The notes below the pieces were generated by a model. The model was given only the letters and a program-made list of their open reading frames with translations, was not told where the DNA came from and did not search any database. A stretch of 64,000 nucleotides of DNA from Rhodococcus sp. CH91 (GTDB lineage: Bacteria; Actinomycetota; Actinomycetes; Mycobacteriales; Mycobacteriaceae). The stretch covers positions 124,001 to 188,000 of the forward strand of contig NZ_JAKFYR010000004.1 of NCBI RefSeq assembly GCF_022554085.1. The letters run 5' to 3'. A program made the position numbers and the translations under genes. How positions within the stretch are numbered: the first letter of the stretch is position 1; the number at the start of each line of letters is the position of its first letter. This document shows positions 1 to 64,000 of this stretch, piece by piece.

Positions 1-855
1 CGGGAGCGCGCCCGGCGACATGTCGGTGAGCTCCATCGAGATCCCGAGCCCGTCGAAGACCTCCCGGACGTGTGCGAGCGCCTCGTCGGGACTGCGATCG
101 GGAGCGAACCGGAAGTTCACGTCGATCGCCGCCGCGTCCGGCACGACGTTCCCCGCGATGCCACCCTCGATGCGGACGGCGGACAGGCCTTCCCGATAGA
201 CACAGCCGTCGATGTCGACCGATCGGGCCTCGTACCGCGACAGTCGTTCGAGGACCGGTGCGAGTTTGTGGATCGCGTTGTCGCCGAGCCAGGAGCGCGC
301 CGAGTGTGCCCGCACCCCGTCGGTGGTGATCCGTACCCGCAGCGTGCCCTGGCATCCCGCTTCGATCTCGCCCGCGGTGGGCTCGCCCAGGATCGCGACG
401 TCCGCGTCGAGCCAGTCGCGCAGCTCGGTCTCGATACGTCCGAGCCCGTTGAACGACGCGGCGATCTCCTCGCAGTCGTACATCACGATCGTCAGATCGT
501 GGGCCGGGTCGGTGACGGTCGCGGCGAGGTGGAGGAACACCGCGTCGCCGGCCTTCATGTCGGAGGTACCGCACCCCCACAGCAGGTCGCCCTCGCGCCG
601 GGAGGGCACATTGTCGGCGATCGGCACCGTGTCGAGATGCCCGGCGAGCAGTACGCGGCTGCCGAGGCCCCGGTTCGTCCGCGCGAGGACACAGTTGCCG
701 GAGCGCACGATCTCGAAACCGTCGGTCTGCTCCCGCAAGGCAGTTTCCACGGCGTCGGCGATGAGCGCCTCGTCCTGGGACACACTCGGGATGTCGACGA
801 GCGCGGCGGTCAGTTCGACGGGGTCGGCGTGCAGGTCCAGCTGCGGTACGGGCAT
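1..855 (-). CDS. dapE: Succinyl-diaminopimelate desuccinylase DapE (3' end outside window)
   Basis: Cytosolic M20-family metallohydrolase that removes succinate from N-succinyl-LL-2,6-diaminopimelate in the succinylase branch of lysine/meso-DAP synthesis. The reading frame starts at ATG (855) and is open to the window edge, so about 285 N-terminal residues are visible and the C-terminal end is missing. Visible M20 features are the first metal motif GHLDTVP, the bridging Asp region [12 protein letters not shown], the acidic pair in YDCEEI and the downstream LGEPT. The gene is divergent from dapD with about 98 bp between start codons, a typical pathway pairing that suggests a shared promoter region. 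The assignment is firm from motifs plus context. Confidence 0.93.
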
Positions 856-953
856 ATGTGCACGATACGAAACCGGTGGCCACCGCAGACCGCACCCACG
901 ATTTTTTCAGGGCGGAGACAGGCTCGAGAGCGGCTCGCGTACGCTTCTCACCC

Positions 954-1907
954 GTGAGTGCACACGGAGCATCGGCAGTAGGCATCGCGAACATCACGGA
1001 GGACGGCACCGTCCTCGACACGTGGTATCCCGCCCCCACCCTCGGCGACCGGAGCGAGACCGGAACGACCCGCCTCGAGGGCACCGACATCCCGTCCGAC
1101 CTGGCCCTCCTCGCCGGCACCGACGAAGCCCGTGAGGTCGAGCAGGTCGTGGTCCGCACCGACATCGCCGACCTGTCGAAGCCCCCGGTCGACACCCACG
1201 ACGCGTACCTGCGCCTCCACCTGCTGTCGCACCGGCTCGTCCGCCCGCACGGCCTCAACCTGGACGGCATCTTCGGCCTGCTCGCCAATGTCGTGTGGAC
1301 CAACTACGGCCCGTGCGCGGTCGACAACTTCGAGACCGTGCGCTCGCGTCTGCGCATCCGCGGGCCGGTCACCGTCTTCGGGGTCGACAAGTTCCCGCGC
1401 ATGGTCGACTACGTCGTCCCCTCGGGTGTCCGCATCGCCGACGCCGACCGGGTGCGGCTCGGCGCGCACCTCGCATCCGGCACCACCGTGATGCACGAGG
1501 GCTTCGTCAACTTCAATGCCGGCACGCTCGGCAGCTCGATGGTCGAGGGCCGCATCTCTGCAGGTGTCGTCGTCGACGACGGCTCCGACGTCGGTGGTGG
1601 CGCATCCATCATGGGCACCCTGTCCGGTGGCGGCAAGGAGGTCATCTCCGTGGGCAAGCGCTGCCTGCTCGGCGCGAACGCCGGCGTGGGGATCTCCCTC
1701 GGCGACGACTGCATCGTCGAGGCCGGCCTGTACGTGACCGCAGGCACCAAGGTCACCGGCCCGGACGGCACGGTGGTCAAGGCCGCGACCCTCAGCGGAG
1801 CCTCCAACCTGCTGCTGCGCCGTAATTCCGTGAGCGGCGCGGTCGAGGTCGTGCCGAACAAGGGCAGCGGAGTCGAGCTGAACGCGGCTCTGCACGCCAA
1901 CGACTAG
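954..1907 (+). CDS. dapD: Tetrahydrodipicolinate N-succinyltransferase DapD
   Basis: Transfers succinyl from succinyl-CoA to tetrahydrodipicolinate, the committed step of the succinylase DAP pathway. The GTG at 954 gives 317 residues, the length of the mycobacterial enzyme; an in-frame GTG at 858 would add an unlikely 32-residue tail lying over the dapE start. The C-terminal half shows the left-handed beta-helix hexapeptide pattern (repeated small/V/I-G-x-x sections around residues 170-280, e.g. [16 protein letters not shown]). It is divergent from dapE and is followed 32 bp later by a permease on the same strand. It belongs to the actinobacterial trimeric DapD type. Function is secure from family and context. 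Confidence 0.93.
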
Positions 1908-1939
1908 ACCCCACGCCGACGACTGGAAACCGAGAACCC

Positions 1940-3346
1940 GTGAGTGAAGCCCAGCAGCCCGCCCCCGACGTCGAGCACCTCGGGAGCGGCCTGAAGGTAC
2001 GCCATCTGACCATGATGGGACTCGGGTCCGCCATCGGCGCGGGCCTGTTCCTCGGTTCCGGTGTGGGTATCGCCGCGGCCGGTCCGGCGATCATCGTGTC
2101 GTATCTGCTCGCCGGCGTCATGATCATCTTCGTCATGCGCATGCTCGGCGAGATGGGCGCGGCGCTGCCGGTCAGCGGGTCGTTCTCGCACTACGCGCGC
2201 ATCGGCATCGGGCGCTGGGCCGGCTTCTCGATGGGCTGGCTCTACTGGTTCATGCTGATCATGGTGCTCGGTGTCGAGATCACCGGCGCCTCCGCGATCG
2301 TCCAGTCGTGGCTACCGGGCGTACCGCAATGGGTGGTCGCGCTGGTCTTCGTCACCTTCTTCGCGATCGTCAACCTGGCGCGGGTGGCCAATTTCGGCGA
2401 GTTCGAATTCTGGTTCGCGGCCCTGAAGGTCGCGGTCATCGTCGCCTTCCTGGTGATCGGCGTCCTGCTCGTCTTCGGCCTGCTGCCCGGAACCGAACCC
2501 GTCGGCACCACCCATCTGCTCGGTGACGGCGACGGATTCGCTCCCAACGGCCTCGCCGGCATCGCGGCGGGCCTGCTCGCGGTGGCCTTCGCGTTCGGTG
2601 GCATCGAGATCGTCACGATCGCCGCGGCCGAATCGAAGGATCCGGAACGGTCCATCGCCACCGCGGTGCGCAGCGTCGTCTGGCGCATCTCGATCTTCTA
2701 CCTCGGCTCGATCTCGATCATGGTGCTCGTGCTGCCGTGGACCGCAGCGAGCGGAGACACGTCACCCTTCGTCTCGGTTCTCGACATCGCCGGCCTCCCC
2801 TATGTCTCCGGCTTCATGGAACTCGTCGTGGTGATCGCGCTGCTGTCGGCGTTCAACGCCAACGTCTACGGCACCTCGCGCATGGCCTATTCACTGGCAC
2901 GCGGGGGCGACGGCCCCGCATGGCTGAGCAAGCTCACACACCACGGTGTGCCCCGCAACGCCGTGCTCGTCTCGGTGTTCTTCGGCTTCGTGAGCGTGTG
3001 GCTCAACTGGCTGCTGCCCGACACGATCCTCGGCATCCTGCTCAATGCCGTCGGTTCCGCGCTGATCGCGATCTGGCTGTTCATCGTCGTCTCGCACCTG
3101 CGGCTGCGCCGCAGATTCGAGCAGGAGGGCACCCTGCGCCTGCGCATGTGGCTGTTCCCCTATCTCAGCTGGTTCACGCTCGCGCTGCTCATCGGTTTCA
3201 TCGCCTTGATGCTCTCCGACAGCGCGGCCCGGGTACAGCTCGCCTCGACCTTCGTGTTGTTCGTGATCATCACTCTGCTGGGGGTGCTCTGGCACCGGAC
3301 CCACGATCCGGTCGTCAGCGGCCGGTCCGGTCAGCAAGTGCCGTGA
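1940..3346 (+). CDS. APC-family amino acid permease
   Basis: Cytoplasmic-membrane amino acid transporter of the amino acid-polyamine-organocation superfamily, 468 residues with about 12 hydrophobic segments. The N-terminal sequence GLGSAIGAGLFLGSG is the classic helix-1 substrate-binding signature of AAT permeases (CycA/AnsP/GabP type), followed by EMGAALPVSGSF. The start is GTG 1940, 32 bp after dapD, so co-transcription with dapD is possible. The 3' end overlaps the convergent downstream gene by 32 bp. The substrate cannot be told from sequence; co-orientation with dapD does not prove a DAP/lysine role. Confidence 0.85.
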   Translation: MSEAQQPAPDVEHLGSGLKVRHLTMMGLGSAIGAGLFLGSGVGIAAAGPAIIVSYLLAGVMIIFVMRMLGEMGAALPVSGSFSHYARIGIGRWAGFSMGWLYWFMLIMVLGVEITGASAIVQSWLPGVPQWVVALVFVTFFAIVNLARVANFGEFEFWFAALKVAVIVAFLVIGVLLVFGLLPGTEPVGTTHLLGDGDGFAPNGLAGIAAGLLAVAFAFGGIEIVTIAAAESKDPERSIATAVRSVVWRISIFYLGSISIMVLVLPWTAASGDTSPFVSVLDIAGLPYVSGFMELVVVIALLSAFNANVYGTSRMAYSLARGGDGPAWLSKLTHHGVPRNAVLVSVFFGFVSVWLNWLLPDTILGILLNAVGSALIAIWLFIVVSHLRLRRRFEQEGTLRLRMWLFPYLSWFTLALLIGFIALMLSDSAARVQLASTFVLFVIITLLGVLWHRTHDPVVSGRSGQQVP

Positions 3347-4967
3347 GCACGAGATTCGTGATGTCGAGCGGGTCGCTCGTCCGGTAGGCGGTCCCTCCGG
3401 TCACCGCTGCGATCTGCTCGAGTGTCGCGGAGTCGACGTTCTCACCGAGCGCGATCGTGACCACCCGTACCGGCCGGGACGGGTCCGCCTCGGTCCTCAG
3501 CGTCTCGAGCAGTTCTTCCTTCGAGATCTCCGAGCCGGTGTCGGTACCGTCCGTCACCACGACCACGCTGTGGGCCGCCCGCGGGTCGTAACCGTTCTGT
3601 ACGTGCCGGAAGGCGGCCAGGGTCGTGTCGTAGAGCTCCGTGTTCTCGTCGTTCGTCCCGGCCGTGCTCGCGAGCAGCGAAGTGAGTTCGTTGCGGTGGG
3701 TGCGCCCCTCGGCCGTCGAGTCGAAGCGTCGTATCGGTGCCGCCTCGACATGCTCCTCGCCACCCACTCCCCCGCCGAAGAACCACAGGCCGGCCGCCAT
3801 GCTCTCCGGGAGAACGTCGTTGGCGGCCAGCGTGGCGCGCCGGACCAGGTCGATACGGCTCGCATCCCCGACGTCGCGGTTCATCGACGCAGAGACGTCC
3901 ACCGCGAAGAGGGTGCGGACGGACAGCGCCTGCAGGGCCCACACATCCATCGCCTCCCTGTGGACACTCTCGTCCTGCAGGGCCAGGACGGGGACGGGAC
4001 CCACGCCGCGATCGTCGGGGAGCGCCCGCCCGCCCCCGTCCCGGAATCCGTGCCGCGCCAGCCGGTCGAGTCCCCGGCCGGCGTGCAGAGCCTCCGTGAG
4101 GACCGCCGCAGCGGCGGACGCCTGATCGTGCCGCTCCCCTCGGGCCGTCACGACGAGTGGATAGTCCACGAGCAGCGTGCCGGTGGCGGGCACTGCGGTA
4201 CCGAGATCGTCCTCGCGGATCCGGCGGAAGGTGTCGACCTGCTGTTCTGTGCTCACGGCCGTCCCGCCACTCGCGGAGATCTGTTCGAGCAAGTGTGAAC
4301 CGACCGGCACTTCCTCCTCCCGGAGCCGCTCCTGTTCGGCCAGGGGTGCCATGATCGGGCGCACCGTGCCGATCGCGACGGGGTCGTCGGCAGCCTCGGC
4401 CAGGACGGCCCGGATGGCGCCTGCCGGAGGACCGGATCTGAGGGGATTCCCGAAGACGAGATCGGGGACGGACAGCGCCGCCCGCCAGTCGGACACCGGT
4501 TCGACATCTCCCGACACGCCCGCGAGCACGAGCGGCGTCGTGGCGAGAGGCGTCGACACCGTGCGGACGGGACCGGTCGCGGTCCTGCCCGCCCACGAAG
4601 CCCACCAGCCACCAGCGGGGATCCAGAGATCCGGCACGTGGTCGGCTCCGAGCCGTGCCGACACCTCCCCCGGTTCCTGTTCGACCACCTCGAAGGCGAC
4701 ACATCCGATGCCGCCGGCGATCTCCGAGATCACCGGTGCGAAATCGGAGGACACCGCCACGGTGTAGCGCTCGACTCCGTCGCAGTCGTTCCGCTCTTCC
4801 ATGACGAGAAAAACGGCCGACGCCGATGCGAGAACGAGAACGAGAACGGCCGCCGCGACGAACCAGCGCGCGACGCGGCCCTGTTGCACACCGGACGGTT
4901 CGCCCCGCCGGGCCGCCCCCTCACGGTTCGGCGGACCCGATTCGGACGTCCCGGACTCCCCCGCCAT
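3315..4967 (-). CDS. Membrane-anchored solute-binding-like + von Willebrand factor A fusion protein
   Basis: The 550-residue product has a short cytoplasmic N-terminus, one transmembrane segment (about residues 27-50, WFVAAAVLVLVLASA) and a large exported part. The middle (about 60-320) resembles a periplasmic solute-binding fold of the extracellular SBP_bac_11 type (SSDFAPVISEIAGG, PDLWIPAGG). The C-terminal third is a VWA domain with the metal-ion-dependent adhesion motif DVSAS and the later DGTDTGS, so it probably binds Mg2+ and a protein partner. The ATG at 4967 has an AGGGGACC ribosome site; a GTG at 4985 is an alternative. Such SBP-VWA fusions occur in actinobacteria without a fixed role. 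No transporter permease lies beside it. Confidence 0.8.
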   Translation of the reverse strand: MAGESGTSESGPPNREGAARRGEPSGVQQGRVARWFVAAAVLVLVLASASAVFLVMEERNDCDGVERYTVAVSSDFAPVISEIAGGIGCVAFEVVEQEPGEVSARLGADHVPDLWIPAGGWWASWAGRTATGPVRTVSTPLATTPLVLAGVSGDVEPVSDWRAALSVPDLVFGNPLRSGPPAGAIRAVLAEAADDPVAIGTVRPIMAPLAEQERLREEEVPVGSHLLEQISASGGTAVSTEQQVDTFRRIREDDLGTAVPATGTLLVDYPLVVTARGERHDQASAAAAVLTEALHAGRGLDRLARHGFRDGGGRALPDDRGVGPVPVLALQDESVHREAMDVWALQALSVRTLFAVDVSASMNRDVGDASRIDLVRRATLAANDVLPESMAAGLWFFGGGVGGEEHVEAAPIRRFDSTAEGRTHRNELTSLLASTAGTNDENTELYDTTLAAFRHVQNGYDPRAAHSVVVVTDGTDTGSEISKEELLETLRTEADPSRPVRVVTIALGENVDSATLEQIAAVTGGTAYRTSDPLDITNLVLTALADRTGR

Positions 4968-5063
4968 GCGCCGGTCCCCTCGCACTCGCCCTGGTGACGC
5001 CGTCGACGCCCACGACCGATGATATCGGCCGCGTGCCCGACGGAGGACGAATCCGCCGTGATG

Positions 5064-6341
5064 TCAGGCGTGTTCGACGCTCTCCTGCTCGAGCCGGCGT
5101 GCGATGAGCGCGGCTTGCAGTTGCCGCAGTCCCGACGGCCGGGTCGGATCGAATCCGGTGAGCTGCGCGACCCGCTTGAGCCGGTAGTCGACCGTGTTCG
5201 CGTGGACGTGCAGGGTGCGGGCCGTGAGCTGACGGCTGAGGTCGTGGGCGATGTGGGTTTCGAGCGTCTCGACGAGTTCGGGCGAATCGTCGAGCGGATC
5301 GAGCACGCGCGCGAGATGACGACGAGCAGGTCCGGGGCGGGTGAGCTGGTATTCGAGCGCGAGGTCCTGCATACCGTACGCACCGACCGGGCGGCCGAGG
5401 CGCCGCACGAGATCGAGCAGCTCGTGGGCCTGCTTCGCCGCGGCGGGCACCTCCCGCACGGGAGCGTGCACGAGTGCGATCGCGAGGGAGACCCCCGCGA
5501 CGGTCTCGAGACGCTGCCGGAAGTTCTCGATCGCCTCCGTGCCGGGCGAGTCGGGCAGCAGCACGGTCCCCCCTTCGGGCCCGAGCATCGCGAGGTGGCG
5601 TCCCTCGCAGATCGCCTCGAGTTCGGTCTCGACGCGGCGAAGCGTACGACGCGCGACGACCTCCGGACGCACGTGTGGGTTGCGTTCGTCGGGGTGACGC
5701 GTCAGCGAGACCGCGAGCACCGTGTACGTGTCGGCGAGTACGAGACCCGAGCGTTGCGCGACCGCGGCCGCGTCGTGGCCGCTGAGCATCGCGGTGACCA
5801 GTTCCTGCGCCGCGACGTCGCGTTCGCGCCGGATGGCATCGAGTTCGGCGACGAAACCGGTGGTCGCGGCGACGGTGACCTTCTCGAGCAGGGCCATCCA
5901 CAGACGTGAGGCGTCGGAGACGGAGACGACGTCGCCCTCGCGGGCCCGGTCGGTGACGAGTTCCCAGCCGAGTCTGATGCCCTCGTGGTAGATGCGGAGC
6001 ATGTACTCGAGGCGGAAGCCCGCGCGGGCCCACTGGGCGGCGCTGCTGCGCAGGTCGGCGAGTTCGGCGTCGGAGGGCAGTTCCCCCGAATCGAGAAGAT
6101 GGATCGCGATGCGCAGGCATCGCACGGTCACCTCGGTGACGTCACCGCGCAGCGACTCCCCCGGCCGGAGCGAGCACGGAGCCACGTTGTCGGCGAAATG
6201 CGCGACGAGTTTACGAGCGACTGCCGGCAGGTCCCGCAGCGGAACGGACGCGGGTTTCCCGTCCACGAGGAACAGCGGTGCGCGATCACCGTCCCCCCGG
6301 CGATCGTGCCCGGCTACCCGGATCTGATCCGTTACAGACAT
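5064..6341 (-). CDS. PucR-type transcriptional regulator (HTH_30 C-terminus)
   Basis: A 425-residue DNA-binding regulator. The C-terminus carries the PucR/CdaR helix-turn-helix (ARTLHVHANTVDYRLKRV, about residues 365-382); the N-terminal part is a conserved alpha-helical sensory region (RMLRIYHEGIRLGWELV). The chosen ATG at 6341 has GGGGGTTCGAGGG upstream; an ATG five codons earlier (6356) has no ribosome site. An acyl-CoA ligase gene ends 146 bp upstream on the same strand. PucR-family members control purine, aromatic or fatty-acid use; here the target is unknown. It is distinct from the second, larger PucR protein of the purine island (44631-46112). Confidence 0.85.
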   Translation of the reverse strand: MSVTDQIRVAGHDRRGDGDRAPLFLVDGKPASVPLRDLPAVARKLVAHFADNVAPCSLRPGESLRGDVTEVTVRCLRIAIHLLDSGELPSDAELADLRSSAAQWARAGFRLEYMLRIYHEGIRLGWELVTDRAREGDVVSVSDASRLWMALLEKVTVAATTGFVAELDAIRRERDVAAQELVTAMLSGHDAAAVAQRSGLVLADTYTVLAVSLTRHPDERNPHVRPEVVARRTLRRVETELEAICEGRHLAMLGPEGGTVLLPDSPGTEAIENFRQRLETVAGVSLAIALVHAPVREVPAAAKQAHELLDLVRRLGRPVGAYGMQDLALEYQLTRPGPARRHLARVLDPLDDSPELVETLETHIAHDLSRQLTARTLHVHANTVDYRLKRVAQLTGFDPTRPSGLRQLQAALIARRLEQESVEHA

Positions 6342-6364
6342 CCCTCGAACCCCCATCGAAGTAA

Positions 6365-6374
6365 GTAGATCTAC
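6365..6374. promoter_or_regulatory. Perfect 10-bp palindrome upstream of the PucR-type gene
   Basis: GTAGATCTAC is a perfect dyad 24 bp upstream of the ATG at 6341. It sits in the only non-coding stretch upstream of this regulator and could be an autoregulatory operator. It is short, so the call is weak. Confidence 0.25.
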
Positions 6375-6487
6375 ACGCAGTGCTGTAGAGAATCCGCCTC
6401 GCAGTGTGACACATGCAACCCCTCCGGCCGATTTTCCGTGAAGTTCGCGTAACACGAACCCGTCGCCGGCGGTCGCAGCCCGTCCCG

Positions 6488-7927
6488 TCAGCTCAGCTGC
6501 TTCTTCTGCACCTTGCCCATCGCGTTGCGCGGGAGAGCCCCCACCACACGCACCTCCCGGGGGCGCTTGTGCACCGACAGTTGTTGCGCGACAAGATTGA
6601 TCAACTCGTCCTCGTCGATCCGCAGATCGGCCGCAGACGGCACCACGAAGGCTGCGATCCGCTGCCCGAGATCGTCGTCCGGCAGGCCCACCACGGCCAC
6701 CTCCCGCACCGAGGGATGTCCGAGCAGCACGGTTTCGATCTCTCCCGCACCCACCCGGAAGCCGCCCGTCTTGATCAGATCGGTCGATTCCCGGCCCACG
6801 ATGCGGTGGAATCCGTCCTCGTCGATCACGGCCACGTCGCCGGTGACGAACCACCCGTCCTCCGTCCACGCCGCAGCGGTCGCCTCCGGCCTGTTCAGAT
6901 ATCCGTCGAACAACATCGGCCCGCGGACCTGCAACACCCCGATGCTCTCCCCGTCGTGGGGTACCTCGCGTCCCTGCTCGTCGCGCAACCGGGTCTCGAC
7001 TCCCGCCACAGGCGTGCCGACCCAGCCGGGCCGGCGCTCACCGTCGACCCTGGTACTGAGGGTGAGCATCGTCTCGCTCATGCCGTAGCGCTCGATCGGC
7101 ACCAGGCCCGTCAGTTCACGCAACCGCTCGAAGACCGGCACGGGCAGCGGTGCACTGCCCGAGACGAGCAACCTCGCGCCGCTCAGTGCGCGCGCCGACT
7201 CCTCGTCCTCGGCGATGCGGGCCCACACGGTCGGCACCCCGAAGTACAGAGAGCCCCCGGCTTCCGCATATGCCTGCGGCGTCGGCCTGCCGGTGTGGAC
7301 CAGCCTGCTCCCGACCCGCAGCGCGCCGACCACCCCGAGCACCAGCCCGTGGACGTGGAAGAGCGGAAGACCATGCACCAGCGTGTCGCGCGAGGTCCAC
7401 TCCCACGCCTCGGCGAGGGCATCGATACCTGCGGCGATCGCCCGCCGGCTGAGCAACACCCCCTTGGGAGCCCCGGTGGTGCCGGAGGTGTAGAGCACGA
7501 ACGCGATGCCCGACGGATGCGGTTCGGGCAGATGGTGCCAGTCGCGGGCGTGCAACCGGACCGGAATGCTCGGCAGCTCGGGCACATCGGGATGCTGCAC
7601 CCCGGGAATCGGGCCGAGCCAGGCCTGCGCACCCGAATCCTTCAGGATGTGGGCGAGTTCGGCGGGTCCCGAGTCGGGCGGCACCGGCACCACCGTCGTC
7701 CCGGCCAGCAGTGCGCCCACCACGGCCACGAGGGTGGTCGCGCTCGGCGTCGCGAGGACGGCCACCCGATCCGCCCGCGCCACCCGCGCCGCGACCGCGG
7801 TGGCAGCGCCGAGCAGATCGCTGCAGGAGAGGGTCCGGCCGTCGATGCGGACGGCGTCCGGGAGATCGTCACCACGGGCGACGGCCAGCGGGTTCAGCGA
7901 ACGAAGCAGTGCAGACACAGCAGACAC
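6488..7927 (-). CDS. AMP-forming acyl-CoA synthetase (malonyl-CoA ligase-like)
   Basis: ANL-superfamily ligase that activates a carboxylate through an acyl-adenylate and transfers it to CoA. Motifs in order are the P-loop YTSGTTGAPKGV (about residue 155), the A5 motif ERYGMSE, the A7 segment WFVTGDVAVIDEDG and the C-terminal catalytic lysine region NAMGKVQKK at the very end. The compact size (about 480 residues) and the ERYGMSETMLTL segment are like MatB malonyl-CoA ligases. Three in-frame GTG codons (7948, 7927, 7918) could start it; 7927 has a weak GGGA ribosome site and is chosen. It lies 34 bp after the preceding membrane-protein gene on the same strand. Malonate specificity is inferred, not seen. 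Confidence 0.82.
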   Translation of the reverse strand: MSAVSALLRSLNPLAVARGDDLPDAVRIDGRTLSCSDLLGAATAVAARVARADRVAVLATPSATTLVAVVGALLAGTTVVPVPPDSGPAELAHILKDSGAQAWLGPIPGVQHPDVPELPSIPVRLHARDWHHLPEPHPSGIAFVLYTSGTTGAPKGVLLSRRAIAAGIDALAEAWEWTSRDTLVHGLPLFHVHGLVLGVVGALRVGSRLVHTGRPTPQAYAEAGGSLYFGVPTVWARIAEDEESARALSGARLLVSGSAPLPVPVFERLRELTGLVPIERYGMSETMLTLSTRVDGERRPGWVGTPVAGVETRLRDEQGREVPHDGESIGVLQVRGPMLFDGYLNRPEATAAAWTEDGWFVTGDVAVIDEDGFHRIVGRESTDLIKTGGFRVGAGEIETVLLGHPSVREVAVVGLPDDDLGQRIAAFVVPSAADLRIDEDELINLVAQQLSVHKRPREVRVVGALPRNAMGKVQKKQLS

Positions 7928-7961
7928 GATCCCATATCGCCGTCGCACCGCTGACGAGGCG

Positions 7962-8666
7962 TCAGGTCCGGATGTCGCTGGGCGCTGCGGATCCCGCCGT
8001 TCGTGCGAGTCCCGCCGGGGGGAGCACGGTGGCCAGAACCGCGCCGAGCAGCATGCCGATCAGGATCGCCACACCGTGTGCGTCGTCGAGGACCACGAGC
8101 ACCACGCCGAGGACGAATGTCGCGGCGGCCGCGACGAGCGACCCTCGTGACGCTCCGACCACCGGCCACAATCCCGCGAGGGTCGCGGCGGCCGCGAGTG
8201 TCGCCCCCGTCGTCCCCGCTCCGGTCGACGGGAAGACGAAGGTCGTGAACAGTCCCCAGAGAATCTGACCGAGCACGAACAGCCCGATCGCGCGGTGCCA
8301 CCCCCACACCCGGACGATCGCCACGGCGACCACCGCGAGCAGGACGAGATTCACCGCGGTGAGCAGCACCCCGCCGTCCTCGATCAAGCCGGCGGTGAGG
8401 ACGCGCCACCACTCCCCCGCGTCGCGCGTGCGCACCGGTTGCCGCCGGAAGGTATCGAGCAGGCCGGGGAAGATCAGCCGGGCCAGCGACGCCGTCGCGA
8501 CCACCGCCCACAGCACGGTCGCCGCGACGGGCGGAGGCCACCAGAACGACCGGGCCGCCGCACGCGTACCGCTCCCTGCGTACGAGCGCGACGCGCTCAC
8601 CGCGGCGATCGCCACCGCGGCGACGTAGAGCACCCACAGACGCGGATCCTCACCGGACGAACTCAC
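7962..8666 (-). CDS. Rhomboid-like integral membrane protein
   Basis: A 234-residue protein with about six to seven hydrophobic segments and almost no soluble domain. The segment GEWWRVLTAGLIEDGG followed by a long Asn-containing helix (AVNLVLLAVVAVAI) resembles the loop-1/TM2 region of rhomboid intramembrane proteases, and AGTTGATLAAAA sits where rhomboids have the catalytic GxSG. The Ser is replaced by Thr/Gly here, so the protein may be a non-proteolytic rhomboid-fold relative. It overlaps nothing and is spaced for co-transcription with the acyl-CoA synthetase. The family call is by resemblance only. Confidence 0.6.
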   Translation of the reverse strand: MSSSGEDPRLWVLYVAAVAIAAVSASRSYAGSGTRAAARSFWWPPPVAATVLWAVVATASLARLIFPGLLDTFRRQPVRTRDAGEWWRVLTAGLIEDGGVLLTAVNLVLLAVVAVAIVRVWGWHRAIGLFVLGQILWGLFTTFVFPSTGAGTTGATLAAAATLAGLWPVVGASRGSLVAAAATFVLGVVLVVLDDAHGVAILIGMLLGAVLATVLPPAGLARTAGSAAPSDIRT

Positions 8667-8718
8667 GGGGCCAATCTACCGGCGTGGGGGCCGGAGATCG
8701 GCCCGACCGCGCATGCGA

Positions 8719-9828
8719 TCAGGTCAACCGTGCGGCGGCAGCAGCGATGTCGGCGTCGCTCGCGGTGAGCGCGATCCGGACGTGCTGGACTCCACCGGGA
8801 CCGTAGAACTCACCGGGAGCCACGAGGATCCCGCGGTCGGCGAACCAGTCGACGGTCGCCCGGCACTCCTCGCCGCGCGTCGCCCACAGATAGAGCCCCG
8901 CTCCCGAATGGTCGACGGTGAAGCCCGCTCCGCGGACCGCTGCGAGCAGCACCTCACGCCGCTTGCGGTATTTCTCCCGCTGGGCGTTCTCGTGCTCGTC
9001 GTCGTTCAGGGCCGCGGTCATCGCCGCCTGGATCGGCAACGGCAGCATCATGCCGGCATGCTTGCGGACCTCGAGCAGGTCGGTCACGAGGTCGGCATCG
9101 CCGGTGACGAAACCGGCCCGGTAGCTCGCCAGGTTCGAGGTCTTCGACAACGAGTGCACGGCGAGCAGGTTGGTGTGGTCGCCGTCGCACACGCTCGGGT
9201 GCAGGATCGACAGCGCCTCACCTTCCCAGGTGAGACCGAGATAGCACTCGTCGGAGACGACGATCGTGTCCCGGCTGCGGGCCCACTCGACGACCTTGCG
9301 CAGGTGGTCGAGCCCGAGCACCTTGCCGGTCGGATTGGACGGCGAGTTCACGAAGACCAGAGCGGCGCCCTCCGGTCCGAGGCGGGTGAGCCCGTCGGCG
9401 CGGATGATGCGGGTACCGGCGAGCAGGCCGCCCACCTCGTAGGTGGGGTACGCGAGTTCGGGGATGACGACGAGATCGTCGGCACCGAGACCGAGCAGAG
9501 ACGGCAGCCAGGCGACCATCTCCTTCGTGCCGATGGCCGGCAGGATCGCCGATTCGTCCAGCCCGGTGATGCCGTAGCGGCGCTCGAGCGCACCGACTGC
9601 TGCACGCCGGAGTTCGACGGTTCCGTGCGTGGCCGGGTAACCGGGTTCCTCGGCGACCGACACGAGCGCCTCGCGGATGACGGGCGCGACCGGGTCGACC
9701 GGGGTGCCCACCGAGAGGTTGACGAGTCCGTCGGGATGCGCCGCGGCCTTGGCCTTGGCGGCGGTCAGGGAATCCCACGGGAAGTCCGGCAGGTTCTTCG
9801 CCACCGAACGGCGAACACGTGTGGTCAC
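8719..9828 (-). CDS. dapC: N-succinyldiaminopimelate aminotransferase DapC
   Basis: PLP-dependent class I/II aminotransferase (369 residues) converting N-succinyl-2-amino-6-ketopimelate to N-succinyl-LL-DAP. Visible are the NSPSNPTGK substrate/PLP motif, the SDECYLG Asp/Tyr motif and the Schiff-base lysine in HSLSKTSN, then RAGFVTG. The GTG at 9828 is preceded by GGAG with proper spacing; the frame continues upstream without a better start. It follows fdxA by 32 bp on the same strand, the same fdxA-dapC order as in mycobacteria, which supports DapC over other aminotransferases. Confidence 0.92.
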   Translation of the reverse strand: MTTRVRRSVAKNLPDFPWDSLTAAKAKAAAHPDGLVNLSVGTPVDPVAPVIREALVSVAEEPGYPATHGTVELRRAAVGALERRYGITGLDESAILPAIGTKEMVAWLPSLLGLGADDLVVIPELAYPTYEVGGLLAGTRIIRADGLTRLGPEGAALVFVNSPSNPTGKVLGLDHLRKVVEWARSRDTIVVSDECYLGLTWEGEALSILHPSVCDGDHTNLLAVHSLSKTSNLASYRAGFVTGDADLVTDLLEVRKHAGMMLPLPIQAAMTAALNDDEHENAQREKYRKRREVLLAAVRGAGFTVDHSGAGLYLWATRGEECRATVDWFADRGILVAPGEFYGPGGVQHVRIALTASDADIAAAAARLT

Positions 9829-9860
9829 GACTGCTCCACCAGTCCCATCGCCACCGGTGT

Positions 9861-10184
9861 CTATTCCTCGCCCATCGGCGGGAGGTTCTTGACGAAGGGC
9901 GGGTCGTAGTCGACCTTGCCGAGCTTCGCGGCACCGCCGGGCGAGCCGAGATCGTTGAAGAAGTCGACGTTCGCCTTGACGTACTCGGACCACTCGTCCG
10001 GAACGTCGTCCTCGTAGAAGATCGCTTCGACGGGGCACACGGGCTCGCACGCACCGCAGTCGACGCACTCGTCGGGGTGGATGTACAGCATGCGACCGCC
10101 CTCGTAGATGCAGTCGACGGGGCATTCCTCGATGCATGCCTTGTCCAACACGTCCACGCACGGTTCCGCAATCGTGTACGTCAC
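9861..10184 (-). CDS. fdxA: 7Fe ferredoxin FdxA
   Basis: A 107-residue bacterial ferredoxin binding one [3Fe-4S] and one [4Fe-4S] cluster. The cysteine pattern is visible: C9, CIEECPVDC near residues 17-25, then [12 protein letters not shown] near 41-52. The C-terminal acidic extension is that of the actinobacterial FdxA type. It is a low-potential electron carrier in the cytosol, possibly feeding P450s or other oxygenases. It is followed by dapC at 32 bp in a likely two-gene unit. Confidence 0.94.
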
Positions 10185-10335
10185 TGCTGTTCTCCCTGCC
10201 TCTCTGTCAGCCCGCCGACCTGCGCGGCCTCGCCGAAGGGACGTTCTCGACGCCCACGGTCCTCCAGTATCCCCCGACCCTCCGCAACGCTTCGGAGTAA
10301 GGGTCCCCTACCACGCTCGGGTTCGTGGCCCGAGG

Positions 10336-12957
10336 TCAGCGCGAGGTCAACGGGATCTCCATGGGTGTGTACGCCGTGGTCCGCTGACGGGCGGGCCGGC
10401 CGATGCCCTCGGCGATCGCGACGAGTTCGGCGACGGTCTTCTCCGATCCGTGCTGCGAACCGGCCATCCGCGAGATGGTCTCCTCCATCAGGGTGCCACC
10501 GAGGTCGTTGGCCCCGCCCTCGAGCATGGCCCGCGTACCCGCGACACCCAGCTTGACCCAGCTGGTCTGGATGTTGTCGATCCGGCCGTGCAGCATGACC
10601 CGGGCGAGCGCGTGCGCGGCACGGTTGTCGCGCATGGTCGGCCCCGGACGCGACGCACCGGCGAGATACAGCGGCGACGACTGGTGGACGAACGGCAGCA
10701 GCACGAACTCGGTGAAACCGCCCGTACGATCCTGGATCCCCCGGAGCACGTTCAGATGACCGACCCAGTGGTGCGGCTGATCGACGTGCCCGTACATCAT
10801 CGTCGAACTCGACCGCACACCCACTTCGTGCGCCGTGGTGATCACCTCGACCCACTCCGCGGTGGGAAGTTTGCCCTTGGTCAGTACCCAGCGCACCTCG
10901 TCGTCGAGGATCTCGGCCGCGGTGCCGGGAATCGTGTCCAGTCCTGCCGCACGGAGTTCGACGAGCCAGTCGCGGATGGACGTCCCGCTGCGTGCCACGC
11001 CGTTGACGATCTCCATCGGGGAGAAGGCGTGGACGTGCATGGACGGCACCCGGGCCTTGACCGCACGCACGAGGTCGGCATAACCCGTCACCGGCAGTTC
11101 CGGATCGATACCGCCCTGCATGCACACCTCGGTCGCGCCGGCCACATGGGCCTCCCACGCCCGGTCGGCGACTTCGCTCGTCGACAGCGTGAACGCGTCG
11201 GCGTCGCCCTTGCGCTGCGCGAATGCGCAGAACCGGCAGCCGGTGTAACAGATGTTGGTGAAGTTGATGTTCCGATTGACGACGTAGGTGACGTCGTCGC
11301 CGACGGTGTCGCGGCGCAACTGGTCGGCGAGCGCCACGAGGGCTTCGAGTCCGGCACCGTCGGCGTTCGCGAGCGCGATGTACTCGGCATCGGAGCACCC
11401 CCCGGGATCGCGTTCGGCGGATCGCAGCGCCGAGAGCACGTCGCTGTCGAGTCGCACCGGCGCGGAGGTACCGAGCGCGAGCACCTGTTCGCGCACGGTC
11501 TCCCAGTCGCCGAAGGCACTTCCCAGATCGGACCGGTGGGCGGTGTTCCGCCCGGTCACGTCGATCTCGGAGTTCAGGTCGATGCGGCCCGAGGACTCCC
11601 AGTCGATGTCGGGTTCCTGCCAGGGCAGCCCGGACGGGATCACCTCCCGCGCGAGACCGGTCTGCGGGTCCGCGAGAGCGTGCACGTGGGCGGTGATGCG
11701 CGGATCGATCCACGGCTGCCCGGCCAGCACGTATTTCGGCTGCGCCGCGATACGTTCGGTGAGTTCGAAACCGGCCTCCGCGCTCAGGCGCGCGAGCGTG
11801 TCGAGATTCGGCCAGGGGCGTTCGGGGTTGACGTGATCGGGTGTCAGCGGCGAGACGCCGCCCCAATCGTCGACGCCGGCGCCGAGCAGAGCACGGCACT
11901 CGTCGAGCGAGACGAGGTTCGGCGGGGCCTGGATGCGCATGTCGGGTCCGAGGATCAGCCGGGCGACGGCGATCGTCGCGAGGAACTCGTCGAGATCCGC
12001 GTCGTCGACGTCGCGCATCGCGGTGTCGTCCTTCGCCCGGAAGTTCTGGACGATCACTTCCTGGATGTGACCGAATGCCTTGTGCGACTTGCGGATCGCA
12101 TGAATCGATTCGGCACGCTCGGTGACGTTCTCGCCGATCCCGACGAGGATCCCCGTGGTGAACGGCACCGCGAGACGGCCTGCGTCGGTGAGCACCCGCA
12201 GGCGCACCGACGGCTCCTTGTCGGGGCTGCCGTGATGGCACTGCCCCTTCTCGGTGAACAGTCGCTCGGAGGTCGTCTCCAGCATCATGCCCATCGACGG
12301 CGCCACCGGCTTCAACCGGGAGATCTCGGCCCAGCTCATCACCCCGGGATTGAGATGCGGCAGCAGGCCGGTCTCTTCGAGGACACGGATCGCCATCGCG
12401 CGCACATAGTCGAGCGTCGAGTCGTATCCGCGCTCGGTGAGCCACTGCCGGGCTTCCGGCCAGCGATCCTCGGGCCGGTCGCCGAGCGTGAACAAGGCCT
12501 CCTTGCAACCGAGTTCCGCTCCCTGCCGGGCGATGTCGAGGATCTCGTCCGGTTCGAGATACATGCCGCGCCCCTCGGCACGGAGCTTGCCCGGCACGGT
12601 CACGAAGGTGCAGTAGTGGCAGCGGTCCCGGCACAGCCGGGTGATCGGAACGAAGACCTTCCGCGAGTAGGTGACCGTGCCGGGGCGCCCCTCGGCGGCC
12701 AGTCCGGCATCACGTACCCGCGCTGCCGACGCGCAGAGATCCTCGAGATCGGCCCCCCGCGCCTGCAACAGGACCGCTGCCTCGTCGACGTTCAGAGAAA
12801 CTCCGTCGCGAGCACGACGCAGCGCACGACGCATGCCCGAAGGTGTCGCCGGGACCGGTGCCGCGGAGCGCGAGGCGGTCCCGGGACGGACGGCGGGGGT
12901 CGGGAGCATCGCGGACTGCGGGGTGTCGTCTGCGGGATCGGTCATGCGCCCGATCAT
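10336..12957 (-). CDS. fbiC: FO synthase FbiC (CofG-CofH fusion)
   Basis: Bifunctional radical-SAM enzyme making 7,8-didemethyl-8-hydroxy-5-deazariboflavin from tyrosine and a ribityl-pyrimidine, the chromophore of coenzyme F420. At 873 residues it carries both modules: the CofG-like half with CRDRCHYC (C109, C113, C116) and the CofH-like half with CYTGCRFC near residue 570, each a CxxxCxxC [4Fe-4S] site. Two close ATGs (12957 and 12945) compete and neither has a clear AGGAG. It lies 33 bp after the small acidic gene on the same strand. The identity is unambiguous. Confidence 0.96.
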
Positions 12958-12990
12958 GCGCCTAACCCCACCCCCATGCCACCTCGGGGT

Positions 12991-13188
12991 CTATTCGTGC
13001 GGGTAGTCGTCGTCGACGGGGATTTCGCGGTGCTGCTCGTAGGCGTCGGCGGGGTCGGCCTCGAGCGGCACGTCCGCCGGCAGGGCATCGGCAGGATCGT
13101 CGTAGACGGGGATGGCCTGTTCGAGCCGGTCGGCCTCGGAATCGTTGTCGGACTGGATCTCGATGTCGAGTGCATTCGACTCCGTCAT
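12991..13188 (-). CDS. Small acidic hypothetical protein (65 aa)
   Basis: The start ATG at 13188 is preceded by a strong GGAGGAGA ribosome site, which argues it is a real gene. The product is very acidic (many Asp/Glu, few Lys), with no Cys and no membrane segment, and has repeated PADA/PADAYE-like stretches (DDPADALPADVPLEADPADAY region). It is probably disordered. It precedes fbiC by 33 bp in the same direction, so the two may share a transcript. No family is recognised. Confidence 0.75.
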   Translation of the reverse strand: MTESNALDIEIQSDNDSEADRLEQAIPVYDDPADALPADVPLEADPADAYEQHREIPVDDDYPHE

Positions 13189-13306
13189 GGCGATCTCCTC
13201 CTGTGGACGGTCCGATCCGAACCCTCGGAAGCGACGAGTCCGGCCGAGCTTACGGGACCAGCCTAGCGTGGAACCGGACGTGGGTCCGTGTCGAGCAGGA
13301 GGTGCG

Positions 13307-13840
13307 GTGGAAGGCGACGAAGTGACGGTCGGTGGCGGGCCTGCGACGAGGCCGGTCGTGACGGTGCGGGAGCCTGCCTGGCGCCCGAGCCCGAAGGCAC
13401 GGCTGCTGTGGGCCGCGAGCGCGGCCCTGGCGTGGATCCCGCCGATCGTCGCGCAGGGGGTGTGGGTGCTCGTCGCGCCCGGCGCACCCCTGTGGCACAT
13501 CGCTGCGGCAGCAGCCACCCTCGTTCTCGGTGGGCTGCACGTCGTGGTGGTACCGATCTGGCGGTTCCGCGTGCATCGCTGGGAAATGGACGACACCGCG
13601 GTCTACACCCGTTCGGGCTGGTGGACGCAGGAACGCCGGGTCGCGCCGATCTCCCGGATCCAGACCGTCGACACCGAACGTGGGCCCCTGGATCGCCGGC
13701 TCGGTCTCGCCACCGTCACCGTCACCACCGCCTCCGCGGCGGGAGCGGTGGAGATCGCCGCGCTCGACAGCACCGTGGCCGACGAGACGGTCGCTCGCCT
13801 GACCGCTCTCGCGGCCGGTACCGAGACGGACGCGACATGA
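13307..13840 (+). CDS. Bacterial PH-domain membrane protein (YdbS-like)
   Basis: A 177-residue protein with two transmembrane helices (about residues 33-55 and 62-85) followed by one bPH2/DUF304 domain (VHRWEMDDTAVYTRSGWW, then RIQTVDTERGPLDRRLGL). GTG 13307 is chosen because AGGAGG lies four bases upstream. The stop overlaps the next gene, which is the YdbT-like partner; such YdbS/YdbT pairs are conserved, with proposed envelope roles but no settled function. It is divergent from the small acidic gene/fbiC. Confidence 0.83.
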   Translation: MEGDEVTVGGGPATRPVVTVREPAWRPSPKARLLWAASAALAWIPPIVAQGVWVLVAPGAPLWHIAAAAATLVLGGLHVVVVPIWRFRVHRWEMDDTAVYTRSGWWTQERRVAPISRIQTVDTERGPLDRRLGLATVTVTTASAAGAVEIAALDSTVADETVARLTALAAGTETDAT

Positions 13841-15348
13841 GCGAGACGACCACCTCCGACGCCCCGGCGGACGAACAGCTGCCGTGGTCGCGCCTCGACC
13901 GCCGCATGCTGCTGATCCACCCGATCGAGGAGATCCTGCGACTGCTGCCGGTCCTCGCGGGATCCTTGATCATCGGTACCACCAGCGGAAACCCGGTCTG
14001 GGGATTTGCCACGGCCGCCGCACTCGTCCTCGTCGGCATGCTGCGCTGGTTCACCACCACCTACCGGGTCGGGCCCGTCCACGTGGAACTGCGCCGCGGC
14101 CTGCTGCACCGTCGCGAACTGTCGATCCCCCGCAGCCGCATCCGCTCGGTGGACGTCGAACAGCGAGTTCTGCACCGCCTGCTCGGGCTCGCCGTCGTGA
14201 AGATCGGCACGGGTCAGAGCTCGGGAGGCGACCGCAATCGCTTCGAGCTCAACGGCCTGCCGATGACCGCGGTCCCCGACCTGAGGGCAGCGCTCCTCGC
14301 GACCGGGCAGCACCCCACATCCTCCGAGAGGGAGCCGGCCTCTCCCGTCCCGAGCGCGCGAGAAGTGGCGCGATTCGATGTGAGCTGGGTGCGCTATGCG
14401 CCGTTCTCCACGACCGGTCTGCTCGCCGTCGCGGCCGTCGTCGGTGCCGCATTCCAGTTCGGCATCGGCCGGCAGATCGCCGACACGCACCTCGTCCGCC
14501 GGGCGGTCGAGACCGCGGAGGATCTCGGCCTGCTCGTGGCACTGGCGGCCCTCGTGCTGGCCCTTCTCCTCCTTGCGAGCGCCGCCGCGTGCGTGCGGTA
14601 CCTGCTGGTCTACGGCGACCTGCGAGTGACCGACGACCACCGGGTCCTGCGCATCGCGCACGGGCTGCTCACGACACGCCACACCACCCTCGACCGGGCG
14701 AGATTGCGCGGCGTCGCCGTGCGCGAGCCGCTCGCGCTGCGGCTCGTCGGCGCCGCGCGTCTCGATGCGGTCATGACGGGCGTGACGGCACAACAGGGCG
14801 GTTCGTCCCTCGTCATGCCTTCGGCACCCGCCGAGGAGGTACGGCGGGTCGCGGCGGAGGTGCTCACCGACCCGCGACCACTGGACGTACCGCTGCGGCC
14901 GCACGGCCCCCGGGACCGTCGCCGGCGTTACGTGCGGACCCTCGTACCGGCGGGGACCGTCGTCGTCGCAGCCCTCGTCGCACTCGTCGTCACGGACCGG
15001 CAGATGCCGGTGCCGGCACTCGCCGCGGTGAGCGCGGTGGCCGTCGTGGGAGCCTGCACGCTGGCCGAGGACCGATATCGAGGCCTCGGGCACGCGGTCG
15101 TGGCGGGCCATCTCGTCACCCGCAGCGGATCGATCGACCGGCAGCGCATCTGCCTCGATGCCGACGGTGTGATCGGATGGACGGTGAAGCAGAGTTTCTT
15201 CCAGCGCCGGGCCGGACTCGCGACCGTCGTCGCGGCCACACCGGCCGGATCGGGACACTACGAGGTGACCGACCTCCCCGCGGACGACGCGTGGGCACTC
15301 GTCGCGGAGGTCACCCCGGACATGGCAGGCAGGTGGTTGCAGGAATGA
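13837..15348 (+). CDS. Multi-PH-domain membrane protein (YdbT-like)
   Basis: A 503-residue partner of the preceding gene, starting at ATG 13837 inside an ATGA overlap. It has several hydrophobic segments (about 27-65, 190-215, 235-255, 365-410) alternating with three bPH2-like units, marked by repeated R-G-L-L-H-R-R-E-like turns and RIRSVDVEQRVLHRLLGL. The overlap implies translational coupling with both neighbours. Function is unknown beyond membrane-associated PH scaffolding. Confidence 0.82.
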   Translation: MSETTTSDAPADEQLPWSRLDRRMLLIHPIEEILRLLPVLAGSLIIGTTSGNPVWGFATAAALVLVGMLRWFTTTYRVGPVHVELRRGLLHRRELSIPRSRIRSVDVEQRVLHRLLGLAVVKIGTGQSSGGDRNRFELNGLPMTAVPDLRAALLATGQHPTSSEREPASPVPSAREVARFDVSWVRYAPFSTTGLLAVAAVVGAAFQFGIGRQIADTHLVRRAVETAEDLGLLVALAALVLALLLLASAAACVRYLLVYGDLRVTDDHRVLRIAHGLLTTRHTTLDRARLRGVAVREPLALRLVGAARLDAVMTGVTAQQGGSSLVMPSAPAEEVRRVAAEVLTDPRPLDVPLRPHGPRDRRRRYVRTLVPAGTVVVAALVALVVTDRQMPVPALAAVSAVAVVGACTLAEDRYRGLGHAVVAGHLVTRSGSIDRQRICLDADGVIGWTVKQSFFQRRAGLATVVAATPAGSGHYEVTDLPADDAWALVAEVTPDMAGRWLQE

Positions 15349-16142
15349 CGGATCCGCAGCGGACGGGACGCACCGGGCGGGGCCCGCTCCCGGGCACTCC
15401 TCCCGCGAGTACGGCCGAACTCGACGAGGCGCTCGTCGATTGTCGTGCGTGCCCCCGCCTGGTGGCGTGGAGGGAACAGGTCGCGCGGGAGAAGCGCGCT
15501 GCCTTCCGGGACGAGGAGTACTGGGGCCGGCCCGTCCCGGGTTTCGGTCCACCCGATGCGGCACTGCTGATCGTCGGGCTGGCGCCCGCGGCGCACGGCG
15601 GGAACCGCACGGGGCGCATGTTCACGGGCGACCGGTCGGGGGACGTGCTGTATGCCGCCCTCTACGAGGCGGGTCTGGCGTCGCAGCCGACCGCAACGCA
15701 CATCGGGGACGGGCTCGAGCTGTACGGCACGCGCATCACCTCACCGGTGCACTGCGCACCACCGGCCAATCGCCCCACCGTCGCCGAACGCGATACCTGC
15801 CGCCGGTGGCTCGAACAGGAGCTGGACCTGCTCGCCCCCACCCTGCGTTCGGTCGTCGTGCTCGGCGGATTCGGCTGGCAGGCGCTACTACCCGTCCTGT
15901 CGGCCGCGGGGTGGACGATTCCCGTGCCGCGCCCGAAATTCGGGCACGGCGCGCACACCGTGCTCGAACCCGGCCCGACGCGGAAACATCCGCTGCATCT
16001 CTTCGGCTGCTATCACGTCAGCCAGCAGAACACCTTCACCGGGCGGCTGACACGCCAGATGGTGACCGCGGTACTCACGGACGCGGCCCGGGCAGCGGGC
16101 CTGCCGGCGGAGCCTGCCCCGCCCCGGCGCCCGCCTGAGTGA
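15345..16142 (+). CDS. Family 5 uracil-DNA glycosylase (UdgB)
   Basis: DNA repair enzyme that removes uracil, and in this family also hypoxanthine or ethenocytosine. In 265 residues it shows the four-cysteine Fe-S arrangement beginning with CRACPRL (about residue 31), the active-site motif GLAPAAHGGNRTG (about 80) and the DNA-intercalation loop HVSQQNTFTG near residue 224, all hallmarks of UDG type 5. The ATG overlaps the previous stop (ATGA). Its 3' end overlaps the convergent membrane-protein gene by 68 bp. Confidence 0.9.
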   Translation: MTDPQRTGRTGRGPLPGTPPASTAELDEALVDCRACPRLVAWREQVAREKRAAFRDEEYWGRPVPGFGPPDAALLIVGLAPAAHGGNRTGRMFTGDRSGDVLYAALYEAGLASQPTATHIGDGLELYGTRITSPVHCAPPANRPTVAERDTCRRWLEQELDLLAPTLRSVVVLGGFGWQALLPVLSAAGWTIPVPRPKFGHGAHTVLEPGPTRKHPLHLFGCYHVSQQNTFTGRLTRQMVTAVLTDAARAAGLPAEPAPPRRPPE

Positions 16143-16539
16143 TCTCCTTGATGCGGGCCGAGAACAGGTAACCACCGGCCGGCGCGAGAGCCGCGATCGG
16201 CAGCAGGAGGGTGCGCCAGTCGCCGAGTACGAGCTGGTCGCCGCCCGGGCCGCCGACGAGACAGACGAGGAACACGACGACCCAGGCCAGCAGCGGCAGG
16301 GTCGCCGTCCGCATCGACCCGGTCTCGGCACGCACGGCCATCACCAGGAGCAGGTTGGCGGCGCCGGCCAGGATGATCGTGACGGGGAAGGGCACCCCGG
16401 CGATGTACACACCCAGGAAGAAGACCGACAGCAGGGCACACAGTCCACCGTCGAGCACGAGCAGCGCGACGAGACCGCGGCGCGGTGGCGCCTCGGCCTG
16501 CGACGCGGCGGGTTCGGCGGTTGCTGGATCGACCGTCAT
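16075..16539 (-). CDS. Conserved membrane protein (Rv1171-like)
   Basis: A 154-residue protein with four predicted transmembrane segments (about residues 24-45, 50-70, 80-97, 106-122) and a Pro/Ala/Gly-rich tail. ATG 16539 fits the hydrophobic pattern. By position next to mshB and the fbiC region it corresponds to the M. tuberculosis Rv1171 slot. The last 68 bp overlap the end of the glycosylase gene on the other strand. No function is assigned. Confidence 0.75.
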   Translation of the reverse strand: MTVDPATAEPAASQAEAPPRRGLVALLVLDGGLCALLSVFFLGVYIAGVPFPVTIILAGAANLLLVMAVRAETGSMRTATLPLLAWVVVFLVCLVGGPGGDQLVLGDWRTLLLPIAALAPAGGYLFSARIKEITQAGAGAGQAPPAGPLPGPRP

Positions 16540-16640
16540 GATTCGATGGTGCGCTACCGGGCTCGGGACGGCGCAACCGGGGGTCCGCGGGATCCTCCCC
16601 CCCGGGGCCTCCGAGCGGCTGCGGCGGTCCGGGCGCCCTC

Positions 16641-16799
16641 TCAGGGCACCGGCGGGTATCCCAGCATGGTGAGCAGCGCGCTCTGCTGATCGGCGAAGGC
16701 GTACAGCGCGTGCCAGTAGTCGACCCGGATCTGGTCGGCATACGGTCTCAACGAATCCACGAACGCCACGATCTGGTTCTGGACGGACCAGTTGTACAT
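16641..16799 (-). CDS. Small conserved-looking protein (52 aa), unannotated type
   Basis: This short frame runs from ATG 16799 to TGA 16641. AGGGGG lies seven bases upstream of the ATG. The product begins MYNWSVQNQIVAF, has a Tyr/Trp-rich centre (VDYWHALYAFADQQ) and ends GYPPVP. Amphipathic helices with aromatic residues and a Pro-rich end look like a genuine peptide rather than chance coding. It sits between mshB (57 bp upstream) and the Rv1171-like gene, all on the minus strand. Family unknown. Confidence 0.6.
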   Translation of the reverse strand: MYNWSVQNQIVAFVDSLRPYADQIRVDYWHALYAFADQQSALLTMLGYPPVP

Positions 16800-16856
16800 C
16801 GGCAACCCCCTGCGTGACGCACGCCACTCGCACGCGCCCGGATGATGCAGATCACA

Positions 16857-17762
16857 TTATCCGATACCGGAGAAGAGGTCGTCCTCTCGTCCCGCCGAAT
16901 CCGTCAGGCCGAGTCTGCCCCGCACGAGCACGAAGTGTTCGTGGTCGAAGACGGGCTGTGCAACGAAGTTGGACAGAGCGAACTGTTCGCCACCCGGAGC
17001 AACGAGCACCTGGGTCGCGTGCGCCGCCATCGCGGTGCGCTTCGCGTCGATGACCGAGCGGACGTCGACGGTAGTGGTCACCTCGCCGTCCGGCACGCTC
17101 GGCAACTCGCCCGCCTCCGGGCGACGCCATCCCTCGGGCAGTCCGTCCATCTCGGCGATCCCCCGCTCGAGTGCGGATCGTTCGGTGACGGTCCAGTACA
17201 CCTTCGCGGGTGTCCAGGCGGCGCCGGCCGCCGGGTACTCCTCGGTTCCGGCCGCTTCCACCGCTGCGGTCACCCGATCGTGCACCGCGATGTGATCGGG
17301 GTGGCCGTAGCCGCCGTAGGGATCGTAGGTGACGACCACGTGAGGACGCGTCTCGCGGATCACGGCGACGAGCGCCTCGACGGCCTCATCGCGGTCGGCG
17401 TTGACCCAGGCCCGGGGATTCTCCGCGGACGGAGTGCCGGCCATTCCCGAATCACGCCAGTGCCCGGCACCACCGAGGAACCTCGGTCCGTCGATACCGA
17501 GCGCCCGCAGCGCGCGTGTGAGTTCGAGGATGCGATAGCCCCCGAGCTGGTCGGCGCGATCCGCGGCGAGCTGCGCCCACTCGTCGCCGATGACCTCGCC
17601 TTCCTCACCGAGGGTGCAGGTCACGACCGTGACCTCGGCGCCTTCGGAGACATATCGCGCGATGGTTCCGCCGGTGGTGAGACTCTCGTCGTCCGGATGC
17701 GCGTGGACGAGCAGCAGTCGGCGATCCGCAACGTTGGGGACGGCCCCGGGAGTGTCGGTCAC
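16857..17762 (-). CDS. mshB: N-acetyl-GlcN-Ins deacetylase MshB (mycothiol synthesis)
   Basis: Zn-dependent LmbE-family deacetylase of 1-D-myo-inositol 2-acetamido-2-deoxy-glucopyranoside, the second step in mycothiol synthesis. The 301-residue protein shows the Zn/catalytic motif AHPDDE at about residue 21 and the later Zn ligand in GHPDH, plus [14 protein letters not shown] 17762 overlaps the lpqW stop (GTGA), so the two are translationally coupled. Its presence shows the organism uses mycothiol as main thiol, which matters for reading the GST-like gene at 52229. Confidence 0.93.
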
Positions 17763-19726
17763 GGTGTGGTCCTTCCCCACAGATGGGCGTCGCCCAGGAT
17801 ACCGGTGGTCACAGGGGCTGTCAGCGAGACGTTCTCGACTCCCGGCCCCGCGGCGACGACGGCTCTGTCCTGCATGATCGGCAGATTCACGGCGAGGTCC
17901 CAGAGCCGCGGCTGCGCACCGGCGAGCACCTCCTTCGCATCGGCGCTCCCACCGAGAGCGGCCAGCAGTTCCGGTTCGAGACCCGGATCGCACGCGCCCG
18001 ACAGGTTGCTCGGAGCTTCGAGTTGTGCCGCGGCGGCGTCCTCCCGTTCCTCCACCTCGTCTTCGTCGAGGGTGGTCGTCGCAGGATCGGTGGGTCGGTC
18101 GACTGCCGTGTCCGGGGAGGCGGATTCGGGCGATTGCGGGGCGGAAGTCGCCGGCACGTCCTCTCCGCCGACCGCGGGTTCGACCGCCACCGGCACACAT
18201 CCGAATCGGGACAACGCTGCGGTGGCCGGATCGCCGCCGGCACGCATCCAGCCCACGATCGCATGCACGGTGCCCTCCACCAGCGCTTCGCCGTACAGCT
18301 CGTCGGGAGGCAGTTCGTCGACCGAGGCGTCGATTCCGGCTCCACGCCACAGGTCGACGGCGGTGCGCGCGACGGCCCGGGCGATGTCGTCTCCTTCCGG
18401 CACGGCAAGCACCAGAGCCAGCGGCTCCCCGTCGCGGGCGAGTGTGCCCTCGGGCAGCACCGGGCCGTCGGTGGCGGGCGTATCGGGAGCGTCGGTCGTC
18501 GTCGGGCTCTCGATCTCCGAGCCGGGGGCAGGGGTGCCGGCCTCCGGGGGCGTGGGAGGCACGGGACCGGGCACCGCCGTGTATCCGGCCTCGGCGAGAA
18601 GTCCGAGCGCTTCCTCGCGGGGCAGACGCGGCGGCATCGTGTCCGTGTATCCCGGATCGGACGGTGCGAGCACCTGGGCCCGGGCGGGCACGAGCCCGGT
18701 GCGGCTTCCGGTGGCGACCAGCGCCAGCAGGTCGGGATCGAGCAGGGCGAGCGCTGCTCTCCGGATGCGGGGATCCGCGAGTTCGGGCGTGCGCGAATTG
18801 AGGGTCAGCTCGAGTGTGCGCGGCTGGAGCTGGACACCGGTACGCAGCCCCGGAACGGCGGCGAGCTGCGCTTCGAGCGCGACCCCACCTGCACTCTGCA
18901 CCACCTGGGCGTCGTCGCTGCGCATGGATTCGGCCACCTGCGCATTCGTGCCTCCGCGGCGCATCAGCAGCTCGTCGGGCCCGGCCGGGGTGCCCCAGAA
19001 TCTGTCGTTGCGTTCGAGCAGCACCTCCGCGCGCCCGCGGTCGACGCTGTCGACGTGGAACCGCCCACCGGAGACGGGGATGGTCTCGGACAGCCCGGTC
19101 GAGAAACCACCCGGAGTGTCCTTGATCAGGTGTGCGGGCAGGAGGTCGGTGAACAATTCCCGCCACGCGGGGTAGGGCTCGCGCAGGGTGACCGTGACGG
19201 TCTTGCCGCCGCCGGACGAGCGGACATCGTCGATGAGCCGATAGCCGGCGGGATCGACCACACCGGGCTGGGTGACCATCTGCCGCCAGAGGTACCGGAA
19301 GTCCTCCGCCGCGATCGGCGCTCCGTCGGACCACTGCGCCTCGTCGCGCAACCGATAGGTGATCGTGAACGGGCTCTCGTCGGTGACTTCGGCGGAGAGC
19401 AACAGCGCATCGTCGGGAACCCACAGGGTGACAGCGGGGTTCCCGGGGTCGGGGACGGCCCGGAAGGCGCTCGGGAGCACGAGTTCGGCGACCGCGTTGG
19501 CGACCGGCGACTGGTCCGCGAGCAGATGCGGATTGAACCCCGAGCCGACGTCGTCGATCGCGACGACCACCGTGCTGCGCTGCGGTGTCGGTGCGGGAGT
19601 CGTGGTCGGCTCGGCCTGTTCGATCGGCGGAGGCGGGTCGGCGGTGCAGGCGGTCAGGACCAGCGCAGCCACGGCCAGGCCGGCCGTCGCCCCGATCAGT
19701 CGGCGGCGAGCGCGCGTACGCGACAC
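17759..19726 (-). CDS. lpqW: Lipoprotein LpqW-like ABC solute-binding protein
   Basis: A 655-residue family 5 extracellular solute-binding protein. The N-terminus is a lipoprotein signal peptide with lipobox VLTAC (Cys about residue 24), then a Thr/Pro linker (TTTPAPTPQ). The body has DppA-type signatures such as [15 protein letters not shown]. An acidic, low-complexity insert with many P/T/E residues lies around residues 435-465. In mycobacteria LpqW steers PIM/LAM synthesis. GTG 19726 is backed by GGAAGGAG. It lies between typA and mshB, matching the mycobacterial order. Confidence 0.87.
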
Positions 19727-19805
19727 TCGGGCTCCTTCCGTAAGGCAGGTGGTACGTGGGTGGCCCCGGCCAGCACGCGCTCGCCGGGGCCACCCCACAC
19801 CTGGA

Positions 19806-21692
19806 CTACTTGTTGCGGGCCTTCTCCCGCGACCGCGCCCGCGCACGGTCGGTCTGCGACAGGTGCAGCTTCCGCACACGCACGATCTCGGGCGTGACCT
19901 CGACGCATTCGTCGGCCGCACAGAACTCCATGGCCGCCTCGAGGGTGAGCTCGATGGGCTTGGCGAGCGTCTCCATCACGTCGGCGGTGGAGGAGCGCAT
20001 GTTGGTGAGCTTCTTCTCGCGGGTGACGTTGATGTCGAGGTCCTCGGCGCGGGGGTTGATCCCGACGACGTGTCCCTCGTAGGTGTCGCTGCCCGGCTCG
20101 ACGAAGAAGGTGCCGCGGTCGGCGAGCTGGATCATCGCGAACGGCGTGACCGTGCCCGACCGGTCGGACACCAGCGAACCGGTGTGGCGGGCGCGGATCT
20201 CACCGGCCCACGGGGCGTACCCGTGGAAGACGGCGTTGGCGATGCCGGTGCCGCGGGTCTCGGTGAGGAAGTCGGTGCGGAAACCGATCAGGCCACGCGA
20301 CGGCACGATGAACTCCATACGGACCCAGCCGGTGCCGTGGTTGGTCATCTGGACCATCTTGCCCTTGCGGGCGGCGAGCAGCTGCGTGATCGCCCCGAGG
20401 TACTCCTCGGGCGAGTCGATCGTGAGCTCCTCGTAGGGCTCGTGCACCTTGCCGTCGACCTGCTTGGTGACCACCTGCGGCTTGCCCACGGTGAGCTCGA
20501 AACCTTCGCGGCGCATCTGCTCGACGAGGATCGCGAGCGCGAGCTCGCCTCGGCCCTGGACCTCCCACGCGTCGGGACGGCCGATGTCGAGCACGCGCAG
20601 CGACACGTTGCCGATGAGCTCGGAGTCGAGGCGGGACTTGACCATGCGAGCGGTGAGCTTGTGGCCCTGCACGCGGCCCACGAGCGGCGAGGTGTTGGTG
20701 CCGATGGTCACCGAGATCGCCGGCTCGTCGACGGTGATGCGCGGGAGCGCGACCGGGTTCTCCGGATCGGCAAGGGTGTCGCCGATCATGATCTCCGGGA
20801 TACCGGCGACGGCGACGATGTCACCGGCCACCGCGACGTCGCCGGGCTGCCGCTCGACACCGACGGTCTTGAGCAGCTCGGTGATCTTGACGTTCTTGAC
20901 GCCGTCGGCGTGCATCCACGCGACGGTCTGACCCTTGCGCAGCTCACCCTGATGGATGCGCAGCAGGGCGAGGCGGCCGAGGAACTCGGATGCGTCGAGG
21001 TTGGTGACGTGGGCCTGCAGCGGCGCCGAGGCGTCACCCTTGGGTGCGGGGATGCACTCCATGAGGACCTCGAAGAGCTCGTCGAGGTTCTCGGCGTCGG
21101 GAACCTGCCCGTTCTCGGGCTGCTTCCGCGATGCCTTGCCCTCGCGCCCGGAGGCGTAGAGGACCGGCAGTTCGAGTGCGAGCTCGGCGGCCTCGGCGGC
21201 CTCGTCGTCGAGGTCGGACGCGAGGTCGAGCAGCAGGGTCTGGCTCTCCTCGACGACCTCGGCGATCCGGGCGTCGGGACGGTCGGTCTTGTTGACCACG
21301 AGGATCACCGGCAGCGACGCGGCGAGGGCCTTGCGCAGCACGAAACGGGTCTGCGGCAGCGGCCCCTCGGAGGAGTCGATGAGCAGGACGACACCGTCGA
21401 CCATCGACAGGCCGCGCTCGACCTCACCACCGAAGTCGGCGTGGCCGGGGGTGTCGATGACGTTGATGACCGTGACGGTGCCGTCGGCGTTGTGACGATG
21501 TACAGCGGTGTTCTTCGCGAGAATGGTGATGCCCTTCTCGCGTTCGAGGTCTCCCGAGTCCATGACACGGTCGACGAGTTCCGCACGTTCGGCGAACGCG
21601 CCCGACTGGCGCAACATGGCGTCGACGAGAGTGGTCTTTCCGTGGTCGACGTGCGCCACGATGGCGACGTTCCGAAAATCAGCGGTGCTCAC
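19806..21692 (-). CDS. typA: Translational GTPase TypA/BipA
   Basis: Ribosome-binding GTPase of the elongation-factor superfamily (628 residues). G1 AHVDHGKTT, the G3 region DTPGHADF and G4 NKTD are all visible in the first 135 residues, followed by EF-G-like domains III/V and the BipA C-terminal domain (GYAPWAGEIRARHTGSLVS). GTG 21692 has AGGAG upstream. It is the first gene of the minus-strand typA-lpqW-mshB run. Confidence 0.96.
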   Translation of the reverse strand: MSTADFRNVAIVAHVDHGKTTLVDAMLRQSGAFAERAELVDRVMDSGDLEREKGITILAKNTAVHRHNADGTVTVINVIDTPGHADFGGEVERGLSMVDGVVLLIDSSEGPLPQTRFVLRKALAASLPVILVVNKTDRPDARIAEVVEESQTLLLDLASDLDDEAAEAAELALELPVLYASGREGKASRKQPENGQVPDAENLDELFEVLMECIPAPKGDASAPLQAHVTNLDASEFLGRLALLRIHQGELRKGQTVAWMHADGVKNVKITELLKTVGVERQPGDVAVAGDIVAVAGIPEIMIGDTLADPENPVALPRITVDEPAISVTIGTNTSPLVGRVQGHKLTARMVKSRLDSELIGNVSLRVLDIGRPDAWEVQGRGELALAILVEQMRREGFELTVGKPQVVTKQVDGKVHEPYEELTIDSPEEYLGAITQLLAARKGKMVQMTNHGTGWVRMEFIVPSRGLIGFRTDFLTETRGTGIANAVFHGYAPWAGEIRARHTGSLVSDRSGTVTPFAMIQLADRGTFFVEPGSDTYEGHVVGINPRAEDLDINVTREKKLTNMRSSTADVMETLAKPIELTLEAAMEFCAADECVEVTPEIVRVRKLHLSQTDRARARSREKARNK

Positions 21693-22052
21693 GCGATAGC
21701 TCTCCTGGCTGTAGTCCGGCCACACGGCACTGGACCCGGTCGGCACCTCGCCCGTACGGCGTTCGTCTCGATGGCCGCGACGCGAGATTGCGAGCTACCT
21801 GCCATGACCGATTCCGGCCCGCGCAGGTACTGCGGCCACAAGTACTTTACAGGTCGACCGTCGGGTGCCGCGTGTCCCTCGTCCGATCATCGCAGGTCGG
21901 CGACATCCGGGGTGACGTTCGACACTCCACGAACCCTCCCGGCCGCCGAAACGAGCGCGGGACGACCCCTTGGCCGGCAAGTAAGGGAATGCTAACCTCC
22001 ATCGCGCGGGCGATCGTGCTCGGCACAGGTCCGGGGAAGGCAGGCGGGACGT
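21693..22052. other. 360-bp non-coding region between typA and the 58-aa gene
   Basis: Divergent promoter region for typA (minus) and the small Cys/Lys-rich gene (plus). I see no credible coding frame. Apart from the DtxR/IdeR-like box at 21982-22000 there is no strong hairpin or repeat. Confidence 0.5.
21982..22000. promoter_or_regulatory. Candidate DtxR/IdeR iron box
   Basis: TAAGGGAATGCTAACCTCC matches the degenerate consensus TWAGGTWAGSCTWACCTWA at 15 of 19 positions, the right half almost perfectly. It lies 52 bp upstream of the ATG at 22053. The match was made by eye; binding is inferred. Confidence 0.4.
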
Positions 22053-22229
22053 ATGGGGAAGGTCAAGGCGCGCGAGGTCGCAGGCCTGAAACCGAAGAAG
22101 AAGTGCTGCCGCAAGAAGACGCGGTGCCTCAAATGCCCCGTGGTCGTCATGCGCATGAAGAAGGTCGAGAACGACGGCCTGAGCAAGAAGGAACTGCGCA
22201 AATATCTCGACAAGGCCCGCGCCGCCTGA
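22053..22229 (+). CDS. Small Cys/Lys-rich conserved protein (58 aa)
   Basis: ATG 22053 follows a GGCGGGA ribosome site; the stop is TGA 22229. The product is strongly basic with a four-cysteine cluster KKKCCRKKTRCLKCP around residues 16-30, then a VVVMRMKKVE strand and a Lys-rich helix. I recognise this as a small conserved actinobacterial hypothetical protein; the CC-x5-C-x2-C spacing could bind a metal. It is convergent with mutT2 (8 bp between stops). A possible iron box upstream hints at metal regulation. Confidence 0.8.
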   Translation: MGKVKAREVAGLKPKKKCCRKKTRCLKCPVVVMRMKKVENDGLSKKELRKYLDKARAA

Positions 22230-22237
22230 CGTCTCCC

Positions 22238-22660
22238 TCAGCGCCGCAACTGTCGCCGGAGATCGGGAATCCACGCGCGATCCGCCGGCACCAGATCCAT
22301 CTCGTCGAGTTCGTCGGCGGTCACCCACCGCAACGCTGCGTGGTCGAGCGGCTCGGGTACGCCCGAGACGAGTTCGACACGGTACGCACACAATTCCAGG
22401 CCGCCGGCCAGCGGCACGGCCGGACCGATCCGCTCCGCCCCTCTGACCTCGACGCCGAGTTCTTCCCTCAGTTCCCGCACCAGCGCGGCTTCCGCGCTCT
22501 CCCCCGTTTCGACCTTGCCGCCGGGCAGCTCCCACAGACCCGCGAGATCGGCCGGCCGGGTGCGCTGAGCGAGCAGCACGCGCCCCTCCCGGATGACAGC
22601 GCCCGCCACGACGTGGCCCGGGGGCGCCGGTGTGTTCGGGGCCGGTGTGCTTGCAGACAT
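22238..22660 (-). CDS. mutT2: Nudix pyrophosphohydrolase MutT2
   Basis: A 140-residue Nudix hydrolase. The complete Nudix box is present: G-x5-E-x7-REUxEExGU, seen as GKVETGE then RELREELGV (about residues 48-70). In mycobacteria MutT2 hydrolyses dCTP/5-methyl-dCTP and 8-oxo-dGTP. ATG 22660 is chosen; an ATG three codons upstream (22669) is possible. It is divergent from phhB with about 25 bp between starts, as in M. tuberculosis (Rv1160/Rv1159A). Confidence 0.88.
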   Translation of the reverse strand: MSASTPAPNTPAPPGHVVAGAVIREGRVLLAQRTRPADLAGLWELPGGKVETGESAEAALVRELREELGVEVRGAERIGPAVPLAGGLELCAYRVELVSGVPEPLDHAALRWVTADELDEMDLVPADRAWIPDLRRQLRR

Positions 22661-22685
22661 GGCCTGCATCGTCTCAGAATGGAGC

Positions 22686-22982
22686 ATGCCCCCACTGCTG
22701 ACCGACGGTGAGATCGACGCGGCACTGGCCGAGCTGCCACATTGGCGGCGCACCGGGCAATCCCTGGTCCGCACGATCGAAGCGCCGACCTTTCCCGACG
22801 CGATCGCTCTCGTGGACAGGGTCGCCGTCGTCGCCGAAGAGGCGGATCACCATCCCGACATCGACATCAGATGGCGCAAGGTGATCTTTGCCGCGAGCAC
22901 GCATTCCGCCGGCGGGATCACGGAGTCGGATCTGGTGCTTGCGCGCCGGATCGACGAGGAGGCTCGACGCGCCGGTCTGTAA
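22686..22982 (+). CDS. phhB: Pterin-4a-carbinolamine dehydratase PhhB
   Basis: A 98-residue DCoH-family enzyme that dehydrates 4a-hydroxytetrahydropterin. The family signature HHPDIDIRW is at about residues 57-65 and THSAGGITESD at about 72-82. ATG 22686 has GGAG very close upstream; an in-frame ATG at 22659 overlaps the mutT2 start codon and is an alternative. The last 65 bp overlap the end of pimE on the other strand, so the two genes constrain each other's sequence. Confidence 0.9.
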   Translation: MPPLLTDGEIDAALAELPHWRRTGQSLVRTIEAPTFPDAIALVDRVAVVAEEADHHPDIDIRWRKVIFAASTHSAGGITESDLVLARRIDEEARRAGL

Positions 22983-24192
22983 CCGGGCCCGCGAGGCGCT
23001 CCCGGCGTCCGACGACGATCACGAGAACGTAGACGACCAGTACGCCCACGACGTTGACCGCGCCCAGCCAGGCGAGCGGGGCCGGCCGTTCCACCTCCCA
23101 GATGGAGTCCTGAGCCGTACTGAGCAACCACGGGACCCCGACGAGGGTGACCGCGGCCCAGCACCCGGCGACCAGCCGCGCGCCGAGATTCCGTGCCAGG
23201 GGTCCGTAGACCAGCCACAGCAGCAACGGAATCACCCATACCCAGTGGTGGACCCACGAGATCGGTGACATCAGCAGGCCGAACAACTGGACGATCAGGA
23301 GCGTGCCGAGCCGGTCGTCGGTGCCGTCCGGGAGGGGCACGAGCGACCGCCACGCCGCGAACGCGAGGACGGCGCACACCGCGCCGGCGAGCAGCCACAC
23401 CGGGCCGAGGCCGACATCTTCACCCATGATCCGGCTCAACGCTCCGCGCAACGACTGGTTCCACACCGAGACGACGGGGCCGATCCGGTCGGCGTCCCCG
23501 AAGAGCGACGTGAAGTAGGTGGCCGCCTGCGGTCCGAGTGCCAGCAGGCTCACCAGGACGGTCGCGGCGAACGCGATCGCGGAGAAGACCGCCTCCCGCC
23601 ATCGCCGCTGCGCGAGGAAGTACAGCCCGCTGATCGCCGGCGTGAGCTTGATTCCGGCGAGCACCCCGACGATTCCGCCCGACCACCACCATCGGGTGCT
23701 GCGTACCGCGAGCATGACGCCGAGGACGAGGAAGACGTTGATCTGCCCGTAGTCGAGGGTGGTGCGTACCGGTTCCGTCCAGATCCCCACCGCCGTCCAC
23801 ACCATGGCGACACCGGTCCACGAGCGACTCCGGGCCCGCGGACCGACGACGAATTCGAGGCCGATCCGCACCACGGCGAAGAGCGCCGCGACGGTGAGCA
23901 GCTGCCACACCACGCCCAGGAGATCGAACGGCAACAGGTGCAGCGGAAGGAAGACGAGCGCGGCGAAGGGTGGATACGTGAAGGGCAGGGGGAAGTCCGG
24001 GGTGTCCTCCGAGTACGTGAAGTCGTACAGCTTTCCCTGCAACAGCGAGGCCGAGCCGTCCACGTAGACGTGCAGATCGACGAGATTCATGCCGTTGGGG
24101 GTGAGAAGGCCCCACGCGAGTCGCGCGAGGACGGACAGCACCAGCAACGCCGCGCACCACCACATCCGGTGCGAAGGAAACCCTCGTGGCAC
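22918..24192 (-). CDS. pimE: Polyprenol-phosphate-mannose-dependent alpha-1,2-mannosyltransferase PimE
   Basis: GT87 membrane glycosyltransferase (424 residues, about ten to eleven hydrophobic segments) adding the fifth mannose to phosphatidylinositol mannosides. The extracytoplasmic loop LVDLHVYVDG after helix 1 carries the Asp-containing GT-C motif. The GTG at 24192 or the ATG at codon 10 could start it. Position next to phhB/mutT2 equals the mycobacterial pimE locus. The 3' end overlaps phhB by 65 bp. Confidence 0.87.
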   Translation of the reverse strand: MPRGFPSHRMWWCAALLVLSVLARLAWGLLTPNGMNLVDLHVYVDGSASLLQGKLYDFTYSEDTPDFPLPFTYPPFAALVFLPLHLLPFDLLGVVWQLLTVAALFAVVRIGLEFVVGPRARSRSWTGVAMVWTAVGIWTEPVRTTLDYGQINVFLVLGVMLAVRSTRWWWSGGIVGVLAGIKLTPAISGLYFLAQRRWREAVFSAIAFAATVLVSLLALGPQAATYFTSLFGDADRIGPVVSVWNQSLRGALSRIMGEDVGLGPVWLLAGAVCAVLAFAAWRSLVPLPDGTDDRLGTLLIVQLFGLLMSPISWVHHWVWVIPLLLWLVYGPLARNLGARLVAGCWAAVTLVGVPWLLSTAQDSIWEVERPAPLAWLGAVNVVGVLVVYVLVIVVGRRERLAGPVTDRRVEPPRRSGAQAPDPTP

Positions 24193-24403
24193 TGCGGTGC
24201 GGCCTCTCCCGTCGTCGTCCGTCCGGAAGAACCGGACCCGGCGAAAGAGATTACCGCTCCGAGGCGGAACCGGCCGAACCGGAGTTCACTGCTGTAACGA
24301 TTTCATCTAGAGTCACAATCTTCTCACCTCGGGCGCGTTATCTTCGACAGGATCCGAAGAACGGGACATCCGCTGGCTACACTCCCGAGCGAACGACAGG
24401 CAC

Positions 24404-24419
24404 GCCGTTCCGGAACGGC
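24404..24419. promoter_or_regulatory. Perfect 16-bp palindrome
   Basis: GCCGTTCCGGAACGGC, a complete dyad 107 bp upstream of GTG 24526. It is a candidate operator for either divergent gene. Confidence 0.35.
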
Positions 24420-24472
24420 AGGCTTGTCCTGCGCACGGGGGCTCCATAGAGTGTCACCTCGAGCCGTCAGCG

Positions 24473-24499
24473 CCCGCCCGTTCGTCCAGAACGGGCGGG
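24473..24499 (+). promoter_or_regulatory. 5'-leader hairpin
   Basis: Perfect 11-bp arms CCCGCCCGTTC and GAACGGGCGGG around a GTCCA loop, ending 26 nt before GTG 24526. No U-tract follows, so an attenuator, stability element or protein site is as likely as a terminator. Confidence 0.45.
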
Positions 24500-24525
24500 T
24501 GCTTCAACGACAAGGATGGGGAACA

Positions 24526-25377
24526 GTGCTTCGTACTCGAGGAATGCGACGGGCGCTCACGCTGTGCGCACTCGCCGCCACCGCGGGACTGGCCGTGCCT
24601 ACGCACGCCGTCGCGCAACCGGCACCACCCGCGTTGCCCGAGCTGGCAGGACTTGTCGAGCTGCCTCAGTTCGAGATTCCCGCGGATCTGTCCGTCGAGT
24701 CGTTGACGGATCTGCTCGCCGGCGTCCGCGCCGACACCGAGCAGGTCGAGGCACTGGCTTCCCTCGCCCCCGCGATCATCGGTGCTGCGGCCGGGCCTGC
24801 CGATGTCGCCGACGGCAAGAACGATCTCCTCGCCCAGGCGAAGGAGCTGCTGGCGAACTCCGAGCTTCCCGAGTCGGTGAAGGGCACGCTCCAGCGGGTC
24901 ATCACCTTCCTCGACGGCAGCGGTGGCGGCGGACCGGCCATCCCGGAGCCCGGCGCCGTGGCGATCTCGCAGTTCCTGTACCCGACGATCGGTCAGGACT
25001 GCATCGGCGACGGCCAGGATTCGGTGGGTACCGCTCTTGCGGTCGCGGGCCCGTCCAAGCTTCCCCCGCCCGGGCCGGCCGCAGGCCAGACCGGCTTCGT
25101 GTTCACCGCGCTCGGCACCGCTCCCGCAGCAGCCGATCAGGAGCGGCCGCTCACCCTGAGCTGGATCAACGTGTCCAACGGCCGCACCGGATCGCAGCCG
25201 CTCACCAACGACGCGAAGATCAACCCCGACGGCCCGACCACGTTGAGCGCGATCGCCGACACGGGTTCGGGCCAGGTCGTCGCCGTGATCTCCGGCGGAG
25301 TCACGACGCAGGAGGAAGGCGCCGAGGCACGCTCGTGCACTTTCCTCCCCACCGTGGGTCTCGTCGCCGTTCCCTGA
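24526..25377 (+). CDS. Secreted conserved protein (Rv1157c/Rv1158c-like position)
   Basis: A 283-residue exported protein. GTG 24526 with AAGGATGGGGAAC upstream gives a clean Sec signal peptide (MRRALTLCALAATAGLAVPTHAVAQ, cleavage after AVAQ). The mature part is rich in Ala/Pro/Gly, with a helical first half and a Gly-rich linker (GSGGGG) before a beta-rich domain that contains two cysteines (QDCIGDG and RSCTFLP), which could form a disulfide. It lies next to pimE as the Ala/Pro-rich Rv1157c/Rv1158c do in M. tuberculosis. A strong terminator follows. Function unknown. Confidence 0.8.
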   Translation: MLRTRGMRRALTLCALAATAGLAVPTHAVAQPAPPALPELAGLVELPQFEIPADLSVESLTDLLAGVRADTEQVEALASLAPAIIGAAAGPADVADGKNDLLAQAKELLANSELPESVKGTLQRVITFLDGSGGGGPAIPEPGAVAISQFLYPTIGQDCIGDGQDSVGTALAVAGPSKLPPPGPAAGQTGFVFTALGTAPAAADQERPLTLSWINVSNGRTGSQPLTNDAKINPDGPTTLSAIADTGSGQVVAVISGGVTTQEEGAEARSCTFLPTVGLVAVP

Positions 25378-25398
25378 TCCACCGAGAACATGTCGTAG

Positions 25399-25429
25399 AA
25401 GGCCGCCGGGAAGGCATCCCGGCGGCCTT
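25399..25429 (+). terminator. Rho-independent-like terminator hairpin
   Basis: Perfect 13-bp stem AAGGCCGCCGGGA / TCCCGGCGGCCTT with a 5-nt loop (AGGCA), 22 bp after the stop of the secreted-protein gene. The stem starts with A and ends with T pairs, as in actinobacterial terminators that lack a long U-tract. Confidence 0.8.
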
Positions 25430-25478
25430 CGCCGTCCGGTCACTTCCCTCCTCACCGTCGCTCGTGATAGACCGGATC

Positions 25479-25811
25479 ATGGCCTTCCCCGCGTCTCGCA
25501 CCTCGTCGAAGTCCGTGCTGTCCCATCGCTCGATCCTCTCGATCGCGTCCGAACGCTCGATCCTGTCGATCGGTTCCTCGTATTCCGTTCTGTCGATCGG
25601 CAGTTGCGGGTCGATCCTGTCGATCGGTTCGGTGGGGTCGGCCGGTTCCGCACTGTCCTCTCTCTCCTTCGCCAGCCTCGGTTCCGCCCTGTCGGGGTTG
25701 TCACGGTGGTCGCTGCTGTCGTGGCGCGGTGTCCATTCCGCCCCGGACGAACGTCCGCCGTTCTCGATCGCCGTCGACGAATCCGAACCCGAGCGACGCT
25801 GCCAGTGCTGA
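25479..25811 (+). CDS. Ser-rich nonapeptide-repeat protein (110 aa)
   Basis: Frame from ATG 25479 to TGA 25811. Residues about 17-70 are built from a 9-residue repeat S-[IV]-L-S-I-G-S-x-x (SILSIASER, SILSIGSSY, SVLSIGSCG, SILSIGSVG), decaying into SALSSLS/ALSGLS. The repeats are also visible as a 27-bp DNA periodicity. The C-terminal tail is charged. The ribosome site is weak. No signal peptide is visible. I have seen such SxLSIGS stretches in actinobacterial hypotheticals but know no function. Because repeats open all frames, the coding call is moderate. Confidence 0.6.
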   Translation: MAFPASRTSSKSVLSHRSILSIASERSILSIGSSYSVLSIGSCGSILSIGSVGSAGSALSSLSFASLGSALSGLSRWSLLSWRGVHSAPDERPPFSIAVDESEPERRCQC

Positions 25812-25965
25812 AGTGGAGAGCGCGCTGAAGTAGGAGGAGGCGTCCGACCGAGCGGAATGCGTTAGGCGTCAACGGCCTTGCCGTGTTAGACACGAGAGCA
25901 ACGTCGTTCGTATTGCGCACAAATTTTCGTCGGCCGCGTCATCCGGCCCCGGACCGAGGAGCCGC

Positions 25966-27420
25966 ATGGCCGTCGAGACCCCCATCTCCACTCGCGAGGC
26001 CTCCGCCCCGCGCGGCCTGGTACCGGTGCTCGCGACCGTCGGCATCAGTGTCGCCCTCATGCAGACCCTGATCGTGCCGATCCTCCCCCAGCTCCCGGTA
26101 CTGGTCGGAGCGACACCGCAGAACACGTCCTGGGCGGTCACCGCGACCCTGCTCACCGGCGCAGTCGTCACCCCCATCAGCGGTCGTCTCGGCGACATGT
26201 TCGGCAAACGCAGGATGCTGCTCGTCTCGCTCGCCATGATGGTGATCGGCTCGGCGGTCTGCGCTCTCTCGTCGACCCTGATCCCACTCGTACTCGGCCG
26301 CGCGCTTCAGGGCGCAGCGATGGGCGCCATCCCCCTGGGCATCGCGATTCTGCGCGACGAACTACCACCTCGCCGACTGCCGAGCGCCATGGCCACGATC
26401 AGCGCGACCATGGGAGTCGGCGGTGCGATCGGACTGCCGGTCGCGGCCTTCGTTGCGCAGGCGACCGACTGGCACATGCTGTTCGGCGCTTCCCTCCTGC
26501 TCGGCTGTGTCGGGATCGCGGCCGTGCTGCTGATCGTCCCCGAGTCGCCGAGAGGCAATCCGGGCCGCTTCGACTTCGCCGGTGCGGCACTGCTCTCCGT
26601 CGCCCTCGTACTGCTGCTGCTTCCGATCACCAAGGGCAACGAGTGGGGCTGGACGTCCCCGAGCACACTCGGCATGTTCGCCGGCACGGTCCTGATCTTC
26701 CTCGGCTGGGGCCTGTACGAACTCCGTGTGCCCCGGCCTCTCGTGGATCTGCGCGTGTCCGCACGCCGTCCTGTGCTCACGACCAACCTCGCGTCGGTGG
26801 CTCTGGGGTTCGCGATGTACTCGAACGTGCTGGCCTTCCCGCAACTGCTCATGGCACCGCCGGAGACGGGCTACGGGTTCGGGCAGACGATGGTCGCCGC
26901 CGGTATCGCCCTCGCGCCGTCGGGCCTGGTGATGATGGCACTGTCCCCCGTCTCGGCGCGTATCACGACGCGCTTCGGTGCACGGGTCACGCTGGCCTGC
27001 GGTGCCACCCTCGTCGGACTCGGCTACCTCATGGCCTATCTGCTCCATCAGGAGCTCTGGCACATCATCGGCGCCTCCATGTTCATCGGCGCCGGAGTCG
27101 GATTGGCCTACGCCGCGATGCCCGCCCTCATCATGGGCGCCGTGCCGCTGCACCAGTCGGCCGCGGCCAACAGCCTGAACGCCCTGATGCGGTCGATCGG
27201 CACCACGAGTGCCGCCGCGGTGGTCGGGGTCATGCTCGCCGCGATGACGCAGCGCGTCGGCGACTCCGTCGTGCCCGCCCTCGAAGGATTCCGGGCCAGC
27301 TTCCTGGTCGCCGTCGGCGCCGCGGTCGTGGCGCTGGTGTTCACCGCACTCATCCCCTCGCCGGGCCGGACCCTCCGGCGCGCGGACCCGGACACGTCCG
27401 CTGACGCCGCGGACCGTTAA
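25966..27420 (+). CDS. MFS drug-efflux-type transporter (DHA2-like)
   Basis: A 484-residue major facilitator with about 14 hydrophobic segments. The helix 2-3 loop motif GRLGDMFGKRRML (motif A) is intact and PVAAFVAQATDWHMLF matches the DHA2 motif C/helix-5 region. ATG 25966 follows GAGGAG. It probably exports small hydrophobic compounds by proton antiport; the substrate is unknown. The end overlaps the convergent DUF1906 gene by 4 bp. No regulator is adjacent. Confidence 0.88.
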   Translation: MAVETPISTREASAPRGLVPVLATVGISVALMQTLIVPILPQLPVLVGATPQNTSWAVTATLLTGAVVTPISGRLGDMFGKRRMLLVSLAMMVIGSAVCALSSTLIPLVLGRALQGAAMGAIPLGIAILRDELPPRRLPSAMATISATMGVGGAIGLPVAAFVAQATDWHMLFGASLLLGCVGIAAVLLIVPESPRGNPGRFDFAGAALLSVALVLLLLPITKGNEWGWTSPSTLGMFAGTVLIFLGWGLYELRVPRPLVDLRVSARRPVLTTNLASVALGFAMYSNVLAFPQLLMAPPETGYGFGQTMVAAGIALAPSGLVMMALSPVSARITTRFGARVTLACGATLVGLGYLMAYLLHQELWHIIGASMFIGAGVGLAYAAMPALIMGAVPLHQSAAANSLNALMRSIGTTSAAAVVGVMLAAMTQRVGDSVVPALEGFRASFLVAVGAAVVALVFTALIPSPGRTLRRADPDTSADAADR

Positions 27421-28145
27421 GCCGCACCCGCAACCAGGGACCACTGGCCGTAATCGGCGGTGAGCACATGGTTGACGTCGATGCCGATTCCGTCGATCTC
27501 TCCACCGCTCACCTGGTGCAGGTCGGCGCGCGGATGCACATGTCCCTTGGGAGTCCCCCAGTTGTGCTGCCAGTAGAAGGCGCCCAGTGAGATCGCCGAC
27601 GCCCAGTCGAGGGTCGGCGAGTTCGCGTACACACCCAGATTCGCGGGACCGATCACTTCTTGCCAGCCGAGCAGATACGGCACGATGCGGGTCGTGAACT
27701 GCTCGAATGTCGGATTGTCGTCGATCGAGGCGTAGATGGGCCGGTTCTCCGGCCCGCCCGCGGCCCGGTGCAGTTCGAGACCCCGCCGGGCATGGTTCAG
27801 ACCCGCCTCGTACCCGCCGAGCCAGTCGGCGGTCTCGGCCCTGCCGAACTGGTAGCACGAGACGACCTCGAGACCGCTGTCGATCAGCGCATCGGCCTCC
27901 GGGCCGGTGAGCGGCTTGGCGCGCATCCATGCGGCGTCGGGTCGCGGATCGGAGACGTACCGGATGGCACCGATGTGGCCGGCGGCACGGATCGAGGCAG
28001 GTGAGGGCACGGCAGCCGAGTAGTCGACGATGGTGCCGAGCACCTCGCGGCCCTGCGCCACGCCGGGTGCCCCGAGCGCAGAAACCAGCGCGACACCCGA
28101 TCCGAGCGCCGCGTACCGCAACATGTCCCGCCGTGAGTGGGTCAT
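27417..28145 (-). CDS. Tat-exported DUF1906 protein (glycoside-hydrolase-like, Rv2525c type)
   Basis: A 242-residue protein with a twin-arginine signal (SRRDMLRYAALGSGVALVSAL), followed by a DUF1906 (Rv2525c-like) TIM-barrel-type domain: GTIVDYSAA, IGAIRYVSDP, YQFGR, IYASIDDNP, YWQHNWG, and an ending GIDVNHVLTADYGQW. Rv2525c is a Tat substrate linked to cell-envelope physiology with a glycoside-hydrolase-like fold. ATG 28145 has GGAGG at proper distance. Two perfect 17-bp tandem repeats lie immediately upstream. Confidence 0.83.
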   Translation of the reverse strand: MTHSRRDMLRYAALGSGVALVSALGAPGVAQGREVLGTIVDYSAAVPSPASIRAAGHIGAIRYVSDPRPDAAWMRAKPLTGPEADALIDSGLEVVSCYQFGRAETADWLGGYEAGLNHARRGLELHRAAGGPENRPIYASIDDNPTFEQFTTRIVPYLLGWQEVIGPANLGVYANSPTLDWASAISLGAFYWQHNWGTPKGHVHPRADLHQVSGGEIDGIGIDVNHVLTADYGQWSLVAGAA

Positions 28146-28160
28146 CGGAACCTGTCCTCC

Positions 28161-28194
28161 GTGTCGCCGTAAGTGCAGTGTCGCCGTAAGTGCA
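28161..28194 (-). repeat. Two perfect tandem 17-bp repeats in the DUF1906 leader/promoter
   Basis: GTGTCGCCGTAAGTGCA occurs twice head to tail (28161-28177, 28178-28194), 15 bp above the ATG at 28145. A degenerate third unit (plus strand TCTGCCGTATTGCA) follows at once. Confidence 0.75.
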
Positions 28195-28278
28195 TCTGCC
28201 GTATTGCACCACACACACAGGCGTCCCACCGGCCACACGGGAAACTCGGGTGGGCCTGTCGGCAGGTCCGCCAGGTGC

Positions 28279-29217
28279 TCAGCGGCCGGAGAGTTCGGCG
28301 AAGAAGGCGGGAACCAGAGCGACGTCCTCGACGGTCCGCACGGTCGAGCGGACCCCGAGTCCGTGTTCCTTGAGCAGGTCGCACAATCCGTCGCCGTCGA
28401 CGAGATCGATCGGCGGGGCACCGTGCCGGTGTGCTTCGGCCCGAGCGTCGTCGGTGAACGATCCCGTGGCGACGAGCAGACCCTTCTCCCCCCGTCCGAC
28501 CATCGCCGCGCGGAACTCGCGGACCACGTCGGCACCGGCCCGCTCGGGTGCTCGTACGAAACGGAAGAAGACCGAGAAGCTCAGCAGCGACACGCGCAGG
28601 ACACCCGTGCCCTCGACGTGGCCGGCGCCCTCGGGAGTGTGGGATCCGCCTGGTGCGGGGATCGTCAGCGTCGTGAATCCGGCCGCGCGCAGTACCGCTG
28701 TGACGAGGCGTTCGAAACCGTCCTCCGGCAGGTCGGCGACGGCACCGAGGACCGGCTCGCGCCACAGCTCGGGATCCTCGGGTGCTGCTGCGAGCGGCAC
28801 GACCTGCGCGCCCTGCGAGACGTTGCGCACCAGCCGCTTGCGGCGCTTCTCCGCCGTGTACGCGACCTGCATGGGTTTGATCTCCGACTCGCGTACGGCG
28901 CGGCCACGATCGGTCACGCTCCACACACCCCGGCGGGTGTTCGACAGCAGTCCCATGCCCTTGAGATAGGTGCGGGCCCAGGCCAGGCGATATTCGATCT
29001 CCGTGCCGGGACCGTCACCGTGGAGCACGGCCTGCGCCGCCTCGGACAGTCCCGTCCTGGTGATGACGGCGGAATCGATCTCCTCGATGACCCCGGATCC
29101 GCCGAGCTCGATCACCGCCTGCACGGTCGGCCAGAGGAGATCCGTGTACGGGGGCAACGTGGCCTCGCCACCTCCGGTGTTCCGGACGGAATTTCCGATC
29201 GCGTTCCGGCGCTGCAC
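28279..29217 (-). CDS. Mrr-like restriction endonuclease relative, catalytic residues apparently lost
   Basis: A 312-residue protein with an N-terminal Mrr winged-helix domain (LWPTVQAVIELGGSG; SNTRRGVWSVTDRGR, residues about 25-115) and a C-terminal Mrr_cat-like restriction fold (EDGFERLVTAVLRAAGF, then KGLLVATGSFTDDARAEA). Active Mrr proteins have a D-G-G-I-D-G turn and a QxK strand; here the corresponding stretch reads GGSHTPEGAGHVEG and FFRFVRAP, so the PD-(D/E)xK site looks degenerate. GTG 29217 follows GGGGAAGG. No methyltransferase is nearby. Confidence 0.75.
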   Translation of the reverse strand: MQRRNAIGNSVRNTGGGEATLPPYTDLLWPTVQAVIELGGSGVIEEIDSAVITRTGLSEAAQAVLHGDGPGTEIEYRLAWARTYLKGMGLLSNTRRGVWSVTDRGRAVRESEIKPMQVAYTAEKRRKRLVRNVSQGAQVVPLAAAPEDPELWREPVLGAVADLPEDGFERLVTAVLRAAGFTTLTIPAPGGSHTPEGAGHVEGTGVLRVSLLSFSVFFRFVRAPERAGADVVREFRAAMVGRGEKGLLVATGSFTDDARAEAHRHGAPPIDLVDGDGLCDLLKEHGLGVRSTVRTVEDVALVPAFFAELSGR

Positions 29218-29406
29218 ACCTTCCCCTAACGTCGCGGCCGTACGCCGCGGTGTCGGTCCTACACGTAGGCAACAACCCTATCCGATGTGCCGAAGCTGCC
29301 GGTGAGCGCCGGATCGTGTCGTCCGCGCGGAAATCGCGGACCGAGTGCGCGCCGGAGATCTACGATTCCCCCACGGAGCTTTTCCGCATCACCGAAACGA
29401 GTCGCC

Positions 29407-30792
29407 ATGCATCCTCCGGCGCCCGTCGACCCGGCACACAACCCGCATCTCACCGGCCTGTTCGCACCTCAGCGCGAAGAGGTCGACGTCCACGATCTCG
29501 AAGTCCACGGGGAACTGCCCGCCGACCTGCACGGCAGTTACCTCCGCAACGGACCCAATCCCCGCTTCGACCCGATCGGCCATTACGTCTACCCGATCGA
29601 CGGGGACGGCATGGTGCATCGTGTCGAGATCACCGAGGGCGGCGCCCGCTACACGAATCGTTTCGTGCGGACGCCGCAGGTGGTCGCCGAGGAGAAGGCC
29701 GGTCGCGCCCTGTGGGCGGGCATCACCGATCCGTATTTCCCTCCGGAGAAGGAGGTCGGGCCGGATCTGGCGAACACCATGCGCGAGCTGCCCGACATCA
29801 ACATCGTCCGGCACGGCGGCCGGTTGCTGGCGATGGCCGAAGCGGCACCGCCCTACGCGCTGGGATCCGAGTTGGAGACGCTCGGCCGCGAGACCTTCGG
29901 CGGAACCCTCCCGGCAGGGTTGACCGCACATCCGAAGATCGATCCGCACAGCGGGGAGATGATCGCGTTCTGCTATGTGCTCGACGCGCCGTATCTGACC
30001 TGGTCGGTGATCGCACCGGACGGAAGGGTGACGCGCGCGGCGACGCCTGTCGACGGGGCCGACCGGCCGTTGATGATCCACGACATGGCGCTGACCCCGA
30101 CGTACATCGTCCTGATCCTCGCTCCGCTCGTGTTCGACCTCTCGCAGATCTTCTCCGGTGGGTCTCCTCTCGACTGGAAGCCGGATCTCGGGGTGCGGGT
30201 CGCGCTCATCCCGCGTGACGGCAGCGCGGTGCGCTGGTTCTCGACCGACGCCTTCTGGATGTGGCACACCGCGAACGCGTTCGACCTGCCCGGCGGGGAC
30301 GTCGCCCTCGACTACGTGGAATGGCGTTATCCGGGGGCGTTGACCGAGAAGAGCGGCCCGAATCGGTCCGCGCTGCGTCGTGCCGTGATCGGGCGGAACG
30401 GCGTGACCCGGACGACCCTGTACGAACGCGACATCGAGTTCCCCCGCATCGACGACAGGACGACGACCCTCGCTCACCGTGTCGTCGCGACCATCGGACG
30501 CAGCGGATCACAGAAACTTCCCACGGGAGCTGCGGATTCGCTGTTCTGGTTCGATGTGGCGTCCGGGACGGAATCGGTCTGGGCACACGAGACCCTCGCT
30601 CCCGGGGAGCCGGTCCATCTGACCGGCGACTCGGCGGGTTACTGGGGCGCGATCGCGACCGACCGTGCCGACCTGACGAGCTGGTTCCTCGTCTTTCCCG
30701 AGGCCGATCCGGCATCGGGCCCGCTCGCGCGGGTACGTCTGCCCATCCGGGTACCGGCCGGCCTGCACGGAGCGTGGCTCACGTCGACGTGA
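29407..30792 (+). CDS. Carotenoid cleavage / stilbene oxygenase family protein
   Basis: Non-heme Fe(II) dioxygenase of the carotenoid cleavage oxygenase superfamily (461 residues), a seven-bladed beta-propeller cleaving alkene double bonds. The four expected iron-ligand histidines are visible in order: HPKID, IHDMALT, WHTANAFD and the C-terminal HGAWL. The N-terminal motif GSYLRNGPNPRF is typical. ATG 29407 is chosen. It is divergent from the Mrr-like gene, with about 190 bp between them. The substrate (apocarotenoid or lignostilbene) is unknown. Confidence 0.88.
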   Translation: MHPPAPVDPAHNPHLTGLFAPQREEVDVHDLEVHGELPADLHGSYLRNGPNPRFDPIGHYVYPIDGDGMVHRVEITEGGARYTNRFVRTPQVVAEEKAGRALWAGITDPYFPPEKEVGPDLANTMRELPDINIVRHGGRLLAMAEAAPPYALGSELETLGRETFGGTLPAGLTAHPKIDPHSGEMIAFCYVLDAPYLTWSVIAPDGRVTRAATPVDGADRPLMIHDMALTPTYIVLILAPLVFDLSQIFSGGSPLDWKPDLGVRVALIPRDGSAVRWFSTDAFWMWHTANAFDLPGGDVALDYVEWRYPGALTEKSGPNRSALRRAVIGRNGVTRTTLYERDIEFPRIDDRTTTLAHRVVATIGRSGSQKLPTGAADSLFWFDVASGTESVWAHETLAPGEPVHLTGDSAGYWGAIATDRADLTSWFLVFPEADPASGPLARVRLPIRVPAGLHGAWLTST

Positions 30793-30817
30793 GTGCCGTT
30801 CCGGCTAGTTTGGGAGG

Positions 30818-31384
30818 ATGGGTTTCACACGAGCCGAACTCGAGTCCTTCCGCGGCGCGGTGATCCCCGATCTCGTCGCACCGGGCTGCCGCCTGCTGTT
30901 CGTCGGGATCAATCCGGGTCTGTGGACCGCAGCGACGGGAGCCCATTTCGCCCGTCCCGGGAACCGCTTCTATCCCGCCCTGTTCGAGGCGGGCATCGTC
31001 GACCGGCTCATCGACGCCTCGTCCGGCATGAGTGAGGCCGACCGCGATCACCTGCTCGAACGGGGGGTCGGCATCACGAATCTGGCACCGCGAGCGACGG
31101 CCCGCGCCGACGAACTCACCGACGAGGAACTCCGCGAGGGTGGACGACATCTGGCGAAGGTGGTGGCCGAATACCGTCCGCACGCGCTCGCGGTCGCGGG
31201 AATCACCGCCTACCGCGCGGCCTTCGGCCGGCGCAAGGCGAAGGCCGGGCGGCAGGAGGAGAGCATCGAGGACGTGCCGGTGTGGGTGGTGCCCAATCCG
31301 AGCGGACTGAACGCCCACGAGACCGTCGGGTCGTTGGCGCGGGCCTATGCCGAACCGGCGCGCGCGGCCGGCATCCTGCCCTGA
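30818..31384 (+). CDS. mug: G/U mismatch-specific DNA glycosylase Mug
   Basis: A 188-residue uracil-DNA glycosylase superfamily member (MUG/TDG). The active-site motif GINPG (about residues 32-36) and the C-terminal intercalation motif NPSGLNAH (about 160-167) are intact. It removes uracil or ethenocytosine opposite G. It lies 25 bp after the carotenoid oxygenase on the same strand. With UdgB at 15345 the window has two uracil-excising families. Confidence 0.92.
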   Translation: MGFTRAELESFRGAVIPDLVAPGCRLLFVGINPGLWTAATGAHFARPGNRFYPALFEAGIVDRLIDASSGMSEADRDHLLERGVGITNLAPRATARADELTDEELREGGRHLAKVVAEYRPHALAVAGITAYRAAFGRRKAKAGRQEESIEDVPVWVVPNPSGLNAHETVGSLARAYAEPARAAGILP

Positions 31385-31388
31385 GCGG

Positions 31389-31736
31389 TCACGAGCGGGT
31401 GCCGAACACCTTGGCCAGGAAGTCCGTCGCGCGGTAGCCGGGTGGGGTGCCCTGTACGAGGATCGCCGATCCGTCCGAGTTCTCGGTGCGGAGCGGAAGG
31501 ATCGCCTGGTATTCGGCACTGTGGTACCAGGCTCGTGCTCGTTCCATGTCGGGGAATTCGACGACGACGAGGTTGCCGGGGAACGGCCCTTCCATCACCT
31601 CGGGCTCGACGCCGTGGACGAGGAATCTCCCGCCGTACGGCACGAGCGTATCGTCGATCGTTTCGATGTACCGGACGATGTCGTCGCCCAGGTCGACGGT
31701 GCGAAGGTGGGCCACTGCGTATGCGTTCACGGACAC
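31389..31736 (-). CDS. DUF1330 family protein
   Basis: A 115-residue ferredoxin-like dimeric alpha-beta barrel protein. The DUF1330 features are YIETIDDTLVPYGGRFLVHG, LVVVEFPDMERARAWYHSAEYQ and a C-terminal region with the ILVQG strand. The function of the family is unsettled (some members act as small oxygenases or isomerases). It is divergent from an XRE regulator across 80 bp that contains an ATTAC-N7-GTAAT dyad, so it is probably that regulator's target. Confidence 0.85.
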   Translation of the reverse strand: MSVNAYAVAHLRTVDLGDDIVRYIETIDDTLVPYGGRFLVHGVEPEVMEGPFPGNLVVVEFPDMERARAWYHSAEYQAILPLRTENSDGSAILVQGTPPGYRATDFLAKVFGTRS

Positions 31737-31765
31737 GACGGTGCTCTCTCCCCCGCCGGGAGTCG

Positions 31766-31782
31766 ATTACCCGGGAAGTAAT
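31766..31782. promoter_or_regulatory. ATTAC-N7-GTAAT dyad, candidate operator
   Basis: Inverted repeat in the 80-bp gap between the DUF1330 gene and the divergent XRE regulator. It is the only dyad there and well placed to control both promoters. Confidence 0.4.
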
Positions 31783-31816
31783 GGTGGCCGTTCCGTCTTC
31801 GCTCTACGGTCGGGGC

Positions 31817-32635
31817 ATGACCACGACAGCTGTACCCCGCGCAGGTGCCTTGCTGCGGACCTGGCGCGAACGGCGCGGATGGAGCCAGCTCGCCCTGGCC
31901 GGGGCCGCGGGGATCTCGGCGCGGCATCTGAGCTTCGTCGAGACGGGCCGGTCCCGACCGTCCCGCAGAACGGTGCTCACGTTGAGCGAACAGCTGGAGA
32001 TCCCGCTGCGGGAGCGCAATGCGATTCTGATGGCGGCAGGTCTGGCACCGGCTTATCCCGAACACGGTCTCGGCGATCTTCCGATGGCTGCCGTCTCCGA
32101 TGCGATCACCCGGATTCTCACTCTGCACAATCCTTTTCCGGCGCTGGTCGTCGACCGGCACTGGACGATGATCGATGCGAACGACGCTGTACTCGGCCTC
32201 GTGGAAGGGTGTGCGCCGGAATTGCTCGAACCTCCCGTGAACGTGCTGCGGCTGACATTGCATCCCGGCGGGCTCGCACCGCGGATCGCCGATTCGGGGC
32301 AGTGGCGTGCCCATCTTCTGGCCCGGTTGCAGCATCAGATCGGTGCGACCGGCGACCCGGAACTGAAGCGGCTCTTCGACGAGCTCACCGGTTATCCCTG
32401 CGACGATCCGGTTCCTGCGGATGTCCCGCACGCCCTCGTGGTGCCGTTCCGGCTGCGAACCGAGCGCGGCGAGTTGTCCTTCCTCAGTACGACCACACTG
32501 TTCGGCACGCCCCTGGATGTCACGGTCTCGGAACTGGCGATCGAAGCCTTCTATCCCGCCGACGCCGCCACCTCGGAGGCGCTCGTCCGCGGTTCGCACC
32601 TCGATCCGTCCTCGTACGTGAAGGTTCCGCGCTAA
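31817..32635 (+). CDS. XRE-family regulator with MmyB-like ligand-binding domain
   Basis: A 272-residue regulator. The N-terminal HTH (LLRTWRERRGWSQLALA, then ISARHLSFVETGRSRPS, about residues 10-60) is followed by an MmyB-type PAS-like domain (NPFPALVVDRHWTMIDAND, about 105-123; LRLTLHPGGLAPRI) typical of actinobacterial regulators whose ligand may be a fatty acid or other hydrophobe. ATG 31817 is chosen. The 80-bp divergent spacing with the DUF1330 gene implies local control. Confidence 0.87.
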   Translation: MTTTAVPRAGALLRTWRERRGWSQLALAGAAGISARHLSFVETGRSRPSRRTVLTLSEQLEIPLRERNAILMAAGLAPAYPEHGLGDLPMAAVSDAITRILTLHNPFPALVVDRHWTMIDANDAVLGLVEGCAPELLEPPVNVLRLTLHPGGLAPRIADSGQWRAHLLARLQHQIGATGDPELKRLFDELTGYPCDDPVPADVPHALVVPFRLRTERGELSFLSTTTLFGTPLDVTVSELAIEAFYPADAATSEALVRGSHLDPSSYVKVPR

Positions 32636-32682
32636 CGTGAAAGGTGCGCTTCTGCCGAGCGGATCATGCGGAGGACACCGAC

Positions 32683-32898
32683 ATGAGCACTTCGAAATGG
32701 TGGGTTCTCGACGAGCGGGACTCGGGCTTCGCCCTCGAACATCGCCCCACCGGAGACGTCGTCCTGACGAACAGCGGAACCTCGGAAGAACACATCCTGC
32801 ACGGCTACGTGTGGAAGCACTCTCCGCATTTCGGCCTGCAGATCCGGAGCGAGGGTCCCCCGCCCTACGGCCCGTGGGTCCCGAACCCGGAGGATTGA
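32683..32898 (+). CDS. Hypothetical protein (71 aa)
   Basis: ATG 32683 has GGAGG eight bases upstream. It is a small soluble protein rich in Trp/Gly/Pro (KWWVLDERDSG, HGYVWKHSPHFG, YGPWVPNPED), probably a beta-rich domain. It follows the XRE regulator by 47 bp and could be co-transcribed. No family recognised. Confidence 0.65.
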   Translation: MSTSKWWVLDERDSGFALEHRPTGDVVLTNSGTSEEHILHGYVWKHSPHFGLQIRSEGPPPYGPWVPNPED

Positions 32899-32914
32899 AT
32901 CCGTCCCTCCCCTG

Positions 32915-33439
32915 TCACGGCATCGTGCGCAAGGGCGTGCGTTCGCCGGTCGTGGTCTCGATCAGCACGGCTCGGGTGAGAGTCGCTTCGATCGGCAGCA
33001 CGTCGTACACGACGGCGCCGAGACGATCGAGTTCCTCCCGCTTGGTTCGCGGACTGAGCGAACAGTGCGGAGTCCAGCGCCCGGGGCGGTAGTAGCGGTG
33101 CAGTTCCGACCCCGCCGCCTCGAGGGCGCGCGCGACGCCCGCCTGGCGCTGCACGAGATCCACCGACGGGGCGGGGACGAGCGATGCGCGCCCGCGGCGG
33201 AACAGTCCGAGCGAGTCGATGTAGACCGGCACGGGGCCGGCGTCCGGCATCGATTCGAGAGCGGAGACGATCGCCGGCGTCCGGCAGGTCCGCAGCACTG
33301 CATACGACAGGTGCGGGACGTGCCTGCGATGTGTATGGGTGAGCAGAGTGGCGATGCCGGTGTCCTCGAGCCTGCCCCACAATCGCCGGATCACGCGATC
33401 GCTGCCGGGGTCGAACAGGAGGCAGACGGCCAGCGCCAT
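32915..33439 (-). CDS. 2H phosphoesterase / 2'-5' RNA ligase family protein
   Basis: A 174-residue protein with two HxS-type motifs, PHLSYA (about residue 42) and PHCSLS (about 124), the paired catalytic histidine motifs of the 2H phosphoesterase superfamily (LigT/AKAP7). It likely acts on cyclic phosphodiesters of RNA or nucleotides. ATG 33439 shares one base with the stop of the preceding CPBP gene (TGATG), so the two are translationally coupled. Confidence 0.78.
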   Translation of the reverse strand: MALAVCLLFDPGSDRVIRRLWGRLEDTGIATLLTHTHRRHVPHLSYAVLRTCRTPAIVSALESMPDAGPVPVYIDSLGLFRRGRASLVPAPSVDLVQRQAGVARALEAAGSELHRYYRPGRWTPHCSLSPRTKREELDRLGAVVYDVLPIEATLTRAVLIETTTGERTPLRTMP

Positions 33440-34209
33440 CAGGTGAGGGTCACCTGCCAGACGAGTGCGGCCGCGAGTGCCCCGGCGCCGTTGATCGACC
33501 AGTGCAGGGCGATCGGCGCGAGAATGCTGCCGCTGCGACGGCGCAACCACGTGAAGACGAAACCGGCCGCAGCCGTAGCGATCACCGCGCCGACGATGCC
33601 GGCGATCTGCGCGAGCAGGCCGGCGCCGAGAAAGGCACTCAACCCGGCATTGCCCGCGGTCAGCCCGAACGACGAGGCGATGTGCCAGAGGCCGAACAGC
33701 AAGGATCCCGCCGCGAAGACGCCGCGCGCTCCCCACACCCTCTCGAGGGTTCCGTGGAGCACTCCCCGGAAGGCCAGTTCCTCCGGGATCACCGTCTGCA
33801 ACGGGATGATGATCATGGATGCGACGAGGGCGCCGGAGAGCGTGGCATAACGTTCCGAAAGGAAGAACTGCCTGGTGAAGGGCAGCGCGATTCCGATCGC
33901 GACCACCAGCAGGACCAGCCCGACCGCGGCCACCGAGTACAGCGTGCCCCGCTTCCAGTGCCGCGGCGACAGGCCCAGTTCCGACCAGCGCATCCCTCGC
34001 CTGCGCATCATCACGACGAGCACGCAGGCCGCGATCGGCACGGTCGCGATGGACGCCCACGTGGTGGTGAAGTGGGCGATGAGATTGGTGGCGACGAGCA
34101 CTGTGACGACCACGGCGAGGTCGATCCAGGCGTGGAAGCGGGACAGCCATCCCATCGAGGGCAGACGTGCGGCTTCCGGCGAGGGCAACCGTTCGATGTC
34201 CACGGTCAC
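33439..34209 (-). CDS. CPBP-family intramembrane metalloprotease
   Basis: A 256-residue protein with about eight hydrophobic segments. The CPBP/ABI motifs are visible: EELAFRG (motif 1, catalytic Glu pair and Arg) and FGLWHIASS (motif 2 with His), then a later Asn/His helix (LHWSINGAG). GTG 34209 is chosen because AGGGA precedes it; a TTG six codons upstream is weaker. It is related to Rce1-like proteases. Coupled to the 2H phosphoesterase gene. Confidence 0.82.
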   Translation of the reverse strand: MTVDIERLPSPEAARLPSMGWLSRFHAWIDLAVVVTVLVATNLIAHFTTTWASIATVPIAACVLVVMMRRRGMRWSELGLSPRHWKRGTLYSVAAVGLVLLVVAIGIALPFTRQFFLSERYATLSGALVASMIIIPLQTVIPEELAFRGVLHGTLERVWGARGVFAAGSLLFGLWHIASSFGLTAGNAGLSAFLGAGLLAQIAGIVGAVIATAAAGFVFTWLRRRSGSILAPIALHWSINGAGALAAALVWQVTLT

Positions 34210-34473
34210 GGGCGTTCCCTCCGGCAATTCTCGAGCATCCGGTCAAGTGTACGGATCGGGGTCCACCCGAGCCATGACGACGCTCACGTCGACCTCGATC
34301 CTCTCCGGAGGGATTCCCGCCGCCGGCCGCGATGAACACATCACCCAGGAAATCTGCGAGACACAGGTCACAGACCGGGCACAGGACGAGTCCGTCACAC
34401 GCCCCGTTGTCAAGCCCTTGCGTCCTCGCCGCTAACGTGTACGACGATCATCAGCCCTCTTCCAGGAGACACA

Positions 34474-36171
<1,698 letters not shown>

Positions 36172-36200
36172 ATCCGGTCTGCTGAAGACCCGACACTCCG

Positions 36201-36231
36201 AACGGCCCGGCAGGATTCCTGCCGGGCCGTT
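36201..36231. terminator. Strong bidirectional terminator hairpin
   Basis: Fifteen-base arms AACGGCCCGGCAGGA and TCCTGCCGGGCCGTT form a near-closed hairpin between the convergent fumarase and AhpD-like genes. Confidence 0.85.
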
Positions 36232-36238
36232 CGCCGTC

Positions 36239-36700
36239 TCAGCTCCGGGGCGCCGCTCCGGCCGGCTGCCGGACAGTGGCGTTGATCCGGTTCCACATGT
36301 TGATCGTCGCGATCTGCATGACCAGCGCGGCGAGCTGCTTCTCGTCGTAGCAGCCGGCGGCGGCGTCCCACACGTCGTCGGGGACGGCGTCGGGCCGGTC
36401 GGCCAGACGGGTGACGGCCTCGGTGAGCGCGAGGGCGGCGCGCTCGGCATCGGTGAACCGCCGCGACTCGCGCCAGGCCGCGACCGCAGTGAGCCGCTCG
36501 ACGCTCTCCCCGTCGTCCAGCGCTTCGCGGGTGTGCATCTCCACGCAGAAGCTGCAGCCGTTGATCTGGCTCGCACGCAGGTGCACCAGGTGCACCGTGA
36601 GGGCCGGGAGCCCGGTGTTCTCCAGGGTCCGCCCCACGGCCTGCAGGGCGTCGAGGGTCCCCGGCAGCACCATCACGGGATTGTTCATTCGTGCCTTCAT
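36239..36700 (-). CDS. Carboxymuconolactone decarboxylase / AhpD-like protein (ECF41 partner)
   Basis: A 153-residue all-helical peroxidase-like protein. The CxxC redox motif is CSFCVEMH (about residues 49-56), as in AhpD-fold proteins. ATG 36700 has AGGAG upstream. It is divergent from an ECF41-type sigma factor; ECF41 genes are characteristically beside one COE gene (carboxymuconolactone decarboxylase, oxidoreductase or epimerase), and this is that partner. An ECF41-type promoter faces it at 36746-36772. Confidence 0.88.
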   Translation of the reverse strand: MKARMNNPVMVLPGTLDALQAVGRTLENTGLPALTVHLVHLRASQINGCSFCVEMHTREALDDGESVERLTAVAAWRESRRFTDAERAALALTEAVTRLADRPDAVPDDVWDAAAGCYDEKQLAALVMQIATINMWNRINATVRQPAGAAPRS

Positions 36701-36710
36701 CGTCTGCTCC

Positions 36711-36737
36711 TGTCACATCGGTTCTTCCGTATCCGTC
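36711..36737 (+). promoter_or_regulatory. ECF41-type promoter for the sigma gene
   Basis: TGTCACA (36711-36717), exactly 16 bases, then CGTC (36734-36737): the published ECF41 signature. It would start transcription about 30 nt before the sigma gene. Confidence 0.7.
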
Positions 36738-36745
36738 ATCCTCAT

Positions 36746-36772
36746 GACGGATCCCGGCGGAAGAATGTGACG
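36746..36772 (-). promoter_or_regulatory. ECF41-type promoter for the AhpD-like gene
   Basis: On the minus strand CGTCACA (36772-36766), exactly 16 bases, then CGTC (36749-36746). One mismatch to the -35 consensus; it points to the gene at 36700. Confidence 0.65.
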
Positions 36773-36775
36773 GCG

Positions 36776-37675
36776 ATGAACGAGGAATTTCTGGCGAGGG
36801 AGTTCGATGCGCACCGCGAGCGCTTGCGCGCCGTCGGTTTCCGGATGCTGGGTTCGGCTGCGGAAGCGGACGACGCGGTGCAGGAGACGTGGTTGAAGGC
36901 CGCTCGCGCCGACACCGGCGCCGTGGAGAATCTCGGCGGCTGGCTGACCACCGTGATGAGCCGCGTGTGCCTCGACATGCTGCGCGCACGGATGGCGCGT
37001 CACGAGGTCTCCCTCGGCGAACCCGTCGAACCGCCGCGACGGGACGACGACTCCGGCACTCCGGAAGACCAAGCTGTACTTGCGGATTCGATCGGTATCG
37101 CGATGATGGTGGTCCTCGACGCGCTCGGCCCCGCCGAACGGCTCGCCTTCGTGCTGCACGACATGTTCGGTATGCCCTTCGGCGAGATCGCGCCCCTCGT
37201 GGGGCGCTCCCCCGCAGCGACACGTCAGCTCACCAGCCGTGCCCGCAGACGGGTACGCGGTGCGCGAGCGGACTCATCGGGCACCGGGGATCCGCGCCGG
37301 GTCGTCGACGCATTCCTCGTCGCCGCCCGCGAAGGCCGATTCGAGGATCTGCTCGAGGTGCTCGATCCCGAGGTCGTGCTGCATGCCGATCCGGTGGCGG
37401 CAGCGAACGCCGAGACGGGCCGGCTGCACGGGGGCCCCGCGCTCGAGCCCGAATTGCGCGGCGCAGAGGCGGTCGCGCGGGCCTTCCACGGGCGCGCGCG
37501 GGGCGCGGTGGCCGCCACGATCGACGGACGCCCCGGGGCGGCGTGGGCGCCGGGCGGTGTCGTACGGTCGGTGTTCCGCTTCGCCGTCGAGAACGGCCGC
37601 ATCACGACGCTCGAGGTGATCGCGGACCCGGCCGTGATCGCCACGCTCGGGACAGCCCTTCTCCGGCACCCCTGA
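36776..37675 (+). CDS. ECF41-family sigma factor with SnoaL-like C-terminal domain (SigJ-like)
   Basis: A 299-residue ECF sigma factor. Region 2 is FRMLGSAAEADDAVQETW (about residues 20-40), region 4 lies near GMPFGEIAPLVGRSPAATRQ (about 130-150), and residues about 175-295 form the fused SnoaL/NTF2-like regulatory domain that defines ECF41 and replaces a separate anti-sigma factor. ATG 36776 is used; GTG 36767, three codons earlier, sits nearer a GGCGGAAG site. The divergent AhpD-like gene and the two ECF41-type promoters support autoregulation. Confidence 0.9.
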   Translation: MNEEFLAREFDAHRERLRAVGFRMLGSAAEADDAVQETWLKAARADTGAVENLGGWLTTVMSRVCLDMLRARMARHEVSLGEPVEPPRRDDDSGTPEDQAVLADSIGIAMMVVLDALGPAERLAFVLHDMFGMPFGEIAPLVGRSPAATRQLTSRARRRVRGARADSSGTGDPRRVVDAFLVAAREGRFEDLLEVLDPEVVLHADPVAAANAETGRLHGGPALEPELRGAEAVARAFHGRARGAVAATIDGRPGAAWAPGGVVRSVFRFAVENGRITTLEVIADPAVIATLGTALLRHP

Positions 37676-37686
37676 CCCGGCACGGG

Positions 37687-37720
37687 CCGGGCCCGGCGGG
37701 AGTGATCCCGCCGGGCCCGG
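37687..37720. terminator. Strong bidirectional terminator hairpin
   Basis: Perfect 15-bp arms CCGGGCCCGGCGGGA / TCCCGCCGGGCCCGG around GTGA, between the convergent sigma gene and the 130-aa gene. Confidence 0.85.
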
Positions 37721-37735
37721 ACTGCCGACTTCCCG

Positions 37736-38128
37736 TCAGGCGGCGCAGGTATGCGTCCGCGCGAGCACCGCAGGCGACTGCACGACGACCTGCTGCAGGA
37801 ATTCGAGGACGAGAGCCGGCGAGGGTTCCGCACCGGGGGCAAGCACCGCGCACAGGGCCCGGATCTGGGCGTCGCTCATCACGGGCGCGATCCGGAAGTG
37901 CGTCGTCATCGAGAGGGTGAAATCGATCCCGAAGCCGTCGGCGCGGACCTGCAGTTCCGGGCCGTGCTCGCCCGCGATCAGGCAGATGTCGAAGACGGCA
38001 CGTCCGGCCGCGTGCCGGAAGGATGCAGCAGGCACGCGGTTGCGGACCATCTGACGGTAGAGAGGCCGCAGCCCGCCGAGCACGACCGGCGGCAGCGTCA
38101 CGGCCCGAGAACGGTCGGCGGTGAACAT
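37736..38128 (-). CDS. Hypothetical protein (130 aa)
   Basis: ATG 38128 has AAGGAG at good distance. A soluble protein with mixed helices and strands; visible pieces are [27 protein letters not shown] (split by a likely beta turn), [15 protein letters not shown] and a C-terminal helix ([13 protein letters not shown]). No catalytic or DNA-binding motif is recognised. A 41-bp AT-rich palindrome (38172-38212) lies 44 bp upstream, so it is probably tightly regulated. Confidence 0.65.
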
Positions 38129-38171
38129 TCGATCACTCCTTCAACCCGGCGGTCCCGTCCGGGCCGCTCTC

Positions 38172-38212
38172 TTTTCTGGAACAGTTCTAATAATTGGAAC
38201 TATTCCAGAAAA
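38172..38212. promoter_or_regulatory. 41-bp near-perfect palindrome, candidate double operator
   Basis: Arms TTTTCTGGAACAGTTC (38172-38187) and GAACTATTCCAGAAAA (38197-38212) differ at one of 16 positions. Inside are two 13-mers TGGAA-N3-TTCYA, 18 bp apart. It sits between the 130-aa gene and cinA, closer to the former. Confidence 0.65.
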
Positions 38213-38273
38213 AGGATCACCGTGCAACCGTCTCTCCCTGCCCGGAGAGGGGCTGCCGACTAGGCTCGACGCC

Positions 38274-39557
38274 GTGAGCGTGCGCGCAGGAATCATCGTG
38301 ACCGGAACCGAGGTACTCACGGGCAGGATCGCCGATCGGAACGGACCGTGGTTGTCCGGTCGGCTCGTGGAACTGGGGGTCGACGTCGCCCACATCACGA
38401 TCTGCGGGGACCGGCCCGCCGACCTGCTCGCACAACTGCGCTTCCTCACCGACCAGGGCGTCGACCTCGTCGTCACCAGCGGTGGTCTCGGCCCCACCGC
38501 CGACGACCTCACCGTCGCGACCGTCGCCGAGTTCTGCCGTCGCGAACTGCTGCTCGATCCCGAACTCGAAGAACACATCGCAGGCATCATCCGCCGCTAC
38601 CGCCCCGGCACCCCCGACCTCGACGCCGGACCGACGCGTATCGGGATCCGCAAGCAGGCACAGGTCCCCGCCGGCGCCACCGTTCTCCCGCCGAGCGGCA
38701 CGGCACCGGGCGTGGTCATCCCCGCGGTAGCCGGCGACCGGCAGGTCCCGACCGTCGTCATCCTCCCCGGGCCGCCCGGAGAGCTGCAGGCGATGTGGCC
38801 CAGCGCGATCAGCTCCCCCGCGGTCGCCGAGGTGCTGGCCCGCGCCGACGACCTGCAGCAGGAAACCGTGCGCGCCTACGGATTGCACGAGGCGCAACTC
38901 GCCGAGACCCTGCGCCGGGCCGAAGCAGAGATCCCCGGTCTCGACCGACTCGAGATCACGACCTGTCTTCGGCACGGTGAACTCGACATGGTCACCCGAT
39001 TCGTCTCCGGTGACGCGGACGTCTATCGACGTCTTCTCGATGTCCTCACCGAACATCATGGACACCAGATCTTCTCGACCGACGGCTCCACCATCGACGA
39101 CCAGCTGATCGGCGCCCTCGACGGCAGGTCGATCGCGACCGCGGAATCGTGCACCGGCGGGCTCGTCGCCGCGCGCCTCACCGACCGCCCGGGGTCGTCG
39201 GCCTATGTCACGGGCGGCGTCGTCTCGTACTCCAACGATGCGAAGTCCGATCTGATCGACGTACCGGCCGAGATGATCGCCGCACACGGTGCGGTCAGCG
39301 AACAGGTCGCCGCGGCGATGGCCGAAGGCGCCCGGCGCCGGCTCGGAGCCGACGTCGCGGTCTCCACCACCGGGATCGCCGGTCCCGGTGGTGGCACCGA
39401 GGCCAAACCGGTGGGCACCGTCTGCTTCGGCGTCGCTGTCGACGGCCGGCCGACGTACACCGTTACCCGCCGCTTCCCCGGGGACCGTGAACGGGTCCGA
39501 ACCCTCGCCACCACGGCTGCCCTGCATCTGGTTGTGGCGCAACTCGAACGAGGGTGA
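38274..39557 (+). CDS. cinA: CinA-family protein (MoCF domain + NMN amidohydrolase domain)
   Basis: A 427-residue two-domain protein. The N-terminal MoCF_biosynth/COG1058 domain ([30 protein letters not shown], about residues 60-75) gives ADP-ribose pyrophosphatase activity in characterised members; the C-terminal CinA/PncC domain ([16 protein letters not shown], about 287-302; [12 protein letters not shown]) deamidates NMN for pyridine-nucleotide salvage. GTG 38274 fits the family N-terminus. Both active-site motifs look intact. Confidence 0.92.
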
Positions 39558-39643
39558 CCGAAAGTACACATCGTGAACGAACAGAACATGGGTAACATCT
39601 GCTTCGATCACCGCCTGTCGGGGGCTCACGAGGAGAATCGCGC

Positions 39644-40402
39644 ATGCCCCGAATCACGCGCCGGCACCCCCGCACCGGCTGCCTGCTCGCCGCAGCTATG
39701 CTCACCGCAGGACTGAGCGTCACCGGGACGGTCGGCACCGCATCCGCCGACCCGGTCCGCACCTGCCCCGAACGCTACATCCTCGCCGTCGACGGCACCC
39801 GCGGCTTCGCCACCCTCGACTCGATCGACCCGGACTCTCCCCTGGCGAAGATCTCCGCTCGCTATCGGGGCCCCGGCACCGTCGTCGAGCACATCCGTTA
39901 TCCCGCAGTGGTCGTACCGATGCCCGGCACCGGATCGCACGACGACGGCGACGGCATCGCCGACGACGGCGCCATCGCATACGACAGATCGAAACAGATC
40001 GGGCATCAGCGGCTCCGCCAGACCATCACCGTCCGTCACAGCACATGCCCCGACGCCGATCTGGTGGTTCTCGGCTACTCGCAGGGCGCCTCGATCGCGG
40101 GCGATGTTCTCGCCGAGATCGCAGCCGACGGCTCCGTTCCCCCCGAGCGGATCAGCGGCATTCTCTATTCGGATCCCCGCGACACCAGCGGCGTCGAGAC
40201 CCTGTTCCCAGGCCCCGTCCTTCCCGGCGTGACGCTCGACGGTGCCCGCGACGAATTCGGCCGGATCCCGGTCGAACGAATCTGCATCGAAGGCGACGCG
40301 GTCTGCGACGGGCGCACTCCCGCCGACGGCAAGAACTGGCTCCGGGAGAGCGTGCGGGGATATCTCGAACTGCACACGAAGTACCCCGACTATCACCCCT
40401 GA
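39644..40402 (+). CDS. Secreted alpha/beta hydrolase, PE-PPE-domain/cutinase-like
   Basis: A 252-residue exported protein. ATG 39644 follows GAGGAGAA; the signal peptide is CLLAAAMLTAGLSVTGTVGTASA with cleavage near ASADP. The mature domain begins YILAVDGTRGF and carries the nucleophile elbow GYSQG (about residue 146), with candidate Asp/His further on. The pattern (RYPAVVVPMPGTG, SYDxS) is that of PE-PPE-type serine hydrolases/esterases of mycolate actinobacteria. It probably acts on envelope lipids or esters. Confidence 0.8.
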   Translation: MPRITRRHPRTGCLLAAAMLTAGLSVTGTVGTASADPVRTCPERYILAVDGTRGFATLDSIDPDSPLAKISARYRGPGTVVEHIRYPAVVVPMPGTGSHDDGDGIADDGAIAYDRSKQIGHQRLRQTITVRHSTCPDADLVVLGYSQGASIAGDVLAEIAADGSVPPERISGILYSDPRDTSGVETLFPGPVLPGVTLDGARDEFGRIPVERICIEGDAVCDGRTPADGKNWLRESVRGYLELHTKYPDYHP

Positions 40403-40518
40403 GCGAACGGCGCCGGAGAGCGCTGCGCCCCGAGTGGGAAGACCGGCACGTCAGCGGGACGGTCCGACCTCGGCTGCGATCGCGCACGAGCGGCTCGCGA
40501 CAGTGCTAGGTTGCGCAC

Positions 40519-42726
40519 ATGACCGCGGAGGGGGCCGCCGTGTCCACACGAACCGTCGCTCGCCAGTGCACCCTGTGCGAGGCGCACTGCGGAATCCTCG
40601 TCACCGTCGACCACGACAAGGTCACCCATATCCAGGGGGATCCCGAGGACGTGCTCTCGCACGGCTACATCTGCCCGAAAGCCACCGCCCTCGCCGGTCT
40701 GCATCACGACCCGGAGCGGCTGCGCCGCCCGATGCGGCGTGTCGGCGACAGCTTCGAGGAGATCGGCTGGGACGAGGCATTCGCCCTCGCCGGGACCCGG
40801 CTGCGCGCCGTCCGGCGACGGCACGGTCGCGACGCGATCGCGATGTACCTGGGCAACCCGGCCGCACACAGCTCCTCGGTCGTGTACGGCATCGCGCTGC
40901 GTCTCGCCCTCCTCACCCGGAAGTTCTACTCGGCGTCCTCGATCGATCAGTTCCCGCAGGAATTCGCGGCGTGGAAGATGTTCGGCTCGAACGTGCTGAT
41001 GCCGATCGCGGACATCGACCGCACCGACCGGCTGCTGATCCTCGGAGCCAATCCCGCCGTGTCCAACGGCTCGGTCACCACGATGCCCGACGCCCGCAGA
41101 CGCATCACCGCGATCCGTCGCCGCGGCGGCTCGGTGGTCGTCGTCGACCCGCGGCGCACCGAGACGGCGCGGCTGGCGGACGAACACGTCGCGGTGCGTC
41201 CGGGTGGCGATCCGTACCTGCTGCTCGGCATGCTGCACACCATCCTCGCCGAGGGCGTTCGCCGGGCGCCCGGAAGCATCCCTCTGGCCGGCACGGAGGA
41301 GCTCGCCGGCGTGGTCGCGGCCTGCACACCGGAGGAGATGGCGCCGCGCGCCGGGGTGGACGCGGACACGATCCGGCGACTGGCGCGCGACCACGCCGCA
41401 GCACGATCCGCGGTCGCGTATGCCCGCATCGGGGTCTGCCATCAGGTCACCGGCACCCTCACCCACTGGCTGGTGAACACTCTCAACGCCGTGACCGGCA
41501 ATCTCGACCGGCCGGGCGGCCAGATGTTCTCGACGCCCCCGATCGACGCGGCCCGTCTCCTGCGGCGACTCGGTTCCGGATACGGCATGTGGAGCAGCCG
41601 CACCGGCGAGCACGCCTCGTTCCGCACGGAACTGCCGGTGGTGGGGATGGCAGACGAGATTCTCGGCGACGGAAAGGGTTCCGTCGGCCCGGTCCGTGCG
41701 CTGATCACCTATGCCGGTAACCCGGTGCTGTCCACCCCGCAGAGCGGCCGTCTCGACGACGCCCTCGACAGCCTCGACTTCTTCGTCGCGGTCGACATGT
41801 ACATCACCGAGACGTCCCGGCACGCCGACCTCATCCTTCCGCCGGTCTCCCACCTCGAACGGGAGGAATTCGATTTCCTGTTCCCGGTCTTCTCCGTTCG
41901 TAACAACGCACGGTTCAACGCCCGCGTGTTCGAGCCTGCGGCCGGTGCGCTCGAGGACTGGCAGATCATGTCGCGCCTGACCCTCGAGGTACTTCCACTT
42001 CCGTTCCGGAGACAGTCGACAGGTCTTTTCCGCGCCCTGCTCGATCGGCTCGGCCCACTGCGGCTGGCCGCGCTCGGCGTCCTCATCGGACCACACGGAG
42101 CACTGCGCCGCGGACGTCGAGGATTGACACTCGGACGGATCCGTCGCACGCGTGGGGGAATCGACCTCGGGCCACTGCGGCCGCGGCTGCAATCCCTGGT
42201 GGCCACCCGTGATCGCCGCGTGCACCTGGCGCCGCCGGAGTTCGTCGAGGAGACCCGTCGTCTGCTCACCGAGACCGAGAACGACACCGGAGAGCAGGAA
42301 TTCGATCTCCGGCTGATCGGACGCCGCCATCTGCGTTCGAACAACTCGTGGCTGCACAACATCCCGACCATGGTCAAGGGCCGGGACCGGTGCACGGTCC
42401 TGATGCATCCCGACGACGCGGCGGCCCGCTCACTCGTGCACGGCCGGCCGGTGACCGTACGCTCCCGAATCGGCAGCATCGTGGTGCCCGTCGAGGTCAG
42501 CGACGAGATCCGGGCCGGCACCGTCGCGATCCCGCACGGCTGGGGTCACGACGAGAAGGGGGTCGGCTGGTCCACCGCAGCCGCGCATCCCGGCGCCAAC
42601 GTCAACCTGCTGCACGATCCGGCGGTCACCGACACCTTCACCGGCAATGCCGCGGTGAATGCGACGATGGTGAACGTGGCCGCGACGAGCGAGCCGTCCA
42701 TGCCCGAGGCCACGATCACCCGGTAG
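40519..42726 (+). CDS. Molybdopterin-dependent oxidoreductase (DMSO reductase / formate dehydrogenase-like)
   Basis: A 735-residue Mo-bisMGD enzyme. N-terminal [4Fe-4S] motif CTLCEAHC...C (CTLCEAHCGI at about residue 17, ICPKA at about 51). Central molybdopterin-binding signatures are LILGANPAVSNGS and VVVVDPRRTETARLAD; the C-terminal Molydop_binding domain is near residue 600 onward. No Cys/Sec is seen at the usual metal-ligand position (YSASSIDQFPQEF), so the ligand may be Ser or Asp. No FAD/ferredoxin subunit adjoins it, and there is no twin-arginine signal, so it is cytosolic. Substrate unknown. Confidence 0.85.
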   Translation: MTAEGAAVSTRTVARQCTLCEAHCGILVTVDHDKVTHIQGDPEDVLSHGYICPKATALAGLHHDPERLRRPMRRVGDSFEEIGWDEAFALAGTRLRAVRRRHGRDAIAMYLGNPAAHSSSVVYGIALRLALLTRKFYSASSIDQFPQEFAAWKMFGSNVLMPIADIDRTDRLLILGANPAVSNGSVTTMPDARRRITAIRRRGGSVVVVDPRRTETARLADEHVAVRPGGDPYLLLGMLHTILAEGVRRAPGSIPLAGTEELAGVVAACTPEEMAPRAGVDADTIRRLARDHAAARSAVAYARIGVCHQVTGTLTHWLVNTLNAVTGNLDRPGGQMFSTPPIDAARLLRRLGSGYGMWSSRTGEHASFRTELPVVGMADEILGDGKGSVGPVRALITYAGNPVLSTPQSGRLDDALDSLDFFVAVDMYITETSRHADLILPPVSHLEREEFDFLFPVFSVRNNARFNARVFEPAAGALEDWQIMSRLTLEVLPLPFRRQSTGLFRALLDRLGPLRLAALGVLIGPHGALRRGRRGLTLGRIRRTRGGIDLGPLRPRLQSLVATRDRRVHLAPPEFVEETRRLLTETENDTGEQEFDLRLIGRRHLRSNNSWLHNIPTMVKGRDRCTVLMHPDDAAARSLVHGRPVTVRSRIGSIVVPVEVSDEIRAGTVAIPHGWGHDEKGVGWSTAAAHPGANVNLLHDPAVTDTFTGNAAVNATMVNVAATSEPSMPEATITR

Positions 42727-42729
42727 CCC

Positions 42730-42745
42730 GCAGGGTTCGCCCTGC
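42730..42745 (+). terminator. UUCG-tetraloop hairpin after the molybdoenzyme gene
   Basis: GCAGGG-TTCG-CCCTGC, three bases after the stop codon. The stem is short with no U-tract; a weak terminator or mRNA 3' stabiliser. Confidence 0.4.
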
Positions 42746-42883
42746 TGTGCCCGGTTCCCCGCGAACGTGTTGGCCGATCCTCCAAACGCCCGGCGCCGCC
42801 GAGCAGCGAACGCTGTAGTCGCTGTGCCTCCCGGCCCGAGCGGCCCCCGGACAGGATGGTGGATACCGACGAAGGGAGATCCC

Positions 42884-43381
42884 GTGCAGTGCACGACGGA
42901 CCGGTTCGACGCGATGTCCGAGAAGGACGCGGTCGCGCTGTTGCTCGAATGCTGTTCGAGTCGGGCATGGGCGTATTCCGTCGCGGCCGCTCGTCCCTTC
43001 GGCACACGCACCGCTCTGCTCGCCACGGCCGAGGCCGCTGCCGAGAACCTCGACGGCGACGATCTCGCCGAGGCCCTCGCCGGCCATCCCCGCATCGGGG
43101 AACGCGCCGAGCATCCCGCGTCTCGGCGCGAGCAGGCTTCGGTCGCGGAGGCCGACGCCGACGTCCTGGCCCGGCTCGCAGCGGGCAATCGGATGTACGA
43201 GGAGAAATTCGGGCACGTCTATCTCGTGCGCGCTGCCGGGCGCACCGCAACGGAACTCCTCGACATCCTGGAACGACGACTCGGCAACGATCCGCTCACC
43301 GAGGAGCGCGACATGCGTTCCGCGCTCGCCGAGATCACTCGGCTCCGACTGGAACGCCTGATCATCGAGGACGGCGAATGA
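42884..43381 (+). CDS. uraD: OHCU decarboxylase UraD
   Basis: A 165-residue enzyme decarboxylating 2-oxo-4-hydroxy-4-carboxy-5-ureidoimidazoline to S-allantoin, the last step of urate oxidation. Signatures are the helical AGHPRIGERA (catalytic His, about residue 67) and YEEKFGHVYLVRAAGRTA (about 105-122). GTG 42884 has GGGAG six bases upstream. The stop overlaps uraH (ATGA), starting the uraD-uraH-uox operon. Confidence 0.93.
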   Translation: MQCTTDRFDAMSEKDAVALLLECCSSRAWAYSVAAARPFGTRTALLATAEAAAENLDGDDLAEALAGHPRIGERAEHPASRREQASVAEADADVLARLAAGNRMYEEKFGHVYLVRAAGRTATELLDILERRLGNDPLTEERDMRSALAEITRLRLERLIIEDGE

Positions 43382-43701
43382 ACAGTCTGAGCACCCACGT
43401 ACTCGACGCCACCTCCGGCTCCCCCGCCGCGGGGATGAGGATCACGCTCAGCGACACGGACGGCACGAGCCTGGGCGCCGGCGTCACCGACAGGGACGGG
43501 CGGCTGCGCGACATCACCGGTCCGCTGCCCGAGGGTGTCTACCGCCTCGTCTTCGCGACCGCCGAGTGGTTCGCGTCCCGCGCGATCGAGTCGTTCTACC
43601 CGGAGGTGACCGTGACCTTCCGAATCCCTCCGGGAGACGGCCATTTCCACGTCCCCCTCCTCTTGTCCCCCTATGCGTACTCCACCTACCGCGGGAGCTG
43701 A
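43378..43701 (+). CDS. uraH: 5-hydroxyisourate hydrolase UraH (transthyretin-like)
   Basis: A 107-residue transthyretin-related protein hydrolysing 5-hydroxyisourate to OHCU. Diagnostic features are the N-terminal THVLDATSGSPAAG (catalytic His), the central HFHVPLLLSPYAYSTYRGS ending with the family C-terminal YRGS. ATG 43378 overlaps the uraD stop by four bases. It is the middle gene of the urate operon. Confidence 0.95.
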   Translation: MNSLSTHVLDATSGSPAAGMRITLSDTDGTSLGAGVTDRDGRLRDITGPLPEGVYRLVFATAEWFASRAIESFYPEVTVTFRIPPGDGHFHVPLLLSPYAYSTYRGS

Positions 43702-43705
43702 AGCC

Positions 43706-44626
43706 ATGACCGAACTGACCGGCAAGATCGTCCTCGGACCACACCGCTACGGCAAGGCGGAGAACCGCGTCGTACGTATCGTGCGCGACACCGACCGGCA
43801 CGAGATCCGGGACCTCAACGTCTCGACTTGTCTACGAGGAGATTTCGACGCCGCGCACCTCGAGGGCGATCAGGGAACCGTGCTGCCGACCGACAGCCAG
43901 AAGCAGACCGTCTACTCGTACGCGAAGGAGAAGGGCGTCGAGTTCGTGGAGGACTACGGGCTCGCCCTCGCCCGCCACTTCGTCGACGACATCGAACCCG
44001 TGCGCTCTGCGCGCGTGGAGATCGAGGAGTACGCCTGGGAGCGTGTCGTGATCGACGGTACCGCCCACGACCACACCTGGACCCGTAAAGGATCCGAGAT
44101 CCGTACCGCTGCGATCACCGTCTCCGGGCGCGGATCCGATCGGCGCGAGTGGGTGATCGGTGGCCTGAAGGATCTCGTGGTGCTCAAATCCACCGGTTCG
44201 GAGTTCCAGGGTTTCCTCACCGACCCCTACACCGTCCTCGAACCCGCGACCGACCGCATCATGGCCACAAGCCTGGTCGCGCAGTGGCGGTTCACCACCG
44301 CGGACGTCGACTGGGACGCCACCTACACGGGCATCAGATCCACCCTCCTCGAGGTCTTCGCGGAGCTGCACTCGAAAGCACTGCAGCAGAGCCTGTTCGA
44401 GATGGGAAAGGCGGTCCTCGAACGCTATCCGTTCGTCGCGGAGATCCGGTTGTCCGCTCCCAACAAGCATCACTTCGCCTACGATCTCGCCCGGTTCGGT
44501 GTCGAGAACGCCGGTGAGGTCTTCCACGCCGACGACCGGCCCTACGGGCTGATCCAGGCGAGTGTGCTGCGTGAGGACGCACCGGACGCCGGTATCGCGT
44601 GGGAGCCTTACACCGGGGCGATGTAG
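43706..44626 (+). CDS. uox: Urate oxidase (cofactor-independent uricase)
   Basis: A 306-residue T-fold enzyme oxidising urate to 5-hydroxyisourate. Typical uricase stretches are VLPTDSQKQTVYSYA (Thr/Asp active-site region, about residues 58-72), STGSEFQGFLTDPYT (about 162-176) and the family signature PNKHHFAYDL (about 251-260). ATG 43706 follows GGGAG. It ends 4 bp from the convergent pucR gene. Confidence 0.95.
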   Translation: MTELTGKIVLGPHRYGKAENRVVRIVRDTDRHEIRDLNVSTCLRGDFDAAHLEGDQGTVLPTDSQKQTVYSYAKEKGVEFVEDYGLALARHFVDDIEPVRSARVEIEEYAWERVVIDGTAHDHTWTRKGSEIRTAAITVSGRGSDRREWVIGGLKDLVVLKSTGSEFQGFLTDPYTVLEPATDRIMATSLVAQWRFTTADVDWDATYTGIRSTLLEVFAELHSKALQQSLFEMGKAVLERYPFVAEIRLSAPNKHHFAYDLARFGVENAGEVFHADDRPYGLIQASVLREDAPDAGIAWEPYTGAM

Positions 44627-44630
44627 TCGC

Positions 44631-46112
44631 TCACGACGCGAGCCGATCCAGGGACCGGAGTGCCAGATACAGGTCGAGGCGGTCGCCGGTGCGGCCGAGG
44701 CTGCGCCCGGTGAGCGCCTCGACCCGCCCGATCCGGTACCGCACCGTGTTCAGGTGCACGTGCAGCCGGTCGGCGGTGCGTCGCCAGGAGCCGTCGCAGT
44801 CCAGGAACGTCTCGAGGGTCGTGATGAGACCGGCCTCGGTGCGCCGATCGTGTTCGACCACGTCGCCGAGCAACCGGTCGGCATACGAACGGCGCAGCTC
44901 GTCGGGCAGCGCTGCCAGTAGCCCTATCGCGGAGTCGAGTTCGGCTCGGCGCACGCAGACAGCTCCCCGGTCGTTGCGCGCCGCCGCGGCGGCCGCCGTC
45001 GCCGAGCGCACCGCACCTTCGAGGTTGTCGTCGGTGCATCCACCACCGACACCGACGAACAGGCGGCTCCGTCGCAGCACCGGGCGCAACCGGCTCAGAC
45101 GACGTCGCAGACGATCGGTGATCTCCGCGTCCTCGCCGGGGGTCACCGCCACGATCCGCCCTTCCGCATCGACGGAGGTGACGGCCTCGCCCAGGACGTC
45201 GGCGACGACGGCGCGGAGCACATCGGTCGCAACATCCCCGTCCGCTTCTGCGACCACCACCACACCCGCGTCGACGTGGGCGCGTCCCAGTGGTCCGGTC
45301 CGGTCGGTGATCTCCCAGCCCGCACTGCGCCGCTCGTCGCGCCGGACGCGGTCCAGGGCGACGACCGCGGCCAGTTCGTCGAATGCCTCCACACACTCCG
45401 CGCTCACCGCACCGGTCTCGCCGGCACGACCGAGCACCAGATACCAGCAGTCGAGGCGCCCACCGAGACCGCTGCCCACCGACAGGACGGTGTAGCCGCC
45501 GGACGCCTCGACGGGAAACCGGGCCGTGCTCGCGGCGGCAGCCGTGATCCGGTCGAGCGCATCCTCGTCGGGGGCGGACGAACCCGCCACGAGCACGCCG
45601 GTCGCGGTGGTCAACCACGCCCGCACCCCGAACTGCTGCGCGAGTCCCTCGAGCAGATCGTCGATTCTGCGACCGTCCGCGACCGCGGCGAGCCATTGCC
45701 GCTGGCGTGCGAGTCCCGTCTGCAGCCGGTCCACGCGCGCACTCGCCATCGCGCCCGTCATGTACTCGATGACCCGGCTGAAGGGCACGTCGTCGGGGAC
45801 CACCAGCAGCGGCAGACGGTGCCGGACACACGCTTCGATCACGTCCTCGGGCACGCGGCCGTACAGTGCCTCCCCCGCTGCGAGGGCGGATACACCGACC
45901 CCGGCGAGCCGTTTGACGAACAGATCGGAATCCTCCGCGGAGCGCCTCCACACCAGACCCGAGAACACCAGCGAACCCGCCGATACATAGCGGGTGGGGT
46001 CGGGCATGTCGGTCGTGCAGGCTCGGAGCACGGGGCGGGCGAGAGCTTCCGCATCGCCGTGCAACACCCGGATTCCGAGTTCCCGGACGTCCACAACATC
46101 GGAAAGAAGCAC
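44631..46112 (-). CDS. pucR: PucR-family purine catabolism regulator
   Basis: A 493-residue regulator with an N-terminal PucR domain (VVDVRELGIRVLHGD onward), a central GAF/CdaR-like region and the C-terminal HTH (RRTADRLHVHLNTVRYRIGRVEALTGR, split here: RLHVHLNTVRYR). GTG 46112 is chosen because AGGAGG is eight bases upstream; a GTG nine bases earlier would fall inside the ribosome site. It lies between the urate operon and the divergent deaminase/xanthine dehydrogenase operon, so it likely controls both. Confidence 0.9.
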   Translation of the reverse strand: MLLSDVVDVRELGIRVLHGDAEALARPVLRACTTDMPDPTRYVSAGSLVFSGLVWRRSAEDSDLFVKRLAGVGVSALAAGEALYGRVPEDVIEACVRHRLPLLVVPDDVPFSRVIEYMTGAMASARVDRLQTGLARQRQWLAAVADGRRIDDLLEGLAQQFGVRAWLTTATGVLVAGSSAPDEDALDRITAAAASTARFPVEASGGYTVLSVGSGLGGRLDCWYLVLGRAGETGAVSAECVEAFDELAAVVALDRVRRDERRSAGWEITDRTGPLGRAHVDAGVVVVAEADGDVATDVLRAVVADVLGEAVTSVDAEGRIVAVTPGEDAEITDRLRRRLSRLRPVLRRSRLFVGVGGGCTDDNLEGAVRSATAAAAAARNDRGAVCVRRAELDSAIGLLAALPDELRRSYADRLLGDVVEHDRRTEAGLITTLETFLDCDGSWRRTADRLHVHLNTVRYRIGRVEALTGRSLGRTGDRLDLYLALRSLDRLAS

Positions 46113-46129
46113 GATGTTCACCTCCTGGT

Positions 46130-46149
46130 GATCGCATTGGACGATCGCA
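46130..46149. promoter_or_regulatory. Direct repeat GATCGCA-N6-GATCGCA in the pucR/deaminase divergent promoter
   Basis: Two GATCGCA units 13 bp apart (46130-46136 and 46143-46149), just upstream of pucR and 106 bp from the deaminase start. Candidate regulator site, by eye only. Confidence 0.3.
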
Positions 46150-46254
46150 CAGTAGGAGGCCGGTATTTCCGGCGCGTTTCGTGCGTGCTGCCTTGGAGTT
46201 GTACTTTTCCGACGCAGTTGACTGGAGGCTCCGACGAATCCCGAGGAGCCGCCG

Positions 46255-47628
46255 ATGTCCCCGCAGCCCGATGCCCTGCCCCTCGTGATCCGCGGCGCGC
46301 ATGTGGTGACCATGGACGGCACCCGGTCCGAGCACCGCGACGGGCACGTCGTCGTCGAGGGCAACCGGATCGTGACGGTCGGCGACGGGATGCCGGCCGG
46401 ATACGACGACGCCCGCGTCGTGGACGGAACCGGCTGTGTGCTCACCCCCGGCCTCATCAACACCCACCACCACCTGTACCAGTGGATCACCCGCGGACTC
46501 GCCGTCGACCACACTCTGTTCGAATGGCTCACCACGCTGTACCCGATCTGGGGTGGGATCGACGCCGACGCGGTGCACGTCGCGGCAAAGGGCGGACTGG
46601 CGCATCTCGCCCGCACCGGCTGCACGACCACCACCGATCATCATTACGTCGTGCCCCGCGAGGGAGGCGACGTGTTCGGCGCCGAGATCGCCGCCGCGGT
46701 GGAGGTCGGCATGCGGTTCCATCCGTGCCGGGGTTCGATGGATCTCGGGGCGAGCGCCGGCGGGCTGCCACCCGATCACATCGTCGAGGACCTCGACGCG
46801 ATCCTCGACGGCAGTCGCGAGGCGGTCGAGCGCTGGCACGATCCCTCGTTCGATTCGATGCTGCGTATCGCGCTCGCACCGTGCTCCCCCTTCTCGGTGA
46901 CCGGTGAGCTCCTGAAGCAGTCGGCCCTGCTGGCCCGCGATCTCGGGGTGCGGATGCACACGCACCTCGCCGAGACCCTCGACGAGGAGGAGTTCTGCCT
47001 CGAGAAGTTCGGATGCAAACCGGTGCAGTACATGGAGTCGCTGGGCTGGACCGGACCGGACGTCTGGTACGCGCACGCCGTGCATCTCGACGATCGTGAC
47101 ATCGGGGTGCTCGCCGCATCGGGCACCGGTGCGGCGCACTGCCCGACGTCCAACGCCCGGCTGGGCGCCGGGATCGCGCGAGCCGCCGACCTCTATGCCG
47201 CGGGCGTACCACTCGGGCTCGGGGTCGACGGGGCCGCGAGCAACGAGTCGTGCTGCATGCTCGAAGAGGCGCACCACGCAGCGCTGTTCGCGCGGGCACG
47301 CAGCGGACCCCGTGCCATGACGGTGCGTCAGAGCCTCGAACTCGCCACCATCGGAGGCGCACGAGTGCTCGGCCGCGAGAACGAGATCGGTTCCATCGAG
47401 ACCGGCAAGCTCGCCGACCTCGCATTGTGGCGGATCGACGGCCTCGCCCACTCCGGCATCACCGATCCGGTCGCCGCACTCGTCCTCGGCAGCATGCCTC
47501 CGCTCGAACTGTTGCTGATCGACGGACGCCGAGTGGTCGAGTCCGGTGAGGTGCGGACCGTCGACGAGGAGGTCGTGGCCCGGCAGGTCGCCGCGGAACA
47601 CGCCACGCTCGTCGCGAAAGCGGGGTGA
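46255..47628 (+). CDS. 8-oxoguanine/guanine deaminase-like amidohydrolase
   Basis: A 457-residue metal-dependent amidohydrolase (TIM barrel) of the guanine/8-oxoguanine/s-triazine deaminase group, releasing ammonia from an aminopurine. Metal ligands are visible: NTHHHLYQ (about residues 70-77), HTHLAETLDEEEF (about 241), HAVHLDD (about 277) and GVDGAASNES (about 323). The TRSEHRDGHVVVEG start and NTHHHLYQW region resemble 8-oxoguanine deaminases. ATG 46255 follows GAGGAG. Start of an operon with xanthine dehydrogenase genes: the product (xanthine or urate) would feed directly into them. Confidence 0.87.
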   Translation: MSPQPDALPLVIRGAHVVTMDGTRSEHRDGHVVVEGNRIVTVGDGMPAGYDDARVVDGTGCVLTPGLINTHHHLYQWITRGLAVDHTLFEWLTTLYPIWGGIDADAVHVAAKGGLAHLARTGCTTTTDHHYVVPREGGDVFGAEIAAAVEVGMRFHPCRGSMDLGASAGGLPPDHIVEDLDAILDGSREAVERWHDPSFDSMLRIALAPCSPFSVTGELLKQSALLARDLGVRMHTHLAETLDEEEFCLEKFGCKPVQYMESLGWTGPDVWYAHAVHLDDRDIGVLAASGTGAAHCPTSNARLGAGIARAADLYAAGVPLGLGVDGAASNESCCMLEEAHHAALFARARSGPRAMTVRQSLELATIGGARVLGRENEIGSIETGKLADLALWRIDGLAHSGITDPVAALVLGSMPPLELLLIDGRRVVESGEVRTVDEEVVARQVAAEHATLVAKAG

Positions 47629-47631
47629 CCC

Positions 47632-48474
47632 GTGGATCTGCACACCGTCACCGCCTACGACATCGCCTACAGCCGCGCCGATCTCGCACTCGGGCCCGGT
47701 GACGCCCTCGTAGGCGGCGGAACCTGGCTGTTCTCCGAACCACAGCCGCACCTGCACCGCCTGGTGGATCTGTCCGGACTGGGCTGGGATCCGATCACCC
47801 TGGGGCCGGACACCGTCGACATCTCGGCCACGTGCACGATCGAACGACTCTCCTGGCTGTCCGACCGCCACGACTGGGCATCGGCACCGCTGTTCCGGCA
47901 GTGCGCCGAGGCACTGGCGGCATCGTGGAAGATCTGGAAGCGCGCGACGGTCGGCGGGAACATCTGTCTGTCCTTCCCCGCCGGATCGATGATCTCGCTC
48001 GCCGTCGCTCTCGAGGCGGAGGCCGTGATCTGGACACCCGACGGCGACGAACGGCACCTGCCCGTCGCCGACTTCGTCACCGGAGTCGCGTCGAACCTTC
48101 TGGTGGCCGGTGAAGTGCTGCGCAGCATCCGGATTCCGGTGGAGGCCCTGCACTGCCGCACGGCCTTCCGGAAGATCGCCCTGTCACCCCTGGGCCGGTC
48201 CGGCAGCGTCGTCATCGGTCGCTGCGACGGCAATGCGAGTTTCACCCTCTCGGTGACCGCCGCGACCACGCGTCCCCACGTGCTGCGCTTCGCCCGGTTC
48301 CCCACGGCACGCGCGTTGTCCTCCGCCCTGGACGAGCTCGTCCCCGCCGAGGACTTCCACACCGACGCGCACGGCGCGGCGGACTGGCGCCGCGCGGTCA
48401 CCGCAGTGCTCGCGGAGGAGGTACGGGCCGAACTGTCGGCCGGGGAAGCGTCCGAGAAGGAGGGCCGACCGTGA
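47632..48474 (+). CDS. Xanthine dehydrogenase-type FAD-binding subunit
   Basis: A 280-residue medium subunit of a molybdenum hydroxylase. FAD-binding signatures are LVGGGTWLFSE (about residues 25-35), ATVGGNICLSFPAG (about 104-117) and the C-terminal CO_deh_flav_C domain. GTG 47632, four bases after the deaminase stop. It passes electrons from the fused large/small subunit (next gene, GTGA overlap) to NAD+ or another acceptor. Confidence 0.88.
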   Translation: MDLHTVTAYDIAYSRADLALGPGDALVGGGTWLFSEPQPHLHRLVDLSGLGWDPITLGPDTVDISATCTIERLSWLSDRHDWASAPLFRQCAEALAASWKIWKRATVGGNICLSFPAGSMISLAVALEAEAVIWTPDGDERHLPVADFVTGVASNLLVAGEVLRSIRIPVEALHCRTAFRKIALSPLGRSGSVVIGRCDGNASFTLSVTAATTRPHVLRFARFPTARALSSALDELVPAEDFHTDAHGAADWRRAVTAVLAEEVRAELSAGEASEKEGRP

Positions 48475-51170
48475 AACTCGTCGTCAACGGTAGTGAACTC
48501 GACACCGAACCCCGCCCCGGCCAGTGCCTGCGCACCCTGCTGCGCGAGCACGAGCACTTCGAGGTCAAGAAGGGGTGCGACGCCGGCGACTGCGGTGCCT
48601 GTTCGGTGTTGCTCGACGGCGAGCCGGTGCATTCCTGCGTGGTTCCCGCCGTTCGCGCAGCCGGACGGCAGGTCACGACGGTGGCGGGATTCGGCACACC
48701 GTCCGATCTCCACCCCCTGCAACGACGATTCGTCGACGCGGCCGGATTCCAATGCGGATTTTGCACCGCCGGCATGATCGTCACCGCCTCGACGTTCACC
48801 GACGACGACCTCGACGAGCTGCCGAACCGGCTGAAGGGCAATCTGTGCCGGTGTACCGGTTACCGGTCGATCGAGGACGCCGTGCACGGGCGGGTCAACG
48901 TGTCGGATGCGCACGGCCCGTCGTGCGGGCACTCGCAGCGTGCTCCCGCCGCGACCCGGGTGGTGACCGGCACCGAACCGTACACACTCGACACCTCGAT
49001 CGACGGACTGCTGCACATCGCCGTACTCGGCAGCCCGTACCCGCATGCACGCATCGTGTCCGTCGATGTCTCCGAGGCCGAGGCGCTGCCCGGCGTCCAT
49101 GCGGTGCTCTACCACCGCGATGCCCCCGGCATCGCGTATTCGACGGCGCGCCACGAGAACCGCACCGACGACCCCGACGACACCCGTCTGTTCGACCGGG
49201 TCGTGCGGTTCCGCGGACAGCGGGTTGCGGCGGTCGTCGCCGAAAGCCCTGCGCTCGCGCAACGGGCACTCGGGTCGATCCGCGTCGAGTACGAGGAGTT
49301 GCCCTTCGTCCTCGATCCGGATCGGGCCCGGCGGCCGGGTGCTCCGCTGCTGCACTCCGACAAGACCGCCGAGGCGCGCATCGCAGATCCGTACCGCAAC
49401 GTCGTCGCCGAACTCCACGGCGGCAGCGGTGACGTCGACGCCGCGGTCGCGTCCGCCGCAGCGGTCGTGCGGGGCCGCTGGCAGACGCAACGCGTCCAGC
49501 ACGCACATCTCGAAACCCATGGCGCCATCGGCCTTCTCGATGACACCGGGCGCCTCGTCATCCGCAGTTCCACGCAGGTTCCCTTTCTCGTGCGCGACGA
49601 GTTGTGCCACATCTTCGGACTCGATCGGGACCGCGTCCGGGTCCACGCCGCACGCGTCGGCGGCGGATTCGGCGCCAAGCAGGAGATGCTGGTCGAGGAC
49701 GTGGTCGCGGCAGCGGTCCTGAAGACCGGACGTCCTGTGCAATGGGAGTTCAGCCGTTCCGACCAGCTGACGGTCGCGCCGTGCCGGCATCCCATGCGGG
49801 TCGACGTGACACTCGCCGCCGACGCAGACGGCATCCTCACCGCACTGGCGATCGATGTGCTCGCCGATGCCGGCGCCTACGGCAACCACAGTCCCGGCGT
49901 CATGTTCCACGGCTGCACCGAATCGATCGCGGTGTACCGGTGCCCGAACAAACGCGTCGACGCCGAATCCGTGTACACCAACAACCGGCCGTCCGGTGCC
50001 TTCCGCGGCTACGGTCTCGGCCAGGTGATCTTCGCCGTCGAATCCGCGATGGACGAACTCGCCGTCGAGCTCGGTCTCGATCCCTACGAATTCCGCAGGC
50101 GCAATGTCGTGGTACCGGGCGACCCACTGGTCGCCGCGCATCCCGAAGGTGCCGACCTGATGTACGGCAGCTACGGCCTCGACCAGTGCCTCGGCCTGGC
50201 GCAACGGGCGATGTCCCGCAGCGGCGGGCGTCCCGCGCCGGCCGGCGACCACTGGCGCGTCGGTGAGGGCATGGCGCTGGCGATGATCGCCACCAATCCC
50301 CCGAACGGCCACATCTCCGACGCGTCGATCGAACTGTGTGCTGACGGGCGGTATCTCGCCCGCGTCGGCACCGCAGAGTTCGGCAACGGCACCACCACCG
50401 TGCACACCCAGATCGCCGCGACCGCACTCGGCACCACGCCCGACCGTGTCGTCGTGCACCAGTCCGACACGGACGTCACGACACACGACACCGGCGCGTT
50501 CGGCTCCTCGGGCACGGTGGTCGCGTCGAAGGCATTGCTGGCCGCATCGCAGGAGTTGCGAAGCAGGATGGCGAAGGTCGCCGCGGAGATCACCGGGACG
50601 GATCCCGATCGAGCGGAACTGAGGCCTGACGGTGTCCGATGCGGTGATCGCCTCGTCTCCGCGGCCGAGCTGCTGGAGGCCGGTGGTGGCGGGCGGTTAC
50701 GTGCCGAAGGCAGGCATGGTGGCCTGCCGCGTTCGCTGTCGTTCAACGTGCAGGCTTTCCGTGTCGCCGTCGACATCCGCACAGGTGAGGTGCAGATCCT
50801 CCGGTCGATCCAGGCCGCCGACGCCGGTACCGTCCTCAATCCCGAACAGTGCCGCGGGCAGATCGAAGGAGGCGCGGCACAGGCACTCGGGGCATCGATG
50901 TACGAGGAGATCCTCACCGACGACGAAGGCCGCGTGACGACGGATGTGCTGCGCAACTATCACATTCCGCAGTACGCCGACGTGCCGCGCACCGAGGTCT
51001 ATTTCGCCGACACCTACGACGAACTCGGTCCGATGGGAGCGAAGTCGATGAGTGAGGCACCGTTCAACCCCGTCGCCCCGGCCCTCGCGAACGCGGTCCG
51101 CAACGCGATCGGTGCGCGGCCGCACGAGTTGCCGCTCTCGCGCGACCGCATCTGGCGTCTGCTGCAGTAG
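48471..51170 (+). CDS. Fused [2Fe-2S]-molybdopterin xanthine dehydrogenase-type subunit
   Basis: An 899-residue fusion of the small and large subunits of a molybdenum hydroxylase. Residues 1-145: plant-type [2Fe-2S] (CDAGDCGACSV) and the second [2Fe-2S] domain (CGFCTAGM, CRCTGY). Residues about 165-899: Mo-cofactor domains with GGGFGAKQE, SGAFRGYGLGQ and a C-terminal catalytic Glu in GAKSMSEAP. The FAD subunit remains separate. Probable substrates are hypoxanthine/xanthine, given the purine operon. No xdhC-type maturation gene or nucleobase permease lies within this operon. Confidence 0.88.
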   Translation: MKLVVNGSELDTEPRPGQCLRTLLREHEHFEVKKGCDAGDCGACSVLLDGEPVHSCVVPAVRAAGRQVTTVAGFGTPSDLHPLQRRFVDAAGFQCGFCTAGMIVTASTFTDDDLDELPNRLKGNLCRCTGYRSIEDAVHGRVNVSDAHGPSCGHSQRAPAATRVVTGTEPYTLDTSIDGLLHIAVLGSPYPHARIVSVDVSEAEALPGVHAVLYHRDAPGIAYSTARHENRTDDPDDTRLFDRVVRFRGQRVAAVVAESPALAQRALGSIRVEYEELPFVLDPDRARRPGAPLLHSDKTAEARIADPYRNVVAELHGGSGDVDAAVASAAAVVRGRWQTQRVQHAHLETHGAIGLLDDTGRLVIRSSTQVPFLVRDELCHIFGLDRDRVRVHAARVGGGFGAKQEMLVEDVVAAAVLKTGRPVQWEFSRSDQLTVAPCRHPMRVDVTLAADADGILTALAIDVLADAGAYGNHSPGVMFHGCTESIAVYRCPNKRVDAESVYTNNRPSGAFRGYGLGQVIFAVESAMDELAVELGLDPYEFRRRNVVVPGDPLVAAHPEGADLMYGSYGLDQCLGLAQRAMSRSGGRPAPAGDHWRVGEGMALAMIATNPPNGHISDASIELCADGRYLARVGTAEFGNGTTTVHTQIAATALGTTPDRVVVHQSDTDVTTHDTGAFGSSGTVVASKALLAASQELRSRMAKVAAEITGTDPDRAELRPDGVRCGDRLVSAAELLEAGGGGRLRAEGRHGGLPRSLSFNVQAFRVAVDIRTGEVQILRSIQAADAGTVLNPEQCRGQIEGGAAQALGASMYEEILTDDEGRVTTDVLRNYHIPQYADVPRTEVYFADTYDELGPMGAKSMSEAPFNPVAPALANAVRNAIGARPHELPLSRDRIWRLLQ

Positions 51171-51462
51171 ACCGTGGCCGCCGGGAGCCGTGCGGCCTGC
51201 AACGCAGTCGTTACGCGAAGTTGATGCGGGAGAATCGCATCCGTCCGTGCGATGTGTACAGTACTGAACCACATCGGGAATCGAACCGATGATGTCCGCC
51301 CGGCTCTGCCGGTGAACGATCCGGAGCTCCCCTCCGGAGGAGGACCCTCCGGTGACGGGCGCGAGGGCCGTCGCAGACGAAGCACCCCACGTCCCCGGAG
51401 GTTTGCCATGCGATGTTCCCCGATACCGAACACCTTCCACGGCCGGCGCACCCGCTGCTGAC
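51171..51462. other. 292-bp intergenic region before the Rieske operon
   Basis: Holds two dyads: GATGCG-N7-CGCATC (51223-51241) and CGATGTG-N13-CACATCG (51250-51276). A CCTCCGGAGG palindrome lies near 51335. No tRNA or convincing gene; likely promoter/operator region of the downstream operon. Confidence 0.5.
51250..51276. promoter_or_regulatory. CGATGTG-N13-CACATCG dyad, candidate operator
   Basis: Perfect 7-bp inverted arms in the promoter region of the Rieske operon, with a nested GTACAGTAC centre. The CGATGTG 7-mer recurs upstream of the 2OG oxygenase gene (58875-58881). Confidence 0.4.
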
Positions 51463-51594
51463 ATGAGCGGCACGATCTCGTCCACCCTCACGCTGGTAGG
51501 ACGATTCGATCCGGGAGCCGTGGCGCACTTCGTCTCCCCCGGCTCCGACGTCGTCCTCGATCTCACTTCGACCGAGAGGAACCCGGACCGATGA
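51463..51594 (+). CDS. Possible small leader protein (43 aa) coupled to the Rieske gene
   Basis: Frame ATG 51463 to TGA 51594, whose stop overlaps the Rieske start (ATGA). It reads MSGTISSTLTLVGRFDP and ends in a charged TSTERNPDR tail. There is no good ribosome site, and it may be the relic of a longer gene or simply the region that couples translation. No family known. Confidence 0.35.
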   Translation: MSGTISSTLTLVGRFDPGAVAHFVSPGSDVVLDLTSTERNPDR

Positions 51595-52232
51595 CCGTCT
51601 GGACTCCCGTCGCCCTCGCCCGCGACATCGAAACCGGCACCGCGAGCGGCACCACCGTCGACGGGCAATCCGTCGCACTGTGGCGCGGGACCGACGACGC
51701 CGTGCACGCGTGGGCCGACCGGTGCCCGCACCGCGGCATGCGCCTGTCCTTCGGATTCGTCCGCGAGGATCGCCTCGTATGCCTCTATCACGGTTGGCAA
51801 TTCGACGGTGCCGGTGCGTGCCGGCACGTCCCCGCCCACCCGCGAATGGAACCGCCGAAAACTGTGACACCGCACCGGTATCGAGCCGTCGAGAGCGCCG
51901 GGCTCGTGTGGGTGGCATCCACCGATGCCGAGGGCGCACCCGACGTTCCCGATACGGCGATCACCCCGGTGCGATCGGTGTGGATCGACGGCGATCGGGA
52001 CACCGCCTTCTCCCTCCTCGGCCCGGACGGAATCGACGCGGGCGCAGTCGTCACCGGCACGCTCGACGGAACCGACGTGATCGCCGGAATCCAGACGATC
52101 GACGCACAGACCACGGCCGTGCACGTCGTCGCCGCCGGCGTCGTGCCGGCCGCCACCGTGAACGCCCTCGTCCTCCGACTGCACGAACTCCGTGACTCCG
52201 TGTCGCCCACACGAGAGGTGACGACCGCGTGA
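51591..52232 (+). CDS. Stand-alone Rieske [2Fe-2S] protein
   Basis: A 213-residue cytosolic protein with a complete Rieske site: CPHRG (C45, H47) and CLYHGWQF (C64, H67), spaced as in oxygenase alpha subunits, followed by the SAGLVWVAS strand. The remaining about 100 residues have no mononuclear-iron motif and look like a degenerate oxygenase C-terminus (TGTLDGTDVIAGIQTIDAQT). It should act as electron donor subunit. The next gene is GST-fold; the catalytic partner lies four genes on (55519). ATG 51591 overlaps the 43-aa frame, and its own stop overlaps the GST start. Confidence 0.9.
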   Translation: MTVWTPVALARDIETGTASGTTVDGQSVALWRGTDDAVHAWADRCPHRGMRLSFGFVREDRLVCLYHGWQFDGAGACRHVPAHPRMEPPKTVTPHRYRAVESAGLVWVASTDAEGAPDVPDTAITPVRSVWIDGDRDTAFSLLGPDGIDAGAVVTGTLDGTDVIAGIQTIDAQTTAVHVVAAGVVPAATVNALVLRLHELRDSVSPTREVTTA

Positions 52233-52816
52233 ACGTTCCCGTCCTGCACGACTTCCCGCTCGACCCACGGTGCTACTCGGTGCGGCTGGCCCTGGCACTG
52301 CTCCACATCGAGCACGAGGTACGACCGGTCGACGTGATGCCGGGCCGCGAGCATCTCACCGGCATCTACCGTGACCTCACCCCGACCGGGTCGCTTCCTG
52401 TCTTCGAGACCGGAACGACGGCACTCGTCGGATCGGTCGACGTTCTCGTCCATCTCGCCGACGGAACCGAATGGGCAGCACCGACCACAGACTGGATCGA
52501 CTTCGCGACCGGACCGCTCGAGGAGTTCTACTCCTGCCGGGAACAAGCGCTGTACACAACGGATCCCGTCGATGTCACGGCTGCTCGCGCAGCGATGCGA
52601 ACTCTCGACGACCTGCTCGCCTGCCGCACGACGGACGAAGCGTGGGTGGCCACCGACCGGCCGACCGTCGCCGATCTCGCGCTGTTCCCCGCCGCCGCTC
52701 TGAGCCGGGACATCGGGATCGACCACGACCGCTACCCGGCTCTGCGCAGCTGGATCCGGCGCATCAAGCAGCGTTCCGGCTTCGTGGAGATGCCCGGTAT
52801 CCCCGTCTTTCCCTGA
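52229..52816 (+). CDS. GST-fold protein, probably structural
   Basis: A 195-residue protein with GST N-terminal thioredoxin-like and C-terminal helical domains. The cis-Pro is present (TGSLPVFE), but the usual glutathione-holding Glu-Ser pair is altered (LVGSVDVLVHL) and the catalytic Ser/Cys position reads DPRCYSVRLAL. The organism makes mycothiol (mshB in this window), so glutathione use is unlikely. GTG 52229 overlaps the Rieske stop. The analogy is NdmE, a GST-like protein needed to assemble a Rieske N-demethylase. Confidence 0.85.
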   Translation: MNVPVLHDFPLDPRCYSVRLALALLHIEHEVRPVDVMPGREHLTGIYRDLTPTGSLPVFETGTTALVGSVDVLVHLADGTEWAAPTTDWIDFATGPLEEFYSCREQALYTTDPVDVTAARAAMRTLDDLLACRTTDEAWVATDRPTVADLALFPAAALSRDIGIDHDRYPALRSWIRRIKQRSGFVEMPGIPVFP

Positions 52817-52849
52817 TCTTTCCGACTGCCCGTTCCGAAAGGACGCACC

Positions 52850-53350
52850 ATGCAACAGTCCACCGTCGACGCGGTGATCCGTGGCCTCGAGAAGGCCGGC
52901 GTCACCACCGTGTGCTACCTGCCCGACTCCTTGTTCAAGGAGCTCTACCCCGCCCTCGACGCCCACCCCACGATCCGCACCATCCAGGTCACCAACGAGG
53001 GTGAGGGCGCCGCGATCTGCGGCGGAATCTTCCTGTCCGGCACGCGCGCCGCGCTCATCATGGAGAACTCCGGTCTGCGCGCCTCCGTCGAACCCCTCGC
53101 CCGCATGGGCCTGGGAGCAGGCATCCCGGTGATCATGCTCATGAGCTATCGCGGCGAACTCGGTGAGAACAACTGGTGGGCCGTGCCGCACGGCATCACG
53201 ATGGAGCCGATCCTCGACGCTCTGCGCATCCCGTACCGCATCGTGCGGGAGGAGGACGCGATCGAACGCGCCATCCGCGACGCCTTCGCGTGGTCCTACT
53301 CCGCCTACCACCATTCCGCCATCGCCCTCGGAGGAGGACTCGTCCGTTGA
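52850..53350 (+). CDS. ThDP-dependent decarboxylase, alpha (PYR-domain) subunit, sulfopyruvate/phosphonopyruvate type
   Basis: A 166-residue protein equal in length to the ComD subunit of sulfopyruvate decarboxylase. It has the ThDP N-terminal (PYR) fold with the catalytic Glu in TNEGEGAAICGG (about residue 50) and MENSGLRASVEPL, PVIMLMSYRGE. It should form an alpha-beta enzyme with the next gene and decarboxylate a 2-oxo acid to an aldehyde. ATG 52850 follows GAAAGGA. The substrate is unknown. Confidence 0.85.
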   Translation: MQQSTVDAVIRGLEKAGVTTVCYLPDSLFKELYPALDAHPTIRTIQVTNEGEGAAICGGIFLSGTRAALIMENSGLRASVEPLARMGLGAGIPVIMLMSYRGELGENNWWAVPHGITMEPILDALRIPYRIVREEDAIERAIRDAFAWSYSAYHHSAIALGGGLVR

Positions 53351-53970
53351 CCACCATGCGCATGACCCGATTCGAGTGCATGCAGGCACTCGCCGCCCGG
53401 CTCGAGAACGAACTCGTCATCCTCTCCCTCGGCGCGAGCGTCGACGAGTGGTACAACGCCGCCCCGCACATGCGTGAGGCCAGCCTGTTCCAGCAGCAAC
53501 TCGGCTGCGTGACCCCGCAGGCGTTCGGCCTCGCGGTGGGCCTGCCGCACCGCCGCATCGTCTCGCTCGACACCGACGGCGGCATGCTGTTCAACCTCGG
53601 CATCCTCGCGACCCTCGCCAACGAGCAGCCCCGCAACCTGTTCACGGTGGTGTGGGACAACGAGTGCTATCAGTCCATCGGCGGCCCGCCGACCCACACC
53701 GCGAAGGGCAAGGTCGACATCGCCGCGATCGCCCGCGGCGCCGGAATCGAGAAGGCCTACACCGCAGAAACCCTCGAGGAGTTCGACAAGCACTGCGTGG
53801 CGGGACTGTCCGCCGACGAACCGTACGTACTCGTCGCGAAGGTCTCGAGTGTCGTGCAGCCGGGCATCAAGCGCAAGCACAGCGACGGCCGGGAAGACAA
53901 GTACATCTTCGTTCGCCACGTGGAGGCGACGGAGGGCATCACCATCATGGGGCCCAGTGAACACAACTGA
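53347..53970 (+). CDS. ThDP-dependent decarboxylase, beta (ThDP-binding) subunit
   Basis: A 207-residue ComE-like subunit. The ThDP/Mg motif is DTDGGMLFNLG...N (DTDGGMLFNLGILATL, about residues 77-92, with WDNECYQS). TTG 53347 is chosen: it overlaps the alpha stop (TTGA) and has GAGGAGGA eight bases upstream; ATG 53356 is the alternative. Its 3' end overlaps the GMC oxidoreductase start by 14 bp. Confidence 0.86.
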   Translation: MTTMRMTRFECMQALAARLENELVILSLGASVDEWYNAAPHMREASLFQQQLGCVTPQAFGLAVGLPHRRIVSLDTDGGMLFNLGILATLANEQPRNLFTVVWDNECYQSIGGPPTHTAKGKVDIAAIARGAGIEKAYTAETLEEFDKHCVAGLSADEPYVLVAKVSSVVQPGIKRKHSDGREDKYIFVRHVEATEGITIMGPSEHN

Positions 53971-55522
53971 CGGATTCGACTACGTCGTCGTCGGTGGCGG
54001 GTCGGCGGGGTGTGTCCTCGCCGCCCGTCTGACCGAGAATCCCGACACGTCCGTGCTGCTCCTCGAGGCAGGGCCGGACCACGCCGGCCTCCCGCCGATC
54101 GACGCGCCCGCGACCTGGGCGGGACTGCTCGGCGGCGACTACGACTGGGGGCACAGCTACGCCCCCAGCCCGTTGCTCGGCGGTCGCGCCGTGCCGATCC
54201 CGCGGGGCCGGGTTCTCGGCGGATCGAGCAGCATCAACGCGATGCTCTGGTATCGCGGGCACCCGTCGGACTACGACGCGTGGGAGACCGCCGGGGCGAA
54301 GGGCTGGAACTTCGCGTCGCTGCTCCCCTACTTCCGCCGCGCCGAGGACTGGGAGGGCGGCGCCACCGCCTTCCGCGGTGCCGGAGGTCCGGTGCGCATC
54401 ACCCGGCCCACCGACCCGCACCCGATCGCCACCGGATTGCTCGACGCCGCATCCGAACTCGGCATGCCGGTACTCGACGACTGCAACGGGCCGGAGATCG
54501 AGGGCGCCGCCCTGGCGAACCTCACGATCGACGACGGTCACCGCGTCAGCACGGCTCGCGCCTATCTCGATCCGGCGCGGACCCGGCCCAACCTCACGGT
54601 CCGCACCGACGTCACCGTGTCGGAGTTGATCTTCGACGGCCACCGGTGCGTGGGTGTGCGGTACCGCCGCCCCGGCACGGACAGCGCAGGCACGGACATC
54701 GTGGTCCGTGCCGACGCCGAGGTGCTGCTCTGCGCCGGTGCGATCTCGAGCCCGCACCTGCTGCTGCTCTCGGGGATCGGCGACCCTGCACACCTGCGGG
54801 AACACGGCCTCCCCGTGCACACCGCGCTGCCCGGCGTCGGACGCAACCTCCAGGACCACCCCCTCCTCATGGGCGTGAACTTCCGGTCCCGCGGCCCACT
54901 CGGCCCGGTACGCGACAACGGCGGTGGCGCGATCCTGAACTGGCGTTCGGACCCCTCACTGGATATGCCCGACCTGCACGCCTTCGTCGTCCAGGGTGCG
55001 CACGCCACCCCGGAGGTCGCCGCACGCTACGACGTCACCGGCGACGTCTTCGCGATCTCCCCCGGTCTCATGCGTTCGTACAGCGTCGGACAGCTGACCC
55101 TGCGATCCGCGGATCCGGGCACGGCACCGATCGTCGACCCACGCTATCTGTCCGATCCTCGCGACCTCGACGCTCTCGTCGCCGGCCTCGGCCGCATCTT
55201 CGACCTCGCAACGACGTCCGCTCTGCAACGCCTCGTGGAGGCACCCGCCGCGCCCGACCGCCGGCCGACGCGCACCGAAGCCGAAGCCTTCGTCCGCACG
55301 AGCTGCGCGACCTTCTTCCACACCGCCGGCACCTGCGCGATGGGCGTGGGCCCGGATTCGGTCGTCGACCCGGACCTGCGTGTGTACGGCGTGGACGGGC
55401 TCCGCGTGGTGGACGCGTCCGTCATCCCCGTGCTCCCGTCGTGCAACACCAACGCCCCCGTGATCGCGCTGGCCGAACGCGCGGCCGCGTCGATCACCGG
55501 AACCGAGAGGAAACTGCCGTGA
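53957..55522 (+). CDS. GMC-family FAD oxidoreductase (choline dehydrogenase/alcohol oxidase-like)
   Basis: A 521-residue flavoenzyme oxidising an alcohol to an aldehyde. The N-terminal dinucleotide motif is VVVGGGSAGCV (about residue 13), then GRVLGGSSSINAM (GMC signature 1, about 80), GAISSPHLLLLSGIG (signature 2, about 260) and the catalytic His region FFHTAGTCAMG with SCNTNAP near the end. GTG 53957 overlaps the previous gene. Its product would suit the aldehyde dehydrogenase two genes later. Confidence 0.9.
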   Translation: MNTTDGFDYVVVGGGSAGCVLAARLTENPDTSVLLLEAGPDHAGLPPIDAPATWAGLLGGDYDWGHSYAPSPLLGGRAVPIPRGRVLGGSSSINAMLWYRGHPSDYDAWETAGAKGWNFASLLPYFRRAEDWEGGATAFRGAGGPVRITRPTDPHPIATGLLDAASELGMPVLDDCNGPEIEGAALANLTIDDGHRVSTARAYLDPARTRPNLTVRTDVTVSELIFDGHRCVGVRYRRPGTDSAGTDIVVRADAEVLLCAGAISSPHLLLLSGIGDPAHLREHGLPVHTALPGVGRNLQDHPLLMGVNFRSRGPLGPVRDNGGGAILNWRSDPSLDMPDLHAFVVQGAHATPEVAARYDVTGDVFAISPGLMRSYSVGQLTLRSADPGTAPIVDPRYLSDPRDLDALVAGLGRIFDLATTSALQRLVEAPAAPDRRPTRTEAEAFVRTSCATFFHTAGTCAMGVGPDSVVDPDLRVYGVDGLRVVDASVIPVLPSCNTNAPVIALAERAAASITGTERKLP

Positions 55523-56406
55523 CGACCAGCACCACCACACGCTGCGACGACCCCGTCGTGCTGAACCAGTGGTATCCGGTCTGTTCCGAACAGGAGGTCG
55601 CCGAGGCGGCCGTGTACACCCGCCTCCTCGGCGCCGACGTCGAATGCACCGTCGACGCCGACGGTGTGCCGACGGTGCGCGACGGGGACGACACTCTTCC
55701 GGTGCGACGCAGATACGGTTTCGTGTGGACCACTCTCGGCACTCCCGAGAAGGACGTCTTCACCATCGACGAGGCCGACGAGGCCGACCGGCGCTACGTG
55801 CCGTGCGGATGGATGACGCTCCGCTCGTCTCCCGGCCGGGTGGTGGAGAACTTCCTGGACATGGCGCACTTCCCGTTCGTGCACACAGGAATTCTCGGCG
55901 GCGAGGCGGCCACGGAGGTCGCGCGGTACACATGGGAGATCCGGCGGGAGACCGACGAGGTGTGGGCCACCGACTGCACCTTCTTCCAGCCGCAGATGTC
56001 CGCAGCCTCCGAGGGGTCGTTCGCGCACCTGACCTATCGGGTTCCGAACCCGTATCAGGTGATGCTGTACCGGATTTCGCCTGCAGACCCCACCCGTCTC
56101 GACGCGATCGCCCTGTTCGTCCAGCCGATCGACGAAACAGTTTGCCGCGCACAGCCGGTGATGTATCTCGTCGACCCGGATTCCTCGCACACCGAGCTGG
56201 TCCAGTTCGAGCAGGTGATCTTCCTGCAGGACCGCATCATCGTCGAGAATCAGCGGCCGCTGCTGCTCCCCCTCGATCCGCGCGACGAGATCCCGACCCG
56301 CGCCGACGCCTCCTCGGTCACCTACCGACGCTGGCTCAAGGCCAAAGGCCTGCGCTGGGGCGCCGTGCCGCTCCTGCCCGCCGGTACCCGAGGAGCAGAC
56401 GCGTGA
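55519..56406 (+). CDS. Rieske oxygenase catalytic subunit lacking its Rieske cluster segment
   Basis: A 295-residue homologue of VanA-type oxygenase alpha subunits. It starts like them (LNQWYPVCSEQEV), but the segment that normally holds CPHR and C-x-x-H is missing: residues about 40-62 jump from RLLGADVECTVD to PVRRRYGFVWTTLG. The mononuclear-iron site is intact: ENFLDMAHFPFVH (D114, H117, H122) and the later Asp in LQDRIIVENQ. Electrons must come from another polypeptide, most simply the stand-alone Rieske protein at 51591. GTG 55519 overlaps the GMC stop. Comparable arrangement: NdmC. Confidence 0.88.
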   Translation: MTTSTTTRCDDPVVLNQWYPVCSEQEVAEAAVYTRLLGADVECTVDADGVPTVRDGDDTLPVRRRYGFVWTTLGTPEKDVFTIDEADEADRRYVPCGWMTLRSSPGRVVENFLDMAHFPFVHTGILGGEAATEVARYTWEIRRETDEVWATDCTFFQPQMSAASEGSFAHLTYRVPNPYQVMLYRISPADPTRLDAIALFVQPIDETVCRAQPVMYLVDPDSSHTELVQFEQVIFLQDRIIVENQRPLLLPLDPRDEIPTRADASSVTYRRWLKAKGLRWGAVPLLPAGTRGADA

Positions 56407-57896
56407 CCACCGCAGCACTCCCCCGCCACTGCGCCGGCTTCCTCCGCACCGGGACGAAATCCCTGCTCGTCGACGGCCGCTGGATCCCCGGCTCGGGAGT
56501 CCCCTTCGAGACGGTCGATCCGGCGACCGACCTGCCGCTCGCCACACTCGCCTCGGCGGGACCGGACGAGGTGGATGCCGCTGTCACCGCGGCCCGCGGG
56601 GCCCTGCGGCAGGAGTGGGCGTCGTGCACTCCCGCGGCCCGGGCACGCGTGTTGTGGCGGATCGCGGAGGTGATCGACGCACACGCCGACGAACTCGCCG
56701 AACTCGAGAGCCTCGACCAGGGCAAGACCTGGGCCACCGCACGATTCGCGGAAATACCCTCGGCAGCAGAGCAGTTCCGCTACTACGCGGGCTGGGCGAC
56801 GAAGATCACCGGCATCACCGTGACACCGTCGATCACCTACGCGCCACCCGGGAAGAAGGTCCTCGCGCACACTGTCCGGGAACCGGTCGGTGTGGTGGCG
56901 GCGATCGTGCCCTGGAACTCCCCGTTGCTCATGGCGGCGATGAAGCTCGCCCCGGCACTCGCCGCCGGATGCACCGTCGTCCTCAAACCGGCCGAGGACA
57001 CCTCCCTCACCGCGCTTCGGCTCGGTGAACTGCTCGCGGAGACCGGGATCCCCGCCGGGGTCGTGAACATCGTGACCGGCGGCGGTGCGGTCGGACGCAT
57101 GCTGGCCGAGCATCCCGGCGTGGACAAGGTGACGTTCACCGGATCCACGGAGGTCGGCAGGAAGCTCGTCGCGTCGGCGGGAGCGGGCCGTCTCGCGCGA
57201 CTGACCCTCGAACTCGGCGGAAAGTCACCGGCCGTCGTGTTCGGCGACACCGATCTGCCCACGACGATCCCCGGCCTGGCCCGCGGCATCTTCGCCAACT
57301 GCGGACAGGTGTGCGTCGCCGGTTCGCGTGTCTATGCCGAGCGGCGCGTCTACGAGCAGGTGGTGGACGGCCTGGCCGCGGCGGCGAAGTCCTTGCGGCT
57401 CGGGCACGGTCTGGACGAGGACACCGATCAAGGTCCGCTGGTGAGCCGAAGGCACCGAGCGAGAGTGGCGTCCTACGTCGACGACGGTGCACGAGCGGGT
57501 GCGAGCATCGTGACCGGGGGCCGCATGGTGGGCGAGACGGGTAGCTTCTACGAGCCGACCGTCGTGGTCGACGCGGCGCCCGATCTGCCTCTGATGCGCG
57601 AGGAGATCTTCGGCCCGGTCGTGACCGTGACTCCCTTCGACGACCCCGGCGAAGTGATCGCGTGGGCGAACGACACCGACTACGGTCTCGCCGCGAGCGT
57701 GTGGACGTCGGATCTGTCGCGGGCCCACCGGGTGTCCGGCGCGATCCGCGCCGGCACCGTGTGGATCAACTGCCACTCGTACTTTTCTCCGGAGTTGGTC
57801 AAGGGTGGCCACAAGCAGTCGGGCTGGGGATACGAGAACGGTGCTGCGGGCCTGGAGAACTATCTCGAGACCAAGACCGTGTGCATGTCGGTCTGA
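56403..57896 (+). CDS. Aldehyde dehydrogenase
   Basis: A 497-residue NAD(P)+-dependent ALDH. Key motifs are PWNSPLLMAAMKLAPAL (cofactor site), FTGSTEVG, the Glu in LELGGKSP (about 263) and the nucleophile Cys in NCGQVCVAGSR (about 301), then EEIFGPVV. GTG 56403 overlaps the oxygenase stop. The 3' end overlaps the convergent 2OG oxygenase gene by 37 bp. It presumably oxidises an aldehyde made by the GMC or ThDP enzyme, or formaldehyde-like demethylation product. Confidence 0.92.
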   Translation: MTTAALPRHCAGFLRTGTKSLLVDGRWIPGSGVPFETVDPATDLPLATLASAGPDEVDAAVTAARGALRQEWASCTPAARARVLWRIAEVIDAHADELAELESLDQGKTWATARFAEIPSAAEQFRYYAGWATKITGITVTPSITYAPPGKKVLAHTVREPVGVVAAIVPWNSPLLMAAMKLAPALAAGCTVVLKPAEDTSLTALRLGELLAETGIPAGVVNIVTGGGAVGRMLAEHPGVDKVTFTGSTEVGRKLVASAGAGRLARLTLELGGKSPAVVFGDTDLPTTIPGLARGIFANCGQVCVAGSRVYAERRVYEQVVDGLAAAAKSLRLGHGLDEDTDQGPLVSRRHRARVASYVDDGARAGASIVTGGRMVGETGSFYEPTVVVDAAPDLPLMREEIFGPVVTVTPFDDPGEVIAWANDTDYGLAASVWTSDLSRAHRVSGAIRAGTVWINCHSYFSPELVKGGHKQSGWGYENGAAGLENYLETKTVCMSV

Positions 57897-58852
57897 GGGC
57901 CGGTGGGTGCCCCCAGATAGGCGTGCGTCGCACCGAACCGCGAGAGCATGTACTCCCCGGCACCGATCGGCGGGTAGATCGCATCCGTACCCGGCTCGAC
58001 ACAGCTGGGGATCGCCTCGATCACCGCACGGAAATTCGGGGCGACGAAGTACGGCAGCGAATATCTGTGTCCGGAGGTGGGATTGAGAACCCGGTGACGA
58101 GTGGAGACGTACCGGTGGTTGGTCCAGCGGGCGATCATGTCCCCGAGATTGACGACCAGGGCGTCGGGCGGGGTCACGACATCGATCCATCCGCCCTGCC
58201 GCGCGGCGACCTGCAACCCACCGATGTCGTCCTGGGCGAGCAACGTCAACGAGCCGTAATCGGTGTGGGCCGCGGCGCCCGGTGTGGTGTCGCCCTCGGG
58301 AACAGGCGGATAGTGCAGCATGCGCAGTGACGCGAGCGGGTCGGTGAACATCGGCACGAAGGCGTCGTCCTCGAGGCAGAGCGCACGCGCGAGACCGCGC
58401 ATGATGTGGGCGTTGATGTCCAGGCATGCTCTCGCGTAGTCGTCGGCAACGCTCCGGAAGTCGGGCATGAGCGAGGCCGGCCACTGCGTCGGGCCGTGCA
58501 GCGGGGTGCCCGCGACGACCTCGGGGTGATCGGCGGCACGGTCTCGGGTGATGTCGAGGGCCTCCTTGCCGTCCGCGCCTGCGGTGGGGTCGAGGATTTC
58601 GGTCTTCGGCGGCACGTAACCGCTGTGACAGGACGACTTCGCGATGGCGATCTCCATCTTCTCCTCGAAGGGGAGGGCGAAGAACCGGCGGGCCTGCTCC
58701 ATCGTCGCGGCACGGAGATCGGGATCGAGCCCGTGCCCGGTCACGACGAAGAAACCGAGGTCGGTACAGGCGGCGTCGAGCGCGTCGGCGACCGTGCGGG
58801 GATCGCTTCCGTCGCGCAACGGACGCAGATCGATGAGGGGCAGGGATTCCAT
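57860..58852 (-). CDS. 2OG-Fe(II)/isopenicillin N synthase-family oxygenase
   Basis: A 330-residue non-heme iron oxygenase. The N-terminal DIOX_N region (LGFFVVTGHGLDPDL) is followed by the jelly-roll iron site HTDYGS (H, D) and the distal His in STRHRVLNP, with RYSLP as the 2-oxoglutarate-binding RxS. ATG 58852. Related enzymes in purine pathways include 2OG-dependent xanthine/nucleoside dioxygenases, but the substrate is unknown. It points toward the Rieske operon and shares a motif with the importer promoter. Confidence 0.88.
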   Translation of the reverse strand: MESLPLIDLRPLRDGSDPRTVADALDAACTDLGFFVVTGHGLDPDLRAATMEQARRFFALPFEEKMEIAIAKSSCHSGYVPPKTEILDPTAGADGKEALDITRDRAADHPEVVAGTPLHGPTQWPASLMPDFRSVADDYARACLDINAHIMRGLARALCLEDDAFVPMFTDPLASLRMLHYPPVPEGDTTPGAAAHTDYGSLTLLAQDDIGGLQVAARQGGWIDVVTPPDALVVNLGDMIARWTNHRYVSTRHRVLNPTSGHRYSLPYFVAPNFRAVIEAIPSCVEPGTDAIYPPIGAGEYMLSRFGATHAYLGAPTGPQTDMHTVLVSR

Positions 58853-58878
58853 GCTGACTCCTGGGCGAGACGGGCGAT

Positions 58879-58894
58879 GTGATCGCTATAAGTT
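58879..58894 (-). promoter_or_regulatory. Candidate XRE-cupin operator, 2OG oxygenase promoter
   Basis: On the minus strand AACTTATAGCGATCAC, 26 bp before the start codon. It matches 13 of 16 bases of the site at 59649-59664, in the same orientation to its gene. Confidence 0.45.
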
Positions 58895-58955
58895 CATTCC
58901 TGCGATGCTGCCCGTCCGTCTCGATCACATGAGAACCGTGTTACGGGTTCGCCGG

Positions 58956-59570
58956 TCACCTGTTCTCCGGGCCCCGTTCCGTGCGCGCACCGACGCACAG
59001 CACCAGGCGCGCCGGATCCGGACCACGATGGCACCACTGCATCTCGGTTCCTGCGGCCGCGAACAGGCAGTCGCCCTCCCCGAGGCCGATCGGGGCCCGG
59101 CCCCGCACCTGCACCTCGAGGCGGCCGCCGATCATCACCATCACGAGATCGTCGGACCGCCGGAACCACCCGCCGACATCGTCGCCGGCTTCGATGACGT
59201 ACTGGTACACCTCGGTGATCGCACCGTTCCCCCGAGCCATCCACGTCACCGGAGCAGCCGGAGTCCCCGTCACCGCCCGCGCGACGCGCCCTTCCGCACG
59301 CACCACGAGTACGTCGGCCTCCGGCGCCGGATCCAGGAAATCGGAGGGTGAGCACCCGAGCGCATCCGCGATCTTGTACAGCGTCGCGAGCGAGGGCGCG
59401 TTGAGCCCGCGCTCGACCTGGCTCAGAAACGCCTGGCTGACCCCGGATCGCATCGCCAGCGATCGGGCGGTGAGCCCCTGCTGCCGCCGGACGTCGCGAA
59501 TGGCACGGCCCACTCGCGCGACCCGATCCTGTTCCGGCACTGCATTCTCCGTCCGCATCTCGGATCCCAT
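58956..59570 (-). CDS. XRE-family regulator with C-terminal cupin
   Basis: A 204-residue regulator: HTH_3 (IRDVRRQQGLTARSLAMRSGV, split RRQQGLTARSLAM, about residues 24-80, with SQAFLSQVERG) and a cupin_2 domain (EAGDDVGGWFRRSDDLVMVM to LGEGDCLFAAAG, about 127-190) that likely senses a small ligand. Two ATGs (59570, 59558) compete. It lies between the 2OG oxygenase (same strand) and the divergent importer operon; both flanking promoters share a motif, so it probably controls both. Confidence 0.88.
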   Translation of the reverse strand: MGSEMRTENAVPEQDRVARVGRAIRDVRRQQGLTARSLAMRSGVSQAFLSQVERGLNAPSLATLYKIADALGCSPSDFLDPAPEADVLVVRAEGRVARAVTGTPAAPVTWMARGNGAITEVYQYVIEAGDDVGGWFRRSDDLVMVMIGGRLEVQVRGRAPIGLGEGDCLFAAAGTEMQWCHRGPDPARLVLCVGARTERGPENR

Positions 59571-59648
59571 CCCTCCTGCCCGGCCCGAAACACAAACGTC
59601 ACGGATCCGACACGGCCGCTCAATTATGACCCTGGATCGTCTCGCGTT

Positions 59649-59664
59649 AACACATAGCGATTAC
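59649..59664 (+). promoter_or_regulatory. Candidate XRE-cupin operator, importer promoter
   Basis: AACACATAGCGATTAC, 16 bp before the importer start, in the XRE/ABC divergent gap. See the partner site at 58879-58894. Confidence 0.45.
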
Positions 59665-59680
59665 TCGGAAGGTCCACCGT

Positions 59681-61249
59681 ATGGTGACAGCAACTTCGCA
59701 CACGGGCAGCACCATCGGCTCGGCATCCGCAACACACGGCCCCGCCGAGGGCGTCGTGATGCGCGGTATCCACCGGTCGTTCGGAGACAACCACGTCCTC
59801 CGCGACGTCTCGCTGCACGTCCGGCCCGGCGAGGTCTACGCCCTGCTCGGAGAGAACGGTGCCGGCAAGTCGACGCTGATGCGCATCCTCACCGGCCTGC
59901 TCCCCCCGGACTCCGGCTCCGTGGAGGTCGACGGGAATACGCTCGCCGAGGGGGGAAACGACCGGATCGCCATGGTTCATCAGCATTTCATGCTCGTGCC
60001 CGGCATGACGGTCGCCGAGAACTTCCTGCTGGGTCGCACTCGCGGAGTCGTCGGGCGAAAGCAATTGCGGCGCACCGAATCGGAAATCTCCGCGCTTGCG
60101 GACGAGACCGGGCTCGCGTGCGATCCGGCAGCACGGGTGGAGACTCTGTCGGTGGGCGAGCAACAGCGGGTCGAGATCCTGCGCGCCCTGCATCTGGGCG
60201 CCGGATATCTACTGCTCGACGAACCCACCGCGAACCTCGCTCCCGCAGAGGTCCACTCCCTCCTCGCGCGGATCCGCAGCCTCGCCGCGGACCGCGGCGT
60301 CGGAATCGTGCTCATCACCCACCACCTCGAGGAGGTCCTCGAAGCCGCCGACCGGGTCGGTGTGCTGCGAGGCGGACAGCTCGTCGCCGAGAAGCCGATC
60401 CGGGACAGCGGAACCCCCGTCACCACTGCCGAACTCGCGCGCGACATGGTCGGACGCGATGTGGGACTGGGAATCCGCCGGGCCGCAACCGAACCACCCG
60501 GCGCCCGCATGCTCGAACTCGTCGGGGTGTCGGTACCCGGACAACTGCACGATGTGACCTTGCGCGTCGCAGCCGGGCAGCTCGTCGCGGTCGCCGGCGT
60601 GGAGGGCAACGGCCAGTCCGCGCTCGAGGACGTGCTCTCCGGCCTCGCCCCCGACGCCACCGGCGCGGTCTGCGTGGCCGAACGCGAGATCGACGCCTCC
60701 ACACCGCGCGCCGTGCGGGAGGTGGGGGTCGGCATCGTCCCTGCGGATCGCTATTCCCGCGGACTCGTCAAGTCGCTGGCGATCGACACCAATCTCGCCG
60801 TCGACAGCTACACCACCGCGCCGCTGGCACGCCGCTGGGGACGTTTGTCACGCAGCGCGATCCGCGCACGTGCCGAACGCATCATCGAGGCCCTTGCGGT
60901 GAAGGCACAGAGTCCGCGCACGCTCGCCGGAACCCTGTCCGGAGGTCATGCCCAGCGCGTGGTCCTCGGCCGTGTGCTCGACGGTGCCCCCCGCGTCCTC
61001 GTCGTCGCACAACCGACCCGCGGTCTCGACATCGGTGCGACCGAGTTCGTGTGGGACACCCTCGTCGAACACCGCTCACGGGGCGCCGCGATCCTGCTCG
61101 TCTCGTCCGATCTCGACGAGATCTGCAGTCTCGCCGACCGGGTCGTGGTGCTCTACCGCGGGCGTGTCGTCGCCGAGTTCGACGAGGGCCCGTTCGACCG
61201 GGAAGCCATCGGTTCTGCGATGGGTGGATTCCAGGAGGCCGCGGCATGA
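59681..61249 (+). CDS. Nucleoside-type ABC importer, double ATP-binding subunit (NupA/YufO-like)
   Basis: A 522-residue protein with two nucleotide-binding domains. NBD1 is canonical (GENGAGKST, LSVGEQQRVE, LLDEPTANL). NBD2 is degenerate: Walker A VEGNGQSAL and Walker B VLVVAQPTRG (DEP changed to AQP), with LSGGHAQR, the usual form for carbohydrate/nucleoside importers. ATG 59681. First gene of a four-gene operon (ATP-binding, two permeases, BMP lipoprotein), as in bacterial guanosine/nucleoside importers. Confidence 0.9.
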   Translation: MVTATSHTGSTIGSASATHGPAEGVVMRGIHRSFGDNHVLRDVSLHVRPGEVYALLGENGAGKSTLMRILTGLLPPDSGSVEVDGNTLAEGGNDRIAMVHQHFMLVPGMTVAENFLLGRTRGVVGRKQLRRTESEISALADETGLACDPAARVETLSVGEQQRVEILRALHLGAGYLLLDEPTANLAPAEVHSLLARIRSLAADRGVGIVLITHHLEEVLEAADRVGVLRGGQLVAEKPIRDSGTPVTTAELARDMVGRDVGLGIRRAATEPPGARMLELVGVSVPGQLHDVTLRVAAGQLVAVAGVEGNGQSALEDVLSGLAPDATGAVCVAEREIDASTPRAVREVGVGIVPADRYSRGLVKSLAIDTNLAVDSYTTAPLARRWGRLSRSAIRARAERIIEALAVKAQSPRTLAGTLSGGHAQRVVLGRVLDGAPRVLVVAQPTRGLDIGATEFVWDTLVEHRSRGAAILLVSSDLDEICSLADRVVVLYRGRVVAEFDEGPFDREAIGSAMGGFQEAAA

Positions 61250-62319
61250 GCACGGGCACCCTCATGCCCGCGACCACACCGGCCCCCGACCCCGTCGCAC
61301 CGCCGAGGTTGCGGCACGCCGCCGCCCTGGGAGTTCCCCTGCTCGCGGTGTTCGTCGGCCTCGCTGTCGGCGCCGTACTCATCCTGCTGGCCGGAGGCGA
61401 TCCCGGACAGGCGTACGCGACCATGCTGAACGCCGCTCTCGGCGGCGACACGCAACTCGGACGGCTGCTCACCGGGATGACCCCCCTGGTGCTCATGGGT
61501 CTGGGCTACGCGATCGCGTACCGGACCGGCTTCATCACCATCGGCGCGCAGGGGCACTACGACGTCGGCGCGATCACGGCCGCCGCCGTCGTGCTCAGCA
61601 TGCCGCTGGGAACCGGCTGGGTCGCGATACCGGTCGTGGCGGTGACCGCCGCCGCGGCCGGCGCCTGCATCGGTGGCATCGCGGGTGTGCTGAAGGCACG
61701 GCTCGGGGTGAACGAGATCATCTCCTCGTTGATGCTCAACTACCTCGTCTTCTACGCACTGGCGTGGGCCGTGCGCAAACCCCTCGCCAATCCCAACGGC
61801 TTCACCCCGGAATCCGAGCGGATTCCGGACTGGGCCGTGCTCGCGACGATCCCCGGCACCCGCATCCACATCGGTGTGTTCGTGGCCGTTGCCGCCGTGC
61901 CGCTCGTCTGGTGGCTCATGCGCTCCACCCGGTTCGGCTTCGCCTCGCAGATCGTCGGGGAAAGCCCCACCGTCGCAGCGGCGAACGGCATCTCCGTCGG
62001 CCGCACCATCGTCACCTCGGCGCTCGTCAGCGGTGCCCTGGGCGGCATCGCCGGTGCCATCATGCTGGTGGGCAGTGAGTTCCGCCTCTCCCTCGCGGTG
62101 TCCTCCGGGATCGGCTTCACCGCCATCGTGGTGGCACTGCTCGGGAGGCGTAATCCGTTCGGCATCGTGCTCGCCGCAGCCCTGGTCTCCGGTCTGACGC
62201 TCGGCAGCCAGGCCGTCCAGCGCACCCAGGAGATCCCCGCATCCATCGGCACCGTCGTGCAGGCCGTGATGATCCTGACGGTGCTGCTCGCCAACCGATT
62301 CGTGGAGCGTGCGCGATGA
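61246..62319 (+). CDS. ABC importer permease 1 (NupB/YufP-like)
   Basis: A 357-residue integral membrane protein of the BPD_transp_2 family, about nine helices. The family signature GFITIGAQGHYDVGAI (about residues 92-107) and GVNEIISSLMLNYL are typical of nucleoside importer permeases. ATG 61246 overlaps the ATP-binding gene's stop; its own stop overlaps the second permease. Confidence 0.9.
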   Translation: MSTGTLMPATTPAPDPVAPPRLRHAAALGVPLLAVFVGLAVGAVLILLAGGDPGQAYATMLNAALGGDTQLGRLLTGMTPLVLMGLGYAIAYRTGFITIGAQGHYDVGAITAAAVVLSMPLGTGWVAIPVVAVTAAAAGACIGGIAGVLKARLGVNEIISSLMLNYLVFYALAWAVRKPLANPNGFTPESERIPDWAVLATIPGTRIHIGVFVAVAAVPLVWWLMRSTRFGFASQIVGESPTVAAANGISVGRTIVTSALVSGALGGIAGAIMLVGSEFRLSLAVSSGIGFTAIVVALLGRRNPFGIVLAAALVSGLTLGSQAVQRTQEIPASIGTVVQAVMILTVLLANRFVERAR

Positions 62320-63278
62320 ACTGGTCCGACGTCCTGGGCGTGAGCGCACTCGTTCCCTTGCTCACCGCAGCCCTTCGCCTCGCCGTTCCGATCATCCTCG
62401 CCGCGGCCGGCGCCTGCCTCGCCGAACGATCCGGTCTGATGAACCTCGGCATCGAGGGCCAGATGATGGTGGGCGCGGTCACGGCGTTCGTGACCGTCCA
62501 CGCCACCGGGCAACCGATGCTCGGCGCGCTCGCCGGCGCCGCTGCGGGCCTGGCGACCGCCGCCGTCGTCGGCTACCTGACGATCACGATGGCCGTCGAT
62601 CAGATCATCACCGGAATCTCGGTGGTCATCCTCGGCACCGGTCTCGCATCCTTCCTGTATCTGCAGGTCTTCGGCCTGACCGGGACTCCTCCGCGAATCC
62701 AGGGCAGTACGCCGCTCGACATCCCGGTGCTGTCCGACATCCCGGTGCTGGGACCGATCCTGTTCTCCCAGTCCCCACTCGTCTATCTGGCCCTGGCATC
62801 GGTCGTCGCCCTGTGGTGGATCCTGTCCCGCACGGCCTTCGGCCTGTCGATCCGGGCGGCCGGCGAGAGCCCGGACGCCGCCGACTCCGTCGGCGTCTCC
62901 GTTCCCCGGACCCGGTGGCTCACCCTGCTGATCTCCGGCGCCGCGGCCGGTGCGGCCGGTGCGCTCGTCATCGACGGTCTGGGCTTCTTCCAGGACGGCA
63001 TCACCGGGGGTCGCGGTTGGATCGCGCTCGGCGTCGTGATCCTGGCACGCTGGAATCCTCTCGGCGCCGTGGCCGGTGGTTTCATGTTCGGACTCGTCGA
63101 CGCCTTCCAGCTGCGCGTGCAGGCGGCCTCGGGCGGCCAGGCCACCTCGGTGCCGTACGAGCTGTTCCAGGCGATGCCCTACGTCGTGACCCTGCTCGCC
63201 GTGGTCGCGACCACCGTGTGGTTCTCCCGCAACACCGCCCCCACGGCGCTGGGCGTCCCCTTCGTTCCCGCCAAATAG
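62316..63278 (+). CDS. ABC importer permease 2 (NupC/YufQ-like)
   Basis: A 320-residue BPD_transp_2 permease, about eight to nine helices. LMNLGIEGQMMVGAV (about residues 43-57) is the family signature, followed by VDQIITGISVVILGTGL. ATG 62316 (ATGA overlap). It forms the channel with permease 1. Confidence 0.9.
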   Translation: MNWSDVLGVSALVPLLTAALRLAVPIILAAAGACLAERSGLMNLGIEGQMMVGAVTAFVTVHATGQPMLGALAGAAAGLATAAVVGYLTITMAVDQIITGISVVILGTGLASFLYLQVFGLTGTPPRIQGSTPLDIPVLSDIPVLGPILFSQSPLVYLALASVVALWWILSRTAFGLSIRAAGESPDAADSVGVSVPRTRWLTLLISGAAAGAAGALVIDGLGFFQDGITGGRGWIALGVVILARWNPLGAVAGGFMFGLVDAFQLRVQAASGGQATSVPYELFQAMPYVVTLLAVVATTVWFSRNTAPTALGVPFVPAK

Positions 63279-63292
63279 CTGTTCCCACTCGG

Positions 63293-63310
63293 GGCTCGCA
63301 CGTGCGAGCC
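63293..63310. promoter_or_regulatory. Perfect 18-bp palindrome between permease and binding-protein genes
   Basis: GGCTCGCACGTGCGAGCC, 20 bp before the lipoprotein start. It may fold in mRNA to set the higher dose of binding protein relative to permeases, or be an operator. Confidence 0.45.
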
Positions 63311-63330
63311 GTCTCTCGGAGGAGAAATAC

Positions 63331-64000
63331 GTGAAGAAATCGGTTACCGCTGTCGCAGCAGCCGCAGTCGTGGGTGTCGCACTCACGGGGTGTTCGAGCT
63401 CCGGCTCCGACGGGGACCCGTCGTCCGACGGCGTGGTCAAGGCCGCGATCGTCACCTCGGGCCCGGTCAACGACCTCGGCTGGAACCAGGGCATGGTCGA
63501 GGGCGCCGAGAAACTCGAGGCCGAGGGCCTGATCGACCTCACGGTGGTGCAACAGGATTCCGGTGCGACCTCGGAGCAGATCGCCCAGATCGTGACCGAC
63601 CTCGCGGAGGACGGCAACCAGCTCATCGTGGGGCACTCGTTCAACTACGGCGAACCGATCAAGGGCGTCATCGCGGACTATCCCGACGTGCTGTTCGCCT
63701 ATGCCGGCGGCTTCGGCGACATCACCGCCAACCTCGCCGACTACAGTCAGCCCTTCTACCAGGGTTCCTTCCTCACCGGAATCCTCGCCGGCGACCTCAC
63801 CGAGACCGGAATCCTCGCCGGCACCGCCGGATTCGAGATCCCGGTGTGCAAGGCACAGATCGAGGCCTTCGCCGACGGGGCGCGCCTGACCTACAAGGGC
63901 CCCGGCGAGATCCAGTTGCGCCCGGCCTACATCGGCGGATGGTCCGACGCTGCTGCCCAGACCCTCGAGGCCGTCAACGCGCTCGTCGACCAGGGCGCCG
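63331..64000 (+). CDS. BMP-family nucleoside-binding lipoprotein (3' end outside window)
   Basis: GTG 63331 follows GGAGGAGA. Signal peptide ending in lipobox ALTGC (Cys about residue 21), then a Ser-rich linker and the Bmp/PnrA-like domain: AAIVTSGPVNDLGWNQGMVEG (split, NDLGWNQGM), HSFNYGEPIKGVIADYPDV, YAGGFGDITANLADY. About 223 residues are visible; the rest is beyond the window. Members bind purine nucleosides or related compounds and deliver them to the preceding permeases. Confidence 0.92.
   Translation, partial: MKKSVTAVAAAAVVGVALTGCSSSGSDGDPSSDGVVKAAIVTSGPVNDLGWNQGMVEGAEKLEAEGLIDLTVVQQDSGATSEQIAQIVTDLAEDGNQLIVGHSFNYGEPIKGVIADYPDVLFAYAGGFGDITANLADYSQPFYQGSFLTGILAGDLTETGILAGTAGFEIPVCKAQIEAFADGARLTYKGPGEIQLRPAYIGGWSDAAAQTLEAVNALVDQGA

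Follow-up and report, generated by a model that had tools for sequence, protein, structure and literature searches.

We propose that three genes of Rhodococcus sp. CH91, encoding a Rieske protein (RSK), a GST-fold protein (GST) and a catalytic subunit without a Rieske cluster (ROX), probably specify a single three-part Rieske oxygenase that is a fully split relative of the caffeine N7-demethylase NdmCDE, the enzyme that N7-demethylates 7-methylxanthine in Pseudomonas putida CBB5. A Rieske oxygenase is usually one protein with both redox centres on one chain. An earlier note on this DNA had arrived at the same overall interpretation, and our analysis found it largely right. Coordinates are positions in the window, the whole 64,000-nt stretch of DNA analyzed (NZ_JAKFYR010000004.1, 124,001–188,000, forward strand).

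Table 1. Genes of the split oxygenase locus and its surroundings, in window coordinates
Feature	Position	Strand	Basis
Hydroxyisourate hydrolase (C-terminal part of frame)	42856..43701	+	TIGR02962 above cut-off
Urate oxidase	43673..44626	+	TIGR03383 above cut-off
8-Oxoguanine deaminase	46255..47628	+	NF006055, 659 bits vs cut-off 532
Xanthine dehydrogenase-type molybdenum hydroxylase, FAD subunit	47632..48474	+	
Xanthine dehydrogenase-type molybdenum hydroxylase, molybdenum and [2Fe-2S] subunit	48471..51170	+	
RSK, Rieske [2Fe-2S] protein with C-terminal mini-domain	51591..52232	+	Pfam PF00355; alignment; model
GST-fold protein, NdmE counterpart	52229..52816	+	Pfam GST_N/GST_C; profile alignment
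TPPa, thiamine-diphosphate enzyme N-half, sulfopyruvate decarboxylase alpha-like	52850..53350	+	Match below family cut-off
TPPb, thiamine-diphosphate enzyme C-half	53347..53970	+	Domain scan run from 53356
GMC-family oxidoreductase	53957..55522	+	Domain scan
ROX, mononuclear-iron catalytic subunit without Rieske cluster, NdmC-related	55519..56406	+	VanA_C match; tree
Aldehyde dehydrogenase	56403..57896	+	Domain scan
ABC transporter, ATPase and two permeases	59681..63278	+	Pfam ABC_tran, two BPD_transp_2

RSK (213 aa) matches the Pfam Rieske family with an E value of 1.7e-23 and consists of a Rieske domain (residues ~1–120) followed by a conserved C-terminal mini-domain (~124–204). Its ligands C45, H47, C64 and H67 do not vary among 49 aligned sequences including that of the window and are present in all 76 RSK rows (200–250 aa, rows running off a locus end left out), none of which contains the mononuclear-iron motif [DE]xxHxxxxH; the perfect Rieske site without an iron site that the earlier note had described is thus real. 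The same note had called the tail a decayed oxygenase domain. The tail is oxygenase-like, but a decaying remnant is ruled out by its conserved residues (H178 and R201 are invariant in the 49-sequence alignment) and its modelled order, the predicted structure having a pLDDT of 92.8 and a tail that is mostly ordered at values above 90. The RSK model superposes on whole single-chain oxygenases, for example NdmA, over 205–206 residues (rmsd 3.1–3.4).

ROX (295 aa) presents the complementary picture, with a VanA_C match (E 1.2e-17), no Rieske family match at E 0.001 in the Pfam scan, and residues D114, H117, H122 and D238 invariant across the aligned rows. The iron motif occurs in all 94 rows of the ROX set, which comprises the window protein, 89 short locus proteins (five of them NdmC-like) and four single-chain oxygenases, and the Rieske pattern is missing from 90; the other four are the single-chain oxygenases, shortened by start-codon choice. 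These counts agree with the full iron site and absent Rieske ligands reported from the sequence earlier. A frameshift, named beforehand as the explanation of the short ROX that would overturn this reading, is excluded because the same short protein recurs in 78 of 80 genome-contig loci (270–312 aa filter, end-clipped rows left out; the two loci outside the filter are L047, with a run-on frame, and L103, in two pieces). The ROX model aligns with SxtT over 270 residues (rmsd 2.0–2.1), with residues ~18–71 forming an empty Rieske-domain shell, and the ROX N-terminus matches that of RSK in profile alignment. As modelled, each protein retains a shrunken relic of the domain supplied by the other, which fits the idea of two complementary truncated copies. 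SxtT and GxtA are the top solved structures for RSK and ROX alike, with NdmA and NdmB among the next; all of these have both redox centres on a single chain, whereas RSK and ROX divide them between two polypeptides.

The third component matches Pfam GST_N and GST_C and has the invariant residues P38-G39 and M188-P189-G190 (rows of 190–225 aa, those off a locus end left out). Its host makes mycothiol, as had been stated, with MshC in the same genome scoring 739.8 bits against a cut-off of 485.1.

The nearest precedent is NdmCDE, in which the catalytic subunit NdmC likewise lacks a Rieske domain, NdmD supplies one, and NdmE is a GST-like adaptor. The review PMC4408171 describes NdmCDE as very unusual, known from caffeine degradation and working as a complex, with homologues mainly in Sinorhizobium and Mesorhizobium. 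Taking the NdmC-, NdmD- and NdmE-like proteins of four plasmids as references, we found that RSK aligns, tail included, with the N-terminal part of NdmD (columns 4–242; profile alignment 99.9%, E 2e-37), and that GST aligns with NdmE-like proteins, the only GST family compared by this method (100%, E 8.4e-56). In a quick tree of a hand-picked subset of rows with long branches, the Rieske-less oxygenases, ROX and NdmC, fall on one side of a branch (SH-aLRT 97). A quick Rieske-domain tree, in which long branches meet, recovers RSK as one group (SH-aLRT 95) and NdmD as another (SH-aLRT 98); a common clade of the two is not cleanly shown because one single-chain row is misplaced across the outgroup branch. 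The alignments and the ROX–NdmC grouping bear out the precedent that the earlier note had named, and on these sequence relationships we identify the trio as a form of the NdmCDE N-demethylase that is fully split and lacks a linked reductase: the window has a Rieske-less iron subunit, a homologue of the NdmD N-terminus and an NdmE-like GST. The NdmCDE-type plasmids encode the Rieske domain and an FMN/NADH/[2Fe-2S] reductase as one fused protein, 588 aa long in L108 and L110, whereas RSK ends after its tail and has no reductase domain. Most split clusters also differ from NdmCDE in having TPP, GMC and aldehyde dehydrogenase genes. Our literature search for a stand-alone Rieske polypeptide in such a setting returned nothing beyond NdmCDE (PMC4408171 and PMC13237722, in excerpt), and an earlier mention is possible in Summers 2013.

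The electron donor appears to be encoded elsewhere. With NdmD-like reductase domains as query (E 1e-4), the window contained no NdmD-type reductase, and one of the 80 split loci (L026–L105) had a weak 24% match, at the far end of L041; a reductase gene linked to the split locus was accordingly rejected. Among the short loci of distant relatives (L009–L025), 12 of 17 have an adjoining NdmD-type reductase, and the nine of these 17 that were checked are single-chain oxygenases. With a limit of E 1e-10, the CH91 genome itself encodes 11 NdmD-type reductase proteins, all of them on contigs other than that of the window.

This missing linkage, the small size and separateness of RSK, and the presence of two ROX genes per RSK at some loci would suit a Rieske-type ferredoxin that diffuses freely and carries electrons to ROX, perhaps among other enzymes, instead of being built in as a subunit. 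CarAc and the naphthalene dioxygenase ferredoxin are likewise small separate Rieske proteins. However, the RSK Rieske domain is far nearer to oxygenase alpha subunits (87.5 bits against SxtT) than to these ferredoxins (27.7 and 23.6 bits), which at 103–115 aa leave no room for the conserved, oxygenase-like tail that RSK shares with NdmD. Moreover, ROX itself lacks a Rieske cluster, so the protein that supplies one has to come into direct reach of the catalytic iron. We therefore regard a free ferredoxin as improbable.

The three genes travel together. In the host family, all eight genomes with a close ROX also carry RSK and GST, and 11 same-genus genomes without ROX have neither (thresholds E 1e-20 and 1e-15), so that the co-conservation on which the earlier note had staked its reading is observed. 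Among the 80 genome-contig loci, RSK is present in 75, GST in 72 and both in 71; the genomes of the nine loci without one or both each hold one RSK match, and records with two ROX genes had a single RSK in all 11 examined. Many Rhizobiales and Rhodobacterales, and some Actinomycetota, have loci that combine a Rieske-less oxygenase with a GST-like partner and a Rieske protein that stands alone. Mirror-tree correlations over 58 loci, with the TPPa and GMC signal removed, were 0.66 for RSK–GST, 0.61 for GST–ROX and 0.41 for RSK–ROX, values that are only suggestive of co-evolution because the loci are related to one another.

Several genes in the window overlap end to start: RSK with GST and the GMC gene with ROX, in each case stop codon with start codon, and the aldehyde dehydrogenase gene with the ROX stop codon; TPPb starts at TTG 53347 or ATG 53356. 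The GST gene had been placed between RSK and ROX, and it does follow RSK directly, but TPPa, TPPb and the GMC gene also precede ROX. These neighbours recur in many of the 80 loci: TPPa in 61 (76–95% identity), TPPb in 61 (78–91%), the GMC gene in 65 and the aldehyde dehydrogenase gene in 51 (61–80%). Where RSK and ROX are both on the plus strand (61 loci), RSK comes first and ends 2.5–8.1 kb before ROX with genes between, as might be expected if RSK–GST and ROX were separate enzymes for different steps of one catabolic cluster. We consider this very unlikely, since presence and absence agree in 19 of 19 genomes, neither RSK nor ROX has both metal sites, two Rhizobium plasmids carry RSK-ROX-GST side by side (in Rhizobium leguminosarum at L112 9339–11487; compare the order ndmC-ndmD-ndmE), and NdmD, in which the RSK counterpart is fused, works together with NdmC and NdmE (PMC4408171). 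Gene decay or an assembly error that left a single-chain oxygenase in useless fragments, to which the loss of half of the usual sites from each of RSK and ROX might point, is already refuted by conservation and has practically no probability, given that over twenty named genera from two phyla share this architecture and keep its ligands intact, and given the invariant residues in the relic regions of both proteins.

Within a single three-part oxygenase, electrons would pass from an unlinked reductase to the [2Fe-2S] cluster of RSK, which would dock on ROX, held by the GST-like adaptor, and from there to the mononuclear iron of ROX for O2 activation and substrate hydroxylation. Rieske oxygenase trimers pack head-to-tail, with the cluster of one subunit feeding the iron of its neighbour, and the shrunken relic domains probably preserve this packing. 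The split design would also allow one RSK–GST pair to serve two different ROX subunits. On balance we favour, for this widespread class, an origin in which one alpha subunit was duplicated and the copies underwent reciprocal loss, the dummy domains allowing pseudo-subunits to go on packing head-to-tail and RSK–GST being shared by interchangeable ROX subunits. If the three-part reading is true, it suggests that NdmD arose by RSK joining a reductase, or the reverse, and the trio offers a simpler system for learning the role of the GST-like subunit and for asking whether inter-subunit electron transfer runs between different chains, as well as an oxygenase that is modular by nature, its catalytic half being exchangeable, and a pointer to a purine-side-chain pathway.

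As for the substrate, enzymes resembling sulfopyruvate decarboxylase hint at an intermediate that is a keto acid, but we found no convincing pathway, and simple N-demethylation does not explain the TPP enzyme, GMC oxidoreductase and aldehyde dehydrogenase. Removal of a cytokinin side chain was considered because the last two genes would fit it, and was set aside when a literature search gave no paper bearing on it; nor did we find a published description of such a purine-side-chain pathway. The genes near the trio for 8-oxoguanine deaminase, a xanthine dehydrogenase-type hydroxylase, urate oxidase and hydroxyisourate hydrolase suggest that a purine is N-dealkylated. A substituted purine would thus be the likely substrate, undergoing oxidative N-dealkylation (or hydroxylation) and feeding into guanine/8-oxoguanine, xanthine and urate, and many soil and marine bacteria probably use the split enzyme to remove the side groups of purine-type compounds.

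We propose that three proteins encoded by separate genes in the window, a Rieske protein (RSK), a GST-fold protein (GST) and a mononuclear-iron subunit (ROX), very probably form a three-part oxygenase, as the earlier note had claimed in describing one Rieske oxygenase split over separate genes. In the 4.89-Mb host genome these genes lie in a run with two thiamine-diphosphate enzyme halves (TPPa and TPPb), an oxidoreductase (GMC) and an aldehyde dehydrogenase (ALDH), and the window sequence shows 4-base overlaps between the RSK stop and GST start, the GMC stop and ROX start, and the ROX stop and ALDH start.

Features of the window, and iron oxygenase genes at compared loci (L-numbers)
Feature	Record	Position	Strand	Remark
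RSK, GST, TPPa, TPPb, GMC, ROX, ALDH, in that order	window	51591-57896	+	seven genes, hardly any gaps
Hydroxyisourate hydrolase and urate oxidase	window			upstream of seven-gene run
8-Oxoguanine deaminase	window			upstream of seven-gene run
Molybdenum hydroxylase, xanthine dehydrogenase-type	window			upstream of seven-gene run
Isopenicillin-N-synthase-like iron oxygenase	window	57860-58852	-	downstream of seven-gene run
XRE-type regulator	window		-	downstream of seven-gene run; cupin match weak, below cut-off
ABC transporter, ATPase and two permeases	window			downstream, past XRE-type regulator and isopenicillin-N-synthase-like oxygenase
Iron oxygenase	L107	5450-6448
Iron oxygenase	L109	12441-13418
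Iron oxygenase	L082	6595-7488

The two metal sites fall on different polypeptides. In Pfam searches, RSK matched the Rieske family (E 1.7e-23) and no catalytic family, and ROX matched VanA_C (E 1.2e-17) and no Rieske family. The ligand positions that the earlier note had assigned in both proteins were exact: C45, H47, C64 and H67 were invariant among 49 aligned RSK sequences, as were D114, H117 and H122 among 49 ROX sequences, the window included in each, together with D238, which is likely the third iron-site ligand. In larger sets, CxH...CxxH occurred in all 76 RSK rows and DxxHxxxxH in all 94 ROX-set rows, 90 of which had no Rieske pattern; the other four were single-chain enzymes shortened by start-codon choice. 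Since ROX-set rows were picked by length, a locus count is the firmer statement: among the best 80 loci of a genome-contig scan for ROX, 78 carried a short ROX without Rieske ligands, and the other two (L047 and L103) lay beyond the ROX length filter.

These 80 loci came mostly from Rhizobiales and Rhodobacterales, with some from Rhodospirillaceae, two from Rhodococcus and one from a Frankiales bin. RSK was present in 75 of them and GST in 72, and 71 loci held the two together; each genome of the remaining nine, several of which sit at contig or stretch ends, had one match in an RSK search (partial in G401). Stop/start overlaps of 1 or 4 bases joined RSK and GST in 70 of 78 same-strand pairs, a set that takes in two pairs with ROX between and four NdmD-NdmE pairs, named after components of the 7-methylxanthine N7-demethylase NdmCDE of Pseudomonas putida CBB5. 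In Rhizobium sp. CCGE532 and Rhizobium leguminosarum Ta6, an amidohydrolase gene and then a BMP transporter follow RSK, ROX and GST, in that order, and no gap between neighbouring genes exceeds 25 bases.

In an even sample of 401 host-family genomes drawn out of a larger group, 22 had ROX matches at E 1e-10, eight of them close (at least 73% identity) and 14 at 27–36% identity; the ROX of same-genus genome G135 was identical to that of Rhodococcus sp. SMB37 over the tree columns, which places the host in Rhodococcus or close beside it. We compared 23 genomes for presence and absence. All eight with ROX carried RSK (at least 53% identity) and GST (at least 55%, in two pieces in G223), and neither RSK (E 1e-20) nor GST (E 1e-15) was found in 11 same-genus genomes without ROX. 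GST was likewise found in none of four genomes with distant ROX relatives, and in three of these the RSK query matched just those relatives.

One RSK can accompany two ROX copies. In all 11 records picked for two ROX already seen (ten genomes and one plasmid, counted on the plasmid record alone), searches at E 1e-40 for ROX and E 1e-20 for RSK gave two copies of the former and a single copy of the latter, the count covering these two genes. At L106 3787-6019, the second ROX of R. tumorigenes adjoins a guanine deaminase (NCBIfam 419.9 vs cut-off 375.4 bits), and the pair lies beside a BMP-type ABC transporter, a cluster that would suit guanine release from N-substituted guanine.

According to PMC4408171, NdmC has no Rieske cluster, the additional cluster sits on NdmD, and the GST-like NdmE is postulated to align the two. 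Consecutive NdmC-, NdmD- and NdmE-like genes, named from gene order and size relative to PMC4408171 rather than from CBB5 sequence, occur on Pseudomonas putida pTmex-577K, in an apparently whole ndm cluster, and further sets on Klebsiella pneumoniae and Sinorhizobium meliloti plasmids; on Sinorhizobium meliloti pSymA (L110 11998-16258) a tandem pair of NdmC-like genes precedes one NdmD-like and one NdmE-like gene. In profile comparisons, RSK including its tail aligned with NdmD-like columns 4-242 (99.9%, E 2e-37), while for GST the match to NdmE-like proteins spanned 204 columns (100%, E 8.4e-56). Single-pair BLASTP of RSK against NdmD aligned the Rieske part alone (36% over 118), so the support for homology of the tail comes from the profiles and the alignment. 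A single branch (SH-aLRT 97) of the catalytic-domain tree set the 53 Rieske-less rows apart from the others, and they formed an NdmC-type (88) and a split-type (81) group. NdmD thus has the appearance of an RSK fused to a reductase, whichever of the two states came first.

In the Rieske oxygenase trimer, one subunit's cluster feeds the next subunit's iron. RSK would take the place of the neighbouring subunit's Rieske domain, and relic domains of RSK and ROX would preserve trimer packing. The GST-like protein would be a structural adaptor, as PMC4408171 proposes for NdmE; MshC scored over cut-off in the host genome, and this predicted mycothiol production speaks for a non-catalytic role. Given the NdmC kinship and the surrounding purine genes, the substrate may well be a substituted purine; for N-dealkylation, the predicted reaction, our confidence is evenly balanced. 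The presence of TPP enzyme, GMC and ALDH from Rhodococcus to rhizobia would imply that the removed group is larger than methyl or that further steps are present.

The most conserved neighbour was the two-gene thiamine-diphosphate enzyme (window 52850-53970), which is sulfopyruvate/phosphonopyruvate decarboxylase-like, with median identities across related loci of 83–84%, compared with 62% for ROX and 41% for RSK. Both its genes occurred in 61 of the best 80 loci, GMC in 65 and ALDH in 51, in a set where some loci are a second, guanine-deaminase type cluster and others end early. The deaminase and molybdenum hydroxylase (window 46255-51170) seem to have been exchanged while RSK, GST and ROX stay, given how distant their closest counterparts are at most related loci (medians of 29% and 32% identity). 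An isopenicillin-N-synthase-like iron oxygenase gene lies in nine of the best 80 loci, all split-type, and two NdmC-type clusters have adjacent genes whose annotation is 2-oxoglutarate and iron-dependent oxygenase.
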